Shown piece after piece: positions 1-64,000 of a stretch of DNA of 64,000 nt. The stretch's first letter is position 1, and every line of letters begins with the position of its first letter. The translations under genes and the position numbers were made by a program. Where the stretch lies: contig JACEUQ010000003.1 of assembly GCA_024998815.1 (NCBI GenBank), positions 509,900 through 573,899 on the forward strand. Reading direction: 5' to 3'. A model generated the notes under the pieces. That model worked only from the letters and a program-made list of their open reading frames with translations. It was not told the origin of the DNA and searched no databases. This DNA comes from Opitutus sp. (GTDB lineage Bacteria > Verrucomicrobiota > Verrucomicrobiia > Opitutales > Opitutaceae).

Positions 1-602
1 ACTTCGAAAATCAGCACCGAACCTGCGGGAATCGGCCCCTGCGTGCGGTTGCCGTAGCCGAGCTCGGCCGGGATAACCAGTTTCCACTTGGAGCCGACCG
101 CCATCAACTGCAGCGCCTCAACCCAACCGGGGATGACGCCACCCACGGGAAACGAAATCGTCTCGCCGCGCGTCACCGAGCTATCGAACACGGTGCCGTC
201 CACCAACGTGCCGTGGTAATGCACCTCGACGGTCTGGTCGGCCGTGGGTTTGGCACCGGTGCCGGCCTTCAGCACCTCGTATTGCAGGCCGGACTCGGTC
301 ACGACGACACCGGCGCGGGCGCGGTTTTCGTTGAGGAACATTTTGCCGATCTGCGCGCCCTCGGCGGCACCGGCAGCGGCCTCGGCCTCGATCTTGGTCT
401 GCACCTCGGAAAAGGCGGCGCGCAGGTCGTCCTCGGACACGCGCGGTTGGGCGCCATTGAGGCCGTCTTGGAGGCCGATGATGAACGCGGATAAGTCGAT
501 TTCGACTCCACCCTGACGGGCGATGTTGCTGCCCACGTTGAGGGCGATGCCGTAGCTGACGCGCTGATCGAGCGTCTCAAAGGTGTTTTCAGAAGAGGAC
601 AT
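1..602 (-). CDS. FKBP-type peptidyl-prolyl cis-trans isomerase (3' end outside window)
   Basis: Catalyses cis-trans isomerisation of prolyl bonds during protein folding. The reading frame starts at an ATG at 600-602, preceded in frame by a TAG, and runs off the left edge without a stop, so the C-terminus is missing. The first ~100 residues resemble the helical FKBP_N dimerisation domain of Mip/FkpA proteins. From about residue 110 the FKBP fold follows, with VEVHYHGTLVDGTVFDSS, then VIPGWVEALQLM and IPAELGYGNR, all hallmark stretches of the active site. No signal peptide is seen at this start, unlike secreted Mip proteins, so it may act in the cytoplasm. No clear Shine-Dalgarno precedes the ATG. 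The family assignment is secure; the cell location is inferred. Confidence 0.9.
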   Translation of the reverse strand, partial: MSSSENTFETLDQRVSYGIALNVGSNIARQGGVEIDLSAFIIGLQDGLNGAQPRVSEDDLRAAFSEVQTKIEAEAAAGAAEGAQIGKMFLNENRARAGVVVTESGLQYEVLKAGTGAKPTADQTVEVHYHGTLVDGTVFDSSVTRGETISFPVGGVIPGWVEALQLMAVGSKWKLVIPAELGYGNRTQGPIPAGSVLIFE

Positions 603-942
603 GAAGGAGGTGTTTGGCGGGTTGTGCTACGAAGGACGAACCCGAGGTGGTCGCCTTCAAAATAACGCGGCAAACACAGTGACTTGTCCCCACCAGGGCA
701 ACCCTGTTTCGATCCTATTTGCCATGTAAGTGAGGGGGGATTCGGCCACCTCCGATCCCTGTAGCGTTGGCCGTCCCCGGCCAAGTTGCCTCCCATCCTC
801 TCTCCCTGGCCGAGGACGGCCAAAACTACAGCCGGAAACACCTCAAACCAAGGCAGTTTGGCCGCGAAAGATCGCAAGGAGCGCAAAGAACTGCCCCTCC
901 TTGACCTTCATTCGATTGTGGCAAAACTCCCAGACGCCCCTA
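603..942. other. Intergenic stretch with repeat fragments
   Basis: No convincing gene. Around 768-835 there are two inverted pieces of a GGCCGTCCCCGGCCAA / TTGGCCG type repeat that recurs at about 53190-53265. At 845-890 lies a fragment of the GCCGCGAAAG-containing repeat family whose full copies are at 33622-33813 and 41655-41841. The right end is the TA target of the IS630 copy. Confidence 0.6.
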
Positions 943-2057
943 GTGCTTAATTGCGTAGATTAATGATAGTATTTCTGAGTTGGCTTCCCTTGACCTCGCG
1001 CTTGCGCCACTTGAACGGCTTGGCATTGGGCAGGTAGGCGGCGACGAAAGCGTCAATGGCCTGACTAAGTTCGGCGACGCTTCTGAAGTTCGCGCCCCGT
1101 AGCGCCTTCCTTGTTAGTATGCCGAACCAGATTTCAACTTGATTGAGCCAACTCGCCGAGGTTGGGGTAAAGTGGAAGTGGACATTGGGGTGCCGAGCGA
1201 GCCAAGCGTCGCACTTTTTGTGGGTGCAATAATTATCCAAAATCACGTGGAGTTCTCTCTCGGGCGGGTGATCCGCCACCACTTGGTCCATGAACAGCAG
1301 GAACTCCTCCCGGCGCTTAAGGGTGGTTTTCTGCGTCTTGATCAAGCCCGTGGCCACATCAAGGGCAGCGAACAAGTTGAGTGTACCGTGGCGCTTGTAG
1401 GTGCTTTTGAGTCCCTGGACGATTTTACCATTGTCGGTCTCCACGTAACCGGTGGCGCGCTCTAGGGCTTGGATGCCAGGCTTTTCATCCACACTTATCA
1501 CCAATGCCTTTTCCGGTGGGCTCAGGTAGAGCCCGACGATATCGGCTGCCTTGGCTGCGAACTGCTTGTCAGTGCTCACGCACCACGAGCGCTGGCGCTG
1601 CAGGCAAATGCCCTCCTTGCGCAGCACTCGCCAGACCGCGTGCACCGAGCCGCCGAGCACACGGGCCACCGCTGGACCATCCCAGCGCGCCTGCCCCGGA
1701 GGGGGTGGCCCTTCCAATAAAGCCAGCACCCGATCTCGAAAGTCCTCACCGTAGGTGCGCTTCGCGCCCGGCCGTGCCGCATCATCCAGCCCCTTCATGC
1801 CAAGCAGCACAAAGCGATCCCTCCACTTTATTACGGTGTTCGGCCTGGTGTTGCAGCGGCGCGCCACCTCTTGCACCTGCTCGCCACTCACGCACCCAAG
1901 GATCATCCGGGCGCGCTCAACTCGCTGCCTCGACTCAATCCGGCTGGTTGCCCGTTTTTCTAGGGATTGCTGATCCCCCTCGCTACAAGTGATTCGCACG
2001 GCTTTTCGTCCCATCTACAAAGCGGATACAATATCACTTATTATTGCAAGTAAGCAC
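943..2057 (-). mobile_element. IS630-family insertion sequence, copy 1
   Basis: An 1115-bp element flanked by TA at 941-942 and 2058-2059, the target typical of IS630/Tc1/mariner elements. Its ends are imperfect inverted repeats beginning GTGCTTA; one reads GTGCTTAATTGCGTAGATTA, the other GTGCTTACTTGCAATAATAA. It carries one transposase gene on the minus strand. A second copy of exactly the same length and with an identical protein lies at 46881-47995 in the opposite orientation, which indicates recent movement. Confidence 0.93.
947..2014 (-). CDS. IS630-family transposase (copy 1)
   Basis: Transposase of 355 residues that cuts and joins element ends at TA sites. The N-terminal ~120 residues form a helix-turn-helix region (VARRCNTRPNTVIKWRDRF). 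The DDE/RNase H-like catalytic domain follows: first Asp in VISVDEKPG, second Asp in HVILDNYCTHKK, and the Glu in WLNQVEIWFG. Length is usual for the family and the frame is intact, so it may be active. It begins with ATG at 2012-2014 just inside the right inverted repeat and ends four bases from the left one. The protein is identical to that at 46924-47991. Confidence 0.95.
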   Translation of the reverse strand: MGRKAVRITCSEGDQQSLEKRATSRIESRQRVERARMILGCVSGEQVQEVARRCNTRPNTVIKWRDRFVLLGMKGLDDAARPGAKRTYGEDFRDRVLALLEGPPPPGQARWDGPAVARVLGGSVHAVWRVLRKEGICLQRQRSWCVSTDKQFAAKAADIVGLYLSPPEKALVISVDEKPGIQALERATGYVETDNGKIVQGLKSTYKRHGTLNLFAALDVATGLIKTQKTTLKRREEFLLFMDQVVADHPPERELHVILDNYCTHKKCDAWLARHPNVHFHFTPTSASWLNQVEIWFGILTRKALRGANFRSVAELSQAIDAFVAAYLPNAKPFKWRKREVKGSQLRNTIINLRN

Positions 2058-2062
2058 TAGCA

Positions 2063-2251
2063 ATGAGCACCAAGCCCACTAAACGGACCCCAGCAGTTGC
2101 GCCGAGTAAGGGAACCGTCGTGGCCGCTTCCGCAAGGACTGCGTGCAACACGCATACCCGCGAGCAGCGCGAGGCAGGCGTAAATCGAGCCATGAGCATC
2201 ATCTACGGAAGTGCCAGTGCTGCCTCCTCTCCGGTCAAACCCTCGGTGTAA
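2063..2251 (+). CDS. Small hypothetical ORF next to the IS630 copy
   Basis: A 62-codon frame that opens with ATG three bases after the TA duplication of the IS630 element. The product is rich in Ala, Ser, Thr and Lys, has no membrane segment, and resembles nothing I recognise. There is no ribosome binding site; upstream is only the inverted repeat of the element. It could be the downstream remnant of a gene cut by the insertion, or chance coding. Support is weak. Confidence 0.2.
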   Translation: MSTKPTKRTPAVAPSKGTVVAASARTACNTHTREQREAGVNRAMSIIYGSASAASSPVKPSV

Positions 2252-2304
2252 CTACCCTGAGACGCCAAGGCAGTTTAGCCGATAAACTGGGCATCGATTA
2301 GGCC

Positions 2305-2347
2305 GGCTCGTTTTTTGCGTGATTTCGCGCTTTTTGCGGTTAACCGG
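2305..2347. repeat. Direct repeat flanking the minisatellite, left copy
   Basis: GGCTCG followed by TTTTGCGTGATTTCGCGC and TTTTTGCGGTTA. The same ~40 bases recur at 2708-2750 in the same orientation. Between the two, 2656-2690 carries the inverted complement (TTAACCACAAAATACGCAAA onward), which could fold with the right copy into a hairpin. Confidence 0.7.
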
Positions 2348-2375
2348 CTTGGTGTATTAAAGCTTTTTGGAACCC

Positions 2376-2606
2376 ACCTGTGACGAAGCTCAACACACCT
2401 GCTGCGAAGCCCAACACATGAGTCGCGAACGCCAGCCGACGTGTTGCAAAGCTCATCACACGTGCGCCAAAGCCCAACACACCTACGCCGAAGCCCAACA
2501 CACCTGTGCAGAACGCCAACACACCCGTTGCAACGGCCAACACACGTGTCGCGATGGCCAACGCACCTGTGGCGAAGCTCAACACACGTGTTTCGGAGCT
2601 TCAGCC
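2376..2606. repeat. 21-bp minisatellite, 11 units
   Basis: Eleven tandem 21-bp units without gaps, of the type ACCTGTGACGAAGCTCAAC plus AC; first unit 2376-2396, last 2586-2606. Because 21 is a multiple of three, frames stay open on both strands and give heptad peptides: TCAEAQH-like on plus, VLGFATG-like or CVGLRRR-like on minus. Units vary at several positions, and the variation is not confined to third codon positions of any one frame, so I treat it as non-coding. It is flanked by a direct repeat (2305-2347 and 2708-2750). Confidence 0.85.
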
Positions 2607-2707
2607 CACACGCATCACTCGTCGTTTTTAACGGGAACACCGGAATCAGCATTTTTAACCACAAAATACGCAAAAAATCGCGAAATTGATGATGTCGGAG
2701 GTCAGGC

Positions 2708-2750
2708 GGCTCGATTTTTGCGTGATTTCGCGCTTTTTGCGGTTATCGGC
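2708..2750. repeat. Direct repeat flanking the minisatellite, right copy
   Basis: Right copy of the repeat at 2305-2347. With the inverted partner at 2656-2690 it forms a potential long stem. From 2751 to 2988 I see nothing but T-rich sequence with TTTTACCC motifs and no credible gene. Confidence 0.65.
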
Positions 2751-2988
2751 GATCAACAGGAAGGATTCCCCCCAGAAGGAGACTGAGGAGTTTTACCCAG
2801 ATTTTACCCTTCTCGACTGGACGCCGGAGAAATCCCGATTAGTTCTCATGGTCCGGTATTACCCTCTTCGACCGCTTTTACCCTGCAATTTCAAAAAACC
2901 GTTTCAGTTTGCGCTAGCCCTCGAAATCATTGGGATTGACGAAGACTTCCCTTCACGGCCCTAACAACAGTTGCAAATTTTATCCTGT

Positions 2989-4062
2989 ATGAACTCTGCC
3001 CCTAAGTTCAGCTACGCTCGAGTAACCGCCCTCTGCGCCACCCTCGGTTTTGCCTCCCTCGCCTCCGCTCAAACCACCACCGTCACGACCGTGCCGGTCG
3101 GGGCGATCACCGTTAGTGTTAATGCAAAATCGGATCAACGATTCGGCATAACTCAGCTTCGTCCAGTTCTTTGCGCCGGCATTGTGAATAACTCGCCGAC
3201 GACATCAATATCGACGTCCAGTCCGATCCCATCACTTGGATCTTCGCAAAATTTTATACGGTTCACTTCAGGAACTGCGCAAGGAGAGTGGTTCCAAGTT
3301 GTAAGCTACACAGGAAATTCGATTTCAGTCGCAGAAAACCTTCAGTCTTTTGGCGTTCTCGCTGGGGATAAGTTTGAAGTTCGTCCCTTTTGGACGCTTT
3401 CGAGTTTGTTTCCGGGAGGCGGCGGCATTCCCCTATCCTCTGATGTTTTTAACCCTAAGGGCCTTGTGTTTCTCAATGACCCCCAGTCAACCGGCATAAA
3501 CCCATCTGCTTCAGCTGTTTATTTTTATCATGACGGCACCCAAGGCCCTGCCGGATGGTATAATAACAACGGCACGTTTGCCAATGCCGATAACGTAGTG
3601 ATCCCCCACGAATGCCCTGTTACTATTCGGAATATGATAAGCCAGCCGATTTCGGCTTCAATCGTCGGCGATGTTCCATCTGTTTGCGTATCTAACACGG
3701 TCATTGCCCGTTCCGCTGGGGCACAGGATAATGTGATATACAATCCATACCCCTGCGCAATAACGCTATCGAATTCCAACCTAATCTCAAGCCAGGCTGT
3801 TCGTGCATCATCCAATGTATTTAGCCCGAAAGATCTAGTCCTAGTATACTCAAGCTCAAGCACAGGATATAATTCATCTGCGGCATCAATATACTTCTAT
3901 CATGATGGATCACAGGGGCCCGCCGGTTGGTATAACAACAATGGGACTTTTGCCTCGGCAGACTCAGTTCAGCTTCAACCCGGAGCAGCTTTCACCATAC
4001 GAAAAGCTGGCGGTGCCAGCGCATCAAACGAATGGAAGCCTAGTTTGCCATACAACCTTTAA
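2989..4062 (+). CDS. TIGR02597-family secreted protein
   Basis: A predicted exported protein of 357 residues. An N-terminal signal peptide of about 28 residues ends in SLASAQ. After it come TTVPVGAITVSVNAKSD and, near residue 130, GDKFEVRPFWTLSSLFPGG, the pattern of the TIGR02597 family, paralogous proteins known from Verrucomicrobia. Function is unknown. Two related segments of ~65 residues (about 150-214 and 275-340) share YFYHDG-QGPAGWYNNNGTFA, so the protein contains an internal duplication. I chose the ATG at 2989 over an upstream in-frame TTG at 2971 because it gives a clean signal peptide. The next gene, a PEP-CTERM protein, starts 14 bases downstream, which suggests a joint transcript and a shared surface role. 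Confidence 0.75.
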   Translation: MNSAPKFSYARVTALCATLGFASLASAQTTTVTTVPVGAITVSVNAKSDQRFGITQLRPVLCAGIVNNSPTTSISTSSPIPSLGSSQNFIRFTSGTAQGEWFQVVSYTGNSISVAENLQSFGVLAGDKFEVRPFWTLSSLFPGGGGIPLSSDVFNPKGLVFLNDPQSTGINPSASAVYFYHDGTQGPAGWYNNNGTFANADNVVIPHECPVTIRNMISQPISASIVGDVPSVCVSNTVIARSAGAQDNVIYNPYPCAITLSNSNLISSQAVRASSNVFSPKDLVLVYSSSSTGYNSSAASIYFYHDGSQGPAGWYNNNGTFASADSVQLQPGAAFTIRKAGGASASNEWKPSLPYNL

Positions 4063-4399
4063 ACCCACTACTATATATGAATTACCGCAATTGCGTCCTT
4101 ATCGCAGTCACCTCGTTGCTTTCTGCAACATTTGCATGCGCCAATGTCACATTCACTGGGATTACATTATTTAACGCGACGGGACTCGCTGCTGGCGAGG
4201 TCGGCGTATTGCTGGTCGACAATAATAACTCCGGGTTCTCAAGTATATCGATCCAGTCCGGCAGTTCACTGAACTCATCGGCCACTTACGGCGGGTTCAG
4301 CGCACTAACCTCGAATACTGTTATTACTGCACTCGGCAATACGAGTCTTTCGCTTCCTCTTTCTGATTACAGCCTACCAATCGAAGTGAATGCTGGTTC

Positions 4400-4407
4400 G
4401 AAATTTG
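4400..4407 (+). repeat. Target site duplication of the IS4-family element, left copy
   Basis: GAAATTTG directly before the left inverted repeat. The same eight bases follow the right inverted repeat at 5872-5879. Joining them restores the PEP-CTERM reading frame, so these are the true insertion limits. Confidence 0.9.
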
Positions 4408-5871
4408 CAACGGTGTCCAAGTTTTAGATCTATGGGTTGGCATAGAGCAGTTTAAGTTGCGGCAGCAGAGCTGAAATAGGGCAAGAAGAGAACCAATGTG
4501 AGCGCAACCAGCGGAGAAGTTTCACACTGCGCTGAAGCGGTCGCAATACGGTTGTGAGTAAGGAGCAAAGAAGCCGGTCATTTTTTTTGGCGGTCGCGAT
4601 TTGGTCGTCTAATCGTTTTTGTTGCCGACGGAGGCCCGCCTCATTTTTGATTTGATAATCTCGTTCTAATTTTTGCTCAAACAGGACCAGTAGGTTATGG
4701 GTTAGGCAAAGAAAATGGGCCTGTATTTGCTTGGCGGTTGAGCTCGACGCCCACGCCTTGGATTCCTCCAGCTTGTTTTTAAATTGATCGAAAACCTTTT
4801 CAATCTCCCAGCGTTTTTTATAAAGCCAGGCGAGAAGCCCTGGCGGTAAGTCAAAAACGCTGGTGATGAACTCATACACCTCACCACTGACTGGATCGCG
4901 GTATCGTATTAAGCGCACACGCACCTGATGGGCGGCGATGACTATTTCATCCGCTATGACGCCATGATTAATGGGATCAGCACGATCAAACAACTTCGAA
5001 GCGAAGGGCTCAAACAGGAGATTTTCTTTGGTGCGTGAAAGAAAATAGACGCCGGCAGTTTGCTTCCAGTTATGCCAGAGAGGAAAATCAAGGCCTGCGC
5101 GATCCCAGATCCAAAGAACTTTCTTGCCGGTCGGCTCCCCCATACGCAAAGCATTAGAGCCGAGTCGCTTGATCACGCTCATATCGTGTTCTTTTTTGCC
5201 CTCAGTGAGTGCAAGATGTTGCATGGCATGAGTTCGAATATTAAGGGCATATAAATGTCCTACCGGCCAACGGCGTTCATCAATTTTCTGATCGTGCGAA
5301 GCCGCCCCATGCCAATGACCGTCGCCGGCATAGAGGGCATAATTATCAACGGCAGCGGGCAGTTCGGTAAAGTTTTCGAGCAGGGCGGTGGCCTGCACCG
5401 AAACATCCATTAATAAAGCCAACCTGCGTTCGCTTTTCAGTACTTCAAAGAAGTGCCCCGTAGCGGGACAAGACTCGAACAAGGAACCGACTTGTTGAAG
5501 AAAACCGCGACCGCTTCGAGGATCCGATAGAGCTCTGGTAATACCAAGCCGAAGGAATGCATCGTCAGTCAATTCCGGGCATTGACGCGCGTACCTAGAA
5601 GCGGACGCGAGTCCGGTAAGCGGCCCGAAAAATACTTCGTTTAAAGCGAGGGGATGAAGTGTAGCCATGAGGCCCAAAAAAATTTTTACATGTGCCTCGT
5701 AAAGCCTTATATTGAAGTATTTTAAGGCCAATTAACACCCGCCGCAACACACGTAATTGGCATGGCTCGACCCCCAGTCCGTGCTGGTTCGCGACGGCCC
5801 CAAAGGGGCGCTTCCGAGCGCTGTGTGACGCCCCCCTGCACAGAAAATACTTCAAAACTTGGACACCGTTG
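4408..5871 (-). mobile_element. IS4-family insertion sequence
   Basis: A 1464-bp element with perfect 18-bp inverted repeats, CAACGGTGTCCAAGTTTT at 4408-4425 and its complement at 5854-5871, and 8-bp duplications outside. It holds one transposase on the minus strand and about 180 bp of non-coding sequence at its right end. It inserted into a PEP-CTERM gene on the opposite strand. Perfect ends and target copies point to recent arrival. Confidence 0.93.
4430..5668 (-). CDS. IS4-family transposase
   Basis: DDE transposase of about 412 residues. The catalytic Asp residues lie in LYAGDGHWHG and WIWDRAGLDF. The Glu is in YKKRWEIEKVFDQFKNKLEE, which fits the Y-x2-R-x3-E-x6-K signature that defines the IS4 family. 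I took ATG at 5666-5668 as the start; an in-frame TTG at 5731 would add 21 residues with no family resemblance. The frame is intact. It ends 22 bases from the element's left end. Confidence 0.92.
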   Translation of the reverse strand: MATLHPLALNEVFFGPLTGLASASRYARQCPELTDDAFLRLGITRALSDPRSGRGFLQQVGSLFESCPATGHFFEVLKSERRLALLMDVSVQATALLENFTELPAAVDNYALYAGDGHWHGAASHDQKIDERRWPVGHLYALNIRTHAMQHLALTEGKKEHDMSVIKRLGSNALRMGEPTGKKVLWIWDRAGLDFPLWHNWKQTAGVYFLSRTKENLLFEPFASKLFDRADPINHGVIADEIVIAAHQVRVRLIRYRDPVSGEVYEFITSVFDLPPGLLAWLYKKRWEIEKVFDQFKNKLEESKAWASSSTAKQIQAHFLCLTHNLLVLFEQKLERDYQIKNEAGLRRQQKRLDDQIATAKKNDRLLCSLLTTVLRPLQRSVKLLRWLRSHWFSSCPISALLPQLKLLYANP

Positions 5872-5879
5872 GAAATTTG
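5872..5879 (+). repeat. Target site duplication of the IS4-family element, right copy
   Basis: GAAATTTG, identical to 4400-4407. Confidence 0.9.
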
Positions 5880-6176
5880 GTGTTATCGTTTTTGCCTCAT
5901 CAACCATCTCTGCTATTGGCGGAGATACATATAAGATATGGACCGATTCTAGTTGGGTGGTCCCCGCTGATGGCTCGACGAAGAACTTTGTAAGCATTCC
6001 TGCTACTGGTTTTTTCACCACTTTGTCATCGGCATCGACGTTTAATGGCACCGTCTCCGCCGTCCCCGAGCCGGCCACCTATACGGCCTTTTTTGGCCTT
6101 AGTGTGCTCGGGCTTGCGGTTTACCGCCGGCGCCGGACGGTTGCCTGATCCGACCCTCCATCACCTGATTTAGATG

Positions 6177-6204
6177 GCCCGCCCGTTCTGGGCGGGCTTT
6201 TTTG
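6177..6204 (+). terminator. Rho-independent terminator after the PEP-CTERM gene
   Basis: Perfect 8-bp stem GCCCGCCC / GGGCGGGC with a 5-base loop (GTTCT), followed by a run of T. It closes the TIGR02597/PEP-CTERM unit and isolates it from the TPR gene that starts at 6221. Confidence 0.9.
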
Positions 6205-6220
6205 TTAACGCCGCCGCCTC

Positions 6221-7894
6221 ATGGAAACACCCCCGCTCCCCATCGGCCCCAATACGTCCAAGGTTTCGCCGGATGCTTGCGAAATCGTCACGCCCTTTAA
6301 CCTCGGCCGATTCGCTCCGTATCAACTGGAGAAAACCCAGTACGCCACCGCCATCCGCCTGTTTTGGGGGCGGCTTACGCTTTGGCTGGTGCTTCTCTTC
6401 TGCGTCGCCTGGACCACCGTGGCCTCCGGCTTGTTTGTTTTTATCAAATACCGGCGCGGGTTTTCGGAGGTTCAATATTCCCATATCATCCTTTTGCCGT
6501 GGAAATTGGACGCTTACCGGCACGCCAAGGGTGAGTTTTTGATCAAACAGGGGCTGGCTCAGGCGGAAAGCCAGGAGTGGCGAGCCGCCTTTGATTTGTT
6601 GCGGCCCGGTCTGTTGGCCGTGCCCAACCACCTGCAGGCACGGTTGATGGTGGCGCGGATTTATCTGATGGCCGGCCGCCCGGATATTACCCGCACCACG
6701 CTGCTCGACGGACTGCCGATTCATGGCGACCAGGTCGATTATCTGCGCGAAGTGCTCGGCTACTTTTTTGGACTGCAGGCCGATTCGACGGTCATCACCG
6801 TAACCCAGGAACTGCAGAAGCGCCTCGATCCGCAACTGCCTGCCTGGCTTATGGGTTCCACAGCGCTCGCCTACGCTTACTTTAACCGGGGGCACTACGC
6901 CGAGGCCGCTGCGGTGTTGGCCAAGTCACGCCTGCTGGGCACGCCCGAAGGTCGCTTTGTGACGGCGCGGATTGCTTGGGAAAAGGGTCAACGTGCGGAG
7001 GCGTTGGCGCAGTTGCGCGAACTGACGATTCAGGTGCCGACGGATTCCGAGATCTACCGCACGTTCGTTTATTATCTGGGCGAGGAAAAACGCTGGGGCG
7101 AGGTGCGGCGGGCAAGCTGGTTGCGGCAGCTCGCGTTGCCCGACCAACCGGCGGCGTATGTGGACTTTATCAAAGCCTGCGGCGAGGAAGGCGACACGGC
7201 GCGGCGATTGGAGGCGGAGGCGGCGTTTTATGAGCGGTTTAAGGACAACACCCAGGCGCTGCTCATGCTCGCGGAGGCGGCGGCGCAAAAGGGTCGGCTC
7301 GACATCACCCAGCGGGTAGCGGAGCGGTGCCGGGAATTGAAGCGCGACGAAGTCGACGCGGTGTTGCTGGTGCTGCGGGCGCAGCTCGAGACGCGCGCGT
7401 ATCAGGCGGTGATCGAGCAGTGCATCGATCTGGGGGCGGCGGTGTTGAAATGGCCGGAGCGACAGCGGTTGGTGCTCGGCGGGCTGCGGGCGGTGGCGTT
7501 GTATGGGCAGAACCAGGAGGCGGAGGCCGAGCCGTTGGTGCGGCGGTTGTGGGAAACCCGCGTTTTGCCGGCGCAAGTGCTGGCGGCGTTGGCTTTGCAG
7601 GTGGAGCGCGTCGGCCACGGGCGTGAGGCGCGGCGGATTCTGCGGCAGGCGGTGGCGGTTGATCCGCTCAATCAACCGGCGCTGGTCGCCTTGTTACGCA
7701 GCTCATTAAAGGATGAAGAGTTGCAGGATGCGCCGGCGTTGATCGAGCGGCTGCTGACGATGCGGAACCCACCGAAGGAATTATTGGAGGAGTTGAGCCG
7801 AGGGCTGGGATCGGACCGGTACCTGTTACTGCCCGAGCGGATCGGAATACAGGTGGCGATCGCGGAGCATTTGCGCGAGCTGAAGCGGAGGTGA
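6221..7894 (+). CDS. Membrane-anchored TPR-repeat protein
   Basis: A 557-residue protein with a short cytoplasmic N-terminus, one membrane helix at about residues 50-75 (LTLWLVLLFCVAWTTVASGL), and then a long helical region of degenerate tetratricopeptide repeats, for example GLAQAESQEWRAAFDLLRPG and YAEAAAVLAKSRLLGTPEGR. TPR proteins act as scaffolds for other proteins; the partner is not shown here. No catalytic motif is visible. It begins shortly after a terminator, so it has its own promoter, and is followed by an AGCT-rich repeat rather than another gene on this strand. Family level is fairly sure, function unknown. Confidence 0.75.
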   Translation: METPPLPIGPNTSKVSPDACEIVTPFNLGRFAPYQLEKTQYATAIRLFWGRLTLWLVLLFCVAWTTVASGLFVFIKYRRGFSEVQYSHIILLPWKLDAYRHAKGEFLIKQGLAQAESQEWRAAFDLLRPGLLAVPNHLQARLMVARIYLMAGRPDITRTTLLDGLPIHGDQVDYLREVLGYFFGLQADSTVITVTQELQKRLDPQLPAWLMGSTALAYAYFNRGHYAEAAAVLAKSRLLGTPEGRFVTARIAWEKGQRAEALAQLRELTIQVPTDSEIYRTFVYYLGEEKRWGEVRRASWLRQLALPDQPAAYVDFIKACGEEGDTARRLEAEAAFYERFKDNTQALLMLAEAAAQKGRLDITQRVAERCRELKRDEVDAVLLVLRAQLETRAYQAVIEQCIDLGAAVLKWPERQRLVLGGLRAVALYGQNQEAEAEPLVRRLWETRVLPAQVLAALALQVERVGHGREARRILRQAVAVDPLNQPALVALLRSSLKDEELQDAPALIERLLTMRNPPKELLEELSRGLGSDRYLLLPERIGIQVAIAEHLRELKRR

Positions 7895-8027
7895 GCTGGG
7901 AGCTAAGAGCTTGGAGCTAAGAGCTAAGAGCTTGGAGCGAATGCAGCGGAAGCCGAGGTTAGCGTAGCTCCGCTCTAAGCTCCTAGCTCATAGCTCCCAG
8001 CTCCCAGCTCCTAGCTCCTAGCTCATT
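7892..8027. repeat. AGCT-rich inverted repeat between convergent genes
   Basis: The left half repeats GGGAGCTAAGAGCTTGGAGC-like words; the right half repeats CTCCTAGCTCATAGCTCCC-like words, so the two halves are inverted copies around ~7955. It fills the whole gap between the TPR gene and the convergent oxidoreductase, and gives the latter its stop codon (TGA of TGAGCT). It may act as a bidirectional terminator. Confidence 0.75.
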
Positions 8028-9021
8028 TCTGCGCGGCTTTGATTTGCGCGGTGATTTGGAGCGCCACTTCGAGGGCGGTCTTGGCCAGGGCCGCGCCGAC
8101 CTTGGGCTGGGTGCTCGCCGCCACGCTTTCGGTGAAATGCAGCAGCTCCAGCTTCAGCGGCTCGTCCTTTTCGATCGGGATGTCCTGCACCGGGATCGAG
8201 CTGGCGTCGCCGGCTTTGGCCAGACCCACCTTGAGCTTCACCCCGTAGGCGATCAGGTCGTTCTTTTTCACCAGGTGGCCCTTCTGGTTCATGAAATCGA
8301 GCGAGAGGTAGGCGTTGTCCTGGAAAATGCGGATTTCGCGGTTCTTCTTCAGGCTCATGCGGCTGGCGCTCAGGTTGGCCACACAGCCGCTCTCGAACTC
8401 GATGCGGGCGTTGGCAATATCCTCGGTCTTCGACAAAACGCTGATGCCCACGCTGTCGATTTTGCGGATGGGGGATTTGGCCAGGGCGAGCACGATGCCG
8501 ATGTCGTGGATCATCAAATCAAGGACCACGCCGACCTCGGTGCCGCGCGGGGTATAGGGGGCGAGGCGCTCGGCGGTGATGTAACCGGGGCGGTCGATGT
8601 GTTTCTCCATGAAACTCATGACCGGGTTAAAGTGTTCGATGTGGCCGACTTGAACGATGCAGTCGTTGGCCTTGGCGGCGGCGAGCACGCGCTCGGCCTC
8701 TTCCAGGGTGGCGGTGATGGGTTTTTCGATGAGTAGGTGGCACTTTTGCTCCAGCAGGGGGATGGCGACCTCGGCGTGTTTGTCGGTGGGAACGACCACG
8801 GAGACGGCGTCACAGGCGGCACCGAGTTCGGCGATGGAGGCGAAGCGGTGACAGTTGTACTTGGCGCAGATCTCCTTGGCGCGTTCGTCGCTGGACTCGT
8901 AGATGCCCATGAACTCGACGTTGGGGAGCGTGGAGTAGATGCGCGCGTGGTGCTGGCCGAGCGAGCCGACGCCGATGACGCCGCACTTAACCTTGGGTTT
9001 GGAGGAGGAGAAAAAGCTCAT
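8023..9021 (-). CDS. Gfo/Idh/MocA-family oxidoreductase, lipid A-associated type
   Basis: NAD(P)-dependent dehydrogenase of 332 residues. It has an N-terminal Rossmann fold (CGVIGVGSLGQHHARIY), the EKP motif in LLIEKPITATLEEAE, then VGHIEHFNPV and LDLMIHDIGIVLAL. This set of motifs, with ANARIEFESGCVANLSASR, is that of the subfamily found beside lpxA/lpxB in many Gram-negatives, which includes GnnA, the enzyme that oxidises the 3-OH of UDP-GlcNAc to allow amide-linked lipid A. No gnnB or lpx gene is in the window, so the substrate stays an inference. It lies downstream of lysS, lolC/E and lolD on the same strand, in keeping with an envelope role. Confidence 0.8.
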   Translation of the reverse strand: MSFFSSSKPKVKCGVIGVGSLGQHHARIYSTLPNVEFMGIYESSDERAKEICAKYNCHRFASIAELGAACDAVSVVVPTDKHAEVAIPLLEQKCHLLIEKPITATLEEAERVLAAAKANDCIVQVGHIEHFNPVMSFMEKHIDRPGYITAERLAPYTPRGTEVGVVLDLMIHDIGIVLALAKSPIRKIDSVGISVLSKTEDIANARIEFESGCVANLSASRMSLKKNREIRIFQDNAYLSLDFMNQKGHLVKKNDLIAYGVKLKVGLAKAGDASSIPVQDIPIEKDEPLKLELLHFTESVAASTQPKVGAALAKTALEVALQITAQIKAAQK

Positions 9022-9379
9022 GGGATTAGGGAGAAAGGGGAGTCAGTGAAATCGATTTTTTAAGATAAGACCAAGGCAGTTTAGCCGCGAAAGATCGCAA
9101 AGATCGCAAAGAACAATCCCTGTATTTCTATAAGCTCTCCGCAGTCTTTCGCTGCTAAAAGGTTGGATGCGTTTCGTTGATTTCGGATTCAAGCCGTTAA
9201 CCACTGATGATCACTGATGGGCACTGATAAAACCGTAGCGGATAAAACCAAGGCAGTTTGGCCGCAAAAGAACGCAAGGAGCGCAAAGAACAAGCCCTGT
9301 ATGTCTATGCGTTCTCTGCGTTCTTTCGCGGCTAAAAGGTTTGATGGCTTTCGTTGGTTAAAAACTCGATTCGGTCCGT
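9022..9379. repeat. Gap with two copies of the GCCGCGAAAG repeat family
   Basis: No gene. Copies at about 9070-9168 and 9243-9345, each an imperfect palindrome: ACCAAGGCAGTTT, GCCGC(A/G)AAAG, GAACGCA words on the left and TTCTTTCGC(G/T)GCTAAA on the right, with CCCTGTAT between. A short CACTGATGATCACTGATGGG tract lies between them near 9200. These elements separate lolD from the oxidoreductase gene. Confidence 0.75.
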
Positions 9380-10036
9380 TCATCGCAGCGCCCCTTCGTG
9401 CATGAACAGGGCCCGCGCGGTGCGGGCGGCGTGGGCGGCGTTGTGGGTGACCAAAACGAGCGCGATTCGCCGTTCGGCGCACAGGCCGAGGAGTAGGTCG
9501 ATGATCGCGTCGCCGGTTTTTTCGTCGAGGTTGCCGGTCGGTTCGTCGGCCAGAATCAGGCGCGGGGCGTTCATCAAGGCGCGGGCCACGGCCACGCGTT
9601 GACGTTCACCTCCAGAGAGTTGCGAGGGCAGGTGGTGGGCGCGTTCGGCCAGGCCGACGCGGGCCAACAACTCGCGGGCGTGGGCTTTTTCGGCGGCTCC
9701 GACTTTGCCGGCGACACGGGCTGCCATGAGGACGTTCCCCAGCGCATCGAGCTCGGGGATCAGGTAAAACGACTGAAACACCATGCCCAAAAACCGCGCC
9801 CGGCGGACCGCGCCGGTGTCGGTCGAGCCGGCCCAGGTCACGGCGCCGGTGTCGGGCGCGTCGAGACCGGCGAGCAGGTGGAGCAGGGTGGACTTGCCCG
9901 AGCCGGATTCACCGCGGATGGACACGCTCTCGCCGTCGCAGACGGACAGGCTCACGCCGCGCAGGACGTCGAGGCGACGCTCGCCGCTGAGGTAGGTTTT
10001 GGTGAGGCCGGAGGCTTCGAGGAGGGGGTTACTCAT
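9380..10036 (-). CDS. lolD: LolD-like lipoprotein-release ABC transporter ATPase
   Basis: ATP-binding subunit of 218 residues that powers release of lipoproteins from the inner membrane with LolC/E. Walker A is GESGSGKST (near residue 43), the Q-loop is in MVFQSFYLIPEL, the signature is LSGGERQRVAVARAL, Walker B is LILADEPTGNLD, and the H-loop is LVTHN. The FYLIPELDALGNVL stretch is typical of the MacB/LolD group. The permease gene lies upstream on the same strand (10254-11489), with a repeat element between them. A MacB-like or FtsE-like role is possible from this subunit alone; the neighbour makes Lol the best choice. Confidence 0.85.
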   Translation of the reverse strand: MSNPLLEASGLTKTYLSGERRLDVLRGVSLSVCDGESVSIRGESGSGKSTLLHLLAGLDAPDTGAVTWAGSTDTGAVRRARFLGMVFQSFYLIPELDALGNVLMAARVAGKVGAAEKAHARELLARVGLAERAHHLPSQLSGGERQRVAVARALMNAPRLILADEPTGNLDEKTGDAIIDLLLGLCAERRIALVLVTHNAAHAARTARALFMHEGALR

Positions 10037-10039
10037 GAG

Positions 10040-10240
10040 CTAGTAGGCAGTAACATGAAACTTGCCGCATGAAACCAAGGCACTTTGGCCGCAAAAGAAC
10101 GCAAGGAGCGCAAAGAACAAACCCTGTAGCTCCATGCGGAGTTTTAACGCTAAGATCGCAAAGGACGCTAAGGAGTCGGGCCTAGGTTCGGCCCTTTGCG
10201 GCCTTAGCGAACTTTGCGTTAAAATTCCGATCCGGTAGTC
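10040..10240. repeat. GCAGTAAC-ended palindromic repeat between lolD and lolC/E
   Basis: Begins CTAGTAGGCAGTAAC at 10040, four bases upstream of the lolD start. It then has the CCAAGGCACTTTGGCCGC and GAACGCAAGGAGCGCAAAG words of the family and a diverged right half with TTTGCGGCCTTAGCG. One end is intact, the other degraded. It lies inside what should be a lol operon. Confidence 0.75.
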
Positions 10241-10253
10241 TGCGCTGCTTGAA

Positions 10254-11489
10254 TCATTCATTGCGCAGGGCCTCCACGGGTTTGAGGCGCGAGGCGCGCC
10301 AGGCGGGGAAAATGCCCGCGATGGTCGAAATCACGATCGTGCCGACGATGATCACGACGAGGTCGGAGGATTCCATGTGGGCGGGGACTTTGCTGAATTG
10401 GTAAAACCGCTCCAGCGTCTCCTGGCTGCCGGTGAGTTTGGTGAAGAGCAGCAGGAGTTCGTTGCGCACTTGCAGAAACCCAAAACCGAGCGCCAAGCCG
10501 CCGGCGGTGCCGATCAGGCCGATGAGAAATCCCTGCACGCAGAAGCAGGCGGCGATTTCGCGGGGGCGGCCGCCTAGCGCGCCGAGCAGGCCGATCTCAC
10601 GGGTCTTGCGCACCACGGTGGTTAACAGCGAGCTCATGATCGAGAACGAGGCGACCAGGATGATGAACAGCAGGAGGATCGAGACTAAGTTTTTCTCCAT
10701 CTGCAGGACGAAGAGGAACTCGCTGTTGGCCTCGATCCAGGAGCGGGCAATGGTCTCGGGCTGCTGGGGCAGCACGGCGTTGATGCGCTTGGCCATGACG
10801 TCGGCGTCGAGGTTTTGGGCGATTCTGACGTTGAGGCCGTGGGCCGAGCCGCCGAGGCCGTAGAGGTCCTGCATGCGGCGCAGCGTGACCAGCACGGTGT
10901 TGCTATCGAGCTGCTGGTGGCCGATCTCGAAAACGCCCACCACGACGAGTTCGCGGGGGAGGAACACCTCGTCGTTTTTGAGCCGCTCGATGAGCAGCGG
11001 GGAGGAGATCGTGACTTTGCTTCCGATCTGCACGCCCAGGGAATAGGCGAGCTGGGAGCTGAGGATGACGGTGTCGTCGTCGAGTTCGTCGAGCGAGCCG
11101 ACGCGGATAAAGCGGTTGAGCGGGATGACGGTGTTGACCCGATTGACGTCGATGCCCTGGAGAACCGGAAAGGCGGGTTTGCGCCCGTATTCGAGCATGC
11201 CCACGCCCTCGGCAAACGGGGTGACGCCGAGCACGCCGGGGACCTTGGCGACGGTTTTGATGAGCGACTCGGGCTGCTCGATCAGGGCGCGGGCGCGAAT
11301 CTGCACATCGCCCTGGGTGTCGATGATCATGCGGCGGATTTCGTAGCCGAAACCGCCCATGACGCTGTTGGTCACGACGAGGGTGGCTACGCCCAGGGCC
11401 ACGCCGAGAATCGAAATCGCCGTGAAAAACGACAGCCGCTTACCGCTTGGGAAGAGCTGCTTGAGGGCGAGATAGAGGTACCAGGGCAT
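10254..11489 (-). CDS. LolC/LolE-type lipoprotein-releasing permease
   Basis: Inner-membrane subunit of 411 residues of the transporter that hands outer-membrane lipoproteins to LolA. It starts WYLYLALKQLFPSGKRLSF, then a first membrane helix (AISILGVALGVATLVVTN), a large periplasmic domain (~50-270), and three C-terminal helices with SIMSSLLTTVVRKTREIGLL and the conserved GIFPAWRASRLKPVEALRNE ending of the FtsX/LolE fold. Only one such gene is present, so the complex may be a homodimer as in bacteria with a single LolF. It lies between lysS and lolD on the same strand. Confidence 0.9.
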   Translation of the reverse strand: MPWYLYLALKQLFPSGKRLSFFTAISILGVALGVATLVVTNSVMGGFGYEIRRMIIDTQGDVQIRARALIEQPESLIKTVAKVPGVLGVTPFAEGVGMLEYGRKPAFPVLQGIDVNRVNTVIPLNRFIRVGSLDELDDDTVILSSQLAYSLGVQIGSKVTISSPLLIERLKNDEVFLPRELVVVGVFEIGHQQLDSNTVLVTLRRMQDLYGLGGSAHGLNVRIAQNLDADVMAKRINAVLPQQPETIARSWIEANSEFLFVLQMEKNLVSILLLFIILVASFSIMSSLLTTVVRKTREIGLLGALGGRPREIAACFCVQGFLIGLIGTAGGLALGFGFLQVRNELLLLFTKLTGSQETLERFYQFSKVPAHMESSDLVVIIVGTIVISTIAGIFPAWRASRLKPVEALRNE

Positions 11490-11499
11490 CGGGGGGCGG

Positions 11500-11745
11500 A
11501 CGGCAGAGATCAGCGGTCAGAGTTCAGAGGTCGGAGGGCGGAGGGCGGAAAGTTACACAGAGGGCACGAGAGGGGGAGGCGGAGAACGTTCAACATCCAA
11601 CATTGAACATCCAACGTTCAACTCGGAGGGCGGAGGGGTTGGGGCGGGCTGTTGAATGTTGGATGTTCAATGTTGAGTGTTGAACGTTGTTCAGGTCTCC
11701 GTGGCCTCTGTGTATCCTCGTGTGCCCTCTGTGTAACTGCTCGGC
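11500..11745. repeat. Intergenic inverted repeats before lolC/E
   Basis: 11585-11622 and 11651-11692 are inverted copies of a tract built from GTTCAACATCCAACATTGAA-like words. At 11505-11530 is an AGATCAGCGGTCAG word that recurs in the nuoD-nuoI gap (56420-56545). CACAGAGG-type words at 11555 and 11700-11735 form an outer pair. No gene. Confidence 0.7.
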
Positions 11746-11748
11746 TGC

Positions 11749-13224
11749 TCAGCTTCCCGGGCGCAGTTGCGGGAAGAGGATCACGTCGCGGATGCTCTCG
11801 GCGCCGGTGAGCAGGATGCACAACCGGTCGATGCCGATTCCCATGCCGCCGGCGGGGGGCATGCCGTGTTCGAGGGCGAGCAGGAAATCGTGGTCGATCT
11901 TCTGCTGCTCTTCGCCGGCCTGCGCCTGGAACATGGCGCGCTGCACGTCGGGGTCGTTCTGCTCCGAGTAGGCGGGGGCGACTTCCATGCCGCCGATGAT
12001 CAGTTCGAACACGTCGATCGTGGTCGGGTCGTCGAGGGTGATCTTGGCCAGCGGGCACAGCTCCTTGGGCAAGTGGGTAACGAAGGTGGGCTGGATCAGC
12101 GTCGGCTCGATGAGTTTGCCGAAAATCTCGTTGGTCAACTCGTAGTCGAGCCACTTGGGGTCGGCGTAGAGGCCGAGCTTTTGCACGCCGGCGATTTTTT
12201 CTTCTTTGCTGCGGGAGAACCAGTCGGCGTCGCCGGTTTTTTCGACGATGAGGTCCTTGTACTTCACCTCGCGCCAGGTGCCGCCGAAGTCGATTAGCTC
12301 GCCGCTGGCGGCGTGTTTGATCTGGGAGACGCCGAGAACGTTTTGGCAGAGCGAGCGCAACAGGTCCTGCACCAGGGTCATCATGCCCCGGTAATCGCTA
12401 TAAGCCTGGTAAACCTCGAGCATGGTGAACTCGGGGTTGTGGCGGCGCGAGACGCCCTCGTTGCGGAAGTTGCGGCCGATCTCAAACACGCGGTCGTAAC
12501 CGCCGACGAGCATGCGCTTGAGATAAAGTTCGAGCGAGATGCGCAACACGAAGTCGGCGCCGAGGGCGTTGTGGTGGGTCTGGAACGGGCGGGCGGCGGC
12601 ACCACCGGCAACAGCCTGCAGCACGGGAGTTTCCACCTCCAGGAACTGGCGGTCTTCGAGGAAGCGGCGGATGTGCGAAACGATTTTCGAGCGCGTGATC
12701 AGGCGGTGGCGCGACTCGGTGTTAACGATCAGGTCGAGGTAACGCTGGCGGTAAATCTGCTCGGAATCGGTGAGGCCGCTCCACTTTTCGGGCAGCGGGC
12801 GCAGGGCCTTGGAAACGAGGGTGAACGAGTCCACGCGCACGGTGATCTCGCCGGTCTTGGTTTTAAAAAGCGTGCCGGTAACCCCGATGATGTCGCCCAG
12901 ATCGAGGGACTTTTTGAACACCCCGTAGCGCTCTTCGCCGAGCACGTCGCGGCGGAAGTAGAGCTGAATGGGGCCCTGCTGGTCCTGGATTTTGACGAAC
13001 GAGCTGCCACCTTGAACGCGGAAGGTAATGAGGCGACCGGCGACGGTTACGGTGACGGTGTTATCCTGTTCCTCGACGTAGAGCGCTTTGGCCTCCTCGG
13101 AAAAGTGGGTGGGGGCGACGTTGGCGCGAAACGGGTCGAAGCCAGTGGCGCGCATCTCGGCCAGTTTTTGGCGGCGAACCGCGTGCTGGTCGTTGGAAAT
13201 ATCGGTCAGGGAAGTCTCGCTCAT
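11749..13224 (-). CDS. lysS: Lysyl-tRNA synthetase, class II
   Basis: Charges tRNA-Lys with lysine. The 491-residue product has an N-terminal OB-fold anticodon domain (about 60-170, VAGRLITFRVQGGSSFVKIQ) and a class II catalytic core. Motif 2 is FRNEGVSRRHNPEFTMLEVY and motif 3 is GMGIGIDRLCILLTGAESIR. Length is usual. I chose the ATG at 13222-13224 (MSETSLTD) and not the earlier in-frame start at 13302, because the extra 26 residues are low-quality and sit in repeat-like sequence. It heads the leftward series lysS - lolC/E - lolD - oxidoreductase. Confidence 0.95.
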   Translation of the reverse strand: MSETSLTDISNDQHAVRRQKLAEMRATGFDPFRANVAPTHFSEEAKALYVEEQDNTVTVTVAGRLITFRVQGGSSFVKIQDQQGPIQLYFRRDVLGEERYGVFKKSLDLGDIIGVTGTLFKTKTGEITVRVDSFTLVSKALRPLPEKWSGLTDSEQIYRQRYLDLIVNTESRHRLITRSKIVSHIRRFLEDRQFLEVETPVLQAVAGGAAARPFQTHHNALGADFVLRISLELYLKRMLVGGYDRVFEIGRNFRNEGVSRRHNPEFTMLEVYQAYSDYRGMMTLVQDLLRSLCQNVLGVSQIKHAASGELIDFGGTWREVKYKDLIVEKTGDADWFSRSKEEKIAGVQKLGLYADPKWLDYELTNEIFGKLIEPTLIQPTFVTHLPKELCPLAKITLDDPTTIDVFELIIGGMEVAPAYSEQNDPDVQRAMFQAQAGEEQQKIDHDFLLALEHGMPPAGGMGIGIDRLCILLTGAESIRDVILFPQLRPGS

Positions 13225-13299
13225 GGAAAAAAGGGAAACCGTGGGCCGCGCCCTAGCGCTGAGCAAATGGAAACTTCGGGGTGGTCCGCGCGGCGTCAG

Positions 13300-13445
13300 C
13301 AACCGCTCCCGCAGGCAGTAACCTTTAAAGCATCGGATTACACCAAGACGGTTTTGCCGCGAAAGAACGCATAGAACGCATAGAAATACAGGGTTTATTC
13401 TTTGCGTTCTCTGCGTTCTTTCGCGGCTAAACTGATTTCGATCCT
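13300..13445. repeat. GCAGTAAC-ended palindromic repeat upstream of lysS
   Basis: Begins AGGCAGTAACCTTTAAAGCA near 13311. The inverted core is GCCGCGAAAGAACGCATAG at ~13358 and TTCTTTCGCGGCTAAACTG at ~13415, around ATACAGGGTTTATT. Same family as 33622-33813. Confidence 0.75.
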
Positions 13446-13488
13446 AGGCTTAGAATCTTACAGATTATTTTTTGCGTTAAACCGAAGC

Positions 13489-13854
13489 TCATTCGATCAC
13501 ATCAAATTCGTTCGTGGTAAGATCAGAGAGCAGAAACGCCAGGTGCTTTTCGAGTTGCTTGCTGAACGCCGGATTTTGGGGGCTGATGTTTTGGCCGACG
13601 GGGTCGTTTTTATCGCGGTAGAATAACAGGAACAGGGTCCCGTCCTCCACGCCCAACAGGTACACCACCCGGCGCGGTCCATTCGGGGTGGTGGCATATC
13701 CTTTCAGCAGTCGGGTTTTCGCAGGCAGTCCCTTCGCAGCGATGGGTGTTGCCAAGGCAACGCGGGCGGTTCGTAGCAGGGCATTCGTGTCCGCCCGGGG
13801 GATTTTAGCGCCAAACTCTTTTTGGCGGATCCGATGGGAGACGACGATGGGCAT
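13489..13854 (-). CDS. Putative toxin of a type II toxin-antitoxin pair
   Basis: A 121-residue basic-to-neutral protein. Its C-terminal half, VVYLLGVEDGTLFLLFYRDK then NDPVGQNISPQN, is reminiscent of RelE-fold toxins of the mRNA interferase group, but I cannot point to catalytic residues. Its start overlaps the stop of the upstream Phd/YefM-like gene by one base (TAATG), the usual antitoxin-first layout. Function is inferred from this context; it could be a different small protein. Confidence 0.55.
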   Translation of the reverse strand: MPIVVSHRIRQKEFGAKIPRADTNALLRTARVALATPIAAKGLPAKTRLLKGYATTPNGPRRVVYLLGVEDGTLFLLFYRDKNDPVGQNISPQNPAFSKQLEKHLAFLLSDLTTNEFDVIE

Positions 13855-14072
13855 TATTTCTTCGCCTGTTTCCAGGCTGTGGCGATCGCATCCATCTTCT
13901 TTTGGGTGGTGCCATTCACCGGAATTTCCTCGAAGTCGATGGCGGTAACCGTGACGGGGCGAAGGGCGATGATTTGATTGCCGTCAATGATGCCGATTTC
14001 TTCGCCCGCCCGGGCGCGGCGCAGCCAGCCCGACAGGTTTTTACGTGCTTGGGTAACAGTCAGGGTCGTCAT
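13854..14072 (-). CDS. Phd/YefM-like antitoxin
   Basis: A 72-residue protein. TVTQARKNLSGWLRRARAGE followed by EIGIIDGNQIIALRPV matches the N-terminal DNA-binding part of Phd/YefM antitoxins, which repress their own promoter and neutralise a partner toxin with the C-terminal tail. I used the ATG at 14070-14072 (MTTLTVTQ); an earlier in-frame start at 14093 adds seven residues. The gene is followed with a one-base overlap by the toxin candidate. The family call is fairly good; the partnership is from layout. Confidence 0.7.
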   Translation of the reverse strand: MTTLTVTQARKNLSGWLRRARAGEEIGIIDGNQIIALRPVTVTAIDFEEIPVNGTTQKKMDAIATAWKQAKK

Positions 14073-14277
14073 TGGGACTAAATAGGGACGCATTAGCGTC
14101 TCCAGTCAACGGGGTTCGGGTGGTACGAACGCCGGTGGTGCATCTCAGTTTTAAGCACCAAAGTGCTTCACTAGAGGAGCTCGCGACGCTTTGGAGCTCG
14201 GGGTTCCTTGCGGTACCCACCCTCCGGTGGTTTTAAATGTTTTCCAATCCCCCGCCCCCCGTCCAACGTTCGGCGGC

Positions 14278-15018
14278 ATGACCGGCCCCACGCTCGCAAC
14301 CCCTTCGTCCGCCGCCGCGCCCCTGGCCGCCGCCGCCTCTGCGCCTGCCACCGCCAGCTCGCCGGTGGTGCTCGACTGGGGCCGCACCCGCTACGAGGCG
14401 GCCTGGCGCGCCCAGGACGAACTGGTGGCCCGCCGCATCGCCGGCGAGATCGGCGACACCTTGGTTTTTACCGAACACGAGCCCGTTTACACCGTGGGCC
14501 TGCGCAGTGGTGCGGCTGACCATCTGGTGTGGGCCGCCGAACACCTTGCCCGCGAGGGCATTGAGGTGGTCAAAACCAACCGTGGCGGCGACATCACCTA
14601 CCACGGGCCCGGCCAGCTGGTGGGTTACCCGATTGTCGATTTGTCGGCACGCAAGGATCTCCACGAGTACCTGCGGCTACTCGAACAGGTGATGATTAAC
14701 ACCGTGGGCGGACTCGGCTTGGTGGCCACGCGCCGCGAGGGTAAAACCGGCATCTGGGTGGGCACGCGCAAAATCGCCGCCATCGGCGTGGCGGTGCGCC
14801 GCTGGGTCGCCTACCACGGGTTCGCACTCAACGTGCAACCCAACCTCGCGCACTTTCAGGGGATCGTCCCGTGCGGTATCAGCGCGACCGAGGGCACCGT
14901 CACCTCGCTGCACGCCGAACTTGGCCGCGAAGTCGACATGGCAGAAGTCAAAGCGCGGCTGGCGAAGGAGTTTGCGGCGCTCTGGCCCGGGTTCAGCCCG
15001 CCTGCCCCAAACCGCTGA
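14278..15018 (+). CDS. lipB: Octanoyltransferase LipB
   Basis: Moves the octanoyl group from acyl carrier protein to lipoyl domains, the first step in making protein-bound lipoate. The 246-residue protein carries RGGDITYHGPGQLVGYPI, the conserved substrate pocket, the catalytic Lys in GTRKIAAIGV, and the catalytic Cys in IVPCGISATEG. The N-terminal ~25 residues are an Ala/Pro/Ser-rich extension beyond the usual core. I took ATG 14278 rather than an upstream frame from 14191, whose residues do not resemble the family. lipA follows 219 bases downstream on the same strand, separated by a palindromic repeat, so both steps of the pathway are together. Confidence 0.93.
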   Translation: MTGPTLATPSSAAAPLAAAASAPATASSPVVLDWGRTRYEAAWRAQDELVARRIAGEIGDTLVFTEHEPVYTVGLRSGAADHLVWAAEHLAREGIEVVKTNRGGDITYHGPGQLVGYPIVDLSARKDLHEYLRLLEQVMINTVGGLGLVATRREGKTGIWVGTRKIAAIGVAVRRWVAYHGFALNVQPNLAHFQGIVPCGISATEGTVTSLHAELGREVDMAEVKARLAKEFAALWPGFSPPAPNR

Positions 15019-15051
15019 TAGTTAATAGCGTTCAAGTGAGGTTTACGGCAT

Positions 15052-15151
15052 CCTTGAGCTCACGCTCAAGGCCACACTCCTCACAGCCTCACGCCTCGCG
15101 AACACACTCTTCGCGAACACACTCTTCGTGGCCTTGAGCGTGAGCTCAGGG
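15052..15151. repeat. GAGCTCACGCTC palindromic repeat between lipB and lipA
   Basis: CCTTGAGCTCACGCTCAAGG at the left and CCTTGAGCGTGAGCTCAGGG at the right. Each half is itself nearly palindromic, and the two are inverted to one another around a ~60-bp middle with ACACTCTTCGCGA repeats. Other copies of this family: 16153-16300, 18518-18800, 19747-19817, 25631-25698, 25817-25885, 27111-27180, 29570-29639, 34183-34252. Confidence 0.85.
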
Positions 15152-15237
15152 TGTTTACCGCAGCCCCGGCTGGAAAAATTCGCGACCATAAGCGTGCATT
15201 GGCGGTTAAAACTGTTTTGAGTGCCGCCTTTCATCCG

Positions 15238-16137
15238 ATGGAAGACACCTCGCGCAAACCCTCTTGGCTTCGTGCCAAACTCCCGACCGGTCCCGGCTAC
15301 GCCGCCGTGCGCAAGCTCGTTGAGGACACCTCCCTGCACACCGTTTGCCAGAGCGCGCAGTGCCCCAATCTCGGCGAATGCTGGTCGCGCGGCACCGCCA
15401 CGGTGATGATCCTGGGTAACATCTGCACGCGCTCGTGTAACTTCTGCGCCATCCAGACCGGCCGCCCCACCGAGCTCGACCTCGGCGAGCCCGCCCGCGT
15501 GGCCGAGGCCGTCGCCAAGATGAACCTGCGCCACTGCGTCATCACTTCGGTGGCCCGCGATGAGTTAAAAGACGGCGGCGCCGCTGTCTGGGCCGCGACC
15601 ATCCGCGCGATCAAACACCTTAACCCGAACACCGCCATTGAGGTGCTCACCCCCGACTGGAAGGGCCAGATGGAGCACCTCGACACCGTGCTCGACGCCA
15701 AGCCGGACATTTTTAATCACAACTTGGAAACGGTCGAGCGCCTGCAAAAGCCGGTGCGCGTGCAGGCCCGCTACGATCGCTCCCGCTCGGTGCTCCAGCA
15801 CGCCAAAGCCCGTGGCTTCACCACCAAAACCGGCATCATGCTCGGCCTCGGCGAGCGCGAGGAGGAGATCGAACAAACCCTGCGCGACATCGCGGCCGAC
15901 AAAACCGACATCCTCACCATCGGCCAGTACCTCCAGCCGACCCCGCAGCACTGGAAAATCGCCCGCTGGGTCCACCCCGACGAGTTTTTGCGCTGGAAGG
16001 AATTCGGCCTTTCGATCGGCATCGGCGTAGTGGAGAGCGGCCCGATGGTGCGTTCCAGCTACCACGCCGACGAGCAGTCGAAGAAATACACCGGGGTCGA
16101 GCACCTCAACAACGCCAACGCGCTGGCCGGGGCGTAA
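15238..16137 (+). CDS. lipA: Lipoyl synthase LipA
   Basis: Radical SAM enzyme that inserts two sulfurs into protein-bound octanoyl groups. The 299-residue protein has the auxiliary cluster CQSAQCPNLGEC, the radical SAM triad CTRSCNFC, and the C-terminal RSSYHA serine that ligates the auxiliary cluster. I used ATG 15238 (MEDTSRKPSW) because family similarity starts right after it; the frame is open from 15151 but the extra residues come from the repeat. Works after LipB, encoded just upstream. Confidence 0.96.
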   Translation: MEDTSRKPSWLRAKLPTGPGYAAVRKLVEDTSLHTVCQSAQCPNLGECWSRGTATVMILGNICTRSCNFCAIQTGRPTELDLGEPARVAEAVAKMNLRHCVITSVARDELKDGGAAVWAATIRAIKHLNPNTAIEVLTPDWKGQMEHLDTVLDAKPDIFNHNLETVERLQKPVRVQARYDRSRSVLQHAKARGFTTKTGIMLGLGEREEEIEQTLRDIAADKTDILTIGQYLQPTPQHWKIARWVHPDEFLRWKEFGLSIGIGVVESGPMVRSSYHADEQSKKYTGVEHLNNANALAGA

Positions 16138-16152
16138 GGTTTTTGGGGAAAA

Positions 16153-16300
16153 CCCTGCGCTCACGCGCAGGGCCACACGCGCAGGCGACTCCGGATCGTG
16201 GCCCTGAGCGTGAGCTCAGGGTCCGCCCCAACCCCTGCGCTCACGCGCAAGGCCACGCGCAGGCAGCTCCGGAACGTGGCCCTGAGCGTGAGCTCAGGGT
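16153..16300. repeat. Two copies of the GAGCTCACGCTC-type palindrome
   Basis: Two adjacent units (16153-16222 and 16233-16299). Each starts CCCTGCGCTCACGCGCA and ends CCCTGAGCGTGAGCTCAGGG, so the left arms carry a GCGCTCACGCGC variant. They follow lipA directly and may end its transcript. Confidence 0.8.
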
Positions 16301-16436
16301 GCCCCTAGTCGTCGAGCCCCTCGGCGACCACTCATTTTTTTCATGGGCGGGCAAAGATTTAACTTAACCCGAGGCGGAAACGGCCGATGTTTTTATAGAC
16401 CACAAGAATCCGTGGTTTTGTTAACTTAACCCCGTT

Positions 16437-16820
16437 ATGCCACATATCACCCCTGAAGTTATTGGCGCGAAACTCATCCTTCGCGGAATTCACCTTAATC
16501 TTACCGACGCCATGCGCTCGATCATCCACGAAAAAGTGGGTCGGCTGCTGCGTCATGAACCCCGCATCGACCGCGTGCGCATCGATGTCGACCTCGACAA
16601 AACCAAGGGCTCCAAAGCCCACTTCGTGGCCAAGGGCCACATCGAGATCAGCGGCCCGGACATGAACGCTTCGGTCGACTCCGACGACGCCTACAAGTCG
16701 GTCGATCTGCTCATCGACAAACTCGATGGCCTGCTGCGCAAGCGCCACAGCGAGCTCAAGGAAAAGCGCCATCACCCCCACTCCATCGAACTGGGCGGCG
16801 CCCTGCCCAAGGCGGTCTAA
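16437..16820 (+). CDS. hpf: Ribosome hibernation-promoting factor (short form)
   Basis: A 127-residue S30AE/RaiA-family protein that binds the 30S decoding site and inactivates ribosomes in slow growth. The beta-alpha-beta fold can be followed in LILRGIHLNLTDAMRSIIHE, RIDRVRIDVDLDK and GHIEISGPDMNASVDSDDAY, then the helix SVDLLIDKLDGLLRKRHSEL. It lacks the C-terminal dimerisation domain of long HPF. The ATG at 16437 follows an AT-rich leader. A strong terminator follows at 16866-16899, so it is probably a single-gene unit. Confidence 0.9.
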   Translation: MPHITPEVIGAKLILRGIHLNLTDAMRSIIHEKVGRLLRHEPRIDRVRIDVDLDKTKGSKAHFVAKGHIEISGPDMNASVDSDDAYKSVDLLIDKLDGLLRKRHSELKEKRHHPHSIELGGALPKAV

Positions 16821-16865
16821 CACACCGCCAGTTTCCCCCAATGGGGTGAACACCTACTTCGTGTT

Positions 16866-16899
16866 AAAAAACCCGGCCGTTTGCAGGCCGGGTTTTTTT
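16866..16899 (+). terminator. Rho-independent terminator after hpf
   Basis: AAAAAACCCGGCC / GGCCGGGTTTTTT stem around a 7-base loop (GTTTGCA), ending in T residues. It lies 46 bases after the hpf stop. Confidence 0.92.
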
Positions 16900-16967
16900 A
16901 TGTCCGGAGGGTTTCCCCTGCATAATTCACTCGGCAGGCTCCCTTTTGATCCTTTTGTTTTTCCGTC

Positions 16968-18449
16968 GTGCGCCCCCTTCGAATCCTATTTGTCACACCC
17001 GAAGTTGAACCGTTCGTCAAAGTCGGCGGTCTCGCCGACATGACCGGCGCCTTACCCAAGGAGCTCGCCGCGCTGGGCCACGATGTGCGCATCGTCTGCC
17101 CGGCCTACGGCTCGGTAAAGATCCACGGCCCACGCACCGCGCGTCCCGATCCGCTCGGGGTGGATGTGGGCACCGAGGCGCATTGGGCGCGCACCTGGGA
17201 AACGACCCTGCCCGGCGGCAAGGTCCCGGTCTACCTGCTCGAGCACGACGGCTTTTTTGCCCGCCACGAGGTCTATTCCGGCCCGTGGGGTTCGCATGCC
17301 GACAACGACCTGCGCTACGCCTTCCTGTGTCGCGGCGCACTCGCGCTGTGCCAACAACTCGACTGGATCCCCGACGTGGTCCACGGCCACGATTGGACCA
17401 CCGGCCTGTTGCCCGTCTACCTCAACACCACGCTCAAGGATACGCCGCTGGGACGCGTGGCCTCGGTTTTCACCATCCACAATTTGGAACACCAGGGCTA
17501 CGCCGACCGCCGAGTGCTCGACTTCGCCCGCCTGCCCGCCTCCGAGTTCCGCGCCGACAGCGTCGAGTCCACCGGAGCGGTTAACATGTTAAAGGCCGGC
17601 CTGTACCACTCGACCAAACTCACCACGGTGAGCCCGACCTACGCCGAAGAGATCAAGACGCCCGCCGGCGGCTGGGGCCTGGATGCCGTGTTGCGTTACC
17701 GTGCTGGCGACCTGGTCGGCATCCTCAACGGCATCGACACGGGCGCCTGGAACCCGGCGACCGACAAGTTCATCCCCGCGCACTACAGCGCCGAAAACCT
17801 CGCGGGCAAAGCGGCGTGCAAAGCCGCGTTGCAGGCCAAGCTCGGGCTGGCGATCGACCCGCACATCGCGGTGTTCGGCGTGGTCGCGCGCTTCGCCAAC
17901 CAAAAGGGCCTGGACCTGCTGGCCGAGGCGCTGCCGCACATCGCCGACCGCATGCACGTGCAATTTGCCATCCTCGGCGCCGGTGATCCCGGGCTGGAAC
18001 ACACCTTCCGCTGGGCCGCCAAGCAGTATCCGGGAAAAGTGGGCGTTTACATCGGCTACGACAACGAGCTCTCGCACCTGATTCAAGCGGGCGCCGACTG
18101 CTTCGTCATGCCCAGCCGCGCCGAACCCTGCGGCTTAACCCAGATGTATGCGATGCGCTATGGCACCGTACCGCTGGCCCGCGCCACGGGCGGCTTGATC
18201 GACACCGTCGAGCAGTACGTCGAAGGCACGAACAAGGGCACCGGCTTCCTCTTTAGCGACGCCACCGCCCCCGCGCTCTACAACACCGTGGGCTGGGCCT
18301 GCGCGACCTATTACGACAAGCCCCAGGAGTTCGCCCAGCTGCGCCGCAACGGCATGGCGCAAGACTTCAGCTGGAAAACCAACGCCGGTCGCTACGTCGA
18401 AATCTACCGCTGGGCCGCCGAGCAGCGCACCGGCGAAAAGCTGGTTTGA
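16968..18449 (+). CDS. glgA: Glycogen synthase (GT5)
   Basis: Extends alpha-1,4-glucan chains from ADP-glucose. The 493-residue product has the GT5 N-terminal KVGGLADMTGALPKEL motif that binds ADP-glucose, the TIHNLEHQGYA segment, LVGILNGIDTGAWNPATD at the domain joint, and the C-terminal PSRAEPCGLTQMYAMRYG motif that contains the catalytic Glu. Length and order are normal for bacterial GlgA. Translation starts at GTG 16968, since no ATG fits and RILFVTPEVEPF must be near the N-terminus. No other glycogen gene is adjacent. Confidence 0.95.
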   Translation: MRPLRILFVTPEVEPFVKVGGLADMTGALPKELAALGHDVRIVCPAYGSVKIHGPRTARPDPLGVDVGTEAHWARTWETTLPGGKVPVYLLEHDGFFARHEVYSGPWGSHADNDLRYAFLCRGALALCQQLDWIPDVVHGHDWTTGLLPVYLNTTLKDTPLGRVASVFTIHNLEHQGYADRRVLDFARLPASEFRADSVESTGAVNMLKAGLYHSTKLTTVSPTYAEEIKTPAGGWGLDAVLRYRAGDLVGILNGIDTGAWNPATDKFIPAHYSAENLAGKAACKAALQAKLGLAIDPHIAVFGVVARFANQKGLDLLAEALPHIADRMHVQFAILGAGDPGLEHTFRWAAKQYPGKVGVYIGYDNELSHLIQAGADCFVMPSRAEPCGLTQMYAMRYGTVPLARATGGLIDTVEQYVEGTNKGTGFLFSDATAPALYNTVGWACATYYDKPQEFAQLRRNGMAQDFSWKTNAGRYVEIYRWAAEQRTGEKLV

Positions 18450-18517
18450 GGCGAAGCCTCCGCTCAAGATGAGCTTAACAAATAGGGTCGTGGAGAGCCG
18501 AACCCTTTAGGCAAACA

Positions 18518-18800
18518 CCTTGAGCTCACGCTCAAGGCCACGTCCGGACTCGTTTCCTTGTGGCCTTGCGCGTGAGCGCAGGGTGTTTTGAAAATCCTTG
18601 AGCTCACGCTCAAGGCCACGTCCGGACCCGTTTCCTTGTGGCCTTGCGCGTGAGCGCAGGGTGTTTTGAAAATCCTTGAGCTCACGCTCAAGGCCACGAG
18701 GAGCGTGTTCAGGAAGCGTGTGGCAAACCCCCTGAGCTCACGCTCAGGACCACGGGGAGTGTGTCCAGGACGGGTGTGGCCTTGAGCGTGAGCTCAAGGA
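18518..18800. repeat. Tandem array of GAGCTCACGCTC palindromes
   Basis: Units begin at 18518, 18596 and 18674, a 78-bp period. The first two are almost identical, including the link GGGTGTTTTGAAAAT; a fourth, more diverged unit runs from 18731 to ~18800. Each unit is a hairpin pair CCTTGAGCTCACGCTCAAGG ... GTGGCCTTG. Together with a terminator at 18853 it fills the 18450-18914 gap between convergent glgA and terC. No gene seen there. Confidence 0.85.
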
Positions 18801-18852
18801 TTCCGCAAATCTCAACTTGAACGTGAAGTAGCCCGAGACGGAATCCTCCACG

Positions 18853-18886
18853 AAAAAGCCCAAGGCGAACGGCCTTGGGCTTTTTT
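18853..18886. terminator. Bidirectional terminator between glgA and terC
   Basis: AAAAAGCCCAAGGC / GCCTTGGGCTTTTTT stem, a 4-6 base loop, A run on one side and T run on the other. It can serve glgA on the plus strand and terC on the minus strand, whose stop is 29 bases away. Confidence 0.9.
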
Positions 18887-18914
18887 GTTTTTCGAGGAGT
18901 TGCCTCGTCCCAGA

Positions 18915-19658
18915 TCACTTCAGCGGTGAGTGCAACTGGACCGGCTCGCTCTTGGTGCGCAGGCGCAGGTTGAGCATTTCAACACCGAAGGCGAAGGCCA
19001 TGGAGAAGTAAATGTAGCCCTTGGGAATGTGCTGACCGAGTGCTTCGCCCACCAGGGTCACACCGATCAAAATCAAGAACGACAGCGCCAGCATCTTGAG
19101 CGTCGGGTGGCGATTGACGAAATCGCTGATCGCCCCGGCGAAGGCCAGCATCACGCCTAGGGCAATAACCACGGCGGTGATCATGACCCCGAGATTATCC
19201 GCCATGCCTACCGCGGTGATCACCGAGTCGAGCGAGAATACGATGTCGAGCAGTAGGATTTGCACGATCACGCGGGAAAACTGGGCTCCGCGCCCAACAG
19301 GGTTGGCGTGGCCATCGGCGCCCTCAAGCTTCTCGTGAACCTCGACCACGCTCTTGCCGATCAGGAACAAACCACCGACGAGCAGGATGAGGTCTTTGCC
19401 CGAAATGCCCTCGTTCAAAATCGGCAGAGTGAACAAATCGGCCGTGAGCTTCATCAGCCACGTGATGCTGCACAGGAGCAGAATACGGGTGATGAGTGCC
19501 AGCGACAGGCCCCACTGACGGGCCTTGGCCTGCTGCTCGGGCGGCAATTTTCCGGCCAGGATTGAAATGAAGATGATGTTGTCGATGCCCAGCACGATTT
19601 CGAGCGCGGTGAGCGTGAGCAGGGAAACCCAGATTTGCGGATCAAGTAGCCATTCCAT
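18915..19658 (-). CDS. TerC-family integral membrane protein
   Basis: A 247-residue membrane protein with about seven helices. LEIVLGIDNIIFISILAGKL near the N-terminus and LLLDIVFSLDSVITAVGMA in the middle are the paired Asp-containing helices of the TerC/YkoY family, linked to metal export (for example Mn) and tellurite resistance. ATG 19656-19658 (MEWLLDPQIW) fits better than the in-frame start at 19697. No tellurite genes are nearby, so Mn export or co-translocational metalation is only a possibility by family. Confidence 0.9.
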   Translation of the reverse strand: MEWLLDPQIWVSLLTLTALEIVLGIDNIIFISILAGKLPPEQQAKARQWGLSLALITRILLLCSITWLMKLTADLFTLPILNEGISGKDLILLVGGLFLIGKSVVEVHEKLEGADGHANPVGRGAQFSRVIVQILLLDIVFSLDSVITAVGMADNLGVMITAVVIALGVMLAFAGAISDFVNRHPTLKMLALSFLILIGVTLVGEALGQHIPKGYIYFSMAFAFGVEMLNLRLRTKSEPVQLHSPLK

Positions 19659-19746
19659 AGAGCGGCCGAGCAAGTCGTCGCGACGCAGGGGCGTCAAGGC
19701 GGCGAGTCACCCCAAATTCCCTGGCGGCTAATTTCGGCAAGTAACA

Positions 19747-19817
19747 CCCTGAGCTCACGCTCAAGGCCACAAGGAGTGTCTTCGCGAAGCGTGTGGCCTT
19801 GAGCGTGAGCTCAAGGA
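19747..19817. repeat. GAGCTCACGCTC palindromic repeat
   Basis: Single unit, CCCTGAGCTCACGCTCAAGG to CCTTGAGCGTGAGCTCAAGG, between the AEC transporter and terC. Confidence 0.85.
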
Positions 19818-19872
19818 TTCCGTAAAACGCTAATGAGTATAAATGCCGGTTGTTCGCCCGCCGTGGGCCCCA

Positions 19873-20823
19873 CTACACCCCGATCCACATCAGCCCGAGG
19901 CGCAGCCAGAGCGGAATGAGGAAAATCCCCAGCGCAGTCGTGCCGATCACGATCTGCACGGCGGTGAGCGGTCGGCCGCCGTAATGCTGCGCAATCACCA
20001 GCGGCATGACCCCGGCCGGCATCGCCGCCTGCACGATCATCACGCGCTTCAAATCATCGGGCAGCGGCAGGAACTTCGCCATGACCAGAAACAGCAAAGG
20101 CAAAACTCCGAGCCGCAGCACACTCGAACCCAGGGTAACACGCAGGTCGAACAGTTCACGCGGGCGCCCCAGGTATTCCATCAGGGTGGCCCCGATCAGC
20201 AGCAGGCCAATGGGCACCGCGCACGCCGCGCTCACGTGTATGACATTGGTGGCGACGGCGGGCATGAACCGGCCGAGGTCGAGCAGGTTGCCCAGCACCG
20301 CAGCGAGAAGCGCGAGCACCGGAGCGTTGATGAGCTTGCGCCAACCCTCGCGCAGCGAAAGCCCCGCGAGCATGAGAATGCCCACCGACCAAATGGCGGC
20401 CTCGCAGCCGACGTTGTGCACCAGCAACACGCCTAGGCTGCTCTCCTTAAACAGCGCCACCATGAGCGGAATCGCCACGTAGCCGAAGTTGTAGATGCCG
20501 GTGGAAAACGCGAAGGTGCGCAGGCCTTCGCCGACGGTGAGCCCAAGCAGGCGGCCCACGTAATAACCAATGTAAATACCCATCGCGATGGTGACAAAAC
20601 CCATCAGCGGCGCGAACAACAGGTTGCCCGGCTGGCGCAGCGCGGCGTTGCTCAACACGTTCTCAAAAATCAGGCACGGGTAGAGAAACCCCATGACCAG
20701 CTTGAGCAGGCTGGCGTCGGCCTCGGGCGAGAGCCAACGCAGGCGGCGCATGACCGCCCCGAGCGCGATCAGGATGAAAACGGGCAGAACCAGCAGCAAC
20801 AATTGCCAATACGTGGGCAGCAT
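19873..20823 (-). CDS. AEC-family transporter (auxin efflux carrier fold)
   Basis: A 316-residue membrane protein with about ten helices in two halves, as usual for the AEC family of carboxylate or auxin carriers. Family features are the N-terminal LLLVLPVFILIALGAVMRR, FAFSTGIYNFGYVAIPLM in the middle and MIVQAAMPAGVMPLVIAQHY near the end. The substrate cannot be read from the sequence. It lies 21 bases downstream of the HI0933-type flavoprotein stop on the same strand, so the two may share a transcript. Confidence 0.85.
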   Translation of the reverse strand: MLPTYWQLLLLVLPVFILIALGAVMRRLRWLSPEADASLLKLVMGFLYPCLIFENVLSNAALRQPGNLLFAPLMGFVTIAMGIYIGYYVGRLLGLTVGEGLRTFAFSTGIYNFGYVAIPLMVALFKESSLGVLLVHNVGCEAAIWSVGILMLAGLSLREGWRKLINAPVLALLAAVLGNLLDLGRFMPAVATNVIHVSAACAVPIGLLLIGATLMEYLGRPRELFDLRVTLGSSVLRLGVLPLLFLVMAKFLPLPDDLKRVMIVQAAMPAGVMPLVIAQHYGGRPLTAVQIVIGTTALGIFLIPLWLRLGLMWIGV

Positions 20824-20844
20824 GAGCGGAGCCTTCCGGTTTTT

Positions 20845-22116
20845 TTACGCGTCTGCCGCCATCGCCTGCCCCGCCAGCCAGCCGGTTGTCCACGCCGCCT
20901 GGAAGTTAAACCCGCCCGTGATGCCGTCGATGTTGAGCACCTCGCCAGCGAAATGCAGGCCTGGGCACACGCGGCTCTCCATCGTCTTGAAATCCACTTC
21001 GCGCAACTGCACGCCGCCGCACGTCACGAACTCATCCTTGTTGAGGCTCTTGCCTTCGACGGTGAAGGCGGCCGCCGCCACCTGGCCGGCGAGGGTCAGC
21101 AGCGAGGCGTTCGACACCGAGGTCCAGACCGTCTCGGGCTTGAGGCCGGCGGCGATGATCAAGCGCTCCCACAGGCGCGCGGGCAGCGCGAACGGGTTCC
21201 AAGTGGCGATTTGTTTTTTAAGGTTGGCCAAACGGGCGGCCACCAGCGTCTCCATGGTCTGCGCGACCGTGCGCCCCTCGGCCCAGGAAACCACCAGGGT
21301 AAATTGATAGCCGCGCTCGGCGAGTTGCCGCGCACCCCACGCCGAGAGCTTGAGGATGGCCGGCCCGCTCATGCCCCAGTGCGTGATGAGCAGCCCGCCG
21401 GAATCCTTGAGCTGCGTTCCCTGCACGGACGTGGCCGCGGCGGGAACGCTCAGCCCCTCCAAACCACGGATACGCGCATCGTCGATATGGAAGGTGAAGA
21501 GGGACGGCACCGGTGTTTCGATGGTGTGGCCGAGCTCGGCGGCGATGAGCTGGCCGGCGGAGCCCTTGGTGCCGCCGGTGGCGATGAGCACGCGGTCGAA
21601 CTCGCCCACTGAGTTGTCGGTAAACTCAACGCGGAAAACCTTGCCCAAGGGAGCACCCGAAGCCTCGCCCTCGGCCGGTTCGACGCGCTCGATGCGGCGC
21701 ACGCCCATGGTGGTAAAAACCTTCACGCCGGCCTGATCGGCGGTGCGGCGCAAGCAGTCCACAATGGTGCCGGAGTCGTCGGTCACGGGAAACATGCGCC
21801 CGTCGGATTCGGTTTTGAGTTCGACGCCGCGCTTGGAGAACCAAGCGATGGTTTCGCGCGGGCCGAAGCGGTTGAACGGCCCGAGCAGCTCGCGGCCGCC
21901 GCGCGGGTAACGTTTCACTAGGTCCCGCGGTTCGGGGCAGGCGTGGGTGACGTTGCAGCGACCGCCGCCGGAGATGCGCACCTTGGCCAGCGGGTGGGCG
22001 GTTGCCTCGTAAAGCACGACGCGCACGGCCGGGTTGGCCTCAGCGCAGGCAATCGCCGCGAAAAAGCCCGCGGCACCGCCGCCGATCACGATCACCCGAG
22101 TAGAAGTCAAAGCCAT
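20845..22116 (-). CDS. HI0933/YhiN-family flavoprotein
   Basis: A 423-residue NAD(P)/FAD-dependent oxidoreductase of the HI0933-like family (BaiN/YhiN). Rossmann motif VIVIGGGAAGFFAAIACAEA at the N-terminus, then VRISGGGRCNVTHACPEPRD, which defines the family. FDRVLIATGGTKGSAGQL is the second nucleotide motif, and DGITGGFNFQAAWTTGWLAG closes the FAD site. The physiological reaction of this family is mostly unknown. Start at ATG 22114-22116; the frame is open to 22314 but the extra part crosses a terminator. It is followed at 21 bases by an AEC transporter. Confidence 0.9.
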   Translation of the reverse strand: MALTSTRVIVIGGGAAGFFAAIACAEANPAVRVVLYEATAHPLAKVRISGGGRCNVTHACPEPRDLVKRYPRGGRELLGPFNRFGPRETIAWFSKRGVELKTESDGRMFPVTDDSGTIVDCLRRTADQAGVKVFTTMGVRRIERVEPAEGEASGAPLGKVFRVEFTDNSVGEFDRVLIATGGTKGSAGQLIAAELGHTIETPVPSLFTFHIDDARIRGLEGLSVPAAATSVQGTQLKDSGGLLITHWGMSGPAILKLSAWGARQLAERGYQFTLVVSWAEGRTVAQTMETLVAARLANLKKQIATWNPFALPARLWERLIIAAGLKPETVWTSVSNASLLTLAGQVAAAAFTVEGKSLNKDEFVTCGGVQLREVDFKTMESRVCPGLHFAGEVLNIDGITGGFNFQAAWTTGWLAGQAMAADA

Positions 22117-22156
22117 ACGGCGCAGCGTGGGCGCGCGGTGGCGGTTGTCGAAAACG

Positions 22157-22194
22157 AAAAAACCGCCGGGGCCACAAAGGCTCCGGCGGTTTTC
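22157..22194 (-). terminator. Rho-independent terminator after the Spy-like gene
   Basis: On the minus strand: AAAACCGCCGG, a loop of 13 bases, then CCGGCGGTTTTTT. It lies between the Spy-like gene (ends 22265) and the HI0933 gene start (22116). Confidence 0.85.
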
Positions 22195-22264
22195 CAGTGG
22201 TGCGGGCGTCGGCTTAGGGGAACCGCTGTGAGGCCGGCCTAAACCGGTGCGAGCGAGCGGCGGT

Positions 22265-22729
22265 TTATTGCACACCCCGATTGCCGTGCTTTTCGCCCTT
22301 TTCGCCTTTTCCACCTTTTCCGCCGGGACCCTCAGGGCCGCCGGGGCCGTCCTTGTCGCCGCGCCGCTCTTTCATGTGTTCGCGCATTTTTTCAAATTTG
22401 GCCTTCTGCTCAGGGCTGAGGAGCGCGTCCGCCTTGGCCTTGTTGGCCTCAAAAATCTTCTTAGCAGCCGCCTTTTTTTCCTCCATGGACAGGGATTCAT
22501 TTTCCTTGATCGCCTTCAGCTGTTCGCGCGCCTCTTCGTGAATCGCCTTCATCTGCTCAGCCTGGGCGTCGGTGAGCCCGAGCTCCTTCTTCATCTTCTC
22601 GCCAGGATTACCCTTGGGACGCTCCTTTTTGCCCTCGGACGCGGCATTGTCCTCAGCGCGAAGCACCGGGGCGGTTGAACCAAAGGCGAGAAGGCAAACA
22701 ACGAGAAGGATCTTACTGGGGTTTTTCAT
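22265..22729 (-). CDS. Secreted Spy/CpxP-like protein with Gly-Lys-rich tail
   Basis: A 154-residue exported protein. Signal peptide to about residue 25 (KILLVVCLLAFGSTAPVLRA). The middle is helical with LGLTDAQAEQMKAIHEEARE and LLSPEQKAKFEKMREHMKER, two LT/LS-x-EQ type motifs as in Spy/CpxP periplasmic chaperones. The last ~30 residues are a Gly/Lys/Pro/Glu-rich tail (GPGGPEGPGGKGGKGEKG). In the family the helices shield unfolded proteins or sense metal stress; here that is inferred. It is a single-gene unit with its own terminator. Confidence 0.75.
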   Translation of the reverse strand: MKNPSKILLVVCLLAFGSTAPVLRAEDNAASEGKKERPKGNPGEKMKKELGLTDAQAEQMKAIHEEAREQLKAIKENESLSMEEKKAAAKKIFEANKAKADALLSPEQKAKFEKMREHMKERRGDKDGPGGPEGPGGKGGKGEKGEKHGNRGVQ

Positions 22730-22996
22730 GTGGGTTGGGATTGGTTGTTAATGGGTAACAGTCCACTAGACGCCGGCATTCAGGCCGGGTTACACCGGTT
22801 TATAAATTCTTTATTTCGCCACACCGAAGGCCCAACCCGAACCGGCTGAGCCGTTAAAAAAATCCACCCGCCGCGCCAGGCCAAAAGGCAAGGCCTTGAC
22901 CATAAGCAGGCTCTACACCCCAATCTGCGCCAACACCTCCGGCCCGTGCGCTCACCGCGCTTCAGTCCACGCCCACCCTCCACCCTTTTTTAACCC

Positions 22997-23893
22997 GTGT
23001 TCTTATCCAGCCACCCCGCTGACGAATGGCTCTCAGTCGCCTCGGAGCTACCGATGGCCCCGGCGATATTTTCAAGGTTAAGCACCCTGCTGACCAAGCC
23101 CAGCACCACCCTCGAGGACGTCGTCGACACCGTGCAGCTCGATCCGATCCTGACGGCGCGCATCGTGCGGGTGGCCAACTCGCCGCTATACCAGCGCGAC
23201 GAACCGGTGGTGGCGATCACCGAAGCCATCGCCTACATCGGCACCCAAGAGACCTCGCAAATCGTCGGCGTGATGGTGGCCAGCCAGCTTTGCGCCCCGG
23301 GCTTGCCGCACTACAAAATCGACTCCGACGCGCTTTGAAACTGCTGCGTGAGCTCGGCGGTGGCGGCACGCCTGCTCGCCGCACGCGTGGGATTACCGGA
23401 GGGCGAATGCTACACCATCGCCCTGTTGCGCGGCATCGGCTGGCTGGTGCTGGAGCGCTTCGCGGAGAAGAACGCGCTGCCGATTCCCGACCAAGTCCTC
23501 GATGATCCGGCAAGCGTCGCCAAATGGGAGCGCCAGGTTTTTGGCCTGAGCGCAGCGGAGGCCGCACTGCGCGTTTTGAAGTTATGGAATTTCGCCCCGC
23601 CCGCGGTCGCCGCTCTGCGCCGCCTGGGCAAACGCCCTTACACCGACCCGACGACGGCCCTCTTGGCCATCGCCAACGCGATCGGCGACCGCCTGGGCCT
23701 CGGACTCGAAGTCGAACGCGGCCGCTGGATCATCACTCCCCAATTGCTCAAAGTCGTCGGCCTGGATCCCGAGCGCGTCGAGGAGATTGTCCATGAGACG
23801 CAGGGCGAGATGGAAAAGCTGCGCAAGATCGTGGTGCATTCCACGCTGCCCGCTGCGGATGGGCACAAGTCTGGTGAGCCGAGCAAGCCGTGA
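22997..23893 (+). pseudogene. HDOD-domain protein with an in-frame TGA
   Basis: A single frame of 298 codons starting at GTG 22997 and broken by TGA at 23336-23338. Both parts are in the same frame and together cover an HDOD domain, an HD-GYP relative without phosphodiesterase activity used in signalling: APAIFSRLSTLLTKPSTTLE, DPILTARIVRVANSPLY, then after the stop CCVSSAVAARLLAARVGLPE and YTIALLRGIGWLVLERF. The stop sits where the family normally has Trp before the RHS-like segment (DAL-stop-NCCVSS), so a TGG to TGA change is the simplest reading. The N-terminal fragment has 113 residues. A sequencing error is possible. Confidence 0.8.
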
Positions 23894-24216
23894 CGCGGGG
23901 GGGGGGGAACCCGGCGCGTGCCCGATGTAGCGCGGTGCTTCAGCCCGCGTCCGAGGCTCGACAAAAACGGGGTGCACGACCCTCGCGCCAATCACTAACC
24001 TGCGGCCTAAAGCACCGTACTTTCGATGCGGGCAGACTGGAAGTCTGCGCTACTTTCGACCCCTCATAGGCCGTGCCAGCTTGGCGGTTTAGCTTTAACG
24101 GGCGGTAATCTGCAGGAGGGGCTTCAGGAAACCCCCAACTGTGCCGATTTGCTGCGGACGAGCTCCTCGCCGGCCATCGGGTTTGCCGGCGGGCGTCGTC
24201 CCTTTCCCCGCACCCC
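23894..24216. other. Intergenic stretch with repeat fragments
   Basis: No gene. A run of G at 23897-23906. Around 24028-24056 is GCAGACTGGAAGTCTGCGCT, a short palindrome family also found at 27046-27066 and 44585-44607 in inverse form. Around 23927-23945 is GTAGCGCGGTGCTTCAGCCC, a relative of the same kind. Confidence 0.6.
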
Positions 24217-25467
24217 ATGAATGTCCGCCCCATCCCGCCCCTCTCTGAGGCCAGAGAGTTTAACGCCAACGAAATCTTCTTCTCCACCACCGACGCGAAG
24301 GGCGTCATCCTTTGCGGTAACGATGTTTTTGCGCGGGTGAGCGGCTTCAGCAAGGCGGAGCTCTACGGCCAGCCGCACAACATCATTCGGCACCCCGACA
24401 TGCCGCGGGCCGCGTTTGCCCTGCTTTGGGCCAATCTTCATCAGGGGCGCCCGTTCGCGGGCTACGTTAAAAACATGGCCAAAGACGGCCGGTTTTACTG
24501 GGTGTTCGTCGTCGCCGTCGCCGCAAGTCATCACCGCTACCTGTCGGTCCGCTTCAAGCCCACCACGGCCCTGCTCGGCCAGGTTGAGGGGCTTTATAAG
24601 GCCATGCTGGCTTGCGAGAAGGAAACCCTGGCCGCCGGCGGAACCGAAAAAGAGGCCGTGGCCGCCAGCCTCAAAGTGGCCCTCGGCGCCCTCGCGGGGC
24701 TTGGTTTCAACGACTACGATTCCTTTTCCCAGCTGGCGTTGAGTCAGGAGATGAGCGCTCGCAAGCCCTTTGCCTCCACCGGGGTGCCGGCGTTTAACCG
24801 CATCGCCGCTCTGTTTCGGCACCTGCAGGGCTTCGTTGAGCTTAATCAAGGGCTGCAACAAAAGGCGGCCACCGTTCTTTCCATCGCCGAGGGTTTCCGG
24901 CTGCACTCGGTCAACGTCAACATCACCGCCGACCACTTTGGCGAAATGGGCAAAGGCTTGGGGATCGTGGCCGGTTTCCTCGGCGACTGCTCCGGCCAGA
25001 TGGCCAAGGGCACTGACGCACTTCACCGGCACATCGATGAGGTCGTGCGCTTGACCGAGGTGGTGAACGCCCAGATTTCCGTAGCGCATCTGCAAATGGA
25101 GATGATCCTTTTCTGTCAGGCCGAGCAGGCGGCTAAACCAGGCTCGGGCGACCCAGCGGAGATACAAGTGCTGGAGGAGTGTTTTGCCGCCAGCAGCGAG
25201 GGCGCGCTCCGGGCGATGGAGTCGCTGCGCGGCATGATGCCGCATTTATGCGAAGACCGGGAGTCGATCACGCGGACCGCACTCATCATCGAGATGACCC
25301 AGGTGTTGGGTAACACCGAAACCGCGCGTATTCCCAAAAGCTCGGCGCTAGTGAGCATGTTTGCCGAGTTTCGTACCAAGATGGCCGCAACCCGAGACCA
25401 GCTCGACGAACTGTCGCGGGTCATCGACCGGATCGGCGAGATTACGGTGCTAGCCAAGTCGGCCTAA
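24217..25467 (+). CDS. PAS-domain signalling protein, Aer-like
   Basis: A 416-residue cytoplasmic protein. The N-terminal PAS domain (about 10-115), with GVILCGNDVFARVSGFSKAE then LYGQPHNIIRHPDMP and KNMAKDGRFYWVFV, is close to the PAS of the aerotaxis receptor Aer, which holds FAD. The remainder is long helices with HFGEMGKGLGIVAGFLGDCS. No membrane segment and no clear conserved hairpin tip of chemoreceptors is present, so contact with CheA/CheW is uncertain. Redox or energy sensing is the likely input by family. It follows the broken HDOD gene on the same strand, but 323 bases of repeat-rich DNA separate them. Confidence 0.75.
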   Translation: MNVRPIPPLSEAREFNANEIFFSTTDAKGVILCGNDVFARVSGFSKAELYGQPHNIIRHPDMPRAAFALLWANLHQGRPFAGYVKNMAKDGRFYWVFVVAVAASHHRYLSVRFKPTTALLGQVEGLYKAMLACEKETLAAGGTEKEAVAASLKVALGALAGLGFNDYDSFSQLALSQEMSARKPFASTGVPAFNRIAALFRHLQGFVELNQGLQQKAATVLSIAEGFRLHSVNVNITADHFGEMGKGLGIVAGFLGDCSGQMAKGTDALHRHIDEVVRLTEVVNAQISVAHLQMEMILFCQAEQAAKPGSGDPAEIQVLEECFAASSEGALRAMESLRGMMPHLCEDRESITRTALIIEMTQVLGNTETARIPKSSALVSMFAEFRTKMAATRDQLDELSRVIDRIGEITVLAKSA

Positions 25468-25949
25468 GCCGCCGTGGCGTGGGCGGGGAGGGGGCGGACG
25501 GATTTTAACGCAAGGTCGCAAAGTGCCGCAGAGATCGCGAAGAAAGACGCGGCATTATCCCATTCGCGTTCAAGCTGAGCCTGTCGCAACTGGTTCCTGC
25601 GGGGGGGGGCGGAAACCTTTGGGCAAAGCACCTTGAGCTCACGCTCAAGGCCACAGGAGTGGGTTTGCGAAGCGGGTGGCCTTGAGCGTGAGTCAAGGAT
25701 GCCGTGACCCAACTAAAACGCTAATTAGTATAGGGCGCCAAGGGGGGGGGCTTGGGCGTGTAACATCAACGCCGGGCGGTGATGGGCTTGGGGGTGCGGA
25801 TACCTTTGGGTAAACACCTTGAGCTCACGCTCAAGGCCACAGGAGTGTGGTTGCGAAGCGGGTGGCCTTGAGCGTGAGCTCAAGGATGCCGTGACCCAAC
25901 TAAAACGCTAGTTAGTATAAGGCGCCAAGGGGGGCTTGGGCGTGTAACA
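25468..25949. repeat. 186-bp tandem duplication with two palindromic repeats
   Basis: The segment from about 25611 to 25796 is repeated from about 25797 to 25985 with a period of 186 bp. Each copy has CCTTTGGG, a GAGCTCACGCTC palindrome (25631-25698, 25817-25885), GATGCCGTGACCCAACTAAA, a GGCGCCAAGG poly-G tract, and then the 3' end of the barrel gene. The left copy therefore carries a relic of that gene's end (a PKPITARR-stop equivalent near 25770). The part 25468-25610 has a GGTCGCAAAGTGCCGCAGAG-type tract. Confidence 0.8.
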
Positions 25950-26864
25950 TCAACGCCGGGCGGTGATGGACTTGGGGGTGTAGAAAATGCGGCGGAAGTC
26001 GAAGTCGGTCTGGATGCGGGTATTTACCCCGAAACTGCTGCCGTGGTCGCTCAGGCTGGCGCTCAAACCTAGGCCGAGAACCCAGCGGTTACGGCTATGG
26101 AAGGTCAGATTCGGCGGCAGCGTCCATGCCATGCCGGGGCGTATGCTGAAGTTATAGGTGTCACTTGAATCCAGGCCGGCGGAACTGCGGAAGGTGGCCT
26201 CTAGGGTGTATTTGACGGGCCCGCGTTTCCAGGTGAGGCCGGGGGTGACGAACCACGTGTCGGCCCCGTAGTGCTGGTCGGTGTTGGTGCGGGGCAGGGC
26301 GCGGGAGTTGAGGTCCAAGCCAAAGCTGACGAAGCCGGTGACCGAGGGATGGCGCTTAAACACGTGCTCCATCGTCATGAAGGGCGTGATGTGGCGAAGC
26401 CCGTCGGTGAGCTCCTCGGGGGCGTGGCCGATGGGCACACTGTATTTGATGCCGGCGGCGGTGTCCCAGAACGGTTCAAGAAAATCGTTGAACCGGTATT
26501 TGGCGCCGAAGCTGACTTGGGAGATGCCGTTGGTGCTCAGGACCGAGCGGTCTTTGAGGCCGTGGGCGATGTAGGAGTCGATGTCGGAGGACAGCTCCCA
26601 TTGAGTCGAGAGGCCGTAACGAAGGCCCCAGACTAGGCGCAGGTGGTCGCGGGACTTGAGGTCGCCAAAACGGGGGCGGAGGGTAACGCGCAGGTCGGCG
26701 GGCAGCGTCATGCGCGGAAGTTCGCTATCGAAGATACCAGGGAGCGGGGCGAGGTCGTTGCCCGCGGGGGTGTTTTTTGCGGTTGGGGTGGTCTCGCCCA
26801 TTGCATTGGCGAGTATGAGAGCCTCCATCACCAGCCAGCACGCTAAGCGCGAGGTGGAATTCAT
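25950..26864 (-). CDS. Predicted outer-membrane beta-barrel protein
   Basis: A 304-residue protein with an N-terminal signal-like stretch (LACWLVMEALILANAMGE). Many alternating amphipathic strands follow: DHLRLVWGLRYGLSTQWELS, VSFGAKYRFNDFLEPFWDTA, VTGFVSFGLDLNSR. It ends FNTRI-like, FDFRRIFYTPK. This pattern fits an outer-membrane barrel of 12-14 strands of unknown cargo, comparable to the phenol-degradation MetA-pathway or similar DUF families, but I do not recognise a named one. Its 3' end is duplicated downstream (see 25468-25949). Confidence 0.65.
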   Translation of the reverse strand: MNSTSRLACWLVMEALILANAMGETTPTAKNTPAGNDLAPLPGIFDSELPRMTLPADLRVTLRPRFGDLKSRDHLRLVWGLRYGLSTQWELSSDIDSYIAHGLKDRSVLSTNGISQVSFGAKYRFNDFLEPFWDTAAGIKYSVPIGHAPEELTDGLRHITPFMTMEHVFKRHPSVTGFVSFGLDLNSRALPRTNTDQHYGADTWFVTPGLTWKRGPVKYTLEATFRSSAGLDSSDTYNFSIRPGMAWTLPPNLTFHSRNRWVLGLGLSASLSDHGSSFGVNTRIQTDFDFRRIFYTPKSITARR

Positions 26865-27377
26865 GGGGTTTATAGGGTTGATAAGGAAACTGACAGACTG
26901 GACCCCAAGTGCAACCCCCCGGCGGCCATTTTACCGTACGCTTACAGTTCAATTACCCCGTGTAATATCGGAACCCGCTAGTTGCTATTGGCTAAAGTCG
27001 GATATGCCGATTTTTGTAATCGGTGCGCCCGCCGTGGCGGAAGTAGCGCAGACTTCCAGTCTGCTCCCTGGAGTTTGGCCCCTGACTAGTCGAACGCAGA
27101 TCAGCCGAATCCTTGAGCTCACGCTCCAGGCCACATGATTCGCGAACACACTCCTTGTGCCCTTGAGCGTGAGCTCAAGGTCTGGAGTTTGGCCGTTTAA
27201 CCTGAATTCCGAAGTTCAAACCAACCACAGATTACACAGATTGCACAGATACAATCCCCTTGGGAGGTAAACGGACTCAGCTTGATCCCCTTTTTTTCAT
27301 CCTGTCTTCAAATTCAGTAACACTCTGTTATCTGTGCTCATCTGTGAATTCCGTGGTTAAAACTTCGGCGTTCGGGT
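26865..27377. other. Repeat-rich gap before the group II intron
   Basis: No gene seen. 27046-27066 is the AGCGCAGACTTCCAGTCTGC palindrome family. CTGGAGTTTGGCC appears at about 27068 and 27182, with CCTGACTAGT after the first; the same words occur at the borders of the 45-48 kb block. A GAGCTCACGCTC palindrome is at 27111-27180. 27225-27260 (CCACAGATTACACAGATTGC) and 27325-27362 (ATCTGTGAATTCCGTGGTT) are inverted partners, and the intron starts 16 bases after. Confidence 0.7.
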
Positions 27378-27540
27378 GTGCGACCATGAAACTAACAACC
27401 ATAACAGTGAAAGTCTGTTCGACCGAATTTAACGATTCGCGGTCGAAGGGCCCGGTCACGGATGCAGGCCGCGAGGCCTCGCCGGAAAGCACGACCGTGT
27501 GCCCGAACCAGTCAGCCGCAACGAAGGTGAACCCCATCCA

Positions 27541-29241
27541 ATGAGCTCCGTTACCGAAACAACCGACGAGTCCAGCCGCTACCTGAACGGTGAAGCCTGC
27601 AAGGATCGGAAAAGGCAGTCTCGCAAAGACGTAGGACCTAAATCGTTGATTTCCGATCAACACGTCGGCGGAGTCAGCGGGGGCGGCGGGGTGGGAAAGG
27701 TCGTTAGGTTAAGTGGTGAGACCTGCGGCGGTGGGGCGTCTTGCGATGCCTCAACCACCGGCACAAGCGCGGCAAAACCTCGTAAGGCCGGACGGGCCGT
27801 GGCAGGAGTCGGAGACCTCCATAGTAGTGATGATCTAGCGGACATTAAAACCGCCGGGGAGCGAAGGGAGGGCACTTGTTCCCACGCATCACAGAGCGGC
27901 AAAGGACCCGACGATGGCTGGGGTGATGAACTCTGGATAAAAACGTCACCGAAGGTTCGGAAGCTGCAACGTGTGCTATATCGGAAAGCAAAAGCGGAGC
28001 CGCATTGGCGGTTCTATAGTTTGTATGGAGAGCTGTATCGGCAGGACATTCTGTCGGATGCGCTCGATCAGGTGATCGCCAATGACGGCGTGCCGGGAGT
28101 GGACGGGTTCGAGGTGGAAACGCTCGTAAAGAACGAAGCCTATCGGGCGGCATGGCTGCTTGCGCTGGCGGAGGAAATGCGAACGAAAACCTACCGACCC
28201 AGTCCGGTCCTGCGCGTCTATATATGGAAGGATCAGGCCAGGACCAAACGTCGTGCGCTGGGCATCCCCACGGTAAAAGACCGTGTGGTGCAAAGTGCGG
28301 CGGCGATCGTGTTGCAACCCATCTGGGAGGCGGACTTCCATGACCACTCCTACGCCTACCGGCCGAAACGCCGGACCCATCAGGCGATGGACAAAGTTAA
28401 AGAGGCCCTGCTGAGCGGAAAGGTGGAGGTGGTGGACGCGGATTTATCGAGCTACTTCGATATGATCCCGCACCGCGAACTCCTGCAATTGGTGGCCAAA
28501 CGGGTGAGCGATGGGAGCGTGTTGCGTTTAATAAAAACGTGGCTGCGCGCACCCATCGTGGAAGAGGACCGGGACACGGGGTGCCGCAAGGTGAGCGCGA
28601 ACCGGTGTGGCACGCCACAAGGCGGAGTTATATCGCCTCTGCTGGCGAACCTCTACCTCAACGACCTCGATCATGCGGTGAATGAGAAGTGCGAACAAAA
28701 GCCGACGATGGTGCGTTACGCCGACGACCTCCTGATCCTGTGCAAACCGGGTCAAGGGGCGGGGCTGCAAACGCGACTGAAACGGTGGCTGGAGGCACGT
28801 AAGTTAAAGCTCAACGAAGAGAAAACCCGACTGGTGGATACACGAAAGGAAGGCTTTGAGTTCCTCGGTTTTTCCGTCGCATGGCGGCAAGGCATGAAGA
28901 GCAAACGAAGGTATCCGCACGTGGAACCCAGTGCGAAAAGTCTGGCCAAGTTACGCGACAAAGTGCGGATGGAGCTAGATGTGCGAACGCGCAACCAACC
29001 GGCGGTGGCGGTGGTCCGCAAGGTCAACCAAATCACTCGCGGTTGGGCGACGGCGTTTCATTACGGCAACAGCACGCACGTGTTTAGTAACCAGCAGGCT
29101 TTTGTGCGCAACCGGTTGCGGCGGTGGCTGTGGCGAAAGTATAGCCGCACCCACGGACTCTTCGAGTTCTTCACCGACGACCGTTTGCATGGTCAATACA
29201 AACTATGGCACTGGCCGCTTGCGGCGGCTTGGAAGCAATGA
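27541..29241 (+). CDS. ltrA: Group II intron reverse transcriptase/maturase
   Basis: Multi-domain intron protein. The RT domain begins near SPKVRKLQRVLYRKAKAEPH (27950) and includes RALGIPTVKDRVVQSAAAIV, HSYAYRPKRRTHQAM, DADLSSYFDMIPH (first catalytic Asp), GTPQGGVISPLLANLYLNDL and the YADD active site at 28717-28728. Domain X (thumb/maturase) follows, with ITRGWATAFHYGNS and the terminal THGLFEFFTDDRLHGQYKLW. I see no clear HNH endonuclease. The first ~130 residues from ATG 27541 lie over intron RNA domains and have no RT similarity, so translation may begin later. The frame is intact. Confidence 0.9.
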   Translation: MSSVTETTDESSRYLNGEACKDRKRQSRKDVGPKSLISDQHVGGVSGGGGVGKVVRLSGETCGGGASCDASTTGTSAAKPRKAGRAVAGVGDLHSSDDLADIKTAGERREGTCSHASQSGKGPDDGWGDELWIKTSPKVRKLQRVLYRKAKAEPHWRFYSLYGELYRQDILSDALDQVIANDGVPGVDGFEVETLVKNEAYRAAWLLALAEEMRTKTYRPSPVLRVYIWKDQARTKRRALGIPTVKDRVVQSAAAIVLQPIWEADFHDHSYAYRPKRRTHQAMDKVKEALLSGKVEVVDADLSSYFDMIPHRELLQLVAKRVSDGSVLRLIKTWLRAPIVEEDRDTGCRKVSANRCGTPQGGVISPLLANLYLNDLDHAVNEKCEQKPTMVRYADDLLILCKPGQGAGLQTRLKRWLEARKLKLNEEKTRLVDTRKEGFEFLGFSVAWRQGMKSKRRYPHVEPSAKSLAKLRDKVRMELDVRTRNQPAVAVVRKVNQITRGWATAFHYGNSTHVFSNQQAFVRNRLRRWLWRKYSRTHGLFEFFTDDRLHGQYKLWHWPLAAAWKQ

Positions 29242-29280
29242 ACTCCGCTGAAACCAAACCGAAAGAATGGGGACTCGGTA

Positions 29281-29312
29281 AGCCGTGTGCGGGAAAACCG
29301 CTTGCACGGTTT
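29281..29312 (+). ncRNA. Group II intron domain V
   Basis: A 32-nt hairpin: AGCCGTGTGCGG, GAAA loop, ACCGCTTGCACGGTT. It has the AGC catalytic triad at the base and a two-base bulge on the 3' side, as expected for domain V. Domain VI follows (about 29318-29368). It lies 40 nt after the stop of the intron protein. Confidence 0.85.
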
Positions 29313-29370
29313 GACGAGGGGGAGGGTCGCGCTGACGGGTTACCGACGCGCGGCTCTCTCTACTCTACTT

Positions 29371-29865
29371 AACTCGTGCCAAGAACCATACAGGTGCTGC
29401 GCATCATGTATGGCGATCTGAGCTGATCACTCCGGAGAGTTTCGCAGACTTCGCAACAGCCACCCGCACGTCAACGAACGCATCGAAACCCATGCCGTTG
29501 CTACCTGCGGTACGCTTCTACCTTAGCTGGGGGGACGGATCTCAACTCGTTTTGGGGCCAAACTCCAGACCTTGAGCTCACGCTCAAGGCCACGGGGAGT
29601 GTGTTCGCGAGGAGTGTGGCCTTGAGCGTGAGCTCAAGGATGCCGAAAGCCTCACTTCAAAAACGAATGGGTATTCCCCGCCTCGTTTCGCCCCGGCGAC
29701 TGGTTTGGCAGCCTTTCTGCTGGCCAATGTCCATTCCGCCACGTGCCCAAGACCTCGACATCACTTTCCACGAACCCGCGAACCCGGCCAACTCCGACGG
29801 CCCAGGGTAGGGAGGCCTTTGCTTGCGAAGCCGAGACGGGAGCACGTTACGAAGCGATTGAGCAC
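29371..29865. other. Gap between the intron and the CHASE regulator
   Basis: 29371-29545 holds nothing I recognise. At 29552-29568 is GGGGCCAAACTCCAGACC, the inverse of the CTGGAGTTTGGCC word seen at 27068 and 27182. A GAGCTCACGCTC palindrome follows at 29570-29639. 29640-29865 is open in the frame of the next gene from GTG 29743, but this stretch lacks family similarity. Confidence 0.6.
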
Positions 29866-31794
29866 ATGGACGAGTTGCGCGCATCGATGCTGCGTGCGCT
29901 GGAGATTTTGCACGCGGTGCGGGCGTTGTTTGCCTTAAAACCCACGCTCACCCGCGCCGAATTCGGGAGTTTTGTGCGCGATGCGTTGGAGCGGCTGCCC
30001 GAACTGCTCGCGCTGGCGTGGGTGCCGCGCGTGGTCGGCACCCAGCGCGCCCTGTTGGAACAGACCGCACGCGAGGAGGGCGTGGCGGACTTTGCGCTGC
30101 GTGAAATCGATCCCTCCGGGCGACTGCGCAGCAGCGAAGAGCGCTCCGAATATTGGCCGATCACCTACGTCGAGCCCATGCAGGCCAACGGTCAGGTGCT
30201 CGGCCTCGATTTGCGCGCTAATCCGTGTCGCCGCAGTGCGCTTGAACATGCCGCGCTCACCGGTCTGCCCGTAGCCACATCGCCGCTCCGGCTCGCGCAA
30301 CTCGGCCAGCGCCGCCTTGGGTTTCTCGTGGTGATGAGTGTGGGCAACGAGGAAACGGCGACCGCGGGCTGGGTCTCGGCGGCCTTTCGCGTGCAAGGGC
30401 TGGTGGAGCGGATTTTCGCCCCCTTGCTCGCGCGCGGCATTCACCTGGAAATTAGCGACGTAGCCGATGAGTCGATACCGCCGTTTACCGCCGGCGACGC
30501 GGTCGAAGCCCCCGCCTGGCGGCAGGTGCAAGACATGCCCATTGCCGGCCGGGTTTGGCGTTTTGTTTTCGAGCCCGGCCCCCGCTTTTGTGCCAACGAT
30601 CCGGCCTGGCTGGCCCGCGCGGCCGCCGACTTACAGCGCACCAACGCAATCCTTGAACAGCGCGTCGCGGCCCGCACCGCCGACCTCGAGACCGCCAACC
30701 GAGAATTGCGCGAGGAAGCCGCACGGCGTGAAGCCGCCGAACTCGCCCTGGCGCGGGCCGACGCGCAGCTTTCCCACCTCTCGGAAGCCGAGTCGCGCCA
30801 GTGGGGGCTGGCCGGCCTGGTGGGGCGCAGCGAGTGTTTTGGCCGCATGCTGCGCGAGGTGCGGGCGGTGCAAGCCGTCGCTCGGACCACCGTGCTGCTC
30901 ACCGGCGAAAGCGGCACCGGCAAAGAGCTGCTCGCCCGCGCCATTCATTACGGCAGCGCCCGGGCGACCGCGCCGTTTGTGCGGGTTGAATGCGCCACCC
31001 TGCTCGATGAAAAGGCCGAAGTGCTGCTCTTTGGCCAGGAACGCGCGCCGGGCATTCCTGAGCACCGCGGTTACTGCGAACTCGCCGAGGGCGGCACGCT
31101 TTTTTTCGACGAGATTGGTGACCTCGCGCCCCGGCTTCAGGCGCGGTTGCTGCGCGTCATGGAGGACGGCGCCTATCGGCGGGTCGGCTCCGAAAAATCG
31201 CGCACGATGAGCGCTCGAGTCATTGCCGCCACCCACGCCGACTTACCGGCCAAAATCGCCAGCGGCAGCTTCCGCCAAGACCTGTATTATCGGCTCCTGC
31301 ATTATCACATCGCCGTGCCCGCGCTGCGCAACCGCCTCGAAGACGTGCCCCTGCTTGCCCAGCACTTCGTGCGCACGCTCTCGGCCGAACTCAATCGCCC
31401 CGCGCCCCGGTTGCGCCCCGACGCCCTGCAGCGCCTGCTGGCGCACAACTACCCCGGCAACATCCGCGAACTCAAAAACACGCTGGAGCGCTCCATCATT
31501 TATGCGGGCGGCGACGAGCTTGGCGTTGAGCACATCGCCTTCGCGCCCCACGCCGGAACCGCGCCCGCCGATGCGCCCCAGACCGACAGCGGAGCGCACA
31601 GCAAATTTTTGTCGGATCTCCCGTTCAACCTCGCTGAGGCCGAGGCGATTCTGGTGGCCCGCGCCCTCGCCGTTTCAGGCGGAAACCTCTCGCAAGCGGC
31701 GCGCCTCCTCGGGGTCAACCGGGCCAGCCTCTACCGCTGGCAGGATAAAATGCCCCCGGTGGACGGTGCGACCAAGGCCGCCGTAATCCGTTGA
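29866..31794 (+). CDS. CHASE-domain AAA+ transcriptional regulator, NtrC-like, without GAFTGA
   Basis: A 642-residue regulator. Residues ~25-195 form a CHASE domain (LALAWVPRVVGTQRALLEQT, YWPITYVEPMQANGQVLGLD), normally an extracellular ligand-binding module, yet no membrane segment flanks it here. A coiled coil (~255-320) leads to an AAA+ domain with Walker A GESGTGKE (~347), Walker B GGTLFFDEIGDL (~412) and FRQDLYYRL with the Arg finger. Where sigma-54 activators have GAFTGA, this protein reads QERAPGIPEHRGYCEL, so the sigma-54 contact loop is lost. A Fis-type helix-turn-helix ends the protein (NLSQAARLLGVNRASLYRW). It may control sigma-70 promoters, as TyrR does. Start ATG 29866; GTG 29743 is the alternative. 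Allophanate hydrolase follows 33 bases later and is a likely target. Confidence 0.85.
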   Translation: MDELRASMLRALEILHAVRALFALKPTLTRAEFGSFVRDALERLPELLALAWVPRVVGTQRALLEQTAREEGVADFALREIDPSGRLRSSEERSEYWPITYVEPMQANGQVLGLDLRANPCRRSALEHAALTGLPVATSPLRLAQLGQRRLGFLVVMSVGNEETATAGWVSAAFRVQGLVERIFAPLLARGIHLEISDVADESIPPFTAGDAVEAPAWRQVQDMPIAGRVWRFVFEPGPRFCANDPAWLARAAADLQRTNAILEQRVAARTADLETANRELREEAARREAAELALARADAQLSHLSEAESRQWGLAGLVGRSECFGRMLREVRAVQAVARTTVLLTGESGTGKELLARAIHYGSARATAPFVRVECATLLDEKAEVLLFGQERAPGIPEHRGYCELAEGGTLFFDEIGDLAPRLQARLLRVMEDGAYRRVGSEKSRTMSARVIAATHADLPAKIASGSFRQDLYYRLLHYHIAVPALRNRLEDVPLLAQHFVRTLSAELNRPAPRLRPDALQRLLAHNYPGNIRELKNTLERSIIYAGGDELGVEHIAFAPHAGTAPADAPQTDSGAHSKFLSDLPFNLAEAEAILVARALAVSGGNLSQAARLLGVNRASLYRWQDKMPPVDGATKAAVIR

Positions 31795-31827
31795 ATTTCG
31801 ACCCCGTTGACCCTTTAAAAACCAGTC

Positions 31828-33621
31828 ATGTCCGTAAGCTCATCTTCCCTCTCGGCTGAATCGATCACGACCCGCCTCAATGATTACGCTGAGCGTGATC
31901 CCGCCGTGTGGATTTCCCGCCTGTCACTCGCCGAGCTGCGCGTCCAAGCCGAGGCGGCCAACCCCAAAGGTGCGCTCGCCGGGCTGACATTTGCGATCAA
32001 GGACAACATTGACCTGGCCGGCGTGCCCACGACCGCAGCGTGTCCAGGATTTGCCTACACGCCTGCCAAGTCGGCCGGCGTGGTGGAAAAACTGCTGGCC
32101 GCCGGCGCGGTGCCGGTGGGCAAGACCAACCTTGATCAATTCGCCACGGGGCTGGTCGGCGTGCGATCGCCCTACGGAGCGCCGCGCAACGTGTTTAACC
32201 CCGATTACATTTCGGGTGGCTCGTCGAGCGGTTCGGCGGTGGCGGTGGCGGCGGGGCTGGTGGATTTCGCGATCGGCACCGACACGGCGGGATCGGGCAG
32301 GGTGCCGGCGGCCTTTAACGGCATCATCGGGCTAAAACCCACGCGCGGCCGCCTCTCGCCGCGCGGCGTGGTCCCCGCCTGCCGCTCGCTCGACTGCGTC
32401 TCCATTTTCACCCGCGACCTCGCCACCGCCGCCCGCGTACTCACCGCCGCCGAAGGCTTTGACCCCGCAGACCCCTTCTCCCGCCAACCCGAAAAGTGTC
32501 ACCCATTAGGTGACACTTTGGCGGCCGTGCGTCGGCTGGGGGTGCCGAGGGCCGACCAGTTGGAGTGGTTTGGCAACGTCGAGTCGCCGGGGCTGTTTGC
32601 CGCTGCGCTCGACCGTCTGCGCGGGCTCGGGATCGAGATTGTGGAGGTGGACTTCGCCCCGTTCCTCGATGCCGCGCGCCTGCTCTACGAGGGGCCGTGG
32701 ACGGCGGAGCGCTTCGCGGCTGTCGGCGCGTTTATTGAAAACCACCTGCCCGCCAACGGTGCGCCGCTCCGCGCGGACTCGGCCACTCCTGCCGGGCTCG
32801 ACCCGACGGTCACCTCCATCATCCAGAGCGGAAAAACTGCCTCGGCCGCCGACGCCTTTCGCGCCTCCTATCGCCTCGCCGAACTTCGCCGCGCCGCCGA
32901 TGTCATCCTCGCCAGCGTGGACGTCCTCGTCGCTCCCACCGCCGGCACGATTTACACCGTGGCCGAAGTGTTGGCCGACCCGGTGCGACTCAACTCGAAT
33001 CTTGGGCGATATAACAACTTCATGAACCTGCTCGACTTGTGCGGGCTGACGGTGCCCGCCGCGCGTTACTCGTTCGGGCCGGGCTTTGGCATCACCTTCA
33101 TCGCGCCGGCCTGGCACGACGCCCGCCTGCTCGCCCTCGGGGCGCGCTTTCTCGGCGAAGCGGCGCCAGCGGAGTGTCACCTAATAGGTGACACTAAAGG
33201 ATCGGCGGCGGTTGAGACGGTTACCTTGGCGGTGTGCGGGGCGCATTTGAAGGGGCAGGCGTTGCACGGGCAACTCACCGCACTCGGGGCGCAGTTTCTC
33301 GCGGCCACCACCACTTCGGCGCAATATCGGTTGTTCGCGCTCGCCAACACCACGCCGGCGAAACCGGGGCTGATGCGCCTGGGCGGTGGCGAAATCGGGG
33401 CGCCCATCGAGGTGGAAACCTACGCGCTTTCGCCGGAGGCGTTCGGCCGCTTCGTGGCCGCCGTGCCCGCACCCATGGTCACCGGCACGGTGCAACTGGG
33501 CGACGGTACTTGGGTGAAAGGCTTTCTCTGCGAACCCTGCGCACTGATAAACGCTGTTGATATCACCGTTTTGGGCGGCTGGCGCGCGTACCTCGTCCGG
33601 GCGACCGCGGATAAAGCCTAA
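31828..33621 (+). CDS. atzF: Allophanate hydrolase
   Basis: Hydrolyses allophanate to ammonia and CO2, the second step of urea breakdown by the urea amidolyase route. The 597-residue protein has an N-terminal amidase domain with the catalytic Lys58 in TFAIKDNID, GGSSSGSAVAVAAG (~130-143) and TDTAGSGRVPAAFNGIIGLK with the Ser-cisSer-Lys triad. A C-terminal domain (~460-597) with GEIGAPIEVETYALSPEAFG and WVKGFLCEPCAL is typical of AtzF/DUR1,2. Two short in-frame palindromes add CHPLGDT (near 225) and CHLIGDT (near 451), one inside the amidase part and one in the linker before the C-terminal domain. No urea carboxylase is in the window. The stop is followed at once by a palindromic repeat. Confidence 0.93.
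   Translation: MSVSSSSLSAESITTRLNDYAERDPAVWISRLSLAELRVQAEAANPKGALAGLTFAIKDNIDLAGVPTTAACPGFAYTPAKSAGVVEKLLAAGAVPVGKTNLDQFATGLVGVRSPYGAPRNVFNPDYISGGSSSGSAVAVAAGLVDFAIGTDTAGSGRVPAAFNGIIGLKPTRGRLSPRGVVPACRSLDCVSIFTRDLATAARVLTAAEGFDPADPFSRQPEKCHPLGDTLAAVRRLGVPRADQLEWFGNVESPGLFAAALDRLRGLGIEIVEVDFAPFLDAARLLYEGPWTAERFAAVGAFIENHLPANGAPLRADSATPAGLDPTVTSIIQSGKTASAADAFRASYRLAELRRAADVILASVDVLVAPTAGTIYTVAEVLADPVRLNSNLGRYNNFMNLLDLCGLTVPAARYSFGPGFGITFIAPAWHDARLLALGARFLGEAAPAECHLIGDTKGSAAVETVTLAVCGAHLKGQALHGQLTALGAQFLAATTTSAQYRLFALANTTPAKPGLMRLGGGEIGAPIEVETYALSPEAFGRFVAAVPAPMVTGTVQLGDGTWVKGFLCEPCALINAVDITVLGGWRAYLVRATADKA
32495..32517. repeat. TGTCACC palindrome inside atzF, copy 1
   Basis: AGTGTCACCCA then TTAGGTGACACT, a 23-bp palindrome with one mismatch. 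Read in the gene's frame it gives K-CHPLGDT-L. Other copies: 33173-33195, 45058-45079, 48017-48038; a half copy AGGTGACACTTTCG lies at ~42856 at the panE stop. Confidence 0.85.
33173..33195. repeat. TGTCACC palindrome inside atzF, copy 2
   Basis: AGTGTCACCTA then ATAGGTGACACT, followed by AAAGG as at the 45-kb and 48-kb copies. In frame it gives E-CHLIGDT-K. It lies at the joint between amidase domain and C-terminal domain. Confidence 0.88.
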
Positions 33622-33813
33622 CTAGTAGGCAGTAACCTTCGAGTTGTCGCATTCTACCGACCCTGAAAAACCAAAAAAACTTCGATTCATTTAGCCGCGA
33701 AAGAACGCAGAGAACGCATAGAAATACAGGGTTTGTTCTTTGCGCTCCTTGCGTTCTTTCGCGGCCAAACTGCCTTGGTTTGATCCGACACTTTGCATGT
33801 TACTGCCTACTAG
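33622..33813. repeat. GCAGTAAC-ended MITE-like element, complete copy
   Basis: A 192-bp element with inverted ends CTAGTAGGCAGTAAC and GTTACTGCCTACTAG and an inverted inner core: TTAGCCGCGAAAGAACGCAG ... TTGCGTTCTTTCGCGGCCAA around AATACAGGGTTTGTTC. No reading frame. It starts right after the atzF stop. It is the best-preserved member of a family with further copies at ~9070, ~9243, 10040, ~13311, ~34030-34140, 41655 and one end at 48884. Confidence 0.88.
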
Positions 33814-34285
33814 TCGGTAGTCATACTGGAGTTGTCGGATGAAAACAGGTTGTCTCGCGAAGGATTAAAAGGGGGCGAAGGACTGGTCCGATGCCGCCTT
33901 TGCTTGATACTTCTTCCGACTTAAACCCCTTCGCGTGACAAACGGATCGACCTCGGGCTGAAAAATTTCGGCTTTGGGGTTAGGGCTGATCCTAGATCCG
34001 ATACTTTAAAATTAACGCCAAACATCGATCTTTTTAGCCACGAAAGAACGCATAGAAATACAGGGTTTGTTCTTTGCGCCCTTTGCGTTCTTTTGCGGCT
34101 AAACTGCCTTGGTTGGATCCGGCACTTTAAATGTTACTGCCTACTCGTCGGTTCGTGGGCCCTGGATCCCTTTGGGCAAAAACCTTGAGCTCACGCTCAA
34201 GGCCACGGGGAGTGTGTCCAAGCGGGGTGTGGCCTTGAGCGTGAGCTCAAGGATGCGGTAAGACCCACTCGAACCTTAACTAAAC
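33814..34285. repeat. Gap with a second partial MITE and a palindrome
   Basis: 33814-34025 holds nothing recognisable apart from words like GTCGGATGAAAAC. 34030-34146 is the right part of a GCAGTAAC-type element (TTAGCCACGAAAGAACGCAT ... TTTGCGGCTAAACTGCC, ending ATGTTACTGCCTACTCG). 34183-34252 is a GAGCTCACGCTC palindrome, 34 bases from the barrel stop. No gene. Confidence 0.75.
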
Positions 34286-35284
34286 TCAGAACTCGGCGCT
34301 CAGGCTTAGGCCGAGGCCGAGGGTTTTGCTGGTGTAGGCGTAGCCGCCATCATCCGTGCCCTGGGGCTTGCGGAGGTCGTAGCTGGAATACAGGCGGGCC
34401 GAGGCCCAGGGGCGGAGCGTGTAACTCAGGCTCAGGCCGAGGGACGCAGTGATGTCGCGGCGGTTGGCGTCGGAAAAGATCGCTTCCTGGTAGTGGAGGT
34501 AATCGGTGTAACTGACGCGCACGGTCGGGCCGACCGTCCATTTGCCCAGCAAGAGATAATAAGCGGCGTCGGCGGCGTAGTCGGTTTTGTCGTTGCGGTC
34601 GTCGCGGAAAAGCCCGTCGGCGTCATCCGCGGTGGTGACGGCGTAACTCACGCTCGTGCCCAAGCTGAGAATTTGGGTGTCGGAGATGCCGATCATTTTG
34701 CGCAGGCCGAGAGCGGGGGTGTGGGAGCGCAGGATTTGGTGGTAGTTGGTGGCCGGATCGTTGCCGTAAACGGCATTGGTGGTGACGCCCAGGTTGGCCT
34801 CCCAGTTGGCGCCGAAGCGGTAGCGCAGGCCGAAGGGCAGGGAGAAGGAGTCGAAGTCGAGGTTGCTGGAGTCCATGCCTTCGCCGATGCCGTGGTAAAA
34901 CCGTTGGTAAACGAGGCCGACCGAGGGCGTGAGCATGCCTTCGCCGAGGGCCACGGACTTGAATTCGCCGCGCACCGACAGGGTTTGGGCGAGGATGACG
35001 GCGTTTTCTTTAACTGAGCCGGGCGAGACGAGCGTGACGTTGTCGGTGTAATAAAACTGGCCGTCGTAGGCGACGGCGACTTTGACCGGGCTGGTGCGTT
35101 TTTCGGCGATGCGCTGGTTGCCGGCGTCGGCGTCACCGGGGCTGACGGCGACCCCGGGGGCAACGGGAGGGGTGGCCGAGGGAGGAGTGGCCTGCTGGGC
35201 GCGGTCGATGATGGTTTGGCTGGTGTCGGCCGCGAAGAGGGCGGCGGGAGAGGCGAGCAGCGCGAGCAGGAGCGGGTATTTCAT
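34286..35284 (-). CDS. Predicted outer-membrane beta-barrel protein
   Basis: A 332-residue exported protein. Signal peptide to about residue 19 (YPLLLALLASPAALFAAD), a Pro/Ala-rich linker, then from ~65 alternating strands typical of a barrel: VKVAVAYDGQFYYTDNVTLV, LTPSVGLVYQRFYHGIG, SFSLPFGLRYRFGANWEANL. It ends KTLGLGLSLSAEF with a terminal Phe, the usual recognition signal for the Bam machinery. It lies 73 bases downstream of the giant FecR-domain gene on the same strand, so both are probably one unit. Cargo or ligand is unknown. Confidence 0.75.
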   Translation of the reverse strand: MKYPLLLALLASPAALFAADTSQTIIDRAQQATPPSATPPVAPGVAVSPGDADAGNQRIAEKRTSPVKVAVAYDGQFYYTDNVTLVSPGSVKENAVILAQTLSVRGEFKSVALGEGMLTPSVGLVYQRFYHGIGEGMDSSNLDFDSFSLPFGLRYRFGANWEANLGVTTNAVYGNDPATNYHQILRSHTPALGLRKMIGISDTQILSLGTSVSYAVTTADDADGLFRDDRNDKTDYAADAAYYLLLGKWTVGPTVRVSYTDYLHYQEAIFSDANRRDITASLGLSLSYTLRPWASARLYSSYDLRKPQGTDDGGYAYTSKTLGLGLSLSAEF

Positions 35285-35357
35285 TACAAGGAGGCGAAGG
35301 TGGCAGCGTGAGAAGGGCTAGGAGCGGGCGGAAGGGCCGGAATGATGCGTTAGGGAC

Positions 35358-38300
35358 TCAGGGGGCTGTTCGCGTTGTTCCTTGTGCGACGTGGGTGGGC
35401 AGTACGGCCGGCGCGGTTAGGGTGCCGATGGCGATGTTGCCGTTGGCTTTGTTCTGGCTGGTGGCGCCGAACAGATCTGCCGTCGAGGTGAGGGTTTGGG
35501 TGCCGTAGGTCACGTTGCTCACGAAATTAACGCGACCGGGAATGCTTGAGCCGAAGTTAACCCCGCCGGTGTCGCGCGAATTGAGTGATGCGACCGAGCC
35601 GATAGGGAAGGAAACATTGGTCAGGTTGATGGTCGCCGCCGCCATGGTGATGCTGCGGATGTTGTTGGAGAACATCATACCGGTGGAGCTGTTGCCGGTG
35701 AGGTCTATCAGGTCGGCGGCGCGCAGGTAGAGGTCGTGGTTGGTGCCCACCGTGAAGGCGGCGTTGGCGCTAAGGCCCGAGTTGTTGATTTTGAGAAAAC
35801 GGGTGGCGCCAACGTGGAGATCTCCCCCCGAGGAGAAGAGGACGTTAAACATCTCGACGGCAGCGATATTACCATTGGTGAAAAAGAAACTGTTCGGGAC
35901 GCCTGGGGTTACGTTGTAATTAAAGGAGGCGCCCGCTCCCGGGAGGCGAGTTTCATCGATGCGCTCGGTGGTGGCGCGCAGGGCAGCGGGCAGGGCCCCA
36001 TAAGCGGTGAGTAGGCGGTCGAGACCGACGGTGTCAGCCCCGATGATGGAGACCCCGCCGGTGCCGATGATGCCCAGCTCGCGTAGCACCTGTTTGTGGA
36101 ATGCAGGAAGGACAGAAAAAGCGTCAATATTGGCCTTAAGGTCGGCGACGCGGTCAGTGGTGTTGAGCAGCTCGAAGAAGGGGTTGGGGCCGTTGCCCGG
36201 GCCGTTGGGGTCATAGCCACCGAGGATTGCAGCGCTTAAATCCAATTCGATTAGGATGGAAAACTGGGCGTCAGTGAGTCCGTTTAGCAGCATATTAATA
36301 TCTGCTAGCGGACGGAGCGAGGAGGAGCCTCCGCTGATCAGGGGGTTGGCCAGTTCATAGAAATTAATTTTGCTGTCGTGCGTGATGTCCAAATAGGCGC
36401 GGGTGGGGGCGGGCAGGCCGTCGTAGTCGGCGAGGGTGGCGACGAGCGAACCGTGAGGAGTGGAGCCGGTTTCAGCGACGAGGAAGTTCTCCGGGAGCGA
36501 CTCGAAGGAAAGGATGCGGCTGTCCTCCAGCGATTGCCGGAGAGTCGGGTTGGACAGGTAAAATCCGGTCAACTGCTGGACGCGCTGAAGGGCGGTCAAG
36601 CTGGTGTCGGCATACGTTTCACCGGCGAGGTGTTCGTAGAAAATATGGCCAAGCCTGAGGGCGCGGGCGGCGGCTTGTTCGGCCGGATTGAGTGAGTTGT
36701 AGAAAGCAACTGCGCCAGTGATGAGGGCTGAATTGCTGCGGGGCGGGCTGCCGAATTCGTTGACCATGCGTTGGCCAACGCCGAGTTGTTTCATAAGCAG
36801 GCGGTCGGCTTCGGAGGCTTGGTCGAGGGCTTGAACGGCGAGCAGTTGAAGGCTCCCGAAGTTTTGTGGCGATGCATCGAAGTCCTTCATGACGGCATGC
36901 TGGGTTGCCGACAGTCCAGCGATGTTGCTCAGGAACGTCTGTGCGGAGAGACCACTGGCCAGATCGGCAAGATGGCGGCCCGCTCCGGTTGCGCTAATCA
37001 GGGCGATTTCCGAGGGTGAGAACCGCGCCAGCAGGGCCTGAATGTAGCCGGTGCTGGTGTCCATGATGGCGTCGCCGGCGCCCAGATCGATGATGAAGGC
37101 GCGCTCGGTGGCGGTCAGGGCGTTCCAGCTGGCGAGGGTGCGGGCGAAGGCGCCGGGGCTCCACTGCAGCGGATCGGGGCTGCTGGACATGTTCACCAGT
37201 CCCGGGCCCGCCATTTCCTTGACCATGAGGAAGGCGCCGGGGTTGGACTTTTTGAGGTCGTTAAAGGCCGCCAGGTGGGTGCGCAGGTCGGCGAAGGTGA
37301 ACGCCACGCCGGTTTGGGGATCGGGGCGGAGGACGAACACTGCAATGTCGACCTCGTTGAGGGCGACCAACAGGTTTTGGATTTCAGGGTGCAGGGCACG
37401 GAAGGCGGGCCGCAGGGAGTCAGGCAGGCGCTCGAGGAAAAGGTCGAGGGCGGTTTTGGCGGTGACTTCCTTGATGTTAGGGGGGGGGGGCGGAGGAAGG
37501 GTCGAGCCCGGGGGCGGGAGCAGGGGCGGAGGGGCGTCTCCAGGAGGCGGGGCGTCGCCGGGGGCGGGTTCAGGCGGGGGCGCGTCGCTGGTGTCGCGGG
37601 CACCGTCGACCGACTTCTGCGTCTCGGGCGAAATCGTGACGCCCAAATCCTTGGCGGCGGCGAGCGCGTTGTTGAGCGCTTCGGGGGCTACGCTGATGCC
37701 GGCGTCAATCGCGGTGGCGATGGCCGCAATCGTGGTTTCAGCACCCTTTTGCGCGACCTTTTGGTCTTCGGGGGAAAGTTGGCTGATGTTCTCCACCTTC
37801 TGGCTCTGACCGTTGGCCTTGGTCACGGAGAGTTGGCCGGGCGCGAGGGTCATCTTGCTGCCGTCGCTGAAGTTAATCGAAATGGCGCCGTGGGCGACGA
37901 CGATGGTCTGGATGCCGGCCGAGTTGATGCCGACGGTATAGGTGGTGCCGCGCGCACCGGCCAAGCCGCGCGCCGTGCGGATGCTGTAATCGTAGGTGAC
38001 GCCTTCGGGCTTTTGCAGGTCGGAAACGACCGAGCCCTCTTTGAGGTCGAGCACCACTTTTTGGGTGACGTTGGTGTCGGAGGTGCGGTTCTCGGTCGCG
38101 CTTTCGAGCAGCAGCGTGGTGTTGGGGGTGACGATGGACTTGATGCCGGGCATCGGCGTGAGGACCAAGCGGCCGTCGGCACCGGTGACGATGCGCGTGC
38201 CGATGATGACCGTCTCGCCCTTGACGGCGGGACGCAGGGCGGGTTCCTCAGGGCGCTGGACCGAAGCCTGGCCGCTTACAAAGACCACACGCACGCTTTG

Positions 38301-38366
38301 CGCGGCGAGATCGACAACTAGGCAAAAAACGAGGCCTAAGACAACAAACGGGGTAGAAAGTCGCAT
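35358..38366 (-). CDS. Large exported FecR-domain protein
   Basis: A 1002-residue protein with a signal peptide (FVVLGLVFCLVVDLAAQS). A FecR domain at ~25-195 includes VRVVFVSGQASVQRP, VVLDLKEGSVVSDLQKP and GLAGARGTTYTVGINSAG. A Pro-rich spacer at ~260-300 (PPPLLPPPGSTLPPPPPP) leads to ~700 residues I do not recognise, with a last part of beta-solenoid look (GNSSTGMMFSNNIRSITMAA). FecR domains carry signals in the periplasm, classically between an outer-membrane receptor and an anti-sigma factor, but no sigma factor is here. Divergent to it (58 bases apart) is a CHASE2 adenylate cyclase, and downstream is a barrel protein. A link between these three is inferred. Confidence 0.8.
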   Translation of the reverse strand: MRLSTPFVVLGLVFCLVVDLAAQSVRVVFVSGQASVQRPEEPALRPAVKGETVIIGTRIVTGADGRLVLTPMPGIKSIVTPNTTLLLESATENRTSDTNVTQKVVLDLKEGSVVSDLQKPEGVTYDYSIRTARGLAGARGTTYTVGINSAGIQTIVVAHGAISINFSDGSKMTLAPGQLSVTKANGQSQKVENISQLSPEDQKVAQKGAETTIAAIATAIDAGISVAPEALNNALAAAKDLGVTISPETQKSVDGARDTSDAPPPEPAPGDAPPPGDAPPPLLPPPGSTLPPPPPPNIKEVTAKTALDLFLERLPDSLRPAFRALHPEIQNLLVALNEVDIAVFVLRPDPQTGVAFTFADLRTHLAAFNDLKKSNPGAFLMVKEMAGPGLVNMSSSPDPLQWSPGAFARTLASWNALTATERAFIIDLGAGDAIMDTSTGYIQALLARFSPSEIALISATGAGRHLADLASGLSAQTFLSNIAGLSATQHAVMKDFDASPQNFGSLQLLAVQALDQASEADRLLMKQLGVGQRMVNEFGSPPRSNSALITGAVAFYNSLNPAEQAAARALRLGHIFYEHLAGETYADTSLTALQRVQQLTGFYLSNPTLRQSLEDSRILSFESLPENFLVAETGSTPHGSLVATLADYDGLPAPTRAYLDITHDSKINFYELANPLISGGSSSLRPLADINMLLNGLTDAQFSILIELDLSAAILGGYDPNGPGNGPNPFFELLNTTDRVADLKANIDAFSVLPAFHKQVLRELGIIGTGGVSIIGADTVGLDRLLTAYGALPAALRATTERIDETRLPGAGASFNYNVTPGVPNSFFFTNGNIAAVEMFNVLFSSGGDLHVGATRFLKINNSGLSANAAFTVGTNHDLYLRAADLIDLTGNSSTGMMFSNNIRSITMAAATINLTNVSFPIGSVASLNSRDTGGVNFGSSIPGRVNFVSNVTYGTQTLTSTADLFGATSQNKANGNIAIGTLTAPAVLPTHVAQGTTRTAP

Positions 38367-38424
38367 AAAACTTACACTATTGTTTCGTCTAGTGCCTCGG
38401 TTGATACAAGGAATTTTACCTCAG

Positions 38425-40692
38425 GTGAAAATTTCTACGCTTACCCCTGCCTTCTTGCTCAGAATTCCACCGGTTTGGCGCCTGCGAATCGGGGCGAGCC
38501 TGCTGATCGGCACGGCCGTGATGTTGTGCACCGGCGTGCTCCCGCTGCGCCGACTGGAGTGGCTGACGGAGGACTCCCGGTTGCAGTTGCGGGCAAAGTA
38601 CAGCTTCGTGGAACCCACCGGCCAGGTCGTGCTGTTGGAAATCGACCAGCAGTCGTTGGATATTCAGGGTAAATGGCCGTTTGATCGCCAGATTCATGGC
38701 CAGGTTATGGAATGGCTGGGGAAATTCCCCGAAGTGCGCCCCGCGACCATGAGCTGGGATTTTGTGTTTTTGGATGAAGATAGAGATCCGCTCGTTGACC
38801 AAGCGTTTGCGGCGTCCTTGGTCGGTGCGGGTTATCCCATTACGATGGGTGCAAACGCGACCCAAGCCGCCAAGGGGATTTTGGCCCAGGGCAAGCCGGC
38901 CAAGCGGCTCGGGCTGACCGAGCCGCTTGGGCTTCCCCCTGAGGTGGTCAACGCCTTGCCAGATATGAAAGGGTTGCTCATTCCTATCAATCCACTGCTG
39001 AGCGTTAGCCGCTTTGCGCTGCTCGATGCCGATCCTGAGGACGACAGCATCATTCGTAAAATTCCTTTTGTTACGCGGATTGGAACTCGGGTTTTTCCGA
39101 GTTTCGTGCTCGGCACGCTGATGTCGTATTGGAAGGTGGAACCCACGGCGATAACCGTGAAACCGGGCGAGTCCATCGTGCTGCATGCCCCGAACGGTGA
39201 TCATGTCATACCGATTGATCGGGAGGGGTACTACCATCTTAACTACCGCTATGAGGTTGCTGATCCGGTACTGAAAACCGGCGGAATTAAAGGGGTTTCG
39301 TATCAATACGCCTTTGAGGCGTTGGTGGATTGGATGACGCTCGGGAAGTCGGAGAAATCACTGCCAGTGGCAGGCAAGATCCTCGTGGTGGGGCAGACCG
39401 CCAACGGCTTGACCGATATCGGAACAAGCCCGCTTAAGTCCAACAGCGCCAAGGTGCTCGTGCACATCAACGCCATGGAGAACATCCTGCGCGGCGATTA
39501 TCTCATCCGCACCGCGCTTTGGCCGGTATTGGCGGGGATATTACTCATTGGCCTGCTGGCGGCGTGGCTGCTGGACCATTTCCGTACGGTGTACTTTTTC
39601 ACCGTGGGCGGGCTCGTGCTGGCCTTGGGTTTGGTCTCCTGGGGCATGCTGGCGGCGGGCAACCTCATGATTCCGGTGGCCGCTCCGCTCATCGCGTTCC
39701 TCGTGCAGCAGTCGATCGTCACGTTTTTAAAAATCCGCGACGAACAGGCCCAGCGCGACCGCATCCGCAAGATGTTCGGCTCCTACGTCTCGCCCGAACT
39801 CGTGCGCCGCATGGTCGAGACGCGCGTCGAGCCCAAGCTCGGCGGTCACCAGGACGAAATCACCGCGTTTTTCAGCGATATTCAGGGCTTTTCGGCGTTC
39901 TCCGAGGTGCTCTCGCCGGTGGATTTGGTCGATTTGCTCAACGAGTACCTCGGGGCGATGACCGACATTTTGCAGGACAGTGGCGGTGCGCTCGATAAGT
40001 ACATCGGCGACGCGATTGTGGCCATGTTCGGCGGGCTGGTGCCGGTCGCCACGCACGCGCGGCTGGCGTGTGAATCGGCCATCAAGATGCAGATGAGGCA
40101 GGGCGAACTGCGCAAGGAGTGGACGGCGCAGGGCGACCGCTGGCCCGCGCTGGTGCATTCGATGCGCACCCGCATCGGTCTCAACTCGGGCCAGGTGGTG
40201 GTGGGCAACATGGGATCACGTCACCGGTTTAATTTTACGATGATGGGTGACACGGTTAACTTGGCCGCACGCTGCGAAAGCGGAGCCAAAACGTTTGGCG
40301 CCTACACGGTGGCCACAGGCGCGACTGTCGAAGGCGCGCGCGCGGCGGGCTGCGAGTGTGTGTTCCGCGAACTGGACCGCATCGTGGTGAAAGGCCGCAC
40401 CGAGCCGGTGGTGATTTTTGAAATCGTCGCGCTGTCTCCGGTTTATTTGTCGGAGGAGGCGTTCACGTGCCTGGAGTTGTTTGCCAAGGGGCGGGCGCTG
40501 TACCTGAAGCAGGAGTGGGCCGAGGCAAAGCGGTGCTTTGATGCGGCGACGGCGAACGAGCCGCTGAAGCCGGGCCGCGACATGGGCGTGGAATCGAACC
40601 CCTCGCTGATCATGGCGGCGCGGTGCGTGAAAATGGCGGAGCACCCGCCCGGCGCGGATTGGGACGGGGTTTACCGAATGACCACCAAATGA
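38425..40692 (+). CDS. CHASE2-domain adenylate cyclase (class III)
   Basis: Membrane-bound enzyme of 755 residues that makes cAMP. One N-terminal helix (~17-40) is followed by a periplasmic CHASE2 domain (~50-335, VVLLEIDQQSLDIQGKWPFD, HINAMENILRGDYLIR), three helices (~360-455) and a cytoplasmic cyclase domain (~475-655). Catalytic residues are complete: metal ligands Asp485 (FFSDIQGFS) and Asp529 (KYIGDAIVA), transition-state Asn612 and Arg616 (VNLAAR), adenine-selecting Lys525 and Asp609. GTG 38425 is the likely start, with AAGGA 12 bases before; the longer open frame runs antisense into the FecR gene and is not credible. A FecR-like gene overlaps its stop (ATGA). Confidence 0.92.
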   Translation: MKISTLTPAFLLRIPPVWRLRIGASLLIGTAVMLCTGVLPLRRLEWLTEDSRLQLRAKYSFVEPTGQVVLLEIDQQSLDIQGKWPFDRQIHGQVMEWLGKFPEVRPATMSWDFVFLDEDRDPLVDQAFAASLVGAGYPITMGANATQAAKGILAQGKPAKRLGLTEPLGLPPEVVNALPDMKGLLIPINPLLSVSRFALLDADPEDDSIIRKIPFVTRIGTRVFPSFVLGTLMSYWKVEPTAITVKPGESIVLHAPNGDHVIPIDREGYYHLNYRYEVADPVLKTGGIKGVSYQYAFEALVDWMTLGKSEKSLPVAGKILVVGQTANGLTDIGTSPLKSNSAKVLVHINAMENILRGDYLIRTALWPVLAGILLIGLLAAWLLDHFRTVYFFTVGGLVLALGLVSWGMLAAGNLMIPVAAPLIAFLVQQSIVTFLKIRDEQAQRDRIRKMFGSYVSPELVRRMVETRVEPKLGGHQDEITAFFSDIQGFSAFSEVLSPVDLVDLLNEYLGAMTDILQDSGGALDKYIGDAIVAMFGGLVPVATHARLACESAIKMQMRQGELRKEWTAQGDRWPALVHSMRTRIGLNSGQVVVGNMGSRHRFNFTMMGDTVNLAARCESGAKTFGAYTVATGATVEGARAAGCECVFRELDRIVVKGRTEPVVIFEIVALSPVYLSEEAFTCLELFAKGRALYLKQEWAEAKRCFDAATANEPLKPGRDMGVESNPSLIMAARCVKMAEHPPGADWDGVYRMTTK

Positions 40693-41657
40693 GCGCGACG
40701 TTACGCTGGGTTTTCGGCTGCCTGCTGGCTGGGTCGTGCGCGTCGCACGGGGGCGCGCAGGCGCAGGAGGCTGCTGCAGCAGCCGTGGCTACGGAGGTGA
40801 AAGTGCAAGCCTCTGGGGCGGTGAACGCGAACGCGGCTGTGTCGGCGGGCGCGCAAGCGGCAGCGGAACAGGCGCCCACGCTGGGCCACGTGGCTGGGCG
40901 GGTCATGTTGCGGACTTTGAACGCAAAAGGCGGGGCACGGCTGGAGTTTCCCAAAACGGGGCGGCAGCTGGCGGCGGGCGAGGTGTTGATCACGGGCGAC
41001 CAGTCGTTGTTTGAACTGCGCGTGGGCGAGGCGGGTTGGTGGCGGGTGGGGCGGCGGGCGGTGGTGGCACCGCTGGCGGGCGGGGGCGGGGGTTTGACGG
41101 CGGGCACGGCGCTGGTGCGGGTGCCCAAGGGCGCGAGCTGGCGCATCGACGCGGCGCGGGGCTCGGCGCGCCTTGCGGCGGGCCTGTGGTTGTTGCAGGC
41201 GGTGGACAACGAGGGGTTGAAAATCGCCTGCCTGGACGGCCCTGCCGAGCTGTTGGCAATCGGCGAACCCGCCGCTCCGGAGCCGGCGAACGCCAAGGCG
41301 ACTGGGGTGGGCGAGGGGAGCGGGGCGACGGCTGCAACGGGTGTTACGCCGGCGCCGTTGGACCGCTTAAAACTCAACCCCGGTGAGCTGGTGTTTTTGC
41401 GCCCGGGCGGCGCGGCGTTCGGGCCGATTGTGGTGATTTATTTGGAGGAACTCATTGCGACGAGCCGGCTGATAAACGGGTTTCCCGAGCCGTTGCCCGA
41501 GCTGCGTCGCCTGCAGGTTCTGGGGGTGGTGCAACGTCAGCAGCTCAAGGGCGTGACGAACGCGCTGGTCGCCGGCGCGCGCGATGATCAGGGCTTTGAG
41601 GTCGCGGTGCCCAAGGCGCCGGCGAAGCCCGATGCGACTGAGAAGTCCCCCAAGTAG
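40689..41657 (+). CDS. Small exported FecR-like protein
   Basis: A 322-residue protein that starts at ATG 40689, overlapping the cyclase stop by ATGA, so it is translationally coupled. Signal peptide WVFGCLLAGSCASHGGAQAQ, an Ala-rich stretch, then ~65-200 with features of a FecR domain: LGHVAGRVMLRTLNAKGG, GRQLAAGEVLITGDQSLFEL, TALVRVPKGASWRIDAARGS. The C-terminal ~100 residues (ELVFLRPGGAAFGPIVVIYL) are predicted helical and Pro-poor until a Lys/Pro tail. Coupling suggests it works with CHASE2 in the periplasm. The stop TAG is the first bases of a GCAGTAAC-type repeat. Confidence 0.7.
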   Translation: MSATLRWVFGCLLAGSCASHGGAQAQEAAAAAVATEVKVQASGAVNANAAVSAGAQAAAEQAPTLGHVAGRVMLRTLNAKGGARLEFPKTGRQLAAGEVLITGDQSLFELRVGEAGWWRVGRRAVVAPLAGGGGGLTAGTALVRVPKGASWRIDAARGSARLAAGLWLLQAVDNEGLKIACLDGPAELLAIGEPAAPEPANAKATGVGEGSGATAATGVTPAPLDRLKLNPGELVFLRPGGAAFGPIVVIYLEELIATSRLINGFPEPLPELRRLQVLGVVQRQQLKGVTNALVAGARDDQGFEVAVPKAPAKPDATEKSPK

Positions 41658-41841
41658 GCAGTAACATTTAAAGAGTCGGCTCTGCCGGCCCTGAAAAAAC
41701 AGAAAACACTTCGATCCTTTTAGCCGCAAAAGAACGCAGAGAACGCATAGAAATACAGTGTTTGTTCTTTGCGTTCCTTGCGTTCTTTTGCGGCTAAACT
41801 GCTGTGGTTTGATCCGACACTTTGAATGTTACGGCCTGCTA
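41655..41841. repeat. GCAGTAAC-ended MITE-like element, second complete copy
   Basis: Starts TAGGCAGTAACATTTAAAG at 41655 and ends GAATGTTACGGCCTGCTA. Core TTAGCCGCAAAAGAACGCAG / TTGCGTTCTTTTGCGGCTAA around AATACAGTGTTTGTTC. The first TAG is the stop codon of the upstream FecR-like gene. Confidence 0.85.
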
Positions 41842-41942
41842 ATCCGCGCCGGCGACTGCGCTCGCCCGCCCCCAACGCCTGCGCCTGCGAAGGCGCCAAA
41901 ATAGGCTTCCGCCGGGGCGCTGCGTGGCGCGTAATCGGGGGC

Positions 41943-42863
41943 ATGTCTACGTTGTTTAAAACGATCGCGGTGGTCGGCTCGGGAGCGCTCGGGTTGTACT
42001 ACGGCGGGCGGCTGGCGCGGGCGGGCAATGCGGTGCGTTTTCTGGCGCGCAGCGACCTGGCGGTGCTGCGCGCGCGCGGCATCGTGGTGCGCGCCCCGGA
42101 CGGGCACTTTACCTTGCCCGACGTGTCGGTGGCGGCGACGCCGGAGGAGATCGGCCCGGTCGATCTGGTGGTGATCACGCTCAAAGCGACGGCCAACGAC
42201 CAGTTAACGCGGTTGCTGCCGCCGCTACTGCACGCCGGCACGGTGGTCTTGAATCTGCAAAACGGCCTCGGCGTTGACGAGGCCGCGGCCGCCGTAGTGG
42301 GGCCGGAGCGCACGGTGGGTGGGTTGTGTTTTGTGGGGGTTAACCGCGTCGAACCCGGCGTCGTTGAGTGCAAGTTGCCCGGCCAGATTGTGGCGGGGGA
42401 GTTCACCGGAGCATCGCAGGAGCGCACCCGAGCGTTGGCCGACTTGTTTGGGCGGGCCGGGGTGAAGCTGAGCGTGAACGAGTGCCTAGCCGGCGCGCGC
42501 TGGCACAAGCTGGTGTGGAACGTGCCGTTCAACGGCCTGGCGGTGGCTCGCGGCGGTATCAGCACGGCGGATATTCTGGCTTCCGCCGAGCTCACGGCGG
42601 AGGTGTGGGCGCTGATGCGCGAGGTGCAGGCGATCGCGGCGGCGCACGGGGTGGTGATAACCGACGCGTTTTTGAAAGATCAAGTCGAGCGCACTCGGCC
42701 TATGGGTGATTACAAGCCGTCCACGCTGCTCGACTTTTTGGCAGGCAAGCCGCTGGAGCTGGAGCCGATTTGGGGCGAGCCGCTGCGCCGCGCCCAGGCG
42801 AAGGGCCTGCCGGCGCCGCGCCTGCAGGCGCTGTACGCGGCGCTGGCGCAGGTCGGGAGGTGA
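41943..42863 (+). CDS. panE: 2-dehydropantoate 2-reductase (ketopantoate reductase)
   Basis: NADPH-dependent reduction of ketopantoate to pantoate in coenzyme A synthesis. The 306-residue protein has an N-terminal Rossmann motif (IAVVGSGALGLYYGGRLARA), VVITLKATANDQLTRLLPPL, LNLQNGLGVDEAAAAVVG, then NECLAGARWHKLVWNVPFNG with the catalytic Lys and conserved Asn, and the C-terminal PSTLLDFLAGKPLELEPIWG. Start ATG 41943; the open frame extends to 41826 through repeat sequence. Several family members reduce other 2-keto acids, so the exact substrate is probable, not certain. Confidence 0.88.
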   Translation: MSTLFKTIAVVGSGALGLYYGGRLARAGNAVRFLARSDLAVLRARGIVVRAPDGHFTLPDVSVAATPEEIGPVDLVVITLKATANDQLTRLLPPLLHAGTVVLNLQNGLGVDEAAAAVVGPERTVGGLCFVGVNRVEPGVVECKLPGQIVAGEFTGASQERTRALADLFGRAGVKLSVNECLAGARWHKLVWNVPFNGLAVARGGISTADILASAELTAEVWALMREVQAIAAAHGVVITDAFLKDQVERTRPMGDYKPSTLLDFLAGKPLELEPIWGEPLRRAQAKGLPAPRLQALYAALAQVGR

Positions 42864-43284
42864 CACTTTCGCACTCAAAGAAATACAAACGAACCGGTTT
42901 ACCGCTAATGAACGCTAATGGCCGCTAATAAAAACCTGGGATATAGGGCTTCTGCATTAGCGTATCTTAGCGTTCATTAGCGGTTAAAAATCCGGGGTTT
43001 GATGTTTGGTTGCTGGTACGGTGATCGTGAACTGCAGCCAGGTTTTTATGCGTGTGAATGAGAAAGGGTAGCAATCACCGACCCACCGATCGGCATGCCA
43101 GCGGCACCTCCGAGCTCCGTATCGTTCTCGTTCTCTTAATCCTACTCGTTCTCGTTCCGATGCCGATTGCTCGAGGTAAAGCATGCCTTACAGGTATTGT
43201 TTTTAGGGCCATCCTCCGCCTTCCAGTCCTTAGCCTTGCCGTAGTGAGCCCGGCACGCCTGTCTGCCCTGAGTTTTCTTCTCCC
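42864..43284. other. Gap with a GCTAATGAACGCTAATG palindrome
   Basis: At the panE stop is a half copy of the TGTCACC palindrome (AGGTGACACTTTCG). 42898-42990 is an inverted repeat: TTTACCGCTAATGAACGCTA at the left and TTAGCGTTCATTAGCGGTTA at the right around CCTGGGATATAGGG. 43120-43200 has GTTCTCGTTC words and CATGCCTTACAGG, a word shared with 51810 and 52020. No gene. Confidence 0.65.
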
Positions 43285-44565
43285 ATGTCCTTCTTCATCA
43301 TCCTTGTTCTGGCCTCCGCATTGATTTTCGCCTGGCTGAAAATCTGGTCGCATCGGCAGGCGGTGCGGGCCTTGGAGCAGGCGATTTTTCGCAAGCAGCC
43401 GCTGTTGAGCGAAGACCTTCCCGGGGCGGCCGGTTCGGCGTGGGAGCGGCTGCGCGTGGCGGGCAACGAGCTCATCGCCGAGTGCGCTCAGTTGCAGCAG
43501 CAGCGCACCGGGCAGCTCGCCCAGCTTGAGGCCACCTTGGGTAGCTTGCAGGAGGGCGTGCTCATCGTGGATGCCAACAACTACGTGCTGCTCGCCAACA
43601 AGGCCATCCAGGCCATATCGCCGCGTCCGGCCCACCAAATCATCGGCCACCGCCTCGAACTGGTTCTCCACAGCGCGGCGTTTTTGACCCACGTCGAGGC
43701 CATTCGCCGGGGCAGGTCGCGGCCCCAGCAGGAGGTCGAATTTGTCGAGGCAGGGCGCACAACGTGGTTGGAGGTCACCGGCACCACCATCCCCAGCCAA
43801 AATGGGGAGCGCGGGCTGTGGACGATTTTTGTGCTACACGACATCACCAAGCAGAAGCAGCTGGAGGTCGTTCGCAAAGATTTCGTCGCCAACGTGTCGC
43901 ACGAGTTGCGCACCCCGCTGTGTGTGATCAAGGGCTACGTGGAAACCCTCGTCGATGGCCACGCCGATATCCCGGCCGACGACCGTGAGCGTTTTTTGAA
44001 AACGATCCAGCGGCACACCGAGCGGCTCAACTCACTGCTGGAGGATCTGCTGGTGTTGTCGCGCTTGGAGTCGATCAACCCGGGGCTTAAGCGTGAGATC
44101 ACCGACCTGCCGGCGTTGCTCACCGCGATCATCGACGACTACCGAGGCCGTCCTGCCGCCGCCGGCCACACGCTGGAGTGGGTCAATGACCCGGGGCTTG
44201 TGCCGTTCGGCCTTGATCCGCTGAAGTTCACGCAAGTGGTGGAAAACCTCGTGGACAACGCGCTCAAGTACACGCCGAAGGGGTCGCGCATCCAGCTGGC
44301 GACCCGCCTACACACGGCGGACGAAGTGGTGGTGAGCCTGCGCGACAACGGGCCGGGCATTCCGGCGGAATATTTGCCGCACCTATTCGAGCGGTTTTAC
44401 CGGGTGGACAAGGGGCGTTCGAGGGAGACGGGCGGGACGGGTTTGGGGCTGTCGATCGTGAAGCACATTGTGCAACTGCACGGCGGCCGGGTGTGGGTGG
44501 AGAGCCAGCTCGGGCAGGGCACGACGTTTTTTGTCTGCGTGCCGCTGAGGTCGGGTGGCAAGTAG
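43285..44565 (+). CDS. PhoR-like sensor histidine kinase
   Basis: A 426-residue membrane kinase with one N-terminal helix (FFIILVLASALIFAWLKIW), a PAS domain (~80-195, LGSLQEGVLIVDANNYVLLA), HisKA with the phosphorylated His in NVSHELRTPLCVIKGYVETL (~205-270), and an ATPase domain with N box VVENLVDNALKYTPKGSRIQ, G1 DNGPGIP and G2 GGTGLGLSIVKHI. The layout with little periplasmic sequence resembles PhoR, the phosphate sensor, but no response regulator or pst gene is next to it, so the partner and signal stay open. The frame and all motifs are intact. Confidence 0.9.
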   Translation: MSFFIILVLASALIFAWLKIWSHRQAVRALEQAIFRKQPLLSEDLPGAAGSAWERLRVAGNELIAECAQLQQQRTGQLAQLEATLGSLQEGVLIVDANNYVLLANKAIQAISPRPAHQIIGHRLELVLHSAAFLTHVEAIRRGRSRPQQEVEFVEAGRTTWLEVTGTTIPSQNGERGLWTIFVLHDITKQKQLEVVRKDFVANVSHELRTPLCVIKGYVETLVDGHADIPADDRERFLKTIQRHTERLNSLLEDLLVLSRLESINPGLKREITDLPALLTAIIDDYRGRPAAAGHTLEWVNDPGLVPFGLDPLKFTQVVENLVDNALKYTPKGSRIQLATRLHTADEVVVSLRDNGPGIPAEYLPHLFERFYRVDKGRSRETGGTGLGLSIVKHIVQLHGGRVWVESQLGQGTTFFVCVPLRSGGK

Positions 44566-45052
44566 CGCAAAAGCTGAGGTGGGAAGTAGCGCAGACTTCC
44601 AGTCTGCATCGGGGGCTTGGGGCGGACGTGAATGGCACTGAGTTAGGCGGGGCCATCGTCGTTTTCGGTTAAGGCGCCCCTTCAGGGCAGGTGTACCTTA
44701 ATCCATGATTCCTAGGGCGTTGCCCTAGGCTTGGATCGAGTGCCCCTTTGGGGCGGTCGGGCCCCAACTAAGTGCCATTCAGGCCTAACTAAGTACCATT
44801 CGGGTCAGACGTGAATGGCAATTAGTTAGGCCCGACCACCCCAACGGGGCTCACTACCACAGCCTAGGGCAACGCCCTAGGAATCATGAGGTAAAGTGCA
44901 CAAGCCCTGAAGGGGCGATCTAACCAGGACGGACGATAACACCCCTTAACTAAGTGCCATTCCAGCCAGTCCCCGTTTGACCCCTGCCCTTTCAGGTGCG
45001 GTCCCGCACAACCGCCACGGTAACCGCCTCAGCCCGCCAATCCTTTGCCAAT
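44566..45052. repeat. Two head-to-head MITE-like elements
   Basis: 44585-44607 is the AGCGCAGACTTCCAGTCTGC family. 44630-44779 and 44813-44963 are ~150-bp units in inverted orientation. Each is bounded by GAATGGCACTTAGTTAGG-like ends, and inside each are ATTCCTAGGGCGTTGCCCTA or its inverse, GCCCCTTTGGGGC-like and CCCTGAAGGGGC-like hairpins. No reading frame. 44970-45052 contains nothing recognisable. Confidence 0.8.
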
Positions 45053-45092
45053 CCTTTAGTGTCACCTATTAGGTGACACCTGGAGTTTGGCC
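45053..45092. repeat. 40-bp inverted repeat, left border of the mobile block
   Basis: CCTTTAGTGTCACCTATTAG, then GTGACACCTGGAGTTTGGCC. Its inverted copy at 48004-48043 matches at 39 of 40 positions, the single difference being in the centre of the TGTCACC palindrome. Confidence 0.88.
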
Positions 45093-45129
45093 CCAAAAGC
45101 AGGTGGATGCGAAGCGGCCGGAGGCCCGG

Positions 45130-46542
45130 TTACGCAGCGCGGAAGAGTGCTTCAGCCAAGAAGGGTGGCGCTTTTGATGAGTTCGTGGAGGGAGGGTCGG
45201 TCGACGTGAAGTCGGAGAAACTCTCTGGGGCGATCTGGTCGGCCCAGCATTCGCTGCGCAGGGTGCGCAAGAGGTCCCCCGTGGAACTGGTCGCAGGCGA
45301 GGCGCCCGAAGAGTGCGTGCGCCATTTGGGCGGGCGAAGATGCGGCGGCGGATCAGGGGTTTGCCCCGCAGGATCGCCGAAGAGCAGGGCGGCGATTAAC
45401 AACAGCGCATAGGCGGCGACGGTGGCGGCGGGTTGGTTGCGGTTGGAGGCGGCGGTGCGCAGTTGTGCCTGGCCGGTGCCGATCAGGGTTTTCTCATCCC
45501 GGAAGTTTCCCTCGATGACCCAACGCCAGAGGTAATACTGGAGTTGGTCACCCACGGGCATATCCGGGTCGGTGCAAACCAAGAAGGCAGGCTGGCGATA
45601 GAGCAGCTTCGAGCCTGCGCGCAATCGGTAGCCCACCGGGGCGATCACCATGACTTGCAACGGGAGCGTCGCCCCGGCTTTACGCCACAGCACCGGCCCG
45701 AGGGTCTTGATTTTAAAGGTGTGCTTTTTTCCGGCCGCATAAGCCTCGACGCTTTGCCAGGCCACGGTGTCGTCGGTGCGCAGCTCTTCCGGGGTCTGGA
45801 CCGGCGCGCCATAGACCGGCGGGCGACCGGTGGCCGCGGGTGGTCCAGGCAGGGCGTTGAGCACGGCGTCCCGGCGGATCCGGCCGATATAAACGGTCTT
45901 GGCGGGCAGGCCCTTGAGTACGACCGCATTGGTGTAACTGCCATCGCCGGCGACCACCAGTTTGCGCGTGTCTGGCAGCGCCTGGCGAAGCTGCTGGATG
46001 CGGGCGAGCGCGACGACATTAAGCCGCTGCTGTTTTTTCTTCTCCGTGTACTGCTGAACCTCGTCGGTAGTGGCTTTTTTACCCGGCTTTGGCGGCGTCG
46101 GCGCGTGGGTGAAATCCACCGGAATCATCCGGGCGTGTCCGTCGGAACCAGGCCAGGCCGCAGAGAGTTGCACATAGCGCTGGCCGCGCACCAGGTTGGT
46201 TTGGAACGCGGGGCCGAGCGGATCGCGTTTCCAGCCGACGCCGTCGATCTTGACCCCGGTTTTGCGTACCAGGGTGTCATCGATGGCGGCCACCAACGGG
46301 GTAAGCGCCGGCAGGTTTACCTCAAGCTCATGGAGGACCGTGCGGAAAAGCCCCGCCGGCTTCACCCGGTCACGCGAATACAACCGGTAGTCGGCCGTCC
46401 AGTCCTGCTGGGCACGCCCGCACAGACAAATCAGGTTGGTAAGAGTCCCCCGGCACGGTGAAACCAGTGCCGCCATGAGATGCCCCTGCAGTCTCCGGGC
46501 GCACTCGGGGGCGGCGCAAGCCGCAGCACAAGCCCGTTTCAT
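45130..46542 (-). CDS. DDE transposase coupled to an AbrB-like gene
   Basis: A 470-residue transposase of the IS4/IS701-like DDE group. First Asp in VAAIDDTLVRKTGVKIDG, second Asp in LVVAGDGSYTNAVVLKGL, and Glu in RWVIEGNFRDEKTLIGTGQA, which is the usual E-x6-K arrangement. I took ATG 46540-46542 since it overlaps the stop of the AbrB-like gene as ATGA. The C-terminal ~80 residues are Pro/Ser-rich and look poorly folded. I could not fix terminal inverted repeats close to the gene; the 40-bp repeats at 45053 and 48004 are the outer candidates. Confidence 0.85.
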   Translation of the reverse strand: MKRACAAACAAPECARRLQGHLMAALVSPCRGTLTNLICLCGRAQQDWTADYRLYSRDRVKPAGLFRTVLHELEVNLPALTPLVAAIDDTLVRKTGVKIDGVGWKRDPLGPAFQTNLVRGQRYVQLSAAWPGSDGHARMIPVDFTHAPTPPKPGKKATTDEVQQYTEKKKQQRLNVVALARIQQLRQALPDTRKLVVAGDGSYTNAVVLKGLPAKTVYIGRIRRDAVLNALPGPPAATGRPPVYGAPVQTPEELRTDDTVAWQSVEAYAAGKKHTFKIKTLGPVLWRKAGATLPLQVMVIAPVGYRLRAGSKLLYRQPAFLVCTDPDMPVGDQLQYYLWRWVIEGNFRDEKTLIGTGQAQLRTAASNRNQPAATVAAYALLLIAALLFGDPAGQTPDPPPHLRPPKWRTHSSGASPATSSTGDLLRTLRSECWADQIAPESFSDFTSTDPPSTNSSKAPPFLAEALFRAA

Positions 46543-46796
46543 AAGTCGTCCCAGCCGATCGGATAAACCCAACTGGACTTTTTTTTAACGCCTACGTCCA
46601 CCAGCTCGGGCGTGACCGGCATAACGGGCGCGACCAGACTGCGTGAGAGGACCAAATGATGCGCGTCGGTGACGGTCCACTCGACGGCCTCCGACTTGGC
46701 GAACCCCATCGTCTGGGCGATGGAAGCGGGTAATGTCACATACCACTGCTCACTGTTTTTGCGGATGATGCGCTGAACTTTGGTGGTGGTGCTCAT
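46539..46796 (-). CDS. AbrB/SpoVT-type DNA-binding protein upstream of the transposase
   Basis: An 85-residue protein. Residues ~3-50 (VQRIIRKNSEQWYVTLPASI, TMGFAKSEAVEWTV) fit the swapped-hairpin fold of AbrB/MazE proteins: the R-K-N...LPASIAQ-x-G core is their hallmark. Such proteins bind DNA as dimers and often act as repressors or antitoxins. Its TGA overlaps the ATG of the transposase (ATGA), so it is likely the regulator of that transposase. Start ATG 46794-46796; the open frame to 46850 lacks similarity. Confidence 0.75.
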   Translation of the reverse strand: MSTTTKVQRIIRKNSEQWYVTLPASIAQTMGFAKSEAVEWTVTDAHHLVLSRSLVAPVMPVTPELVDVGVKKKSSWVYPIGWDDL

Positions 46797-46880
46797 GGTC
46801 CGACACCATCGTTCATGGCCACGCTTTTTCCCATGGGCCCGACGCCCCATTTATCTCTACGGCCTTCTCCGGGCCAACTA

Positions 46881-47995
46881 GTGCTTACTTGCAATAATAA
46901 GTGATATTGTATCCGCTTTGTAGATGGGACGAAAAGCCGTGCGAATCACTTGTAGCGAGGGGGATCAGCAATCCCTAGAAAAACGGGCAACCAGCCGGAT
47001 TGAGTCGAGGCAGCGAGTTGAGCGCGCCCGGATGATCCTTGGGTGCGTGAGTGGCGAGCAGGTGCAAGAGGTGGCGCGCCGCTGCAACACCAGGCCGAAC
47101 ACCGTAATAAAGTGGAGGGATCGCTTTGTGCTGCTTGGCATGAAGGGGCTGGATGATGCGGCACGGCCGGGCGCGAAGCGCACCTACGGTGAGGACTTTC
47201 GAGATCGGGTGCTGGCTTTATTGGAAGGGCCACCCCCTCCGGGGCAGGCGCGCTGGGATGGTCCAGCGGTGGCCCGTGTGCTCGGCGGCTCGGTGCACGC
47301 GGTCTGGCGAGTGCTGCGCAAGGAGGGCATTTGCCTGCAGCGCCAGCGCTCGTGGTGCGTGAGCACTGACAAGCAGTTCGCAGCCAAGGCAGCCGATATC
47401 GTCGGGCTCTACCTGAGCCCACCGGAAAAGGCATTGGTGATAAGTGTGGATGAAAAGCCTGGCATCCAAGCCCTAGAGCGCGCCACCGGTTACGTGGAGA
47501 CCGACAATGGTAAAATCGTCCAGGGACTCAAAAGCACCTACAAGCGCCACGGTACACTCAACTTGTTCGCTGCCCTTGATGTGGCCACGGGCTTGATCAA
47601 GACGCAGAAAACCACCCTTAAGCGCCGGGAGGAGTTCCTGCTGTTCATGGACCAAGTGGTGGCGGATCACCCGCCCGAGAGAGAACTCCACGTGATTTTG
47701 GATAATTATTGCACCCACAAAAAGTGCGACGCTTGGCTCGCTCGGCACCCCAATGTCCACTTCCACTTTACCCCAACCTCGGCGAGTTGGCTCAATCAAG
47801 TTGAAATCTGGTTCGGCATACTAACAAGGAAGGCGCTACGGGGCGCGAACTTCAGAAGCGTCGCCGAACTTAGTCAGGCCATTGACGCTTTCGTCGCCGC
47901 CTACCTGCCCAATGCCAAGCCGTTCAAGTGGCGCAAGCGCGAGGTCAAGGGAAGCCAACTCAGAAATACTATCATTAATCTACGCAATTAAGCAC
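46881..47995 (+). mobile_element. IS630-family insertion sequence, copy 2
   Basis: 1115 bp, TA at 46879-46880 and 47996-47997, same ends as copy 1 at 943-2057 but opposite orientation. It inserted between the AbrB-like gene and the right 40-bp inverted repeat: without it the border would read GGGCCAACTAGTCAGAGGCC. Confidence 0.93.
46924..47991 (+). CDS. IS630-family transposase (copy 2)
   Basis: A 355-residue protein identical to that of copy 1, with the same DDE residues (VISVDEKPG, HVILDNYCTHKK, WLNQVEIWFG). The ATG at 46924 lies 43 bases inside the element's left end, so any promoter must be in or near the inverted repeat, which contains TTGCAATAATAAG and TATTGTAT words that could serve. 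Confidence 0.95.
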   Translation: MGRKAVRITCSEGDQQSLEKRATSRIESRQRVERARMILGCVSGEQVQEVARRCNTRPNTVIKWRDRFVLLGMKGLDDAARPGAKRTYGEDFRDRVLALLEGPPPPGQARWDGPAVARVLGGSVHAVWRVLRKEGICLQRQRSWCVSTDKQFAAKAADIVGLYLSPPEKALVISVDEKPGIQALERATGYVETDNGKIVQGLKSTYKRHGTLNLFAALDVATGLIKTQKTTLKRREEFLLFMDQVVADHPPERELHVILDNYCTHKKCDAWLARHPNVHFHFTPTSASWLNQVEIWFGILTRKALRGANFRSVAELSQAIDAFVAAYLPNAKPFKWRKREVKGSQLRNTIINLRN

Positions 47996-48295
47996 TAGTC
48001 AGAGGCCAAACTCCAGGTGTCACCTATTAGGTGACACTAAAGGGTTGGCCCTGGAGACTGGATCGGCGGGTGAGAAAGGGGGGCGGGGGGGGGGCTGGCC
48101 GTGGTTTTGTTGTTTTTGAGTGTTCGAAAAGTTCAAGGACCCCTAGAGGCACGCGGCGCGCCTCTCCAACACCAGAGTACCCGGATTTTACCACTGTCGG
48201 CCAACCTTGGGCTGGATTCGGCCTGGCCGCTCCGGTCGGTTCCCCATCTTCGGGATTGAGCACCGCCGCCGCCCTGCGTAACACCTCAGCACTTC
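47996..48295. other. Gap before trmB, with the right border repeat
   Basis: 48004-48043 is the right 40-bp inverted repeat of the mobile block, with the TGTCACC palindrome at 48017-48038. 48080-48095 has a poly-G tract. The remaining 48100-48295 shows no gene that I can support. Confidence 0.7.
48004..48043. repeat. 40-bp inverted repeat, right border of the mobile block
   Basis: GGCCAAACTCCAGGTGTCAC, then CTATTAGGTGACACTAAAGG, the inverse of 45053-45092 with one mismatch. Just outside the AbrB/transposase genes and IS630 copy 2. Confidence 0.88.
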
Positions 48296-48886
48296 ATGCC
48301 GCTGGAAATCGCCCAAGCCATCACCGCCTCCCGTCTCACCGAGTTGCGCGCCCTCCTCGCTCCGCTCTTGCAGACCCAACTGCCGCTCACCCTGGAAATC
48401 GGCAGCGGCCACGGCCACTACTTGACCGCCTACGCCGAGGCCCACCCGCAAAAGTTCTGCATCGGCATCGACATCATCGGCGACCGCCTCGAGCGCTCCG
48501 CGCGTAAATCCACCCGCGCCGCCCTCACCAATATCGCCTGGGTCCACGCCGAGGTGACGCTTTTCCTAGAGGCGCTGCCCGCCGACACCCGCCTCGCGGA
48601 GATTTTCCTGCTGTTTTCCGATCCCTGGCCCAAGCGCCGGCACTGTAAAAACCGGGTGTTGCAGACCGAGTTTTTAACCTTGTTGGCGAGTCGGGCAGGG
48701 GAGGGTGCCCGCTTCTGTTTCCGCACGGACCATGTGGAGTATTTCGACTACGCGCAGAAAATTGCGGTGGCTCACGCCGACTGGCAGGTGGCCGAGGAGG
48801 TTTGGCCCTTCGAGCTGGCTTCGGTGTTTCAAGACCGCGCCGAGAACGGCCACCAGTCCTTCATCGCCCGCCGCCGAGCGGGATAG
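48296..48886 (+). CDS. trmB: tRNA (guanine-N7-)-methyltransferase
   Basis: Methylates G46 of tRNA with S-adenosylmethionine. The 196-residue protein has the SAM site LTLEIGSGHGHYLTAYAEA, GIDIIGDRLERSARKS, and the signature FLLFSDPWPKRRHCKNRVLQ with the conserved DPWPK-RH. ARFCFRTDHVEYFDYA follows, and the C-terminal NGHQSFIARRRAG is normal. Length is slightly short at the N-terminus compared with E. coli TrmB. Its TAG stop lies in a GCAGTAAC-type repeat end (TAGTCGGCAGTAAC). Confidence 0.93.
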   Translation: MPLEIAQAITASRLTELRALLAPLLQTQLPLTLEIGSGHGHYLTAYAEAHPQKFCIGIDIIGDRLERSARKSTRAALTNIAWVHAEVTLFLEALPADTRLAEIFLLFSDPWPKRRHCKNRVLQTEFLTLLASRAGEGARFCFRTDHVEYFDYAQKIAVAHADWQVAEEVWPFELASVFQDRAENGHQSFIARRRAG

Positions 48887-49041
48887 TCGGCAGTAACGTC
48901 CGAGTTGGCGCATCTGCCGCCCTCGTCGGCTTTGATAAGCGCGGGAAAACGAGGCTTTTCGGGGGCGTCAGCCAAAATGTACGGGGCTCAGCTCGTGCTG
49001 GACGTGCCCCCTTGACGACTCTGTTATAACTACGAACTGCC

Positions 49042-49440
49042 GTGCCTTCCGCTCCCGCAAAAACCGCCCCCGTCACCCGCGTCCAAGGCGCGATTGCGTG
49101 GCTGCTGGCCGGGCTGGTTTTAACGCTTGGGCTGCTCGCGGCCTCGCCGGAGACCCACGCGCGGCTTCACGCCGCCTTTGACGCTCCTGCCGCCGACGGC
49201 CACTGCGGCGATCAACCCCATGGCGCGTCACACGCCGCGTCCCACGCTGGGGCCCACGACGACTCCGACTGCGCCGTATCCCTTTTTCAACACGGTGTGA
49301 CTGCGCCGCTGCCGCTGCCGCGCCTCACCTGCCCGCAACGGGTGTGGAGCGTCAGCCAGTCTCAGCCGAGTGATCGGCAGTTGCCTCCGCCCGCTCCGCA
49401 CCGACTGCAGCCGGCTCGGGGTCCGCCCGGCCTCGGTTAA
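49042..49440 (+). CDS. Small His/Cys-rich exported protein
   Basis: A 132-residue protein from GTG 49042. A signal or anchor helix (AIAWLLAGLVLTLGLLAAS) is followed by a His-dense part, ETHARLHAAFDAPAADGHCG and HGASHAASHAGAHDDSDCAV, then SLFQHGVTAPL and a Pro-rich tail. About ten His and three Cys in 50 residues suggest metal binding. I do not recognise a named family, though His-rich small proteins of this look often precede metal uptake receptors. The ZnuD-like receptor starts 163 bases later. The role (zinc sensing or buffering) is inferred from this neighbour. Confidence 0.6.
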   Translation: MPSAPAKTAPVTRVQGAIAWLLAGLVLTLGLLAASPETHARLHAAFDAPAADGHCGDQPHGASHAASHAGAHDDSDCAVSLFQHGVTAPLPLPRLTCPQRVWSVSQSQPSDRQLPPPAPHRLQPARGPPGLG

Positions 49441-49602
49441 ATCCCCTGCCTCGTCCTTCGGGCGGCTTCCTGTGCGAAGCCCCCTGTTTATCGCCCTGCC
49501 TGCACCGCGTTCCATCGCACCCTATCCTTGCCGCGCCCGTTTGCGCGCAAGCTGCGGCGTGCGTGCCAACGCCCTTGTTCATCGAACACACCTGATAACA
49601 CC

Positions 49603-51741
49603 ATGACTTTAACTGTCCGCCTTTGCCTCCTTCTCGCTGCCGCCGGCCCTGTGCTGGCCTACGCCCAAACGCCGCCCCCGGCCCCGCTTCCCGCAACACC
49701 CAGCGCGGCCCCGACCGCAGCTCAGCTCGCCACGTCCGAAGCGGAACCGGTCACCCTCGCGCCCTTCGTCACCACCGCCTCGCCCTACGCCCGCAGCCAG
49801 GCCGAGCTCACCTCCGCCACCACCGTGCTCGACGGCCAGGCGCTCGCCCTGCGCCAACAGCCCACCCTCGGCGAAACCCTCGCCGGCCTGCCCGGCATCA
49901 GCGCCAGTTACTTCGGCCCCGGCGCCAGCCGCCCGGTCATCCGCGGCCTCGACTCGAACCGCGTGCGCATCCTCCAAAACGGCCTCGATACCCTCGACGC
50001 CTCCTCCACCAGCCCCGACCACGCCGTGAGCGTTGAGCCCTTCCTCGTCAAACGCATCGAAGTGGTGCGCGGGCCCGCCGCCCTGCTCTACGGGTCGGCC
50101 GCCGTCGGTGGCGTGGTCAACGTGATCGACCACCGCATGGAAACCGAGCTGCCTGCCAACCCAGTCACCGGCACCTTGGAAAGCCGCTACGACACCAACG
50201 CCTCCGGCATTGCCAACGGCGGCACCGTTGACATCGCCCTCGCCCCCGACCGGGTTAACAAATCCGGCTTCGTCCTGCACCTCGACGGCTTCCGCCGCGA
50301 GGCCGACGATGTACGCGTACCCGGCCGCGCCGCGCCCGGCGACGCCACCACCGAGAACCACATCCCCAATACCTCGCTGCAAAGCCAGGGCGGCTCCGGC
50401 GGCCTCTCCTACGTGAGCCCTGACTTCAACGCCGGGCTCAACTACAACGGCTTCGACACCACCTATGGCGTGCCCAACGAACGCACCGTGTCCGTCGAGC
50501 TCACCCAGCGCCGCTGGGACTTCGCCGCCGACCTTAAACGTGAATTTGGCATCTTTACCGGCGCGCGCACCAAGTTGGGCACCGCCGACTACCAGCACGT
50601 CGAAATGGACGGCGGCACTCCCGGCACCACGTTTACCAACACCGGCTACAACGGCCGCGTCGAACTGCTCCACGCCCCGCTGGCCGGCTTTACCGGCGCC
50701 TTCGGCACCGAGGTGGGCGCCAGCGACTTCAGCGCCGTCGGCGATGAAGCCTACATGCCGACCAACCAGACCCAGAACTACGCCCTCTTCATCTTCGAGG
50801 AAGCCAAGACCGGCGCCTTCACCTGGCAGACCGGCGCCCGCTACGAGACGCGTGCGATTGAGGCTGAGCAATTTGATAGCGCCCTTTTTCTTAACAATAC
50901 CGGGGGGCATCCGACCCGCACCTACGCGGCCCGCACCGACGACCGCGACACCCTTTGCCTTTCCGGCGGGGTGATTCGCACGCTCACCCCGGCCTACGCC
51001 CTCGCATTTAACCTCACTCACACCACCCGCGCACCCAACGCCCAGGAGCTCTACGCCGACGGCCCCCACCTCGCCACCGACGCCTACGAAGTCGGCGACG
51101 CCAGCCTTGCGGACGAACGCGCGCTCGGGGCCGAACTCAGCCTGCGCAAAACCAAGGGCTTTATGACCGGCGCGCTCACCGGCTTCGTTACCCAGTTTAA
51201 CAACTACATCTACCAAAACGATACCGGCACCACGGTCGATTATCTCAACACCCCCGGCGACACCACCGACGACCTGTCGGAATTCCGCTTCATCCAACGC
51301 GACGCCCGCTTCTACGGCGTGGAGCTGGAGACCGCGTTTCACCTGATCGCCGAAACCCGCCACACCCTCGACCTGCGCCTCAACGCCGATCACACCCGCG
51401 CCCAGGAAACCGACGGCCCCGACCTGCCGCGGATTGCCCCGGTTAAAGGCCTGATCGCCCTCGACTGGACGCGTGGCCCGTGGAGCGCCGGCACCGACCT
51501 GCAACTGGCCGCCAGCCAAAGCCAACGCGCCCCCGGCGAGACCCCGACCGACGGTTATGCGCTGCTCGGCGTGTCGCTCGGCTACCGCCTGGAAACCCGC
51601 TTCGCGACCTACGATTTCTTTATTCGAGGCAGCAACCTGACCGACGAGTCGGCGCGTAACGCGACGAGCTTTGCCAACATCAAAGACATCGCCCCGCTCC
51701 CCGGCCGGGCGGTGACCTTCGGGGTGCGCGCCGCCTTCTAA
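49603..51741 (+). CDS. ZnuD-like TonB-dependent receptor
   Basis: Outer-membrane receptor of 712 residues. Signal peptide LCLLLAAAGPVLAYAQ, then a Pro/Ala-rich linker and plug domain (~50-170): TLGETLAGLPGISASYFGPG, SRPVIRGLDSNRVRILQNGL, DASSTSPDHAVSVEPF and IEVVRGPAALLYGSAAVGGV. The phrase around DASSTSPDHAVS is characteristic of ZnuD-type zinc receptors. The barrel ends in a strand with terminal Phe (PGRAVTFGVRAAF). Energy comes from TonB/ExbBD, not present here. Start ATG 49603; the open frame from 49528 adds no signal. Zinc uptake is supported by family phrase and by the His-rich neighbour, but not proven. Confidence 0.88.
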   Translation: MTLTVRLCLLLAAAGPVLAYAQTPPPAPLPATPSAAPTAAQLATSEAEPVTLAPFVTTASPYARSQAELTSATTVLDGQALALRQQPTLGETLAGLPGISASYFGPGASRPVIRGLDSNRVRILQNGLDTLDASSTSPDHAVSVEPFLVKRIEVVRGPAALLYGSAAVGGVVNVIDHRMETELPANPVTGTLESRYDTNASGIANGGTVDIALAPDRVNKSGFVLHLDGFRREADDVRVPGRAAPGDATTENHIPNTSLQSQGGSGGLSYVSPDFNAGLNYNGFDTTYGVPNERTVSVELTQRRWDFAADLKREFGIFTGARTKLGTADYQHVEMDGGTPGTTFTNTGYNGRVELLHAPLAGFTGAFGTEVGASDFSAVGDEAYMPTNQTQNYALFIFEEAKTGAFTWQTGARYETRAIEAEQFDSALFLNNTGGHPTRTYAARTDDRDTLCLSGGVIRTLTPAYALAFNLTHTTRAPNAQELYADGPHLATDAYEVGDASLADERALGAELSLRKTKGFMTGALTGFVTQFNNYIYQNDTGTTVDYLNTPGDTTDDLSEFRFIQRDARFYGVELETAFHLIAETRHTLDLRLNADHTRAQETDGPDLPRIAPVKGLIALDWTRGPWSAGTDLQLAASQSQRAPGETPTDGYALLGVSLGYRLETRFATYDFFIRGSNLTDESARNATSFANIKDIAPLPGRAVTFGVRAAF

Positions 51742-52244
51742 TCGGCCGTAACGGCCATCGGTACGGATATCCGCTACACGTTCCGATTTTAGGCTTTAAC
51801 GCCAATGCCTGTAAGGCATGGCCAAGATAGATTTAATCACCTCTAAATCAAGACCATGGGCGAGACGCCCATGCCACGTTACGAGCCGATGAAAGGGCGG
51901 GACGCCCAAGGCACTCGGCCCCGTCCGGACGTAGCATGGGCGTCCCGCCCATGGGATTGACGTGGCATGGGCGTCTCGCCCATGGGATTGCTGCTGTGTC
52001 GGTTATGGTACTTTTAGGAATGCCTTACAGGCATTGGCTTTAACGCAAAGGCGTAGGGATCCAAAGAATCGCAAGGAAATCATTTCTTGGTAATGCTTTG
52101 CGGACTTTGTGGCTCGGCGGGATTCACGGAGGTGACTGGCCGTGTTTTGTTAGTTTATACGCCAAGGCGGTATTTCAGCATGGGATCTTTGCCACCGAGC
52201 TGATTCGGGCGGAGTACCCCCGTGCGCATTAGGGCTCCCTGGGT
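51742..52244. repeat. Gap of nested palindromes
   Basis: An outer pair: CTTTAACGCCAATGCCTGTA near 51794 and AATGCCTTACAGGCATTGGC near 52019. Inside are three CATGGGCG(A/T)C-type palindromes (GGGCGAGACGCCCATG 51858, GGCGTCCCGCCCATGGG ~51938, GGGCGTCTCGCCCATGGG ~51970). 52025-52140 has CGCAAAGGCG words. No gene. Confidence 0.7.
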
Positions 52245-52922
52245 TTATGTCCGGCTAAACTGCACCTTGTAGGCTTTGCCGAAACCAGTCGGAGCTTCAG
52301 CCAACAACTCAAAGCTCACCCCGAGGTTGGCGTTGGTCGACAGCGCTTGGTAGGCCGCCTCGGTGACCAGGATTTCATAGGCTTTGGCCGTGTCTTCGCC
52401 GAGTTTGGAGGCGGCGTTTACTTCGGCCCCAAAGACATCGCTGTCGCCGATGCGCAAAACCCGGCCGAAGCCCAGGCCCACACCCAGTAAAACGTGCTCC
52501 TCGGGCGTGCGGTTTTGGTTATAAGTGGCCAGCGCTTTATTCATCTGAATGGAGGCCGTGAGTGCTTTAGGCGGGTTGCGGAAAATCACCAGAAAGCTGT
52601 CGCCCTCGGTTTTGAGCAGAATACCGTCGTGGTCCTCGATAATCGGAATCAGCAGGCGGTGGGATTCGGCAATCGTTTGCAGGAAGTGGATCACCCCGAA
52701 TTGGGCGACGTTACGCGAAAACCCGGACAAGTCGGTAAACATGACGCACCACTCCTCGCCAAAAAGATCCCAGATCCGCGCATCAATGTGTTTTTTATCC
52801 GAGTCGGGCTTGATGCGTTCGGCGATCAGCTTTTCCAGGCGGTCTTCCGAGGCGGACGCGAGAATCGATTTTTTATAGGCCATGAGAGTGGGGTTACTCT
52901 TTTCATGAACGGGTGCGCTCAC
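52245..52922 (-). CDS. Stand-alone adenylate/guanylate cyclase domain protein
   Basis: A 225-residue soluble protein that is essentially one class III cyclase homology domain. Metal-binding Asp residues are in VMFTDLSGFSRNV and LKTEGDSFLVIF. The segment DVFGAEVNAASKLGEDTA keeps the transition-state Asn but has Lys where the canonical Arg (N-x3-R) is expected, so activity may be reduced or altered. The Lys/Asp pair that selects adenine is not clear. It has no sensor domain or membrane helix. It faces the TonB receptor gene convergently and has no operon partner. Confidence 0.82.
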   Translation of the reverse strand: MSAPVHEKSNPTLMAYKKSILASASEDRLEKLIAERIKPDSDKKHIDARIWDLFGEEWCVMFTDLSGFSRNVAQFGVIHFLQTIAESHRLLIPIIEDHDGILLKTEGDSFLVIFRNPPKALTASIQMNKALATYNQNRTPEEHVLLGVGLGFGRVLRIGDSDVFGAEVNAASKLGEDTAKAYEILVTEAAYQALSTNANLGVSFELLAEAPTGFGKAYKVQFSRT

Positions 52923-53473
52923 AAGCCCTTCCGCCGTTTACCGTGTTTTCGCGGGTTGGGGGGCGCAACAAAAGCGGACCGGTGAAGGCCCGCTTGAAGC
53001 GGTGACTATACCAATAGCTTAAACGAACGGGGCTATTTTTAACGCAAAGCCGCAGAGGCGGAAAGTTCGCAAAGTACTACAAATAAATGACTCCCTTGCA
53101 CTTCTTCGCGTCCTTGCGCCTTTGCGTTAAAGCCCAAAATCGAAACGTGTAGGGTATAATACTAATTCGCGTTCAAGATGAGGCAAATTGGCCAGGGACG
53201 GCCAACCCTGGTACAGAGCTCGGAAATGTAGGGTTGGTCGTCCCGGCCAATTCCGATCACCTTGAAAGCGTATTGGTGTAATAGGCAGCCGGGATGGTGG
53301 CTTCTGGTAGGGTGCTAAATCTGCCATAATGTGCCGGAAATAAGCAGGTTAACAAGCGTGCGGGTTCGCCTGTTGCGGCAATTAGTGCACGGCTTCCGCC
53401 AAGAAACACAACGCCTTGCCCGTTGTGAGTCGGGCCTTGGGGAGTAGCTTAGTGACCGAAGCCAGCGCCTAAA
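52923..53473. other. Repeat-rich leader region of the nuo operon
   Basis: 53038-53136 is an imperfect inverted repeat (TAACGCAAAGCCGCAGAGGC ... TTGCGCCTTTGCGTTAAAGC). 53165-53275 is another (AATTGGCCAGGGACGGCCAA ... GGTCGTCCCGGCCAATTCC). The nuo promoter must lie between ~53275 and 53470, where AATCTGCCATAATG and TTAACAAGCG words occur, but I cannot pick boxes with confidence. No gene. Confidence 0.6.
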
Positions 53474-53845
53474 ATGAACGCCCACCCTTACGCCTTCCTC
53501 GCCCTGTTTCTGGGGGTCGCGATTGCCTTCCCTCTCGTGTTGCTCGGCGTGGCGTGGCTCTGGGTGCGCTTCTTCCAGCCGGCCAAGCCCGGCCCGCTGA
53601 AAAACTCCACCTACGAGTGCGGCCTGGCCGCTAGCGGCGAGACGTGGATCCAGTTCAAGGCCCACTACTACCTCTACGCCATTCTGTTTCTGGTTTTCGA
53701 CGTCGAAGTCCTGTTCCTGTTGCCCTGCGCGGTGGCGTTCACCGGCCTGTCCACCGGAGCGTTGGTGGCCATGCTGGTCTTTATTCTTCTCCTCGCCGAG
53801 GGCCTCGTCTGGTTCTGGCACCGCGGTCACCTCGAATGGAAATGA
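53474..53845 (+). CDS. nuoA: Complex I subunit NuoA
   Basis: A 123-residue membrane subunit next to the quinone site. Three helices; the conserved loop [20 protein letters not shown], with the Cys that switches exposure in active/de-active forms, and [20 protein letters not shown] with the family Glu/Asp residues in TM2. Length is usual. The stop overlaps the nuoB start (ATGA). First gene of the run nuoABCDIHJKLM plus a second nuoM. Confidence 0.95.
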
Positions 53846-54501
53846 ACGCCTCCGACATCAAGCACACGCCTTTCCCCGCCGCTGGCACCATGACCGATGC
53901 CGAGCGCGAGGAGCTTCGCCGTCACGGCATTTTGTTAACTAGCCTCGAGGAGCTCTACAACTGGGGCCGCAGCAATTCCATCTGGCCTATCCAGTTCGGG
54001 CTGGCTTGTTGCGCCATCGAGATGATCGCCGCCGCCACCGCCCGCTTCGACATTGCACGCTTCGGCGCCGAGATTTTCCGCCCCTCGCCGCGCCAGGCCG
54101 ACCTGATGATCGTCTCCGGCACCGTCACCAAAAAGATGGCCCCGCTGGTCGTGCGCCTCTGGAACCAAATGCCCGAGCCGAAATACTGCATCGCCATGGG
54201 TGCCTGCGCCATTTCCGGCGGCCCGTTCAAGCAGGGTTACAGCGTGCTCAAGGGCATCGACCGTTTTCTACCGGTGGACATCTACATCCCCGGCTGCCCG
54301 CCGCGCCCCGAAGCGTTGCTCAACGGCCTGATCAAGCTCCAGGAGAAGATCAAGGGCGAGAAGCTCACCGGCCCCAACGCCGCCCGCCACGTCCGCGCCG
54401 ACGTTAACAACGAGCACCCGATTCCTGAATACGGCGCGCACGACCTCGTCCCCTCCAAGAACACCGCCCTCTGGTCGCCTCCCGCCCCGCCGACCGCCTG
54501 A
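53842..54501 (+). CDS. nuoB: Complex I subunit NuoB
   Basis: A 219-residue peripheral subunit that holds Fe-S cluster N2, the electron donor to quinone. Cluster ligands are the adjacent Cys pair in [10 protein letters not shown], the Cys in [10 protein letters not shown] and the Cys in [11 protein letters not shown] chose ATG 53842, which overlaps the nuoA stop; ATG 53836 would add two residues. The C-terminal extension after [13 protein letters not shown] is longer than in E. coli. nuoC begins two bases after the stop. Confidence 0.95.
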
Positions 54502-54502
54502 T

Positions 54503-55201
54503 ATGGAAACCGTCGAACAGATCCGCGACCGCCTTCTCGCCCGTTTCCCAGCGGCCGCGGTCGCCGTCGTCACCAACCCGGGCGCCGCCGCCGAACACGC
54601 GCTGTTGCTCGACGCCACCCACGCACGCGAGATCGCCGAATTCCTGCGCGACGACCCGGTGTTGCGGCTGGATTATTGCTCCAACGTCACCGGCATTGAC
54701 TGGCCGGAAAAAGAGATCACCGACACCGTCAAGACCACCGTGGCCGATCCCGCCGGCGGCCCTGCCAAGGTGGTGGAAACCAAAACCGTGCGCGTTGAGC
54801 CGGGTTACTTCGAGGCGGTGTATTTCCTCTACTCGATGGCCAAAAAACACGGCCCGGTCATCGTGCGCCTGCGCACGGCAAACCGCACCGACGCGGTCAC
54901 CCTGCCGTCGCTCACGCCGGTGTGGCGCTCGTGCGACTTCCAGGAGCGGGAGATTTTCGATCTTTTTGGCATCGTTTTTACCGGACACCCCGACCTGCGC
55001 CGCTTGCTGCTTTGGGACGAGTTTGTCGACCACCCGATGCGCAAAGACTACGTCGAACCCGACGACTACGAGTGGGAGCCCACCGCGCACGGCGACGTGC
55101 TCGCCCGCGCTCAGGCCCACCAAGCCGCCGTCGCCGCTGCGGCCGCCGCCGCGCCCTCCGCCGCCATGCCCGTGGTCAACCCCACGCCTTCCGCCTCATG
55201 A
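54503..55201 (+). CDS. nuoC: Complex I subunit NuoC
   Basis: A 232-residue subunit of the quinone-reducing module. [38 protein letters not shown] and the signature [40 protein letters not shown] are all present. An Ala/Pro-rich tail of ~35 residues follows the core. Separate from nuoD, unlike the fused NuoCD of E. coli. The stop overlaps nuoD (ATGA). Confidence 0.94.
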
Positions 55202-56394
55202 ACCCTTCCGGCAATTCCTGCGGCTCCATCCCCGCCGCCTCGCCCTTCGCCCCTGTCGCCGGCCCGATCATACGATCGGTAAACGACCCGTTTCACGGCG
55301 ATTTGTTGGAGGTCTCGATGGGGCCGCAGCACCCGTCCACCCACGGCGTTTTCCGCATGGTAGCCACCCTCGACGGTGAGTTGATCGTTAAGCTGAAACC
55401 GGTGTTTGGATACCTGCACCGCAACCACGAGAAAATCGCCGAGAACACCAGTTATCTGGCGTCGATGCCCTACACCGACCGGCTCGACTACCTGTGCTCG
55501 CTCTCGACCAACTGGGCCTACGCCTTCGCGGCCGAGAAACTCCTCGGCCAGCCCGTGCCCGACCGCGCCCAGTACCTGCGCATCATCCTGGCCGAGATGA
55601 CCCGCCTGGTGAACCACGCGTGTTTGGTCGGCTTTCTTTTTAACGACCTCGGTACCTCGTTCACCCCGTTGCTCTACGCCTTCCGCGAGCGCGAAAAGAT
55701 CATCGACCTGTTCGAGTCGCTCACCGGCTCGCGCATGATGTGCAACTACCAGCGCTTCGGCGGTTGCCGTGTGGATCCGACGCCGGAGTGGCTCGAAGCC
55801 GCCCGCAAACTGGTGGAGAACTTCCCGCGCTTCCTCGACGAGTACGAGCGCATGCTCACCGGTAACGAGATCATGCTCGCCCGCACCCAGGGCATCGGCC
55901 GCGTCACCCCCGCGCAGGCGATCAACGCCGGTATCACCGGCCCCGTCCTACGCGCCTGCGGCGTCGATTACGACATCCGCAAGGTCGACGCCTACGGTTT
56001 CTATTCACGCTTCGATTTCCGCGTGCCGCTCGGTGACCACGGCGACACTTACGACCGCTACATGATCCGCATTTTGGAAATGCGTGAGTCGGTCAAAATC
56101 CTCGCCCAGGCCTTCCGCGATTTGCCCGCCGGCCCGATCATGGATTCCAAGGCCAAGCAGCGCGGACACCGCCCCAAAGCCGGCGAAGCCTACGGCCGCA
56201 TCGAGGGGCCCAAGGGAGAGATCGGCTTCCACCTGATCAGCGACGGCAGCCCCAATCCCTACCGTTACCGCGTGCGCCCGCCCTCCCTTATCAACCTCAC
56301 GCTGCTCGAAGACATGTGCCTCGGGCACACCCTCGCCGACTCCGTGGTGATCCTCGGCAGCATCGACATCGTCCTTGGCGAAGTGGACCGCTAG
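55198..56394 (+). CDS. nuoD: Complex I subunit NuoD
   Basis: A 398-residue subunit that forms the quinone pocket with Nuo[17 protein letters not shown] carries the conserved His of the quinone site; [40 protein letters not shown] and the C-terminal [13 protein letters not shown] are classic. Start ATG 55198 overlaps the nuoC stop; the open frame from 54922 is antisense-quality. 166 bases of repeat-like DNA separate it from nuoI, where nuoE, nuoF and nuoG would often be. Confidence 0.95.
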
Positions 56395-56560
56395 TATGAA
56401 GACGAACTCTAAAAGAAATCAGCGATCAGCGGTCTGGCATCAGCCCAAACACCCTTCGCCTAAGGGCCCCCGAGCCATGGAATCCCGCCCTCTGCGTTCT
56501 GAATCCTGCCATCTGACATCTGTCACCTGACCGCTGATCTCTAGTATCTGCCCCATCACC
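56395..56560. repeat. Repeat between nuoD and nuoI
   Basis: AGCGATCAGCGGTCTGGCAT at ~56420 and TGACCGCTGATCTCTAGT at ~56528 are inverted partners; between them ATCTGACATCTGTCACC words. The AGATCAGCGGTCAG word also occurs at ~11508. It interrupts an otherwise tightly overlapping operon. Confidence 0.75.
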
Positions 56561-57205
56561 ATGCTCGGCACCGGCATCCTCAACGGCCTCGCGGTCACCG
56601 CCAAAAACTTCCTCGGGAGTTTTCACGATCCCGCGCGCCTCGTCACCGTCGAATACCCCGAGCAGCACATTCCCGTGCGCGAGGCGTATCGGAATTTCCC
56701 CTTCCTCGTGAGCGAAAGCGCCGACGATCCCATGGGGACGTTGCGCTGCGTGTCTTGCCTGACCTGCGAAAAGGAATGCCCGCCCCAGTGCATCGTGATC
56801 GTGCGCAGCAAGGACAAGAAGCCCGATGCCACCGGCAAGGCCCAGTTCTACCCGACCACCTTTAACATCGATACCTCGGTGTGCATGGGCTGCCAGATCT
56901 GCGTGGAGGTCTGCCCGTTCGACTCGATCAAAATGGACAAGGTGTTTGAGATCACCGCGACCAACCGGTTCACCGAGCTGCTGCTGACCCGCGAGCAGTT
57001 GGCCAAGTCCAACGCCTACTATCACAAGATCCATCCGGTGGAGGCCGCCGAAGTCGATGCCCGCCTGGCCGCCGAACGACTCGCCGCCGAGGAAAAAGCC
57101 AAAGCTGCGGCCGCCGCCAAAGCCGCTGCCGCCGCGGCTAAACCCGCAGCCCCGGCAGCTCCCGCAGTTCCGGCGCCGCAAACTCCTCCTCCCGCCACCC
57201 CATGA
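56561..57205 (+). CDS. nuoI: Complex I subunit NuoI
   Basis: A 214-residue subunit with two 4Fe-4S clusters (N6a, N6b) that bridges electrons to NuoB. Ligands: CVSCLTCEKECP and CMGCQICVEVCP, the second Cys-rich motif before FDSIKMD. The last ~45 residues are an Ala/Pro/Lys-rich tail (AAAAAKPAAPAAPAVPAP) not seen in E. coli NuoI. Placed before nuoH here, whereas the common order is G-H-I. The nuoH start overlaps its stop. Confidence 0.94.
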   Translation: MLGTGILNGLAVTAKNFLGSFHDPARLVTVEYPEQHIPVREAYRNFPFLVSESADDPMGTLRCVSCLTCEKECPPQCIVIVRSKDKKPDATGKAQFYPTTFNIDTSVCMGCQICVEVCPFDSIKMDKVFEITATNRFTELLLTREQLAKSNAYYHKIHPVEAAEVDARLAAERLAAEEKAKAAAAAKAAAAAAKPAAPAAPAVPAPQTPPPATP

Positions 57206-58449
57206 GCGCCGTCCTCGCCTCCGAACCGTTTCTGGAACGCGCCCCCATCGAGCTCCGCGATGCCATCGTTCAACTGCTGCCCGCCCCGGCGCAATGGCTT
57301 GGGCACCACCTGATCACGATCCTCGCCGTGGTTTTGGGGTTTAGCCTGTTTTTTGCCTTCACCACTGTCGCCGAACGCAAGCTGCTCGGCCGCCTGCAAA
57401 ACCGTCTCGGGCCCAACCGCGCCGGCGTGCCCAAGTTTTCCATCCTGCCTTTTCACCTGCGCCACAAACTCTTCGGCCTGAGCCAGCCGTTTGCCGACGC
57501 GATCAAGGCGCTCACCAAGGAGGACATCGTGCCGGCCGCCGCCGATAAACTCCTTCACTTCCTCGCCCCTGTGGTGGTGGTGGCATTTTCGCTGATGACC
57601 TTCGCGGTGCTGCCCGTTGGCCGCCACCTGATCCCCGTCGAACTCGATGCGGCGTTACTGTATTTCTTTGCCGCCGGTTGCGCCTCTGAACTCGCGCTGT
57701 TCATGGCCGGCTGGTCGAGCCGCAACAAGTACTCCCTGCTCGCCGCGATGCGCGCCCTCGCCCAGCTGATCAGCTACGAGTTGCCGCTGATTCTCTCGGT
57801 GGTGCCTATCGTGCTGGTCACCGGTACGCTCTCCACCGTGGCCATCGTGCAAAGCCAGGGCGTGTGGTCCTTCGGTTTGTTGCCGCACTGGTTTGTTTTC
57901 ACCCCGTGGGGTTTTGCCGGTTTTATCATTTTTCTCATCTCGACCCTGGCGGAAACCAACCGCTCGCCCTTCGACTTGCCTGAGGCCGAGAGCGAACTGG
58001 TCGCCGGCCACCTCACCGAATATTCGGGTTTCAAATACGCGCTGTTCTTCATGGCCGAGTATTTCAGCCTGACCGCCCTGAGCGGGCTGGGCGTGACCCT
58101 CTTTCTCGGCGGCTGGCAGGCCCCGGCTCCGTTCCTGGAGTTCATCCCGTCGTACCTTTGGTTCATCGGGAAACTCGTCGGCATGCTGGTGTTTTTCATC
58201 TGGATTCGCGGCACGCTGCTCCGGTTGCGCATCGACCAGCTCACCCGCCTGTCGTGGCAATTTCTGGTGCCGCTCGCCCTGCTCAACGTCGGCAACGCCG
58301 CGTTCTGGTCGCTCACCGCGCATTGGTCTGGGCCGCTTAACTTGGTCCGTTGGGCAATCTCCCTCGCCCTCCTGGTGACCCCCTTTCTGCTCCTTGGCCG
58401 CACACTTTCCGCCGGCTACGCGCCGCGCACCTACCGTTACGCGTCATGA
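57202..58449 (+). CDS. nuoH: Complex I subunit NuoH
   Basis: A 415-residue membrane subunit that links the quinone site to the proton pumps; eight or more helices. AERKLLGRLQNRLGPNRAG, FGLSQPFADAIKALTKEDI, and STLAETNRSPFDLPEAESEL, EYSGFKYALFFMAEY are the conserved loops of the E-channel. Its N-terminus (~30 residues before the first helix) is longer than usual. ATG 57202 overlaps the nuoI stop, and its stop overlaps nuoJ. Confidence 0.95.
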   Translation: MSAVLASEPFLERAPIELRDAIVQLLPAPAQWLGHHLITILAVVLGFSLFFAFTTVAERKLLGRLQNRLGPNRAGVPKFSILPFHLRHKLFGLSQPFADAIKALTKEDIVPAAADKLLHFLAPVVVVAFSLMTFAVLPVGRHLIPVELDAALLYFFAAGCASELALFMAGWSSRNKYSLLAAMRALAQLISYELPLILSVVPIVLVTGTLSTVAIVQSQGVWSFGLLPHWFVFTPWGFAGFIIFLISTLAETNRSPFDLPEAESELVAGHLTEYSGFKYALFFMAEYFSLTALSGLGVTLFLGGWQAPAPFLEFIPSYLWFIGKLVGMLVFFIWIRGTLLRLRIDQLTRLSWQFLVPLALLNVGNAAFWSLTAHWSGPLNLVRWAISLALLVTPFLLLGRTLSAGYAPRTYRYAS

Positions 58450-58964
58450 CCGTCGCCCTTTTCCTCATCGCCGGGCTGATGCTCGGTTCCGCCGCCGTCG
58501 CCCTGCTGCTGCGCAACTTGATCCACAGCGCCCTGCTGCTCGTCGCCAGTTGGGCCGGCGTCGCCGCCTTTTACCTCTGGGCCGGCGCCGAGTTTGTGGC
58601 CTTTGCCCAAATCCTCGTCTACGTCGGCGCCATCTCGATGGTGGTGCTGTTTGCGGTGCTGCTCACCCGCCAGGGCGCGGAGATTTCCCGGCCGGTCGAG
58701 GCGGACTCCCGGTGGCGGGCGTTTTCGGCCATCACGGTGGGGGCCTGCCTCGCCGCTGTGCTCGGTTCGGCGATTCTGTCGACCAAGCTCCCCGCCGCCA
58801 CACCCGCCGCGCCCACGCTTTCGGTTAAAGACACCGGCTTGGAGCTGATGAACCATCATGGGGCCGCGCTGCTCATCGTCGGGCTGATCCTGACCGTCGC
58901 GCTGCTCGGGGCCACGGTGCTCGCCGCCACCGATAAACCCTCAAAAACCGAGGACGCCGCATGA
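58446..58964 (+). CDS. nuoJ: Complex I subunit NuoJ
   Basis: A 172-residue membrane subunit with five helices. AALLLRNLIHSALLLVASW-like start and GAEFVAFAQILVYVGAISMV, the third helix with the pi-bulge region, are typical. LELMNHHGAALLIVGLILTV is the last helix. Start ATG 58446 overlaps the nuoH stop; its stop overlaps nuoK. Confidence 0.93.
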   Translation: MTVALFLIAGLMLGSAAVALLLRNLIHSALLLVASWAGVAAFYLWAGAEFVAFAQILVYVGAISMVVLFAVLLTRQGAEISRPVEADSRWRAFSAITVGACLAAVLGSAILSTKLPAATPAAPTLSVKDTGLELMNHHGAALLIVGLILTVALLGATVLAATDKPSKTEDAA

Positions 58965-59272
58965 GCTCACTTCACCTTTGCCTGCTCATTTCGAGCGCCT
59001 TGTTTTGCATCGGCCTCACCGGCGCGCTCGCCCGTAGCAACACCATCCTCGTGCTGCTCGGCATCGAGCTGATGCTCAACGCGGCCAACATCAACTTCAT
59101 CGCCTTCTGGCGCTTTGGCCCGTCGCCCGCGCCGGCCAGCGGGGTGATCTTCGTGCTGTTTTCCATCGCCGTCGCCGCAGCTGAGGCGGCCGTGGGGCTC
59201 GCTCTGATCATCGCGGTGTATCGCCACCAGAAGTCCGTCCGCCTCCAAGACGCCACCTGCCTGAAAGGCTGA
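58961..59272 (+). CDS. nuoK: Complex I subunit NuoK
   Basis: A 103-residue MrpC-like membrane subunit with three helices. The second has the conserved Glu in LGIELMLNAANINFIAFWRF, and the third in AVAAAEAAVGLALIIAVYR, the two proton-path Glu residues. Length is standard. ATG 58961 overlaps nuoJ; nuoL starts three bases after the stop. Confidence 0.95.
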   Translation: MSSLHLCLLISSALFCIGLTGALARSNTILVLLGIELMLNAANINFIAFWRFGPSPAPASGVIFVLFSIAVAAAEAAVGLALIIAVYRHQKSVRLQDATCLKG

Positions 59273-59275
59273 GCC

Positions 59276-61306
59276 ATGACCCTTACCGCCCAACACCTCT
59301 GGCTGATCCCCGCCTTGCCGCTTTTCGTCGCCGCCATCGGCGCGTTTTCCCGTCACCGGGGCATCGCGCTCGCCGCGATCTTCGCCATGGCAGGCTCCTG
59401 CGTGCTGTCGTGCCTGGCGCTCGCCGGCGCTTTGCAAAACCCCGCCACCCACGCGGTGTTTAACTTCGCCTGGTTCGACCTCGGCGCCAGCACGCTCCGC
59501 CTCGGTTTCCTGCTGGATCCGCTCACCGCTCTCATGTGCGTGATGGTTACCTTCGTCGGCACGCTGATTTTCACCTTCAGCCTCGGCTACATGAAGGAGG
59601 ATAAAAACTTCTCCCGTTTCTTCTGTTTCCTGAGCTTTTTCGCGGCTGCGATGCTCGGGCTGCTGATCGCCAATAGCCTGCTGCTGCTGTTCATCTGCTG
59701 GGAGTTGGTCGGCCTCGCCTCGTATTTGCTGATCGGATTCTGGTTTCACAAACCCTCCGCCGCCGCAGCTGCCAAAAAAGCCTTCCTCACCACCCGCATC
59801 GGCGATCTCGGCCTGCTGCTCGGCCTGCTCTGGCTCTCGGAAGCCGGCGGCTCGCTCCTATTTTTCGATAACGGCCACGGCGCGCTGGAAACCGCCACCC
59901 TCGCCGCGCTCTCCGGTAAAACCCTCGCCTGCTGCGGTCTCGCCCTGTCGACGGCCATTGGGTTGCTCATCTTCTGTGGTGCGATCGGCAAGTCCGGCCA
60001 GTTTCCCCTCCACGTCTGGCTGCCCGACGCGATGGAAGGCCCGACGCCCGTTTCCTCCCTTATCCACGCCGCCACGATGGTGGCCGCCGGCGTGTTTCTG
60101 GTCGCCCGGGTTTATCCGCTGATGTCCGCCGACGCCGTGCTTGCCGCCGTGCCGGTGCACGCGCTCACCGTCGTCGCCTTTATCGGCGCGATCACCGCGC
60201 TGATGGGTGCGCTGATCGCCTGCGCCCAAAACGACATCAAGCGCGTCCTCGCTTTCTCCACCGTTTCCCAGCTCGGTTACATGATGCTGGCGCTGGGCGT
60301 TGGCTCGTGGACGGCGGCGATTTTCCACCTGCTCACCCACGCCTTTTTTAAGGCGCTGCTGTTCCTCGGGGCCGGCTCGGTCATTCACGCCGCCCACCAC
60401 GAACAGGATATTCGCCAACTGGGCGGACTGCGGACGCGGCTGAAAATCACCTTCGCCACCTTCGCCGTCGGCATGATGGCGCTCTCGGGCGTGCCGTTCC
60501 TGTTCTCCGGTTTCTGGAGCAAGGAAGGCATCCTCCACGCCGCCCACGGCTGGCACGTTTCCCACATGCCGCTCTACGCCGCGCTCGCCGCCGTGGTGCT
60601 GACCGCGTTCTACATGACCCGCCTCGTCGCCGAAACGTTCTTTGGCAAACCCCGGTCGCACGCCGCCGACCACGCCCACGAAAACTCCGCGGTCATGACC
60701 GTGCCACTCATCCTACTCGCGGTGTGCGCGGTGCTGCTGGGTTTCCTCGGCACGCCCGCGTATCCCTGGCTGCAAGCCACCCTCGCCGGCGAAGCGGTGC
60801 ACGCCGACTTCGGCCACCTGCTCGAAGGCGGCGGCTTGATGGCCCTCTCCATCGGTCTAGTCGGCTCCGGCCTTGGTCTTGGCTGGTGGCTCTACGGCAC
60901 CAAACTGCGCCAAACCGCCGAAGCCCACGACCCGCTCAGCACCGCCGCCCCGTCGGTCATGGCTGCCCTGGCCAACCGCCTCGGCTTCGACGAACTCTAC
61001 GCCGCCACGGTCGGCCGCCTCAACGACCTGCTCGCCGCCTTTGCCCAAAAACTCGACCGCTACGTGATCGGCGGACTGGTTAACTTCGTCGCTCAGCTCG
61101 GGCTGTTTTCGGGTTCGGTTAACCGCCAGTTTGACGAGGACAACCTCAACGGCGGCTTCGACGCCGCGAGCGACGGCATCCGCGGCACGGGGCGGGTTTA
61201 CGCAAAAGCGCAAACCGGCGAGGCCCACGGCTACCTGCGTGTCATCGCGGTGGCGTTCATCGTTCTGGTCCTCGTGTTGTCACTATCGCTAGGAGGTGCC
61301 CGATGA
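59276..61306 (+). CDS. nuoL: Complex I subunit NuoL
   Basis: A 676-residue antiporter-like pump subunit at the membrane-arm tip. Conserved Glu in LLFICWELVGLASYLLIGFW, Lys in GAIGKSGQFPLHVWLPDAME and Lys in AQNDIKRVLAFSTVSQLGYM mark the proton path. The C-terminus has the lateral amphipathic helix region after ~560 and a last anchor helix (VIAVAFIVLVLVLSLSLGG). Longer than E. coli NuoL (613). Its stop overlaps nuoM (ATGA). Confidence 0.95.
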   Translation: MTLTAQHLWLIPALPLFVAAIGAFSRHRGIALAAIFAMAGSCVLSCLALAGALQNPATHAVFNFAWFDLGASTLRLGFLLDPLTALMCVMVTFVGTLIFTFSLGYMKEDKNFSRFFCFLSFFAAAMLGLLIANSLLLLFICWELVGLASYLLIGFWFHKPSAAAAAKKAFLTTRIGDLGLLLGLLWLSEAGGSLLFFDNGHGALETATLAALSGKTLACCGLALSTAIGLLIFCGAIGKSGQFPLHVWLPDAMEGPTPVSSLIHAATMVAAGVFLVARVYPLMSADAVLAAVPVHALTVVAFIGAITALMGALIACAQNDIKRVLAFSTVSQLGYMMLALGVGSWTAAIFHLLTHAFFKALLFLGAGSVIHAAHHEQDIRQLGGLRTRLKITFATFAVGMMALSGVPFLFSGFWSKEGILHAAHGWHVSHMPLYAALAAVVLTAFYMTRLVAETFFGKPRSHAADHAHENSAVMTVPLILLAVCAVLLGFLGTPAYPWLQATLAGEAVHADFGHLLEGGGLMALSIGLVGSGLGLGWWLYGTKLRQTAEAHDPLSTAAPSVMAALANRLGFDELYAATVGRLNDLLAAFAQKLDRYVIGGLVNFVAQLGLFSGSVNRQFDEDNLNGGFDAASDGIRGTGRVYAKAQTGEAHGYLRVIAVAFIVLVLVLSLSLGGAR

Positions 61307-62817
61307 ACTGCCTGCTCACGACGATCATTTTCACGCCGTGGTTCGGCGCGCTCCTGCTGGCGTGCAACCCACGGCTCAGTCCCCGTTTTACCCGCCTGCT
61401 CGCGCTCGGGTTCAGCCTTACGACGCTCGGGCTCGCCGCAGTGGCGTGGGCCGTCTTTCAACCGTCCGCTTCCGGCTACCAGCTGGTCGAGCAACACGCG
61501 TGGATCGCCTGGCTCAACGTCAGCTACCACCTCGGGCTCGACGGCATGAGCCTTTCATTGGTGGCTCTCACCGGGGTGATTGCCCCGACCGCGCTGCTGG
61601 CCTCGTGGAAAATCGACCGCGACCCGCGCCTGTTCGGCCGGTTGTTCCTGCTCCTCCAAGGCGCGGCCCTCGGCGTGTTTCTAGCCCTCGATTTCTTCCC
61701 GTGGTTCCTCTTCTGGGAACTGAGCCTGGTCCCGGCGTTCTTTTTGATAAAACTCTGGGGCGGCCCGGGTGCCTCGCGGGCGGCTTACCAATTCGTGGTC
61801 TATACGATCAGCGGCAGCGCGTTCATGCTGCTGGGGTTTGCCGCGCTGTTTGCGAAAACCGGCTCCTTTGACTTCGTCGCGCTGGCGGCCCTCGCCAAAA
61901 GCGGCGTGCTCACCGCCCAGCTCGGGCAGCCGGTGAGCATTGCGATTTTCGTCGGCGTGCTGCTCGGGCTCGCCGTCAAAGTACCGCTGTTCCCCTTCCA
62001 CACCTGGCTGCCCTCGGCCTACTCCGAGGCCCCGACCGGCGCCTCGATGTTCCTCACCGGCATCATGTCGAAGATGGGCGTTTACGGTTTCTTGCGCATC
62101 CTCTGGCCGATCTTCCCCGAGCAGTTGCAGGCCGCCGCGCCCGTGCTCACCGCCCTCGCGCTGGCCGGTGTGGTGCTGGGAGCCTTTGCCGCAATGGCGC
62201 AGACCGACCTCAAACGCATGGTCGCCTACTCGTCGATTAACCACGTGAGTTACTGCCTGCTGGCGCTCTTCGCCGTCGCCGGTGCCGGCCTCTACACCCC
62301 GCACACCGAGGCGGCTCAGGCCGCGCTCAGCGGCGCGCTGTTGCAGATGGTTAACCACGGCCTGTCCGCCTCGGCGCTGTTCTTCTGCGTGGGGATTTTG
62401 GAAAACCGCTCTGGCGGCCGGCGCGGGATTCACGACTTCGGCGGCGTGCGCTCATCGGCGCCGATCTTCGCCGGCCTCTGCGGGGTAGCGCTGTTCTCCT
62501 CGCTGGGGCTTCCCGGACTCAACGGTTTCGTCGGCGAGTTTCTGGTGTTCCGCGGTGTGTTCGGACTCGCCCCATGGGCGGCAGTGATAGGCTGCCTCGG
62601 CCTGTTCGCCACCGCCTATTTCCTGCTGACCTTCTGGCAACGCGTCTTCCACGGCCCGGAAGGCCCCGGCGTCGCCACCTTCCGTGATCTCAGCGCTCTG
62701 GAAATCATCACGCTCACACCGACCGTCGTGCTGATGCTCGTTCTCGGCGTCTGGCCGCAATTCCTCGTCAGCATTTTTAACCCGCTGGTCACTTCGTGGG
62801 CCGCCCGCCTGCCATGA
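61303..62817 (+). CDS. nuoM: Complex I subunit NuoM, first copy
   Basis: A 504-residue pump subunit. TM5 Glu139 in FFPWFLFWELSLVPAFFLI, TM7 Lys226 in GLAVKVPLFPFHTWLPSAYS, a further Lys in GIMSKMGVYGFLRI, and AQTDLKRMVAYSSINHVSYC and GLPGLNGFVGEFLVF are all in place, so the proton path looks complete. Its stop overlaps the start of a second NuoM-type gene. Confidence 0.95.
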   Translation: MNCLLTTIIFTPWFGALLLACNPRLSPRFTRLLALGFSLTTLGLAAVAWAVFQPSASGYQLVEQHAWIAWLNVSYHLGLDGMSLSLVALTGVIAPTALLASWKIDRDPRLFGRLFLLLQGAALGVFLALDFFPWFLFWELSLVPAFFLIKLWGGPGASRAAYQFVVYTISGSAFMLLGFAALFAKTGSFDFVALAALAKSGVLTAQLGQPVSIAIFVGVLLGLAVKVPLFPFHTWLPSAYSEAPTGASMFLTGIMSKMGVYGFLRILWPIFPEQLQAAAPVLTALALAGVVLGAFAAMAQTDLKRMVAYSSINHVSYCLLALFAVAGAGLYTPHTEAAQAALSGALLQMVNHGLSASALFFCVGILENRSGGRRGIHDFGGVRSSAPIFAGLCGVALFSSLGLPGLNGFVGEFLVFRGVFGLAPWAAVIGCLGLFATAYFLLTFWQRVFHGPEGPGVATFRDLSALEIITLTPTVVLMLVLGVWPQFLVSIFNPLVTSWAARLP

Positions 62818-64000
62818 ACCTGCTGCCTTACTCCATTTACCTGTCGTTTGCCGGCGCGCTGCTCGCCCTGGCTGTCGGTCAACGCTCCGCCGCCGCCGCC
62901 CGCGTGGTGGCGTTGCTCACCGCGCTCGCAGCGTGGGGCGTTGCGCTGGTCGCCGCCTTCGGTTTCAAGCCCACGCCCGAGTTGGTGACCCTGGTCAACG
63001 TGCCGTGGATTCCCCAGCTCGGTGTTAATTACCACCTCGCCGCCGATGGCATCAGCCTGACGCTGGTGGTGCTCACCGGTTTGGCCGCCACCGCCGGCGT
63101 GCTGTTCTCCTGGAACATCGAGGAGCGGGTAGGGGAGTTTTTCGCCTTCTACCTCGCCCTGATCGGCGGGGTGTACGGTGTGTTCCTGAGCGCTGACGCG
63201 TTCGTGTTTTTCGTTTTCTACGAAATCGCGATCGTGCCCAAGTACTTCCTCATCGCGAACTGGGGTTCCACCAACCGCCAGTATGGCGCGATGAAACTGG
63301 CGCTCTATTCCTTTGCCGGCAGCGCGCTGGTGCTGGCCGGGTTGCTCTGGGTTTATGCCACGGGCCACGCCACCGGTTTCGGGCTGAGTGAACTGACGCG
63401 TGCCGCCCCCACTCTGGCGCGGGCCGACCAGCTCACCGTGTTTGCGCTGATCTTCACTGGCTTCGCCGTGCTGGCCGGCATGTTTCCCTTCCACACCTGG
63501 GCGCCGACCGGCCACGTCGCCGCGCCCACCGGTGCCTCGATGCTACTCGCTGGAGTGGTGATGAAACTCGGTGCCTATGGCTGCCTGCGCGTCGCCATGC
63601 CGCTGATACCCGCCGGCCTCGCCTTTTGGCAACCGGCCATCGCCGCTCTCGCCGTCATTGGAATTATCTACGCGGGGCTGGTCGCCTTGGTGCAGGACGA
63701 TTTCAAATTCGTGATCGGTTACTCCAGCGTCAGCCACATGGGTTTTGTGATCCTGGGTTTGGCCGCCGCCAACCCGGTGGCGGTGTCGGGAGCGGTGTTG
63801 CAGATGTTTTCCCACGGGGCGATCGCCGGGCTGCTGTTCGCGGTGGTCGGCCGGATGGTCTACGAGCGCACCCACACGCGGCAGCTCGCCGAGTTGCAAA
63901 AACTCCCCCTGCACCGGCTGATGCCGTTCTCGGCGGTGGTGTTTGTTATCGCCGGACTGGCCTCGATGGGCATGCCGGGTTTTAGCGGTTTTCCCGCCGA
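62814..64000 (+). CDS. Second NuoM-like subunit, cut by the window edge
   Basis: An open frame from ATG 62814 (overlapping the nuoM stop) to the right edge, 395 codons without a stop. It is a NuoM homologue, not NuoN: FYEIAIVPKYFLIANWGSTN with Glu137, MKLGAYGCLRVAMPLIPAG, DDFKFVIGYSSVSHMGFVIL, QMFSHGAIAGLLFAVVG and MGMPGFSGFPA. At the TM7 site the usual Lys (Lys226 of the first copy) is Leu220 (GFAVLAGMFPFHTWAPTGHV), so one key charged residue is missing or moved. Complex I types with two NuoM subunits are known in some bacteria; this cluster seems to belong to such a type. Confidence 0.9.
   Translation, partial: MNLLPYSIYLSFAGALLALAVGQRSAAAARVVALLTALAAWGVALVAAFGFKPTPELVTLVNVPWIPQLGVNYHLAADGISLTLVVLTGLAATAGVLFSWNIEERVGEFFAFYLALIGGVYGVFLSADAFVFFVFYEIAIVPKYFLIANWGSTNRQYGAMKLALYSFAGSALVLAGLLWVYATGHATGFGLSELTRAAPTLARADQLTVFALIFTGFAVLAGMFPFHTWAPTGHVAAPTGASMLLAGVVMKLGAYGCLRVAMPLIPAGLAFWQPAIAALAVIGIIYAGLVALVQDDFKFVIGYSSVSHMGFVILGLAAANPVAVSGAVLQMFSHGAIAGLLFAVVGRMVYERTHTRQLAELQKLPLHRLMPFSAVVFVIAGLASMGMPGFSGFPA

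Follow-up and report, generated by a model that had tools for sequence, protein, structure and literature searches.

Bacterial palindromic repeats are usually regarded as elements that spread by jumping and then decay. DNA uptake sequences are short repeated words that are tolerated in genes and form dialects between relatives, in far more and shorter copies than the repeat described here. Among the systems closest to this repeat, intragenic REPs have been reported, those of the GTAG type most frequently in Opitutus terrae, with both uvrA genes included; in the accessible part of that paper, the short RPE-4 and RPE-6 are equated with CGTC REPs, and the recB genes of two Xanthomonas species are described as carrying different REPs at roughly matching sites (PMC3733652). 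Different REP classes have also been found beside the orthologous RAYTs of relatives, according to the available portion of Nunvar et al. 2013 (PMC3686654). In the open-licence literature, searched by topic and not by the letters of the palindrome, nothing closer came up than these two papers and that on the Rickettsia palindromic elements (PMC10969869), as far as the accessible text of the three goes. Here, we describe from Opitutaceae a dispersed, partly genic palindrome that has a species-wide spelling and changes in place at many shared sites.

The palindrome in the window and its genome

The window is the whole stretch of DNA that was analysed (64,000 nt). It belongs to a 4.24-Mb genome in 3 contigs (G000), which was compared with its congeners (G001–G012; 13 genomes of the genus in total). 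A sequence-only reading of the window had described four TGTCACC palindromes, and all four are where it placed them: the window holds four copies of AGTGTCACC-N5-GGTGACACT, which give eight strand matches at four places with at most three mismatches, compared with none in 100 shuffles. Two of the copies lie within atzF, in the frame that reads CHxxGDT.

31828-33621, + strand: atzF-like allophanate hydrolase, an ORF of 597 aa that hosts palindrome copies 1 and 2
32495-32517, no strand assigned: palindrome copy 1, AGTGTCACCCATTAGGTGACACT, inside atzF
33173-33195, no strand assigned: palindrome copy 2, inside atzF, in the linker past the amidase part

Copy 1, which has perfect 11-bp arms (32493-32519), is translated as K-CHPLGDT-L (KCHPLGDTL) and copy 2 as E-CHLIGDT-K (ECHLIGDTK), both within the open ORF, as the sequence-only reading had claimed. 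As read from its letters, the palindrome has a single stop-free phase, the remaining two phases having stops on either strand, and both atzF copies read CHxxGDT because of this one open phase. The best solved relative of the product is the allophanate hydrolase 4gyr (E 1.6e-169). The sequence-only reading had proposed a comparison with orthologues to see if the peptide is an insertion. It is missing from all 18 atzF orthologues compared from other genera of the same family, but a clean insertion could not be demonstrated in atzF, since the linkers that hold the two sites vary in length, and the linker is nearly as long as that of the solved relative. In the congener G001, atzF reads NCHLIGDT and CNLISDK at the two palindrome places. 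Stop codons were flagged within three homology matches, namely, G001 atzF, G012 M32, and G011 Nnr.

A count over the whole of G000 gave 59 exact copies of GTGTCACC-N5-GGTGACAC and none of the backward pattern, which is far above chance. The core of the repeat, TGTNACYNAWTNRGTNACA, is 21 bp long and reaches about 43 bp when the common outer arms are included; 50 of the 59 exact copies have the TATTA/TAATA centre in common, and the flank consensus is roughly CCAA.CC.AAA. For 58 of the 59 exact copies, the surrounding sequence was read, and a further copy was found in L228. Of these 58, 21 sit in ORFs with known relatives, always in the sole stop-free phase, a count that covers the open phase only. 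Under a looser ORF rule, 24 of 56 copies were coding, the 56 being those that fit the generic centre, which leaves out three exact copies whose centres differ. Closely spaced inverted pairs are few in G000. No Rfam family matched positions 31500-48500 of the window above its gathering score, and a known RNA family was therefore rejected as the identity of the palindrome.

The host genes comprise uvrA, a thiamine-phosphate synthase-like gene, a DinG/Rad3-type helicase, Nnr, a methyltransferase, a P-type ATPase, an HPPK/aminodeoxychorismate synthase fusion, an M32 carboxypeptidase, and TatD, together with hosts of several copies, namely, an RND permease (four), an OleD-like reductase (two), an HtrA-like protease (two), RsmE (two), and atzF (two). 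Of the 21 coding copies, three lie close to the N-terminus, possibly ahead of the true start, namely, the first copy in the reductase and the two in the protease. In the M32 carboxypeptidase, the copy falls in an 18-residue stretch without a counterpart in the solved relative 5giv; in UvrA, it falls in a 67-residue stretch that is 7 residues long in two solved UvrAs; and the copies in TatD, Nnr, and atzF occupy linkers or alignment gaps. The P-type ATPase had no match among solved structures at 1e-40. The RND permease ORF carries its four palindromes at a spacing of 90–91 bp (L154:2534-2824), and three palindromes stand at the same spacing around the start of the HtrA-like protease ORF (L172:2550-2751).

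Other repeats were seen in the same stretches. A second hairpin, CCTTGAGC-N-GCTCAAGG, gave 166 strand matches in the fetched G000 stretches and 28 in the window, its sites numbering about half of the strand matches because it is self-complementary, and some stretches overlapping. A GTAG-type REP, GTAGCGCAGACT..AGTCTGC, occurs 29 times in the fetched G000 stretches, some of which overlap, and three times in the window.

The remaining two copies of the window had been placed at the borders of a block at 45–48 kb. They are located there, bracketing a single insert with outer arms CCTTTA...TAAAGG, and probably derive from one original site, so that the window would hold three independent sites, not four.

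45059-45079 (copy 45058-45080), no strand assigned: palindrome core left of the insertion sequence, by pattern match
45080-48016, no strand assigned: DDE_5-type insertion sequence, ends CTGGAGTTTGGCC / GGCCAAACTCCAG
45130-46572, - strand: DDE_5 transposase ORF within the insertion sequence
46924-47991, + strand: IS630-like transposase ORF (DDE_3 and helix-turn-helix), which splits the DDE_5 insertion sequence
48017-48037 (copy 48016-48038), no strand assigned: palindrome core right of the insertion sequence, by pattern match

The ends of this DDE_5 insertion sequence recur about 1.8 kb apart elsewhere, and other copies of the element were found at L147, L164–L166, L173, and L209–L226. A perfect stem of at least 7 bp was present within 40 bp outside 73 of 84 element ends (fraction in random stretches, 0.04), the 84 including ends nested in other copies and being taken from selected stretches. 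The insertion sequence was rejected as the mover of the palindrome, because it adjoins hairpins of many sequences and leaves a hairpin on both sides. As to a MITE of a resident insertion sequence, no element with this palindrome as its end was recognised, and the DDE_5 element appears to use the palindrome as a target. Both the insertion sequence and a short derivative of it mostly have a hairpin on each side of the insert, and a target duplication that covers an entire hairpin looks unusual. At one place, G001 has one palindrome (L276) where G000 has inserts between copies (L147). At L176, a short insertion element abuts a GTGTCACC copy with its left end and has by its right end a hairpin of similar centre and different arms, AAGGCTAACCCAATAGGTTAGCCTT (L176:3012-3036).

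Species spellings at shared sites

Many of the copies recur at matching positions in the congeners, spelled in dialects that differ by species: TGTCACC/GGTGACA, TGTCACTT/AAGTGACA, and TGTAACTT/AAGTTACA. Exact counts of the GTGTCACC-type and TTGTNACTT-type spellings were 59/0 in G000, 0/48 in G001, 9/22 in G002, 0/49 in G004, 7/19 in G005, 0/4 in G006, 11/50 in G007, 15/0 in G008, 16/58 in G010, and 0/0 in G003, G009, G011, and G012; both spellings thus coexist in G002, G005, G007, and G010.

Sites were mapped between species by flanking homology, using stretches fetched around the copies of four genomes (58 of 60 copies covered for G000, 51 of 56 for G001, 16 of 16 for G008, and 59 of 81 for G010). 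Occupied places, as a fraction of those mapped, were 13/13 in G001, 15/15 in G010, and 9/10 in G008 when mapped from G000; 27/27 in G010, 13/15 in G000, and 8/11 in G008 from G001; 25/25 in G001, 12/16 in G000, and 9/13 in G008 from G010; and 8/9 in G010, 7/8 in G000, and 8/8 in G001 from G008, fractions that are overstated, since the stretches of G001, G008, and G010 were chosen around known copies, that refer to a searched interval of usually about 300 bp (1–2 kb in a few cases), and in which duplicates share places (13 G000 copies on 12 G001 places and 15 on 12 G010 places). For 20 of the 37 G001 stretches, no match to any G000 copy region was found. Base-level alignments support the same place at M32, TatD, Nnr, the helicase, and atzF, among others, and are poor at reductase site 2 and L176. 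In regions where two species each have a copy, the two mostly coincide in place, and many copies are old. The word "mobile", used in the sequence-only reading, thus describes at best the past of many copies, as most mappable congener sites are occupied in both species and usually respelled.

The spelling differed at 12 of the 13 sites paired between G000 and G001 and at 14 of the 15 paired between G000 and G010, the exception in both cases being atzF site 1; it also differed at 26 of the 27 sites mapped from G001 to G010 and at 7 of the 8 occupied sites (9 mapped) from G008 to G010. All nine sites paired between G000 and G008 share CC/CC. The place of atzF copy 1 is occupied in G001 and G010 with TGTCACC/GGTGACA retained in both, so that TGTCACC stands in all three genomes compared, which makes this one of the sites that depart from the main spelling of a genome, and the place of copy 2 reads TGTAACTTAATAAGTGACA (gene sense) in G001 and TGTCACTTAATAAGTGACA in G010. 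Loop orientation, judged by eye, was uninformative as a marker of in-place change.

The M32 gene was aligned over the 13 genomes of the genus by homology and not by pattern. The site is present in eight of them and absent from five, and seven of the eight sites have perfectly paired arms, in three spellings: AAAGTGTCACC/GGTGACACTTT in G000 and G008, TTTGTCACTT/AAGTGACAAA in G002, G004, G007, and G010, and TTTGTAACTT/AAGTTACAAA in G001; G012 has an imperfect word. The M32 gene tree places G008 and G010 as sisters (support 95), although they spell the site differently. The aligned stretch is 55 residues long in four congeners with the site and 48 in four without it, a difference of exactly 7 codons, which may represent one event, as the four without the site form one clade and the other genomes have other lengths. 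Nnr gave no clear second length test, since the unoccupied gene of G008 is as long as those of G001, G002, and G007; the genes of G005 and G006 are 9 codons shorter. Altered remnants of the palindrome are kept in the Nnr genes of G012 and G011. Both G012 sites that were read (L230:2779 and L390:1574) are AGTCTAACACAATGGGT, an imperfect palindrome and perhaps another dialect.

When the fourth core base was left free in the pattern search of G001, this base was only A or C in the 51 copies examined, with 36 copies A/A, 13 mixed, and 2 C/C. All nine mixed copies in coding ORFs (seven in G001 and two in G010) read N...D and none H...Y (binomial p 0.004); that is, the left arm, read in the coding sense, has the A (His to Asn), and the Asp codon of the right arm is retained. 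Because mixed copies occur and all nine coding ones keep Asp, the spelling shifts one arm at a time, and the peptide appears to resist one of these changes. Mixed copies accounted for 7 of the 16 G001 copies in genes and 6 of the 35 outside (p 0.08), an excess in genes that is suggestive only. Several intergenic G001 copies precede T-runs and look terminator-like by eye.

In the family as a whole, 62 of 150 genomes, representing 28 of 49 genera, have the generic motif, the reversed motif gave no hits, and at least 43 of 80 palindrome stretches, among the matches listed, came from Opitutae/Verrucomicrobia records. All 19 copies in G101 are TGTCACTTAATAAGTGACA, all five in G034 are TGTAACCCAATAGGTTACA, and most of the 24 in G146 have TGTAACC. 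The 23 copies in G144 have T opposite G in the stem, a dialect that would suggest that what is recognised is a folded single strand, either RNA or DNA; 18 of them form nine pairs 45–87 bp apart, of which seven are inverted. A further spelling in this genome, AGTGTCACGTAATACGTGACACT, occurs at L319:3180 in the flank of a Y1_Tnp gene, more than 1 kb away.

What may set the spelling

We consider the repeat to be a REP/RPE-like palindrome that is recognised by a putative trans-acting factor and rewritten in place as the preference of that factor drifts, and we give this a probability of about 0.5. An interspersed palindromic repeat would have spread through Opitutaceae and entered linkers, loops, and intergenic gaps. 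Since read-through in genes is limited to the single stop-free phase, each genic copy that is read would add CHxxGDT-like residues. As the four-genome comparison shows, many sites stayed in place while the genus diverged, and the shared sites were rewritten there to the species-wide spelling, with both arms changing via half-changed intermediates. We infer that a trans-acting factor sets the spelling: each cell would contain a sequence-specific factor, either transposase-like or a protein that binds hairpins or DNA, and the sites would follow its drifting preference, either through selection for binding or through steered repair. Alternatively, the spelling might be pulled by repair and conversion under the guidance of a nuclease or transposase. 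Counting against in-place rewriting are the mapping bias, the off-spelling of atzF site 1, and the mixed spellings of the four genomes named above; moreover, half-changed copies could alternatively have arisen by partial gene conversion, and the closely spaced inverted pairs of G144 (7 of 9) point to REPIN-like mobility instead of rewriting. Many sites can nevertheless be traced through the genus while the spelling changes jointly, even in coding sequence at the cost of amino acids, and this provides a site-by-site record of the rewriting of a dispersed repeat. A comparison of species in which the palindrome is retained, altered, or lost offers a means of seeking the putative factor.

It is possible, at considerably lower odds, that the palindromes are chromosome-wide binding sites of an undescribed Opitutaceae DNA- or hairpin-binding protein with a cellular role, the specificity of which drifts and drags the sites with it. 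The richest members have approximately 50–80 palindromes per genome. If this were true, the genic sites would pit DNA spelling against protein sequence.

Somewhat more doubtful is an ordinary mobile RPE/REP-like element, of which fresh insertions continue and hit the same hot spots with the current version of each species. It would account for the presence and absence of the M32 site between congeners and its 7-codon length step, for copies 90 bp apart in two genes, and for the closely spaced pairs in G144 and G010, and the 20 of 37 G001 stretches without a G000 match indicate that many sites are not shared or were not found. However, all mapped places were occupied from G001 to G010 (27/27) and from G000 to G001 (13/13), in a mapping biased to occupied sites, and half-changed arms are not expected of a fresh insertion.

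Homogenisation, in which gene conversion among copies is joined by hairpin-templated correction of one arm by the other, is unlikely, although the concerted spelling within genomes would fit it. The outer arms speak on both sides. When the ten bases beyond each arm were compared with arms re-dealt among copies, the 21 non-coding G000 copies away from insertion sequences paired above the re-dealt value (0.581 vs 0.473; 0 of 1000), whereas the 21 coding copies showed no average excess (0.405 vs 0.391; 365 of 1000). Arms extended by at least 8 bp were found in 14 of 58 copies in G000 (about 1 expected) and 8 of 48 in G001 (0.7 expected), but the single outer positions of G001 hardly exceed re-dealt arms. 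Furthermore, the repeat is merely 21–43 bp long, and fast correction between arms predicts few half-changed copies, of which G001 has 13 among 51.

It is very improbable that the palindrome is the REP of a RAYT system (REPtron/REPIN). Y1_Tnp genes are present in 11 of the 13 genus genomes, among them the nine that have one or both of the counted spellings, REP classes differ among relatives with orthologous RAYTs in the accessible text of PMC3686654, and G144 has inverted pairs. Against this, the generic palindrome was found at none of the 38 Y1_Tnp loci read, which are part of the matches and have flanks of about 1.5 kb (shorter at contig ends); these loci carry other hairpins, as several do in their flanks, or none, and RAYT was rejected as the mover. 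The palindrome-bearing G029 and G058 had no Y1_Tnp match, and the GTAG tag was lacking (5 of 58 copies; chance fraction, 0.26). Finally, chance or a conserved atzF protein motif, for which nothing speaks beyond the short peptide, is refuted by counts in excess of shuffles and the reversed pattern, by unrelated host genes, and by the 18 non-congeneric orthologues without the peptide.

Comparison with known repeat systems

The sequence-only reading likened the repeat to the palindromic elements of Rickettsia genes. The likeness holds in that palindromes stand in frame in many unrelated genes, far above chance (here, 21 of 58 exact copies); it does not extend to length, as those elements measure about 150 bp in the accessible part of PMC10969869, compared with a core of 21 bp, or about 43 bp, here. 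Rickettsia is alphaproteobacterial, and the resemblance is one of features. RPE-4 and RPE-6 would fit the palindrome by length only. With DNA uptake sequences, the difference is that the Opitutaceae repeat consists of about 60 copies of a long palindrome.

The species-specific spellings of one palindrome family resemble the REP classes of Nunvar et al. (PMC3686654), which, in the available portion of that paper, are tied to RAYTs, unlike the Opitutaceae palindrome, for which no RAYT link was found at the loci read. The REPs that Di Nocera et al. 2013 (PMC3733652) reported inside genes of Opitutus terrae are alike in being palindromes of 20–40 bp in genes, in the same family and with uvrA among the hosts, but in the accessible text they have a GTAG or CGTC tag at one end, and the Opitutaceae palindrome has neither. 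GTAG or GTGG occurred within 20 bp of the same 5 of 58 copies given above, and CGTC or TGTC outside the stem of 7 of 58 (chance fraction, 0.24); inside the stem, TGTC occurs in both arms and not at one end only. Because these tag tests and the RAYT-neighbour test failed, the palindrome is filed as neither a GTAG nor a CGTC REP. A genome-wide respelling at shared sites, accompanied by half-changed copies, is not described for the REPs in the part of PMC3733652 available to us. Intragenic REPs in Opitutaceae are already published in that source, and the best reading of the palindrome itself is that it is REP/RPE-like.
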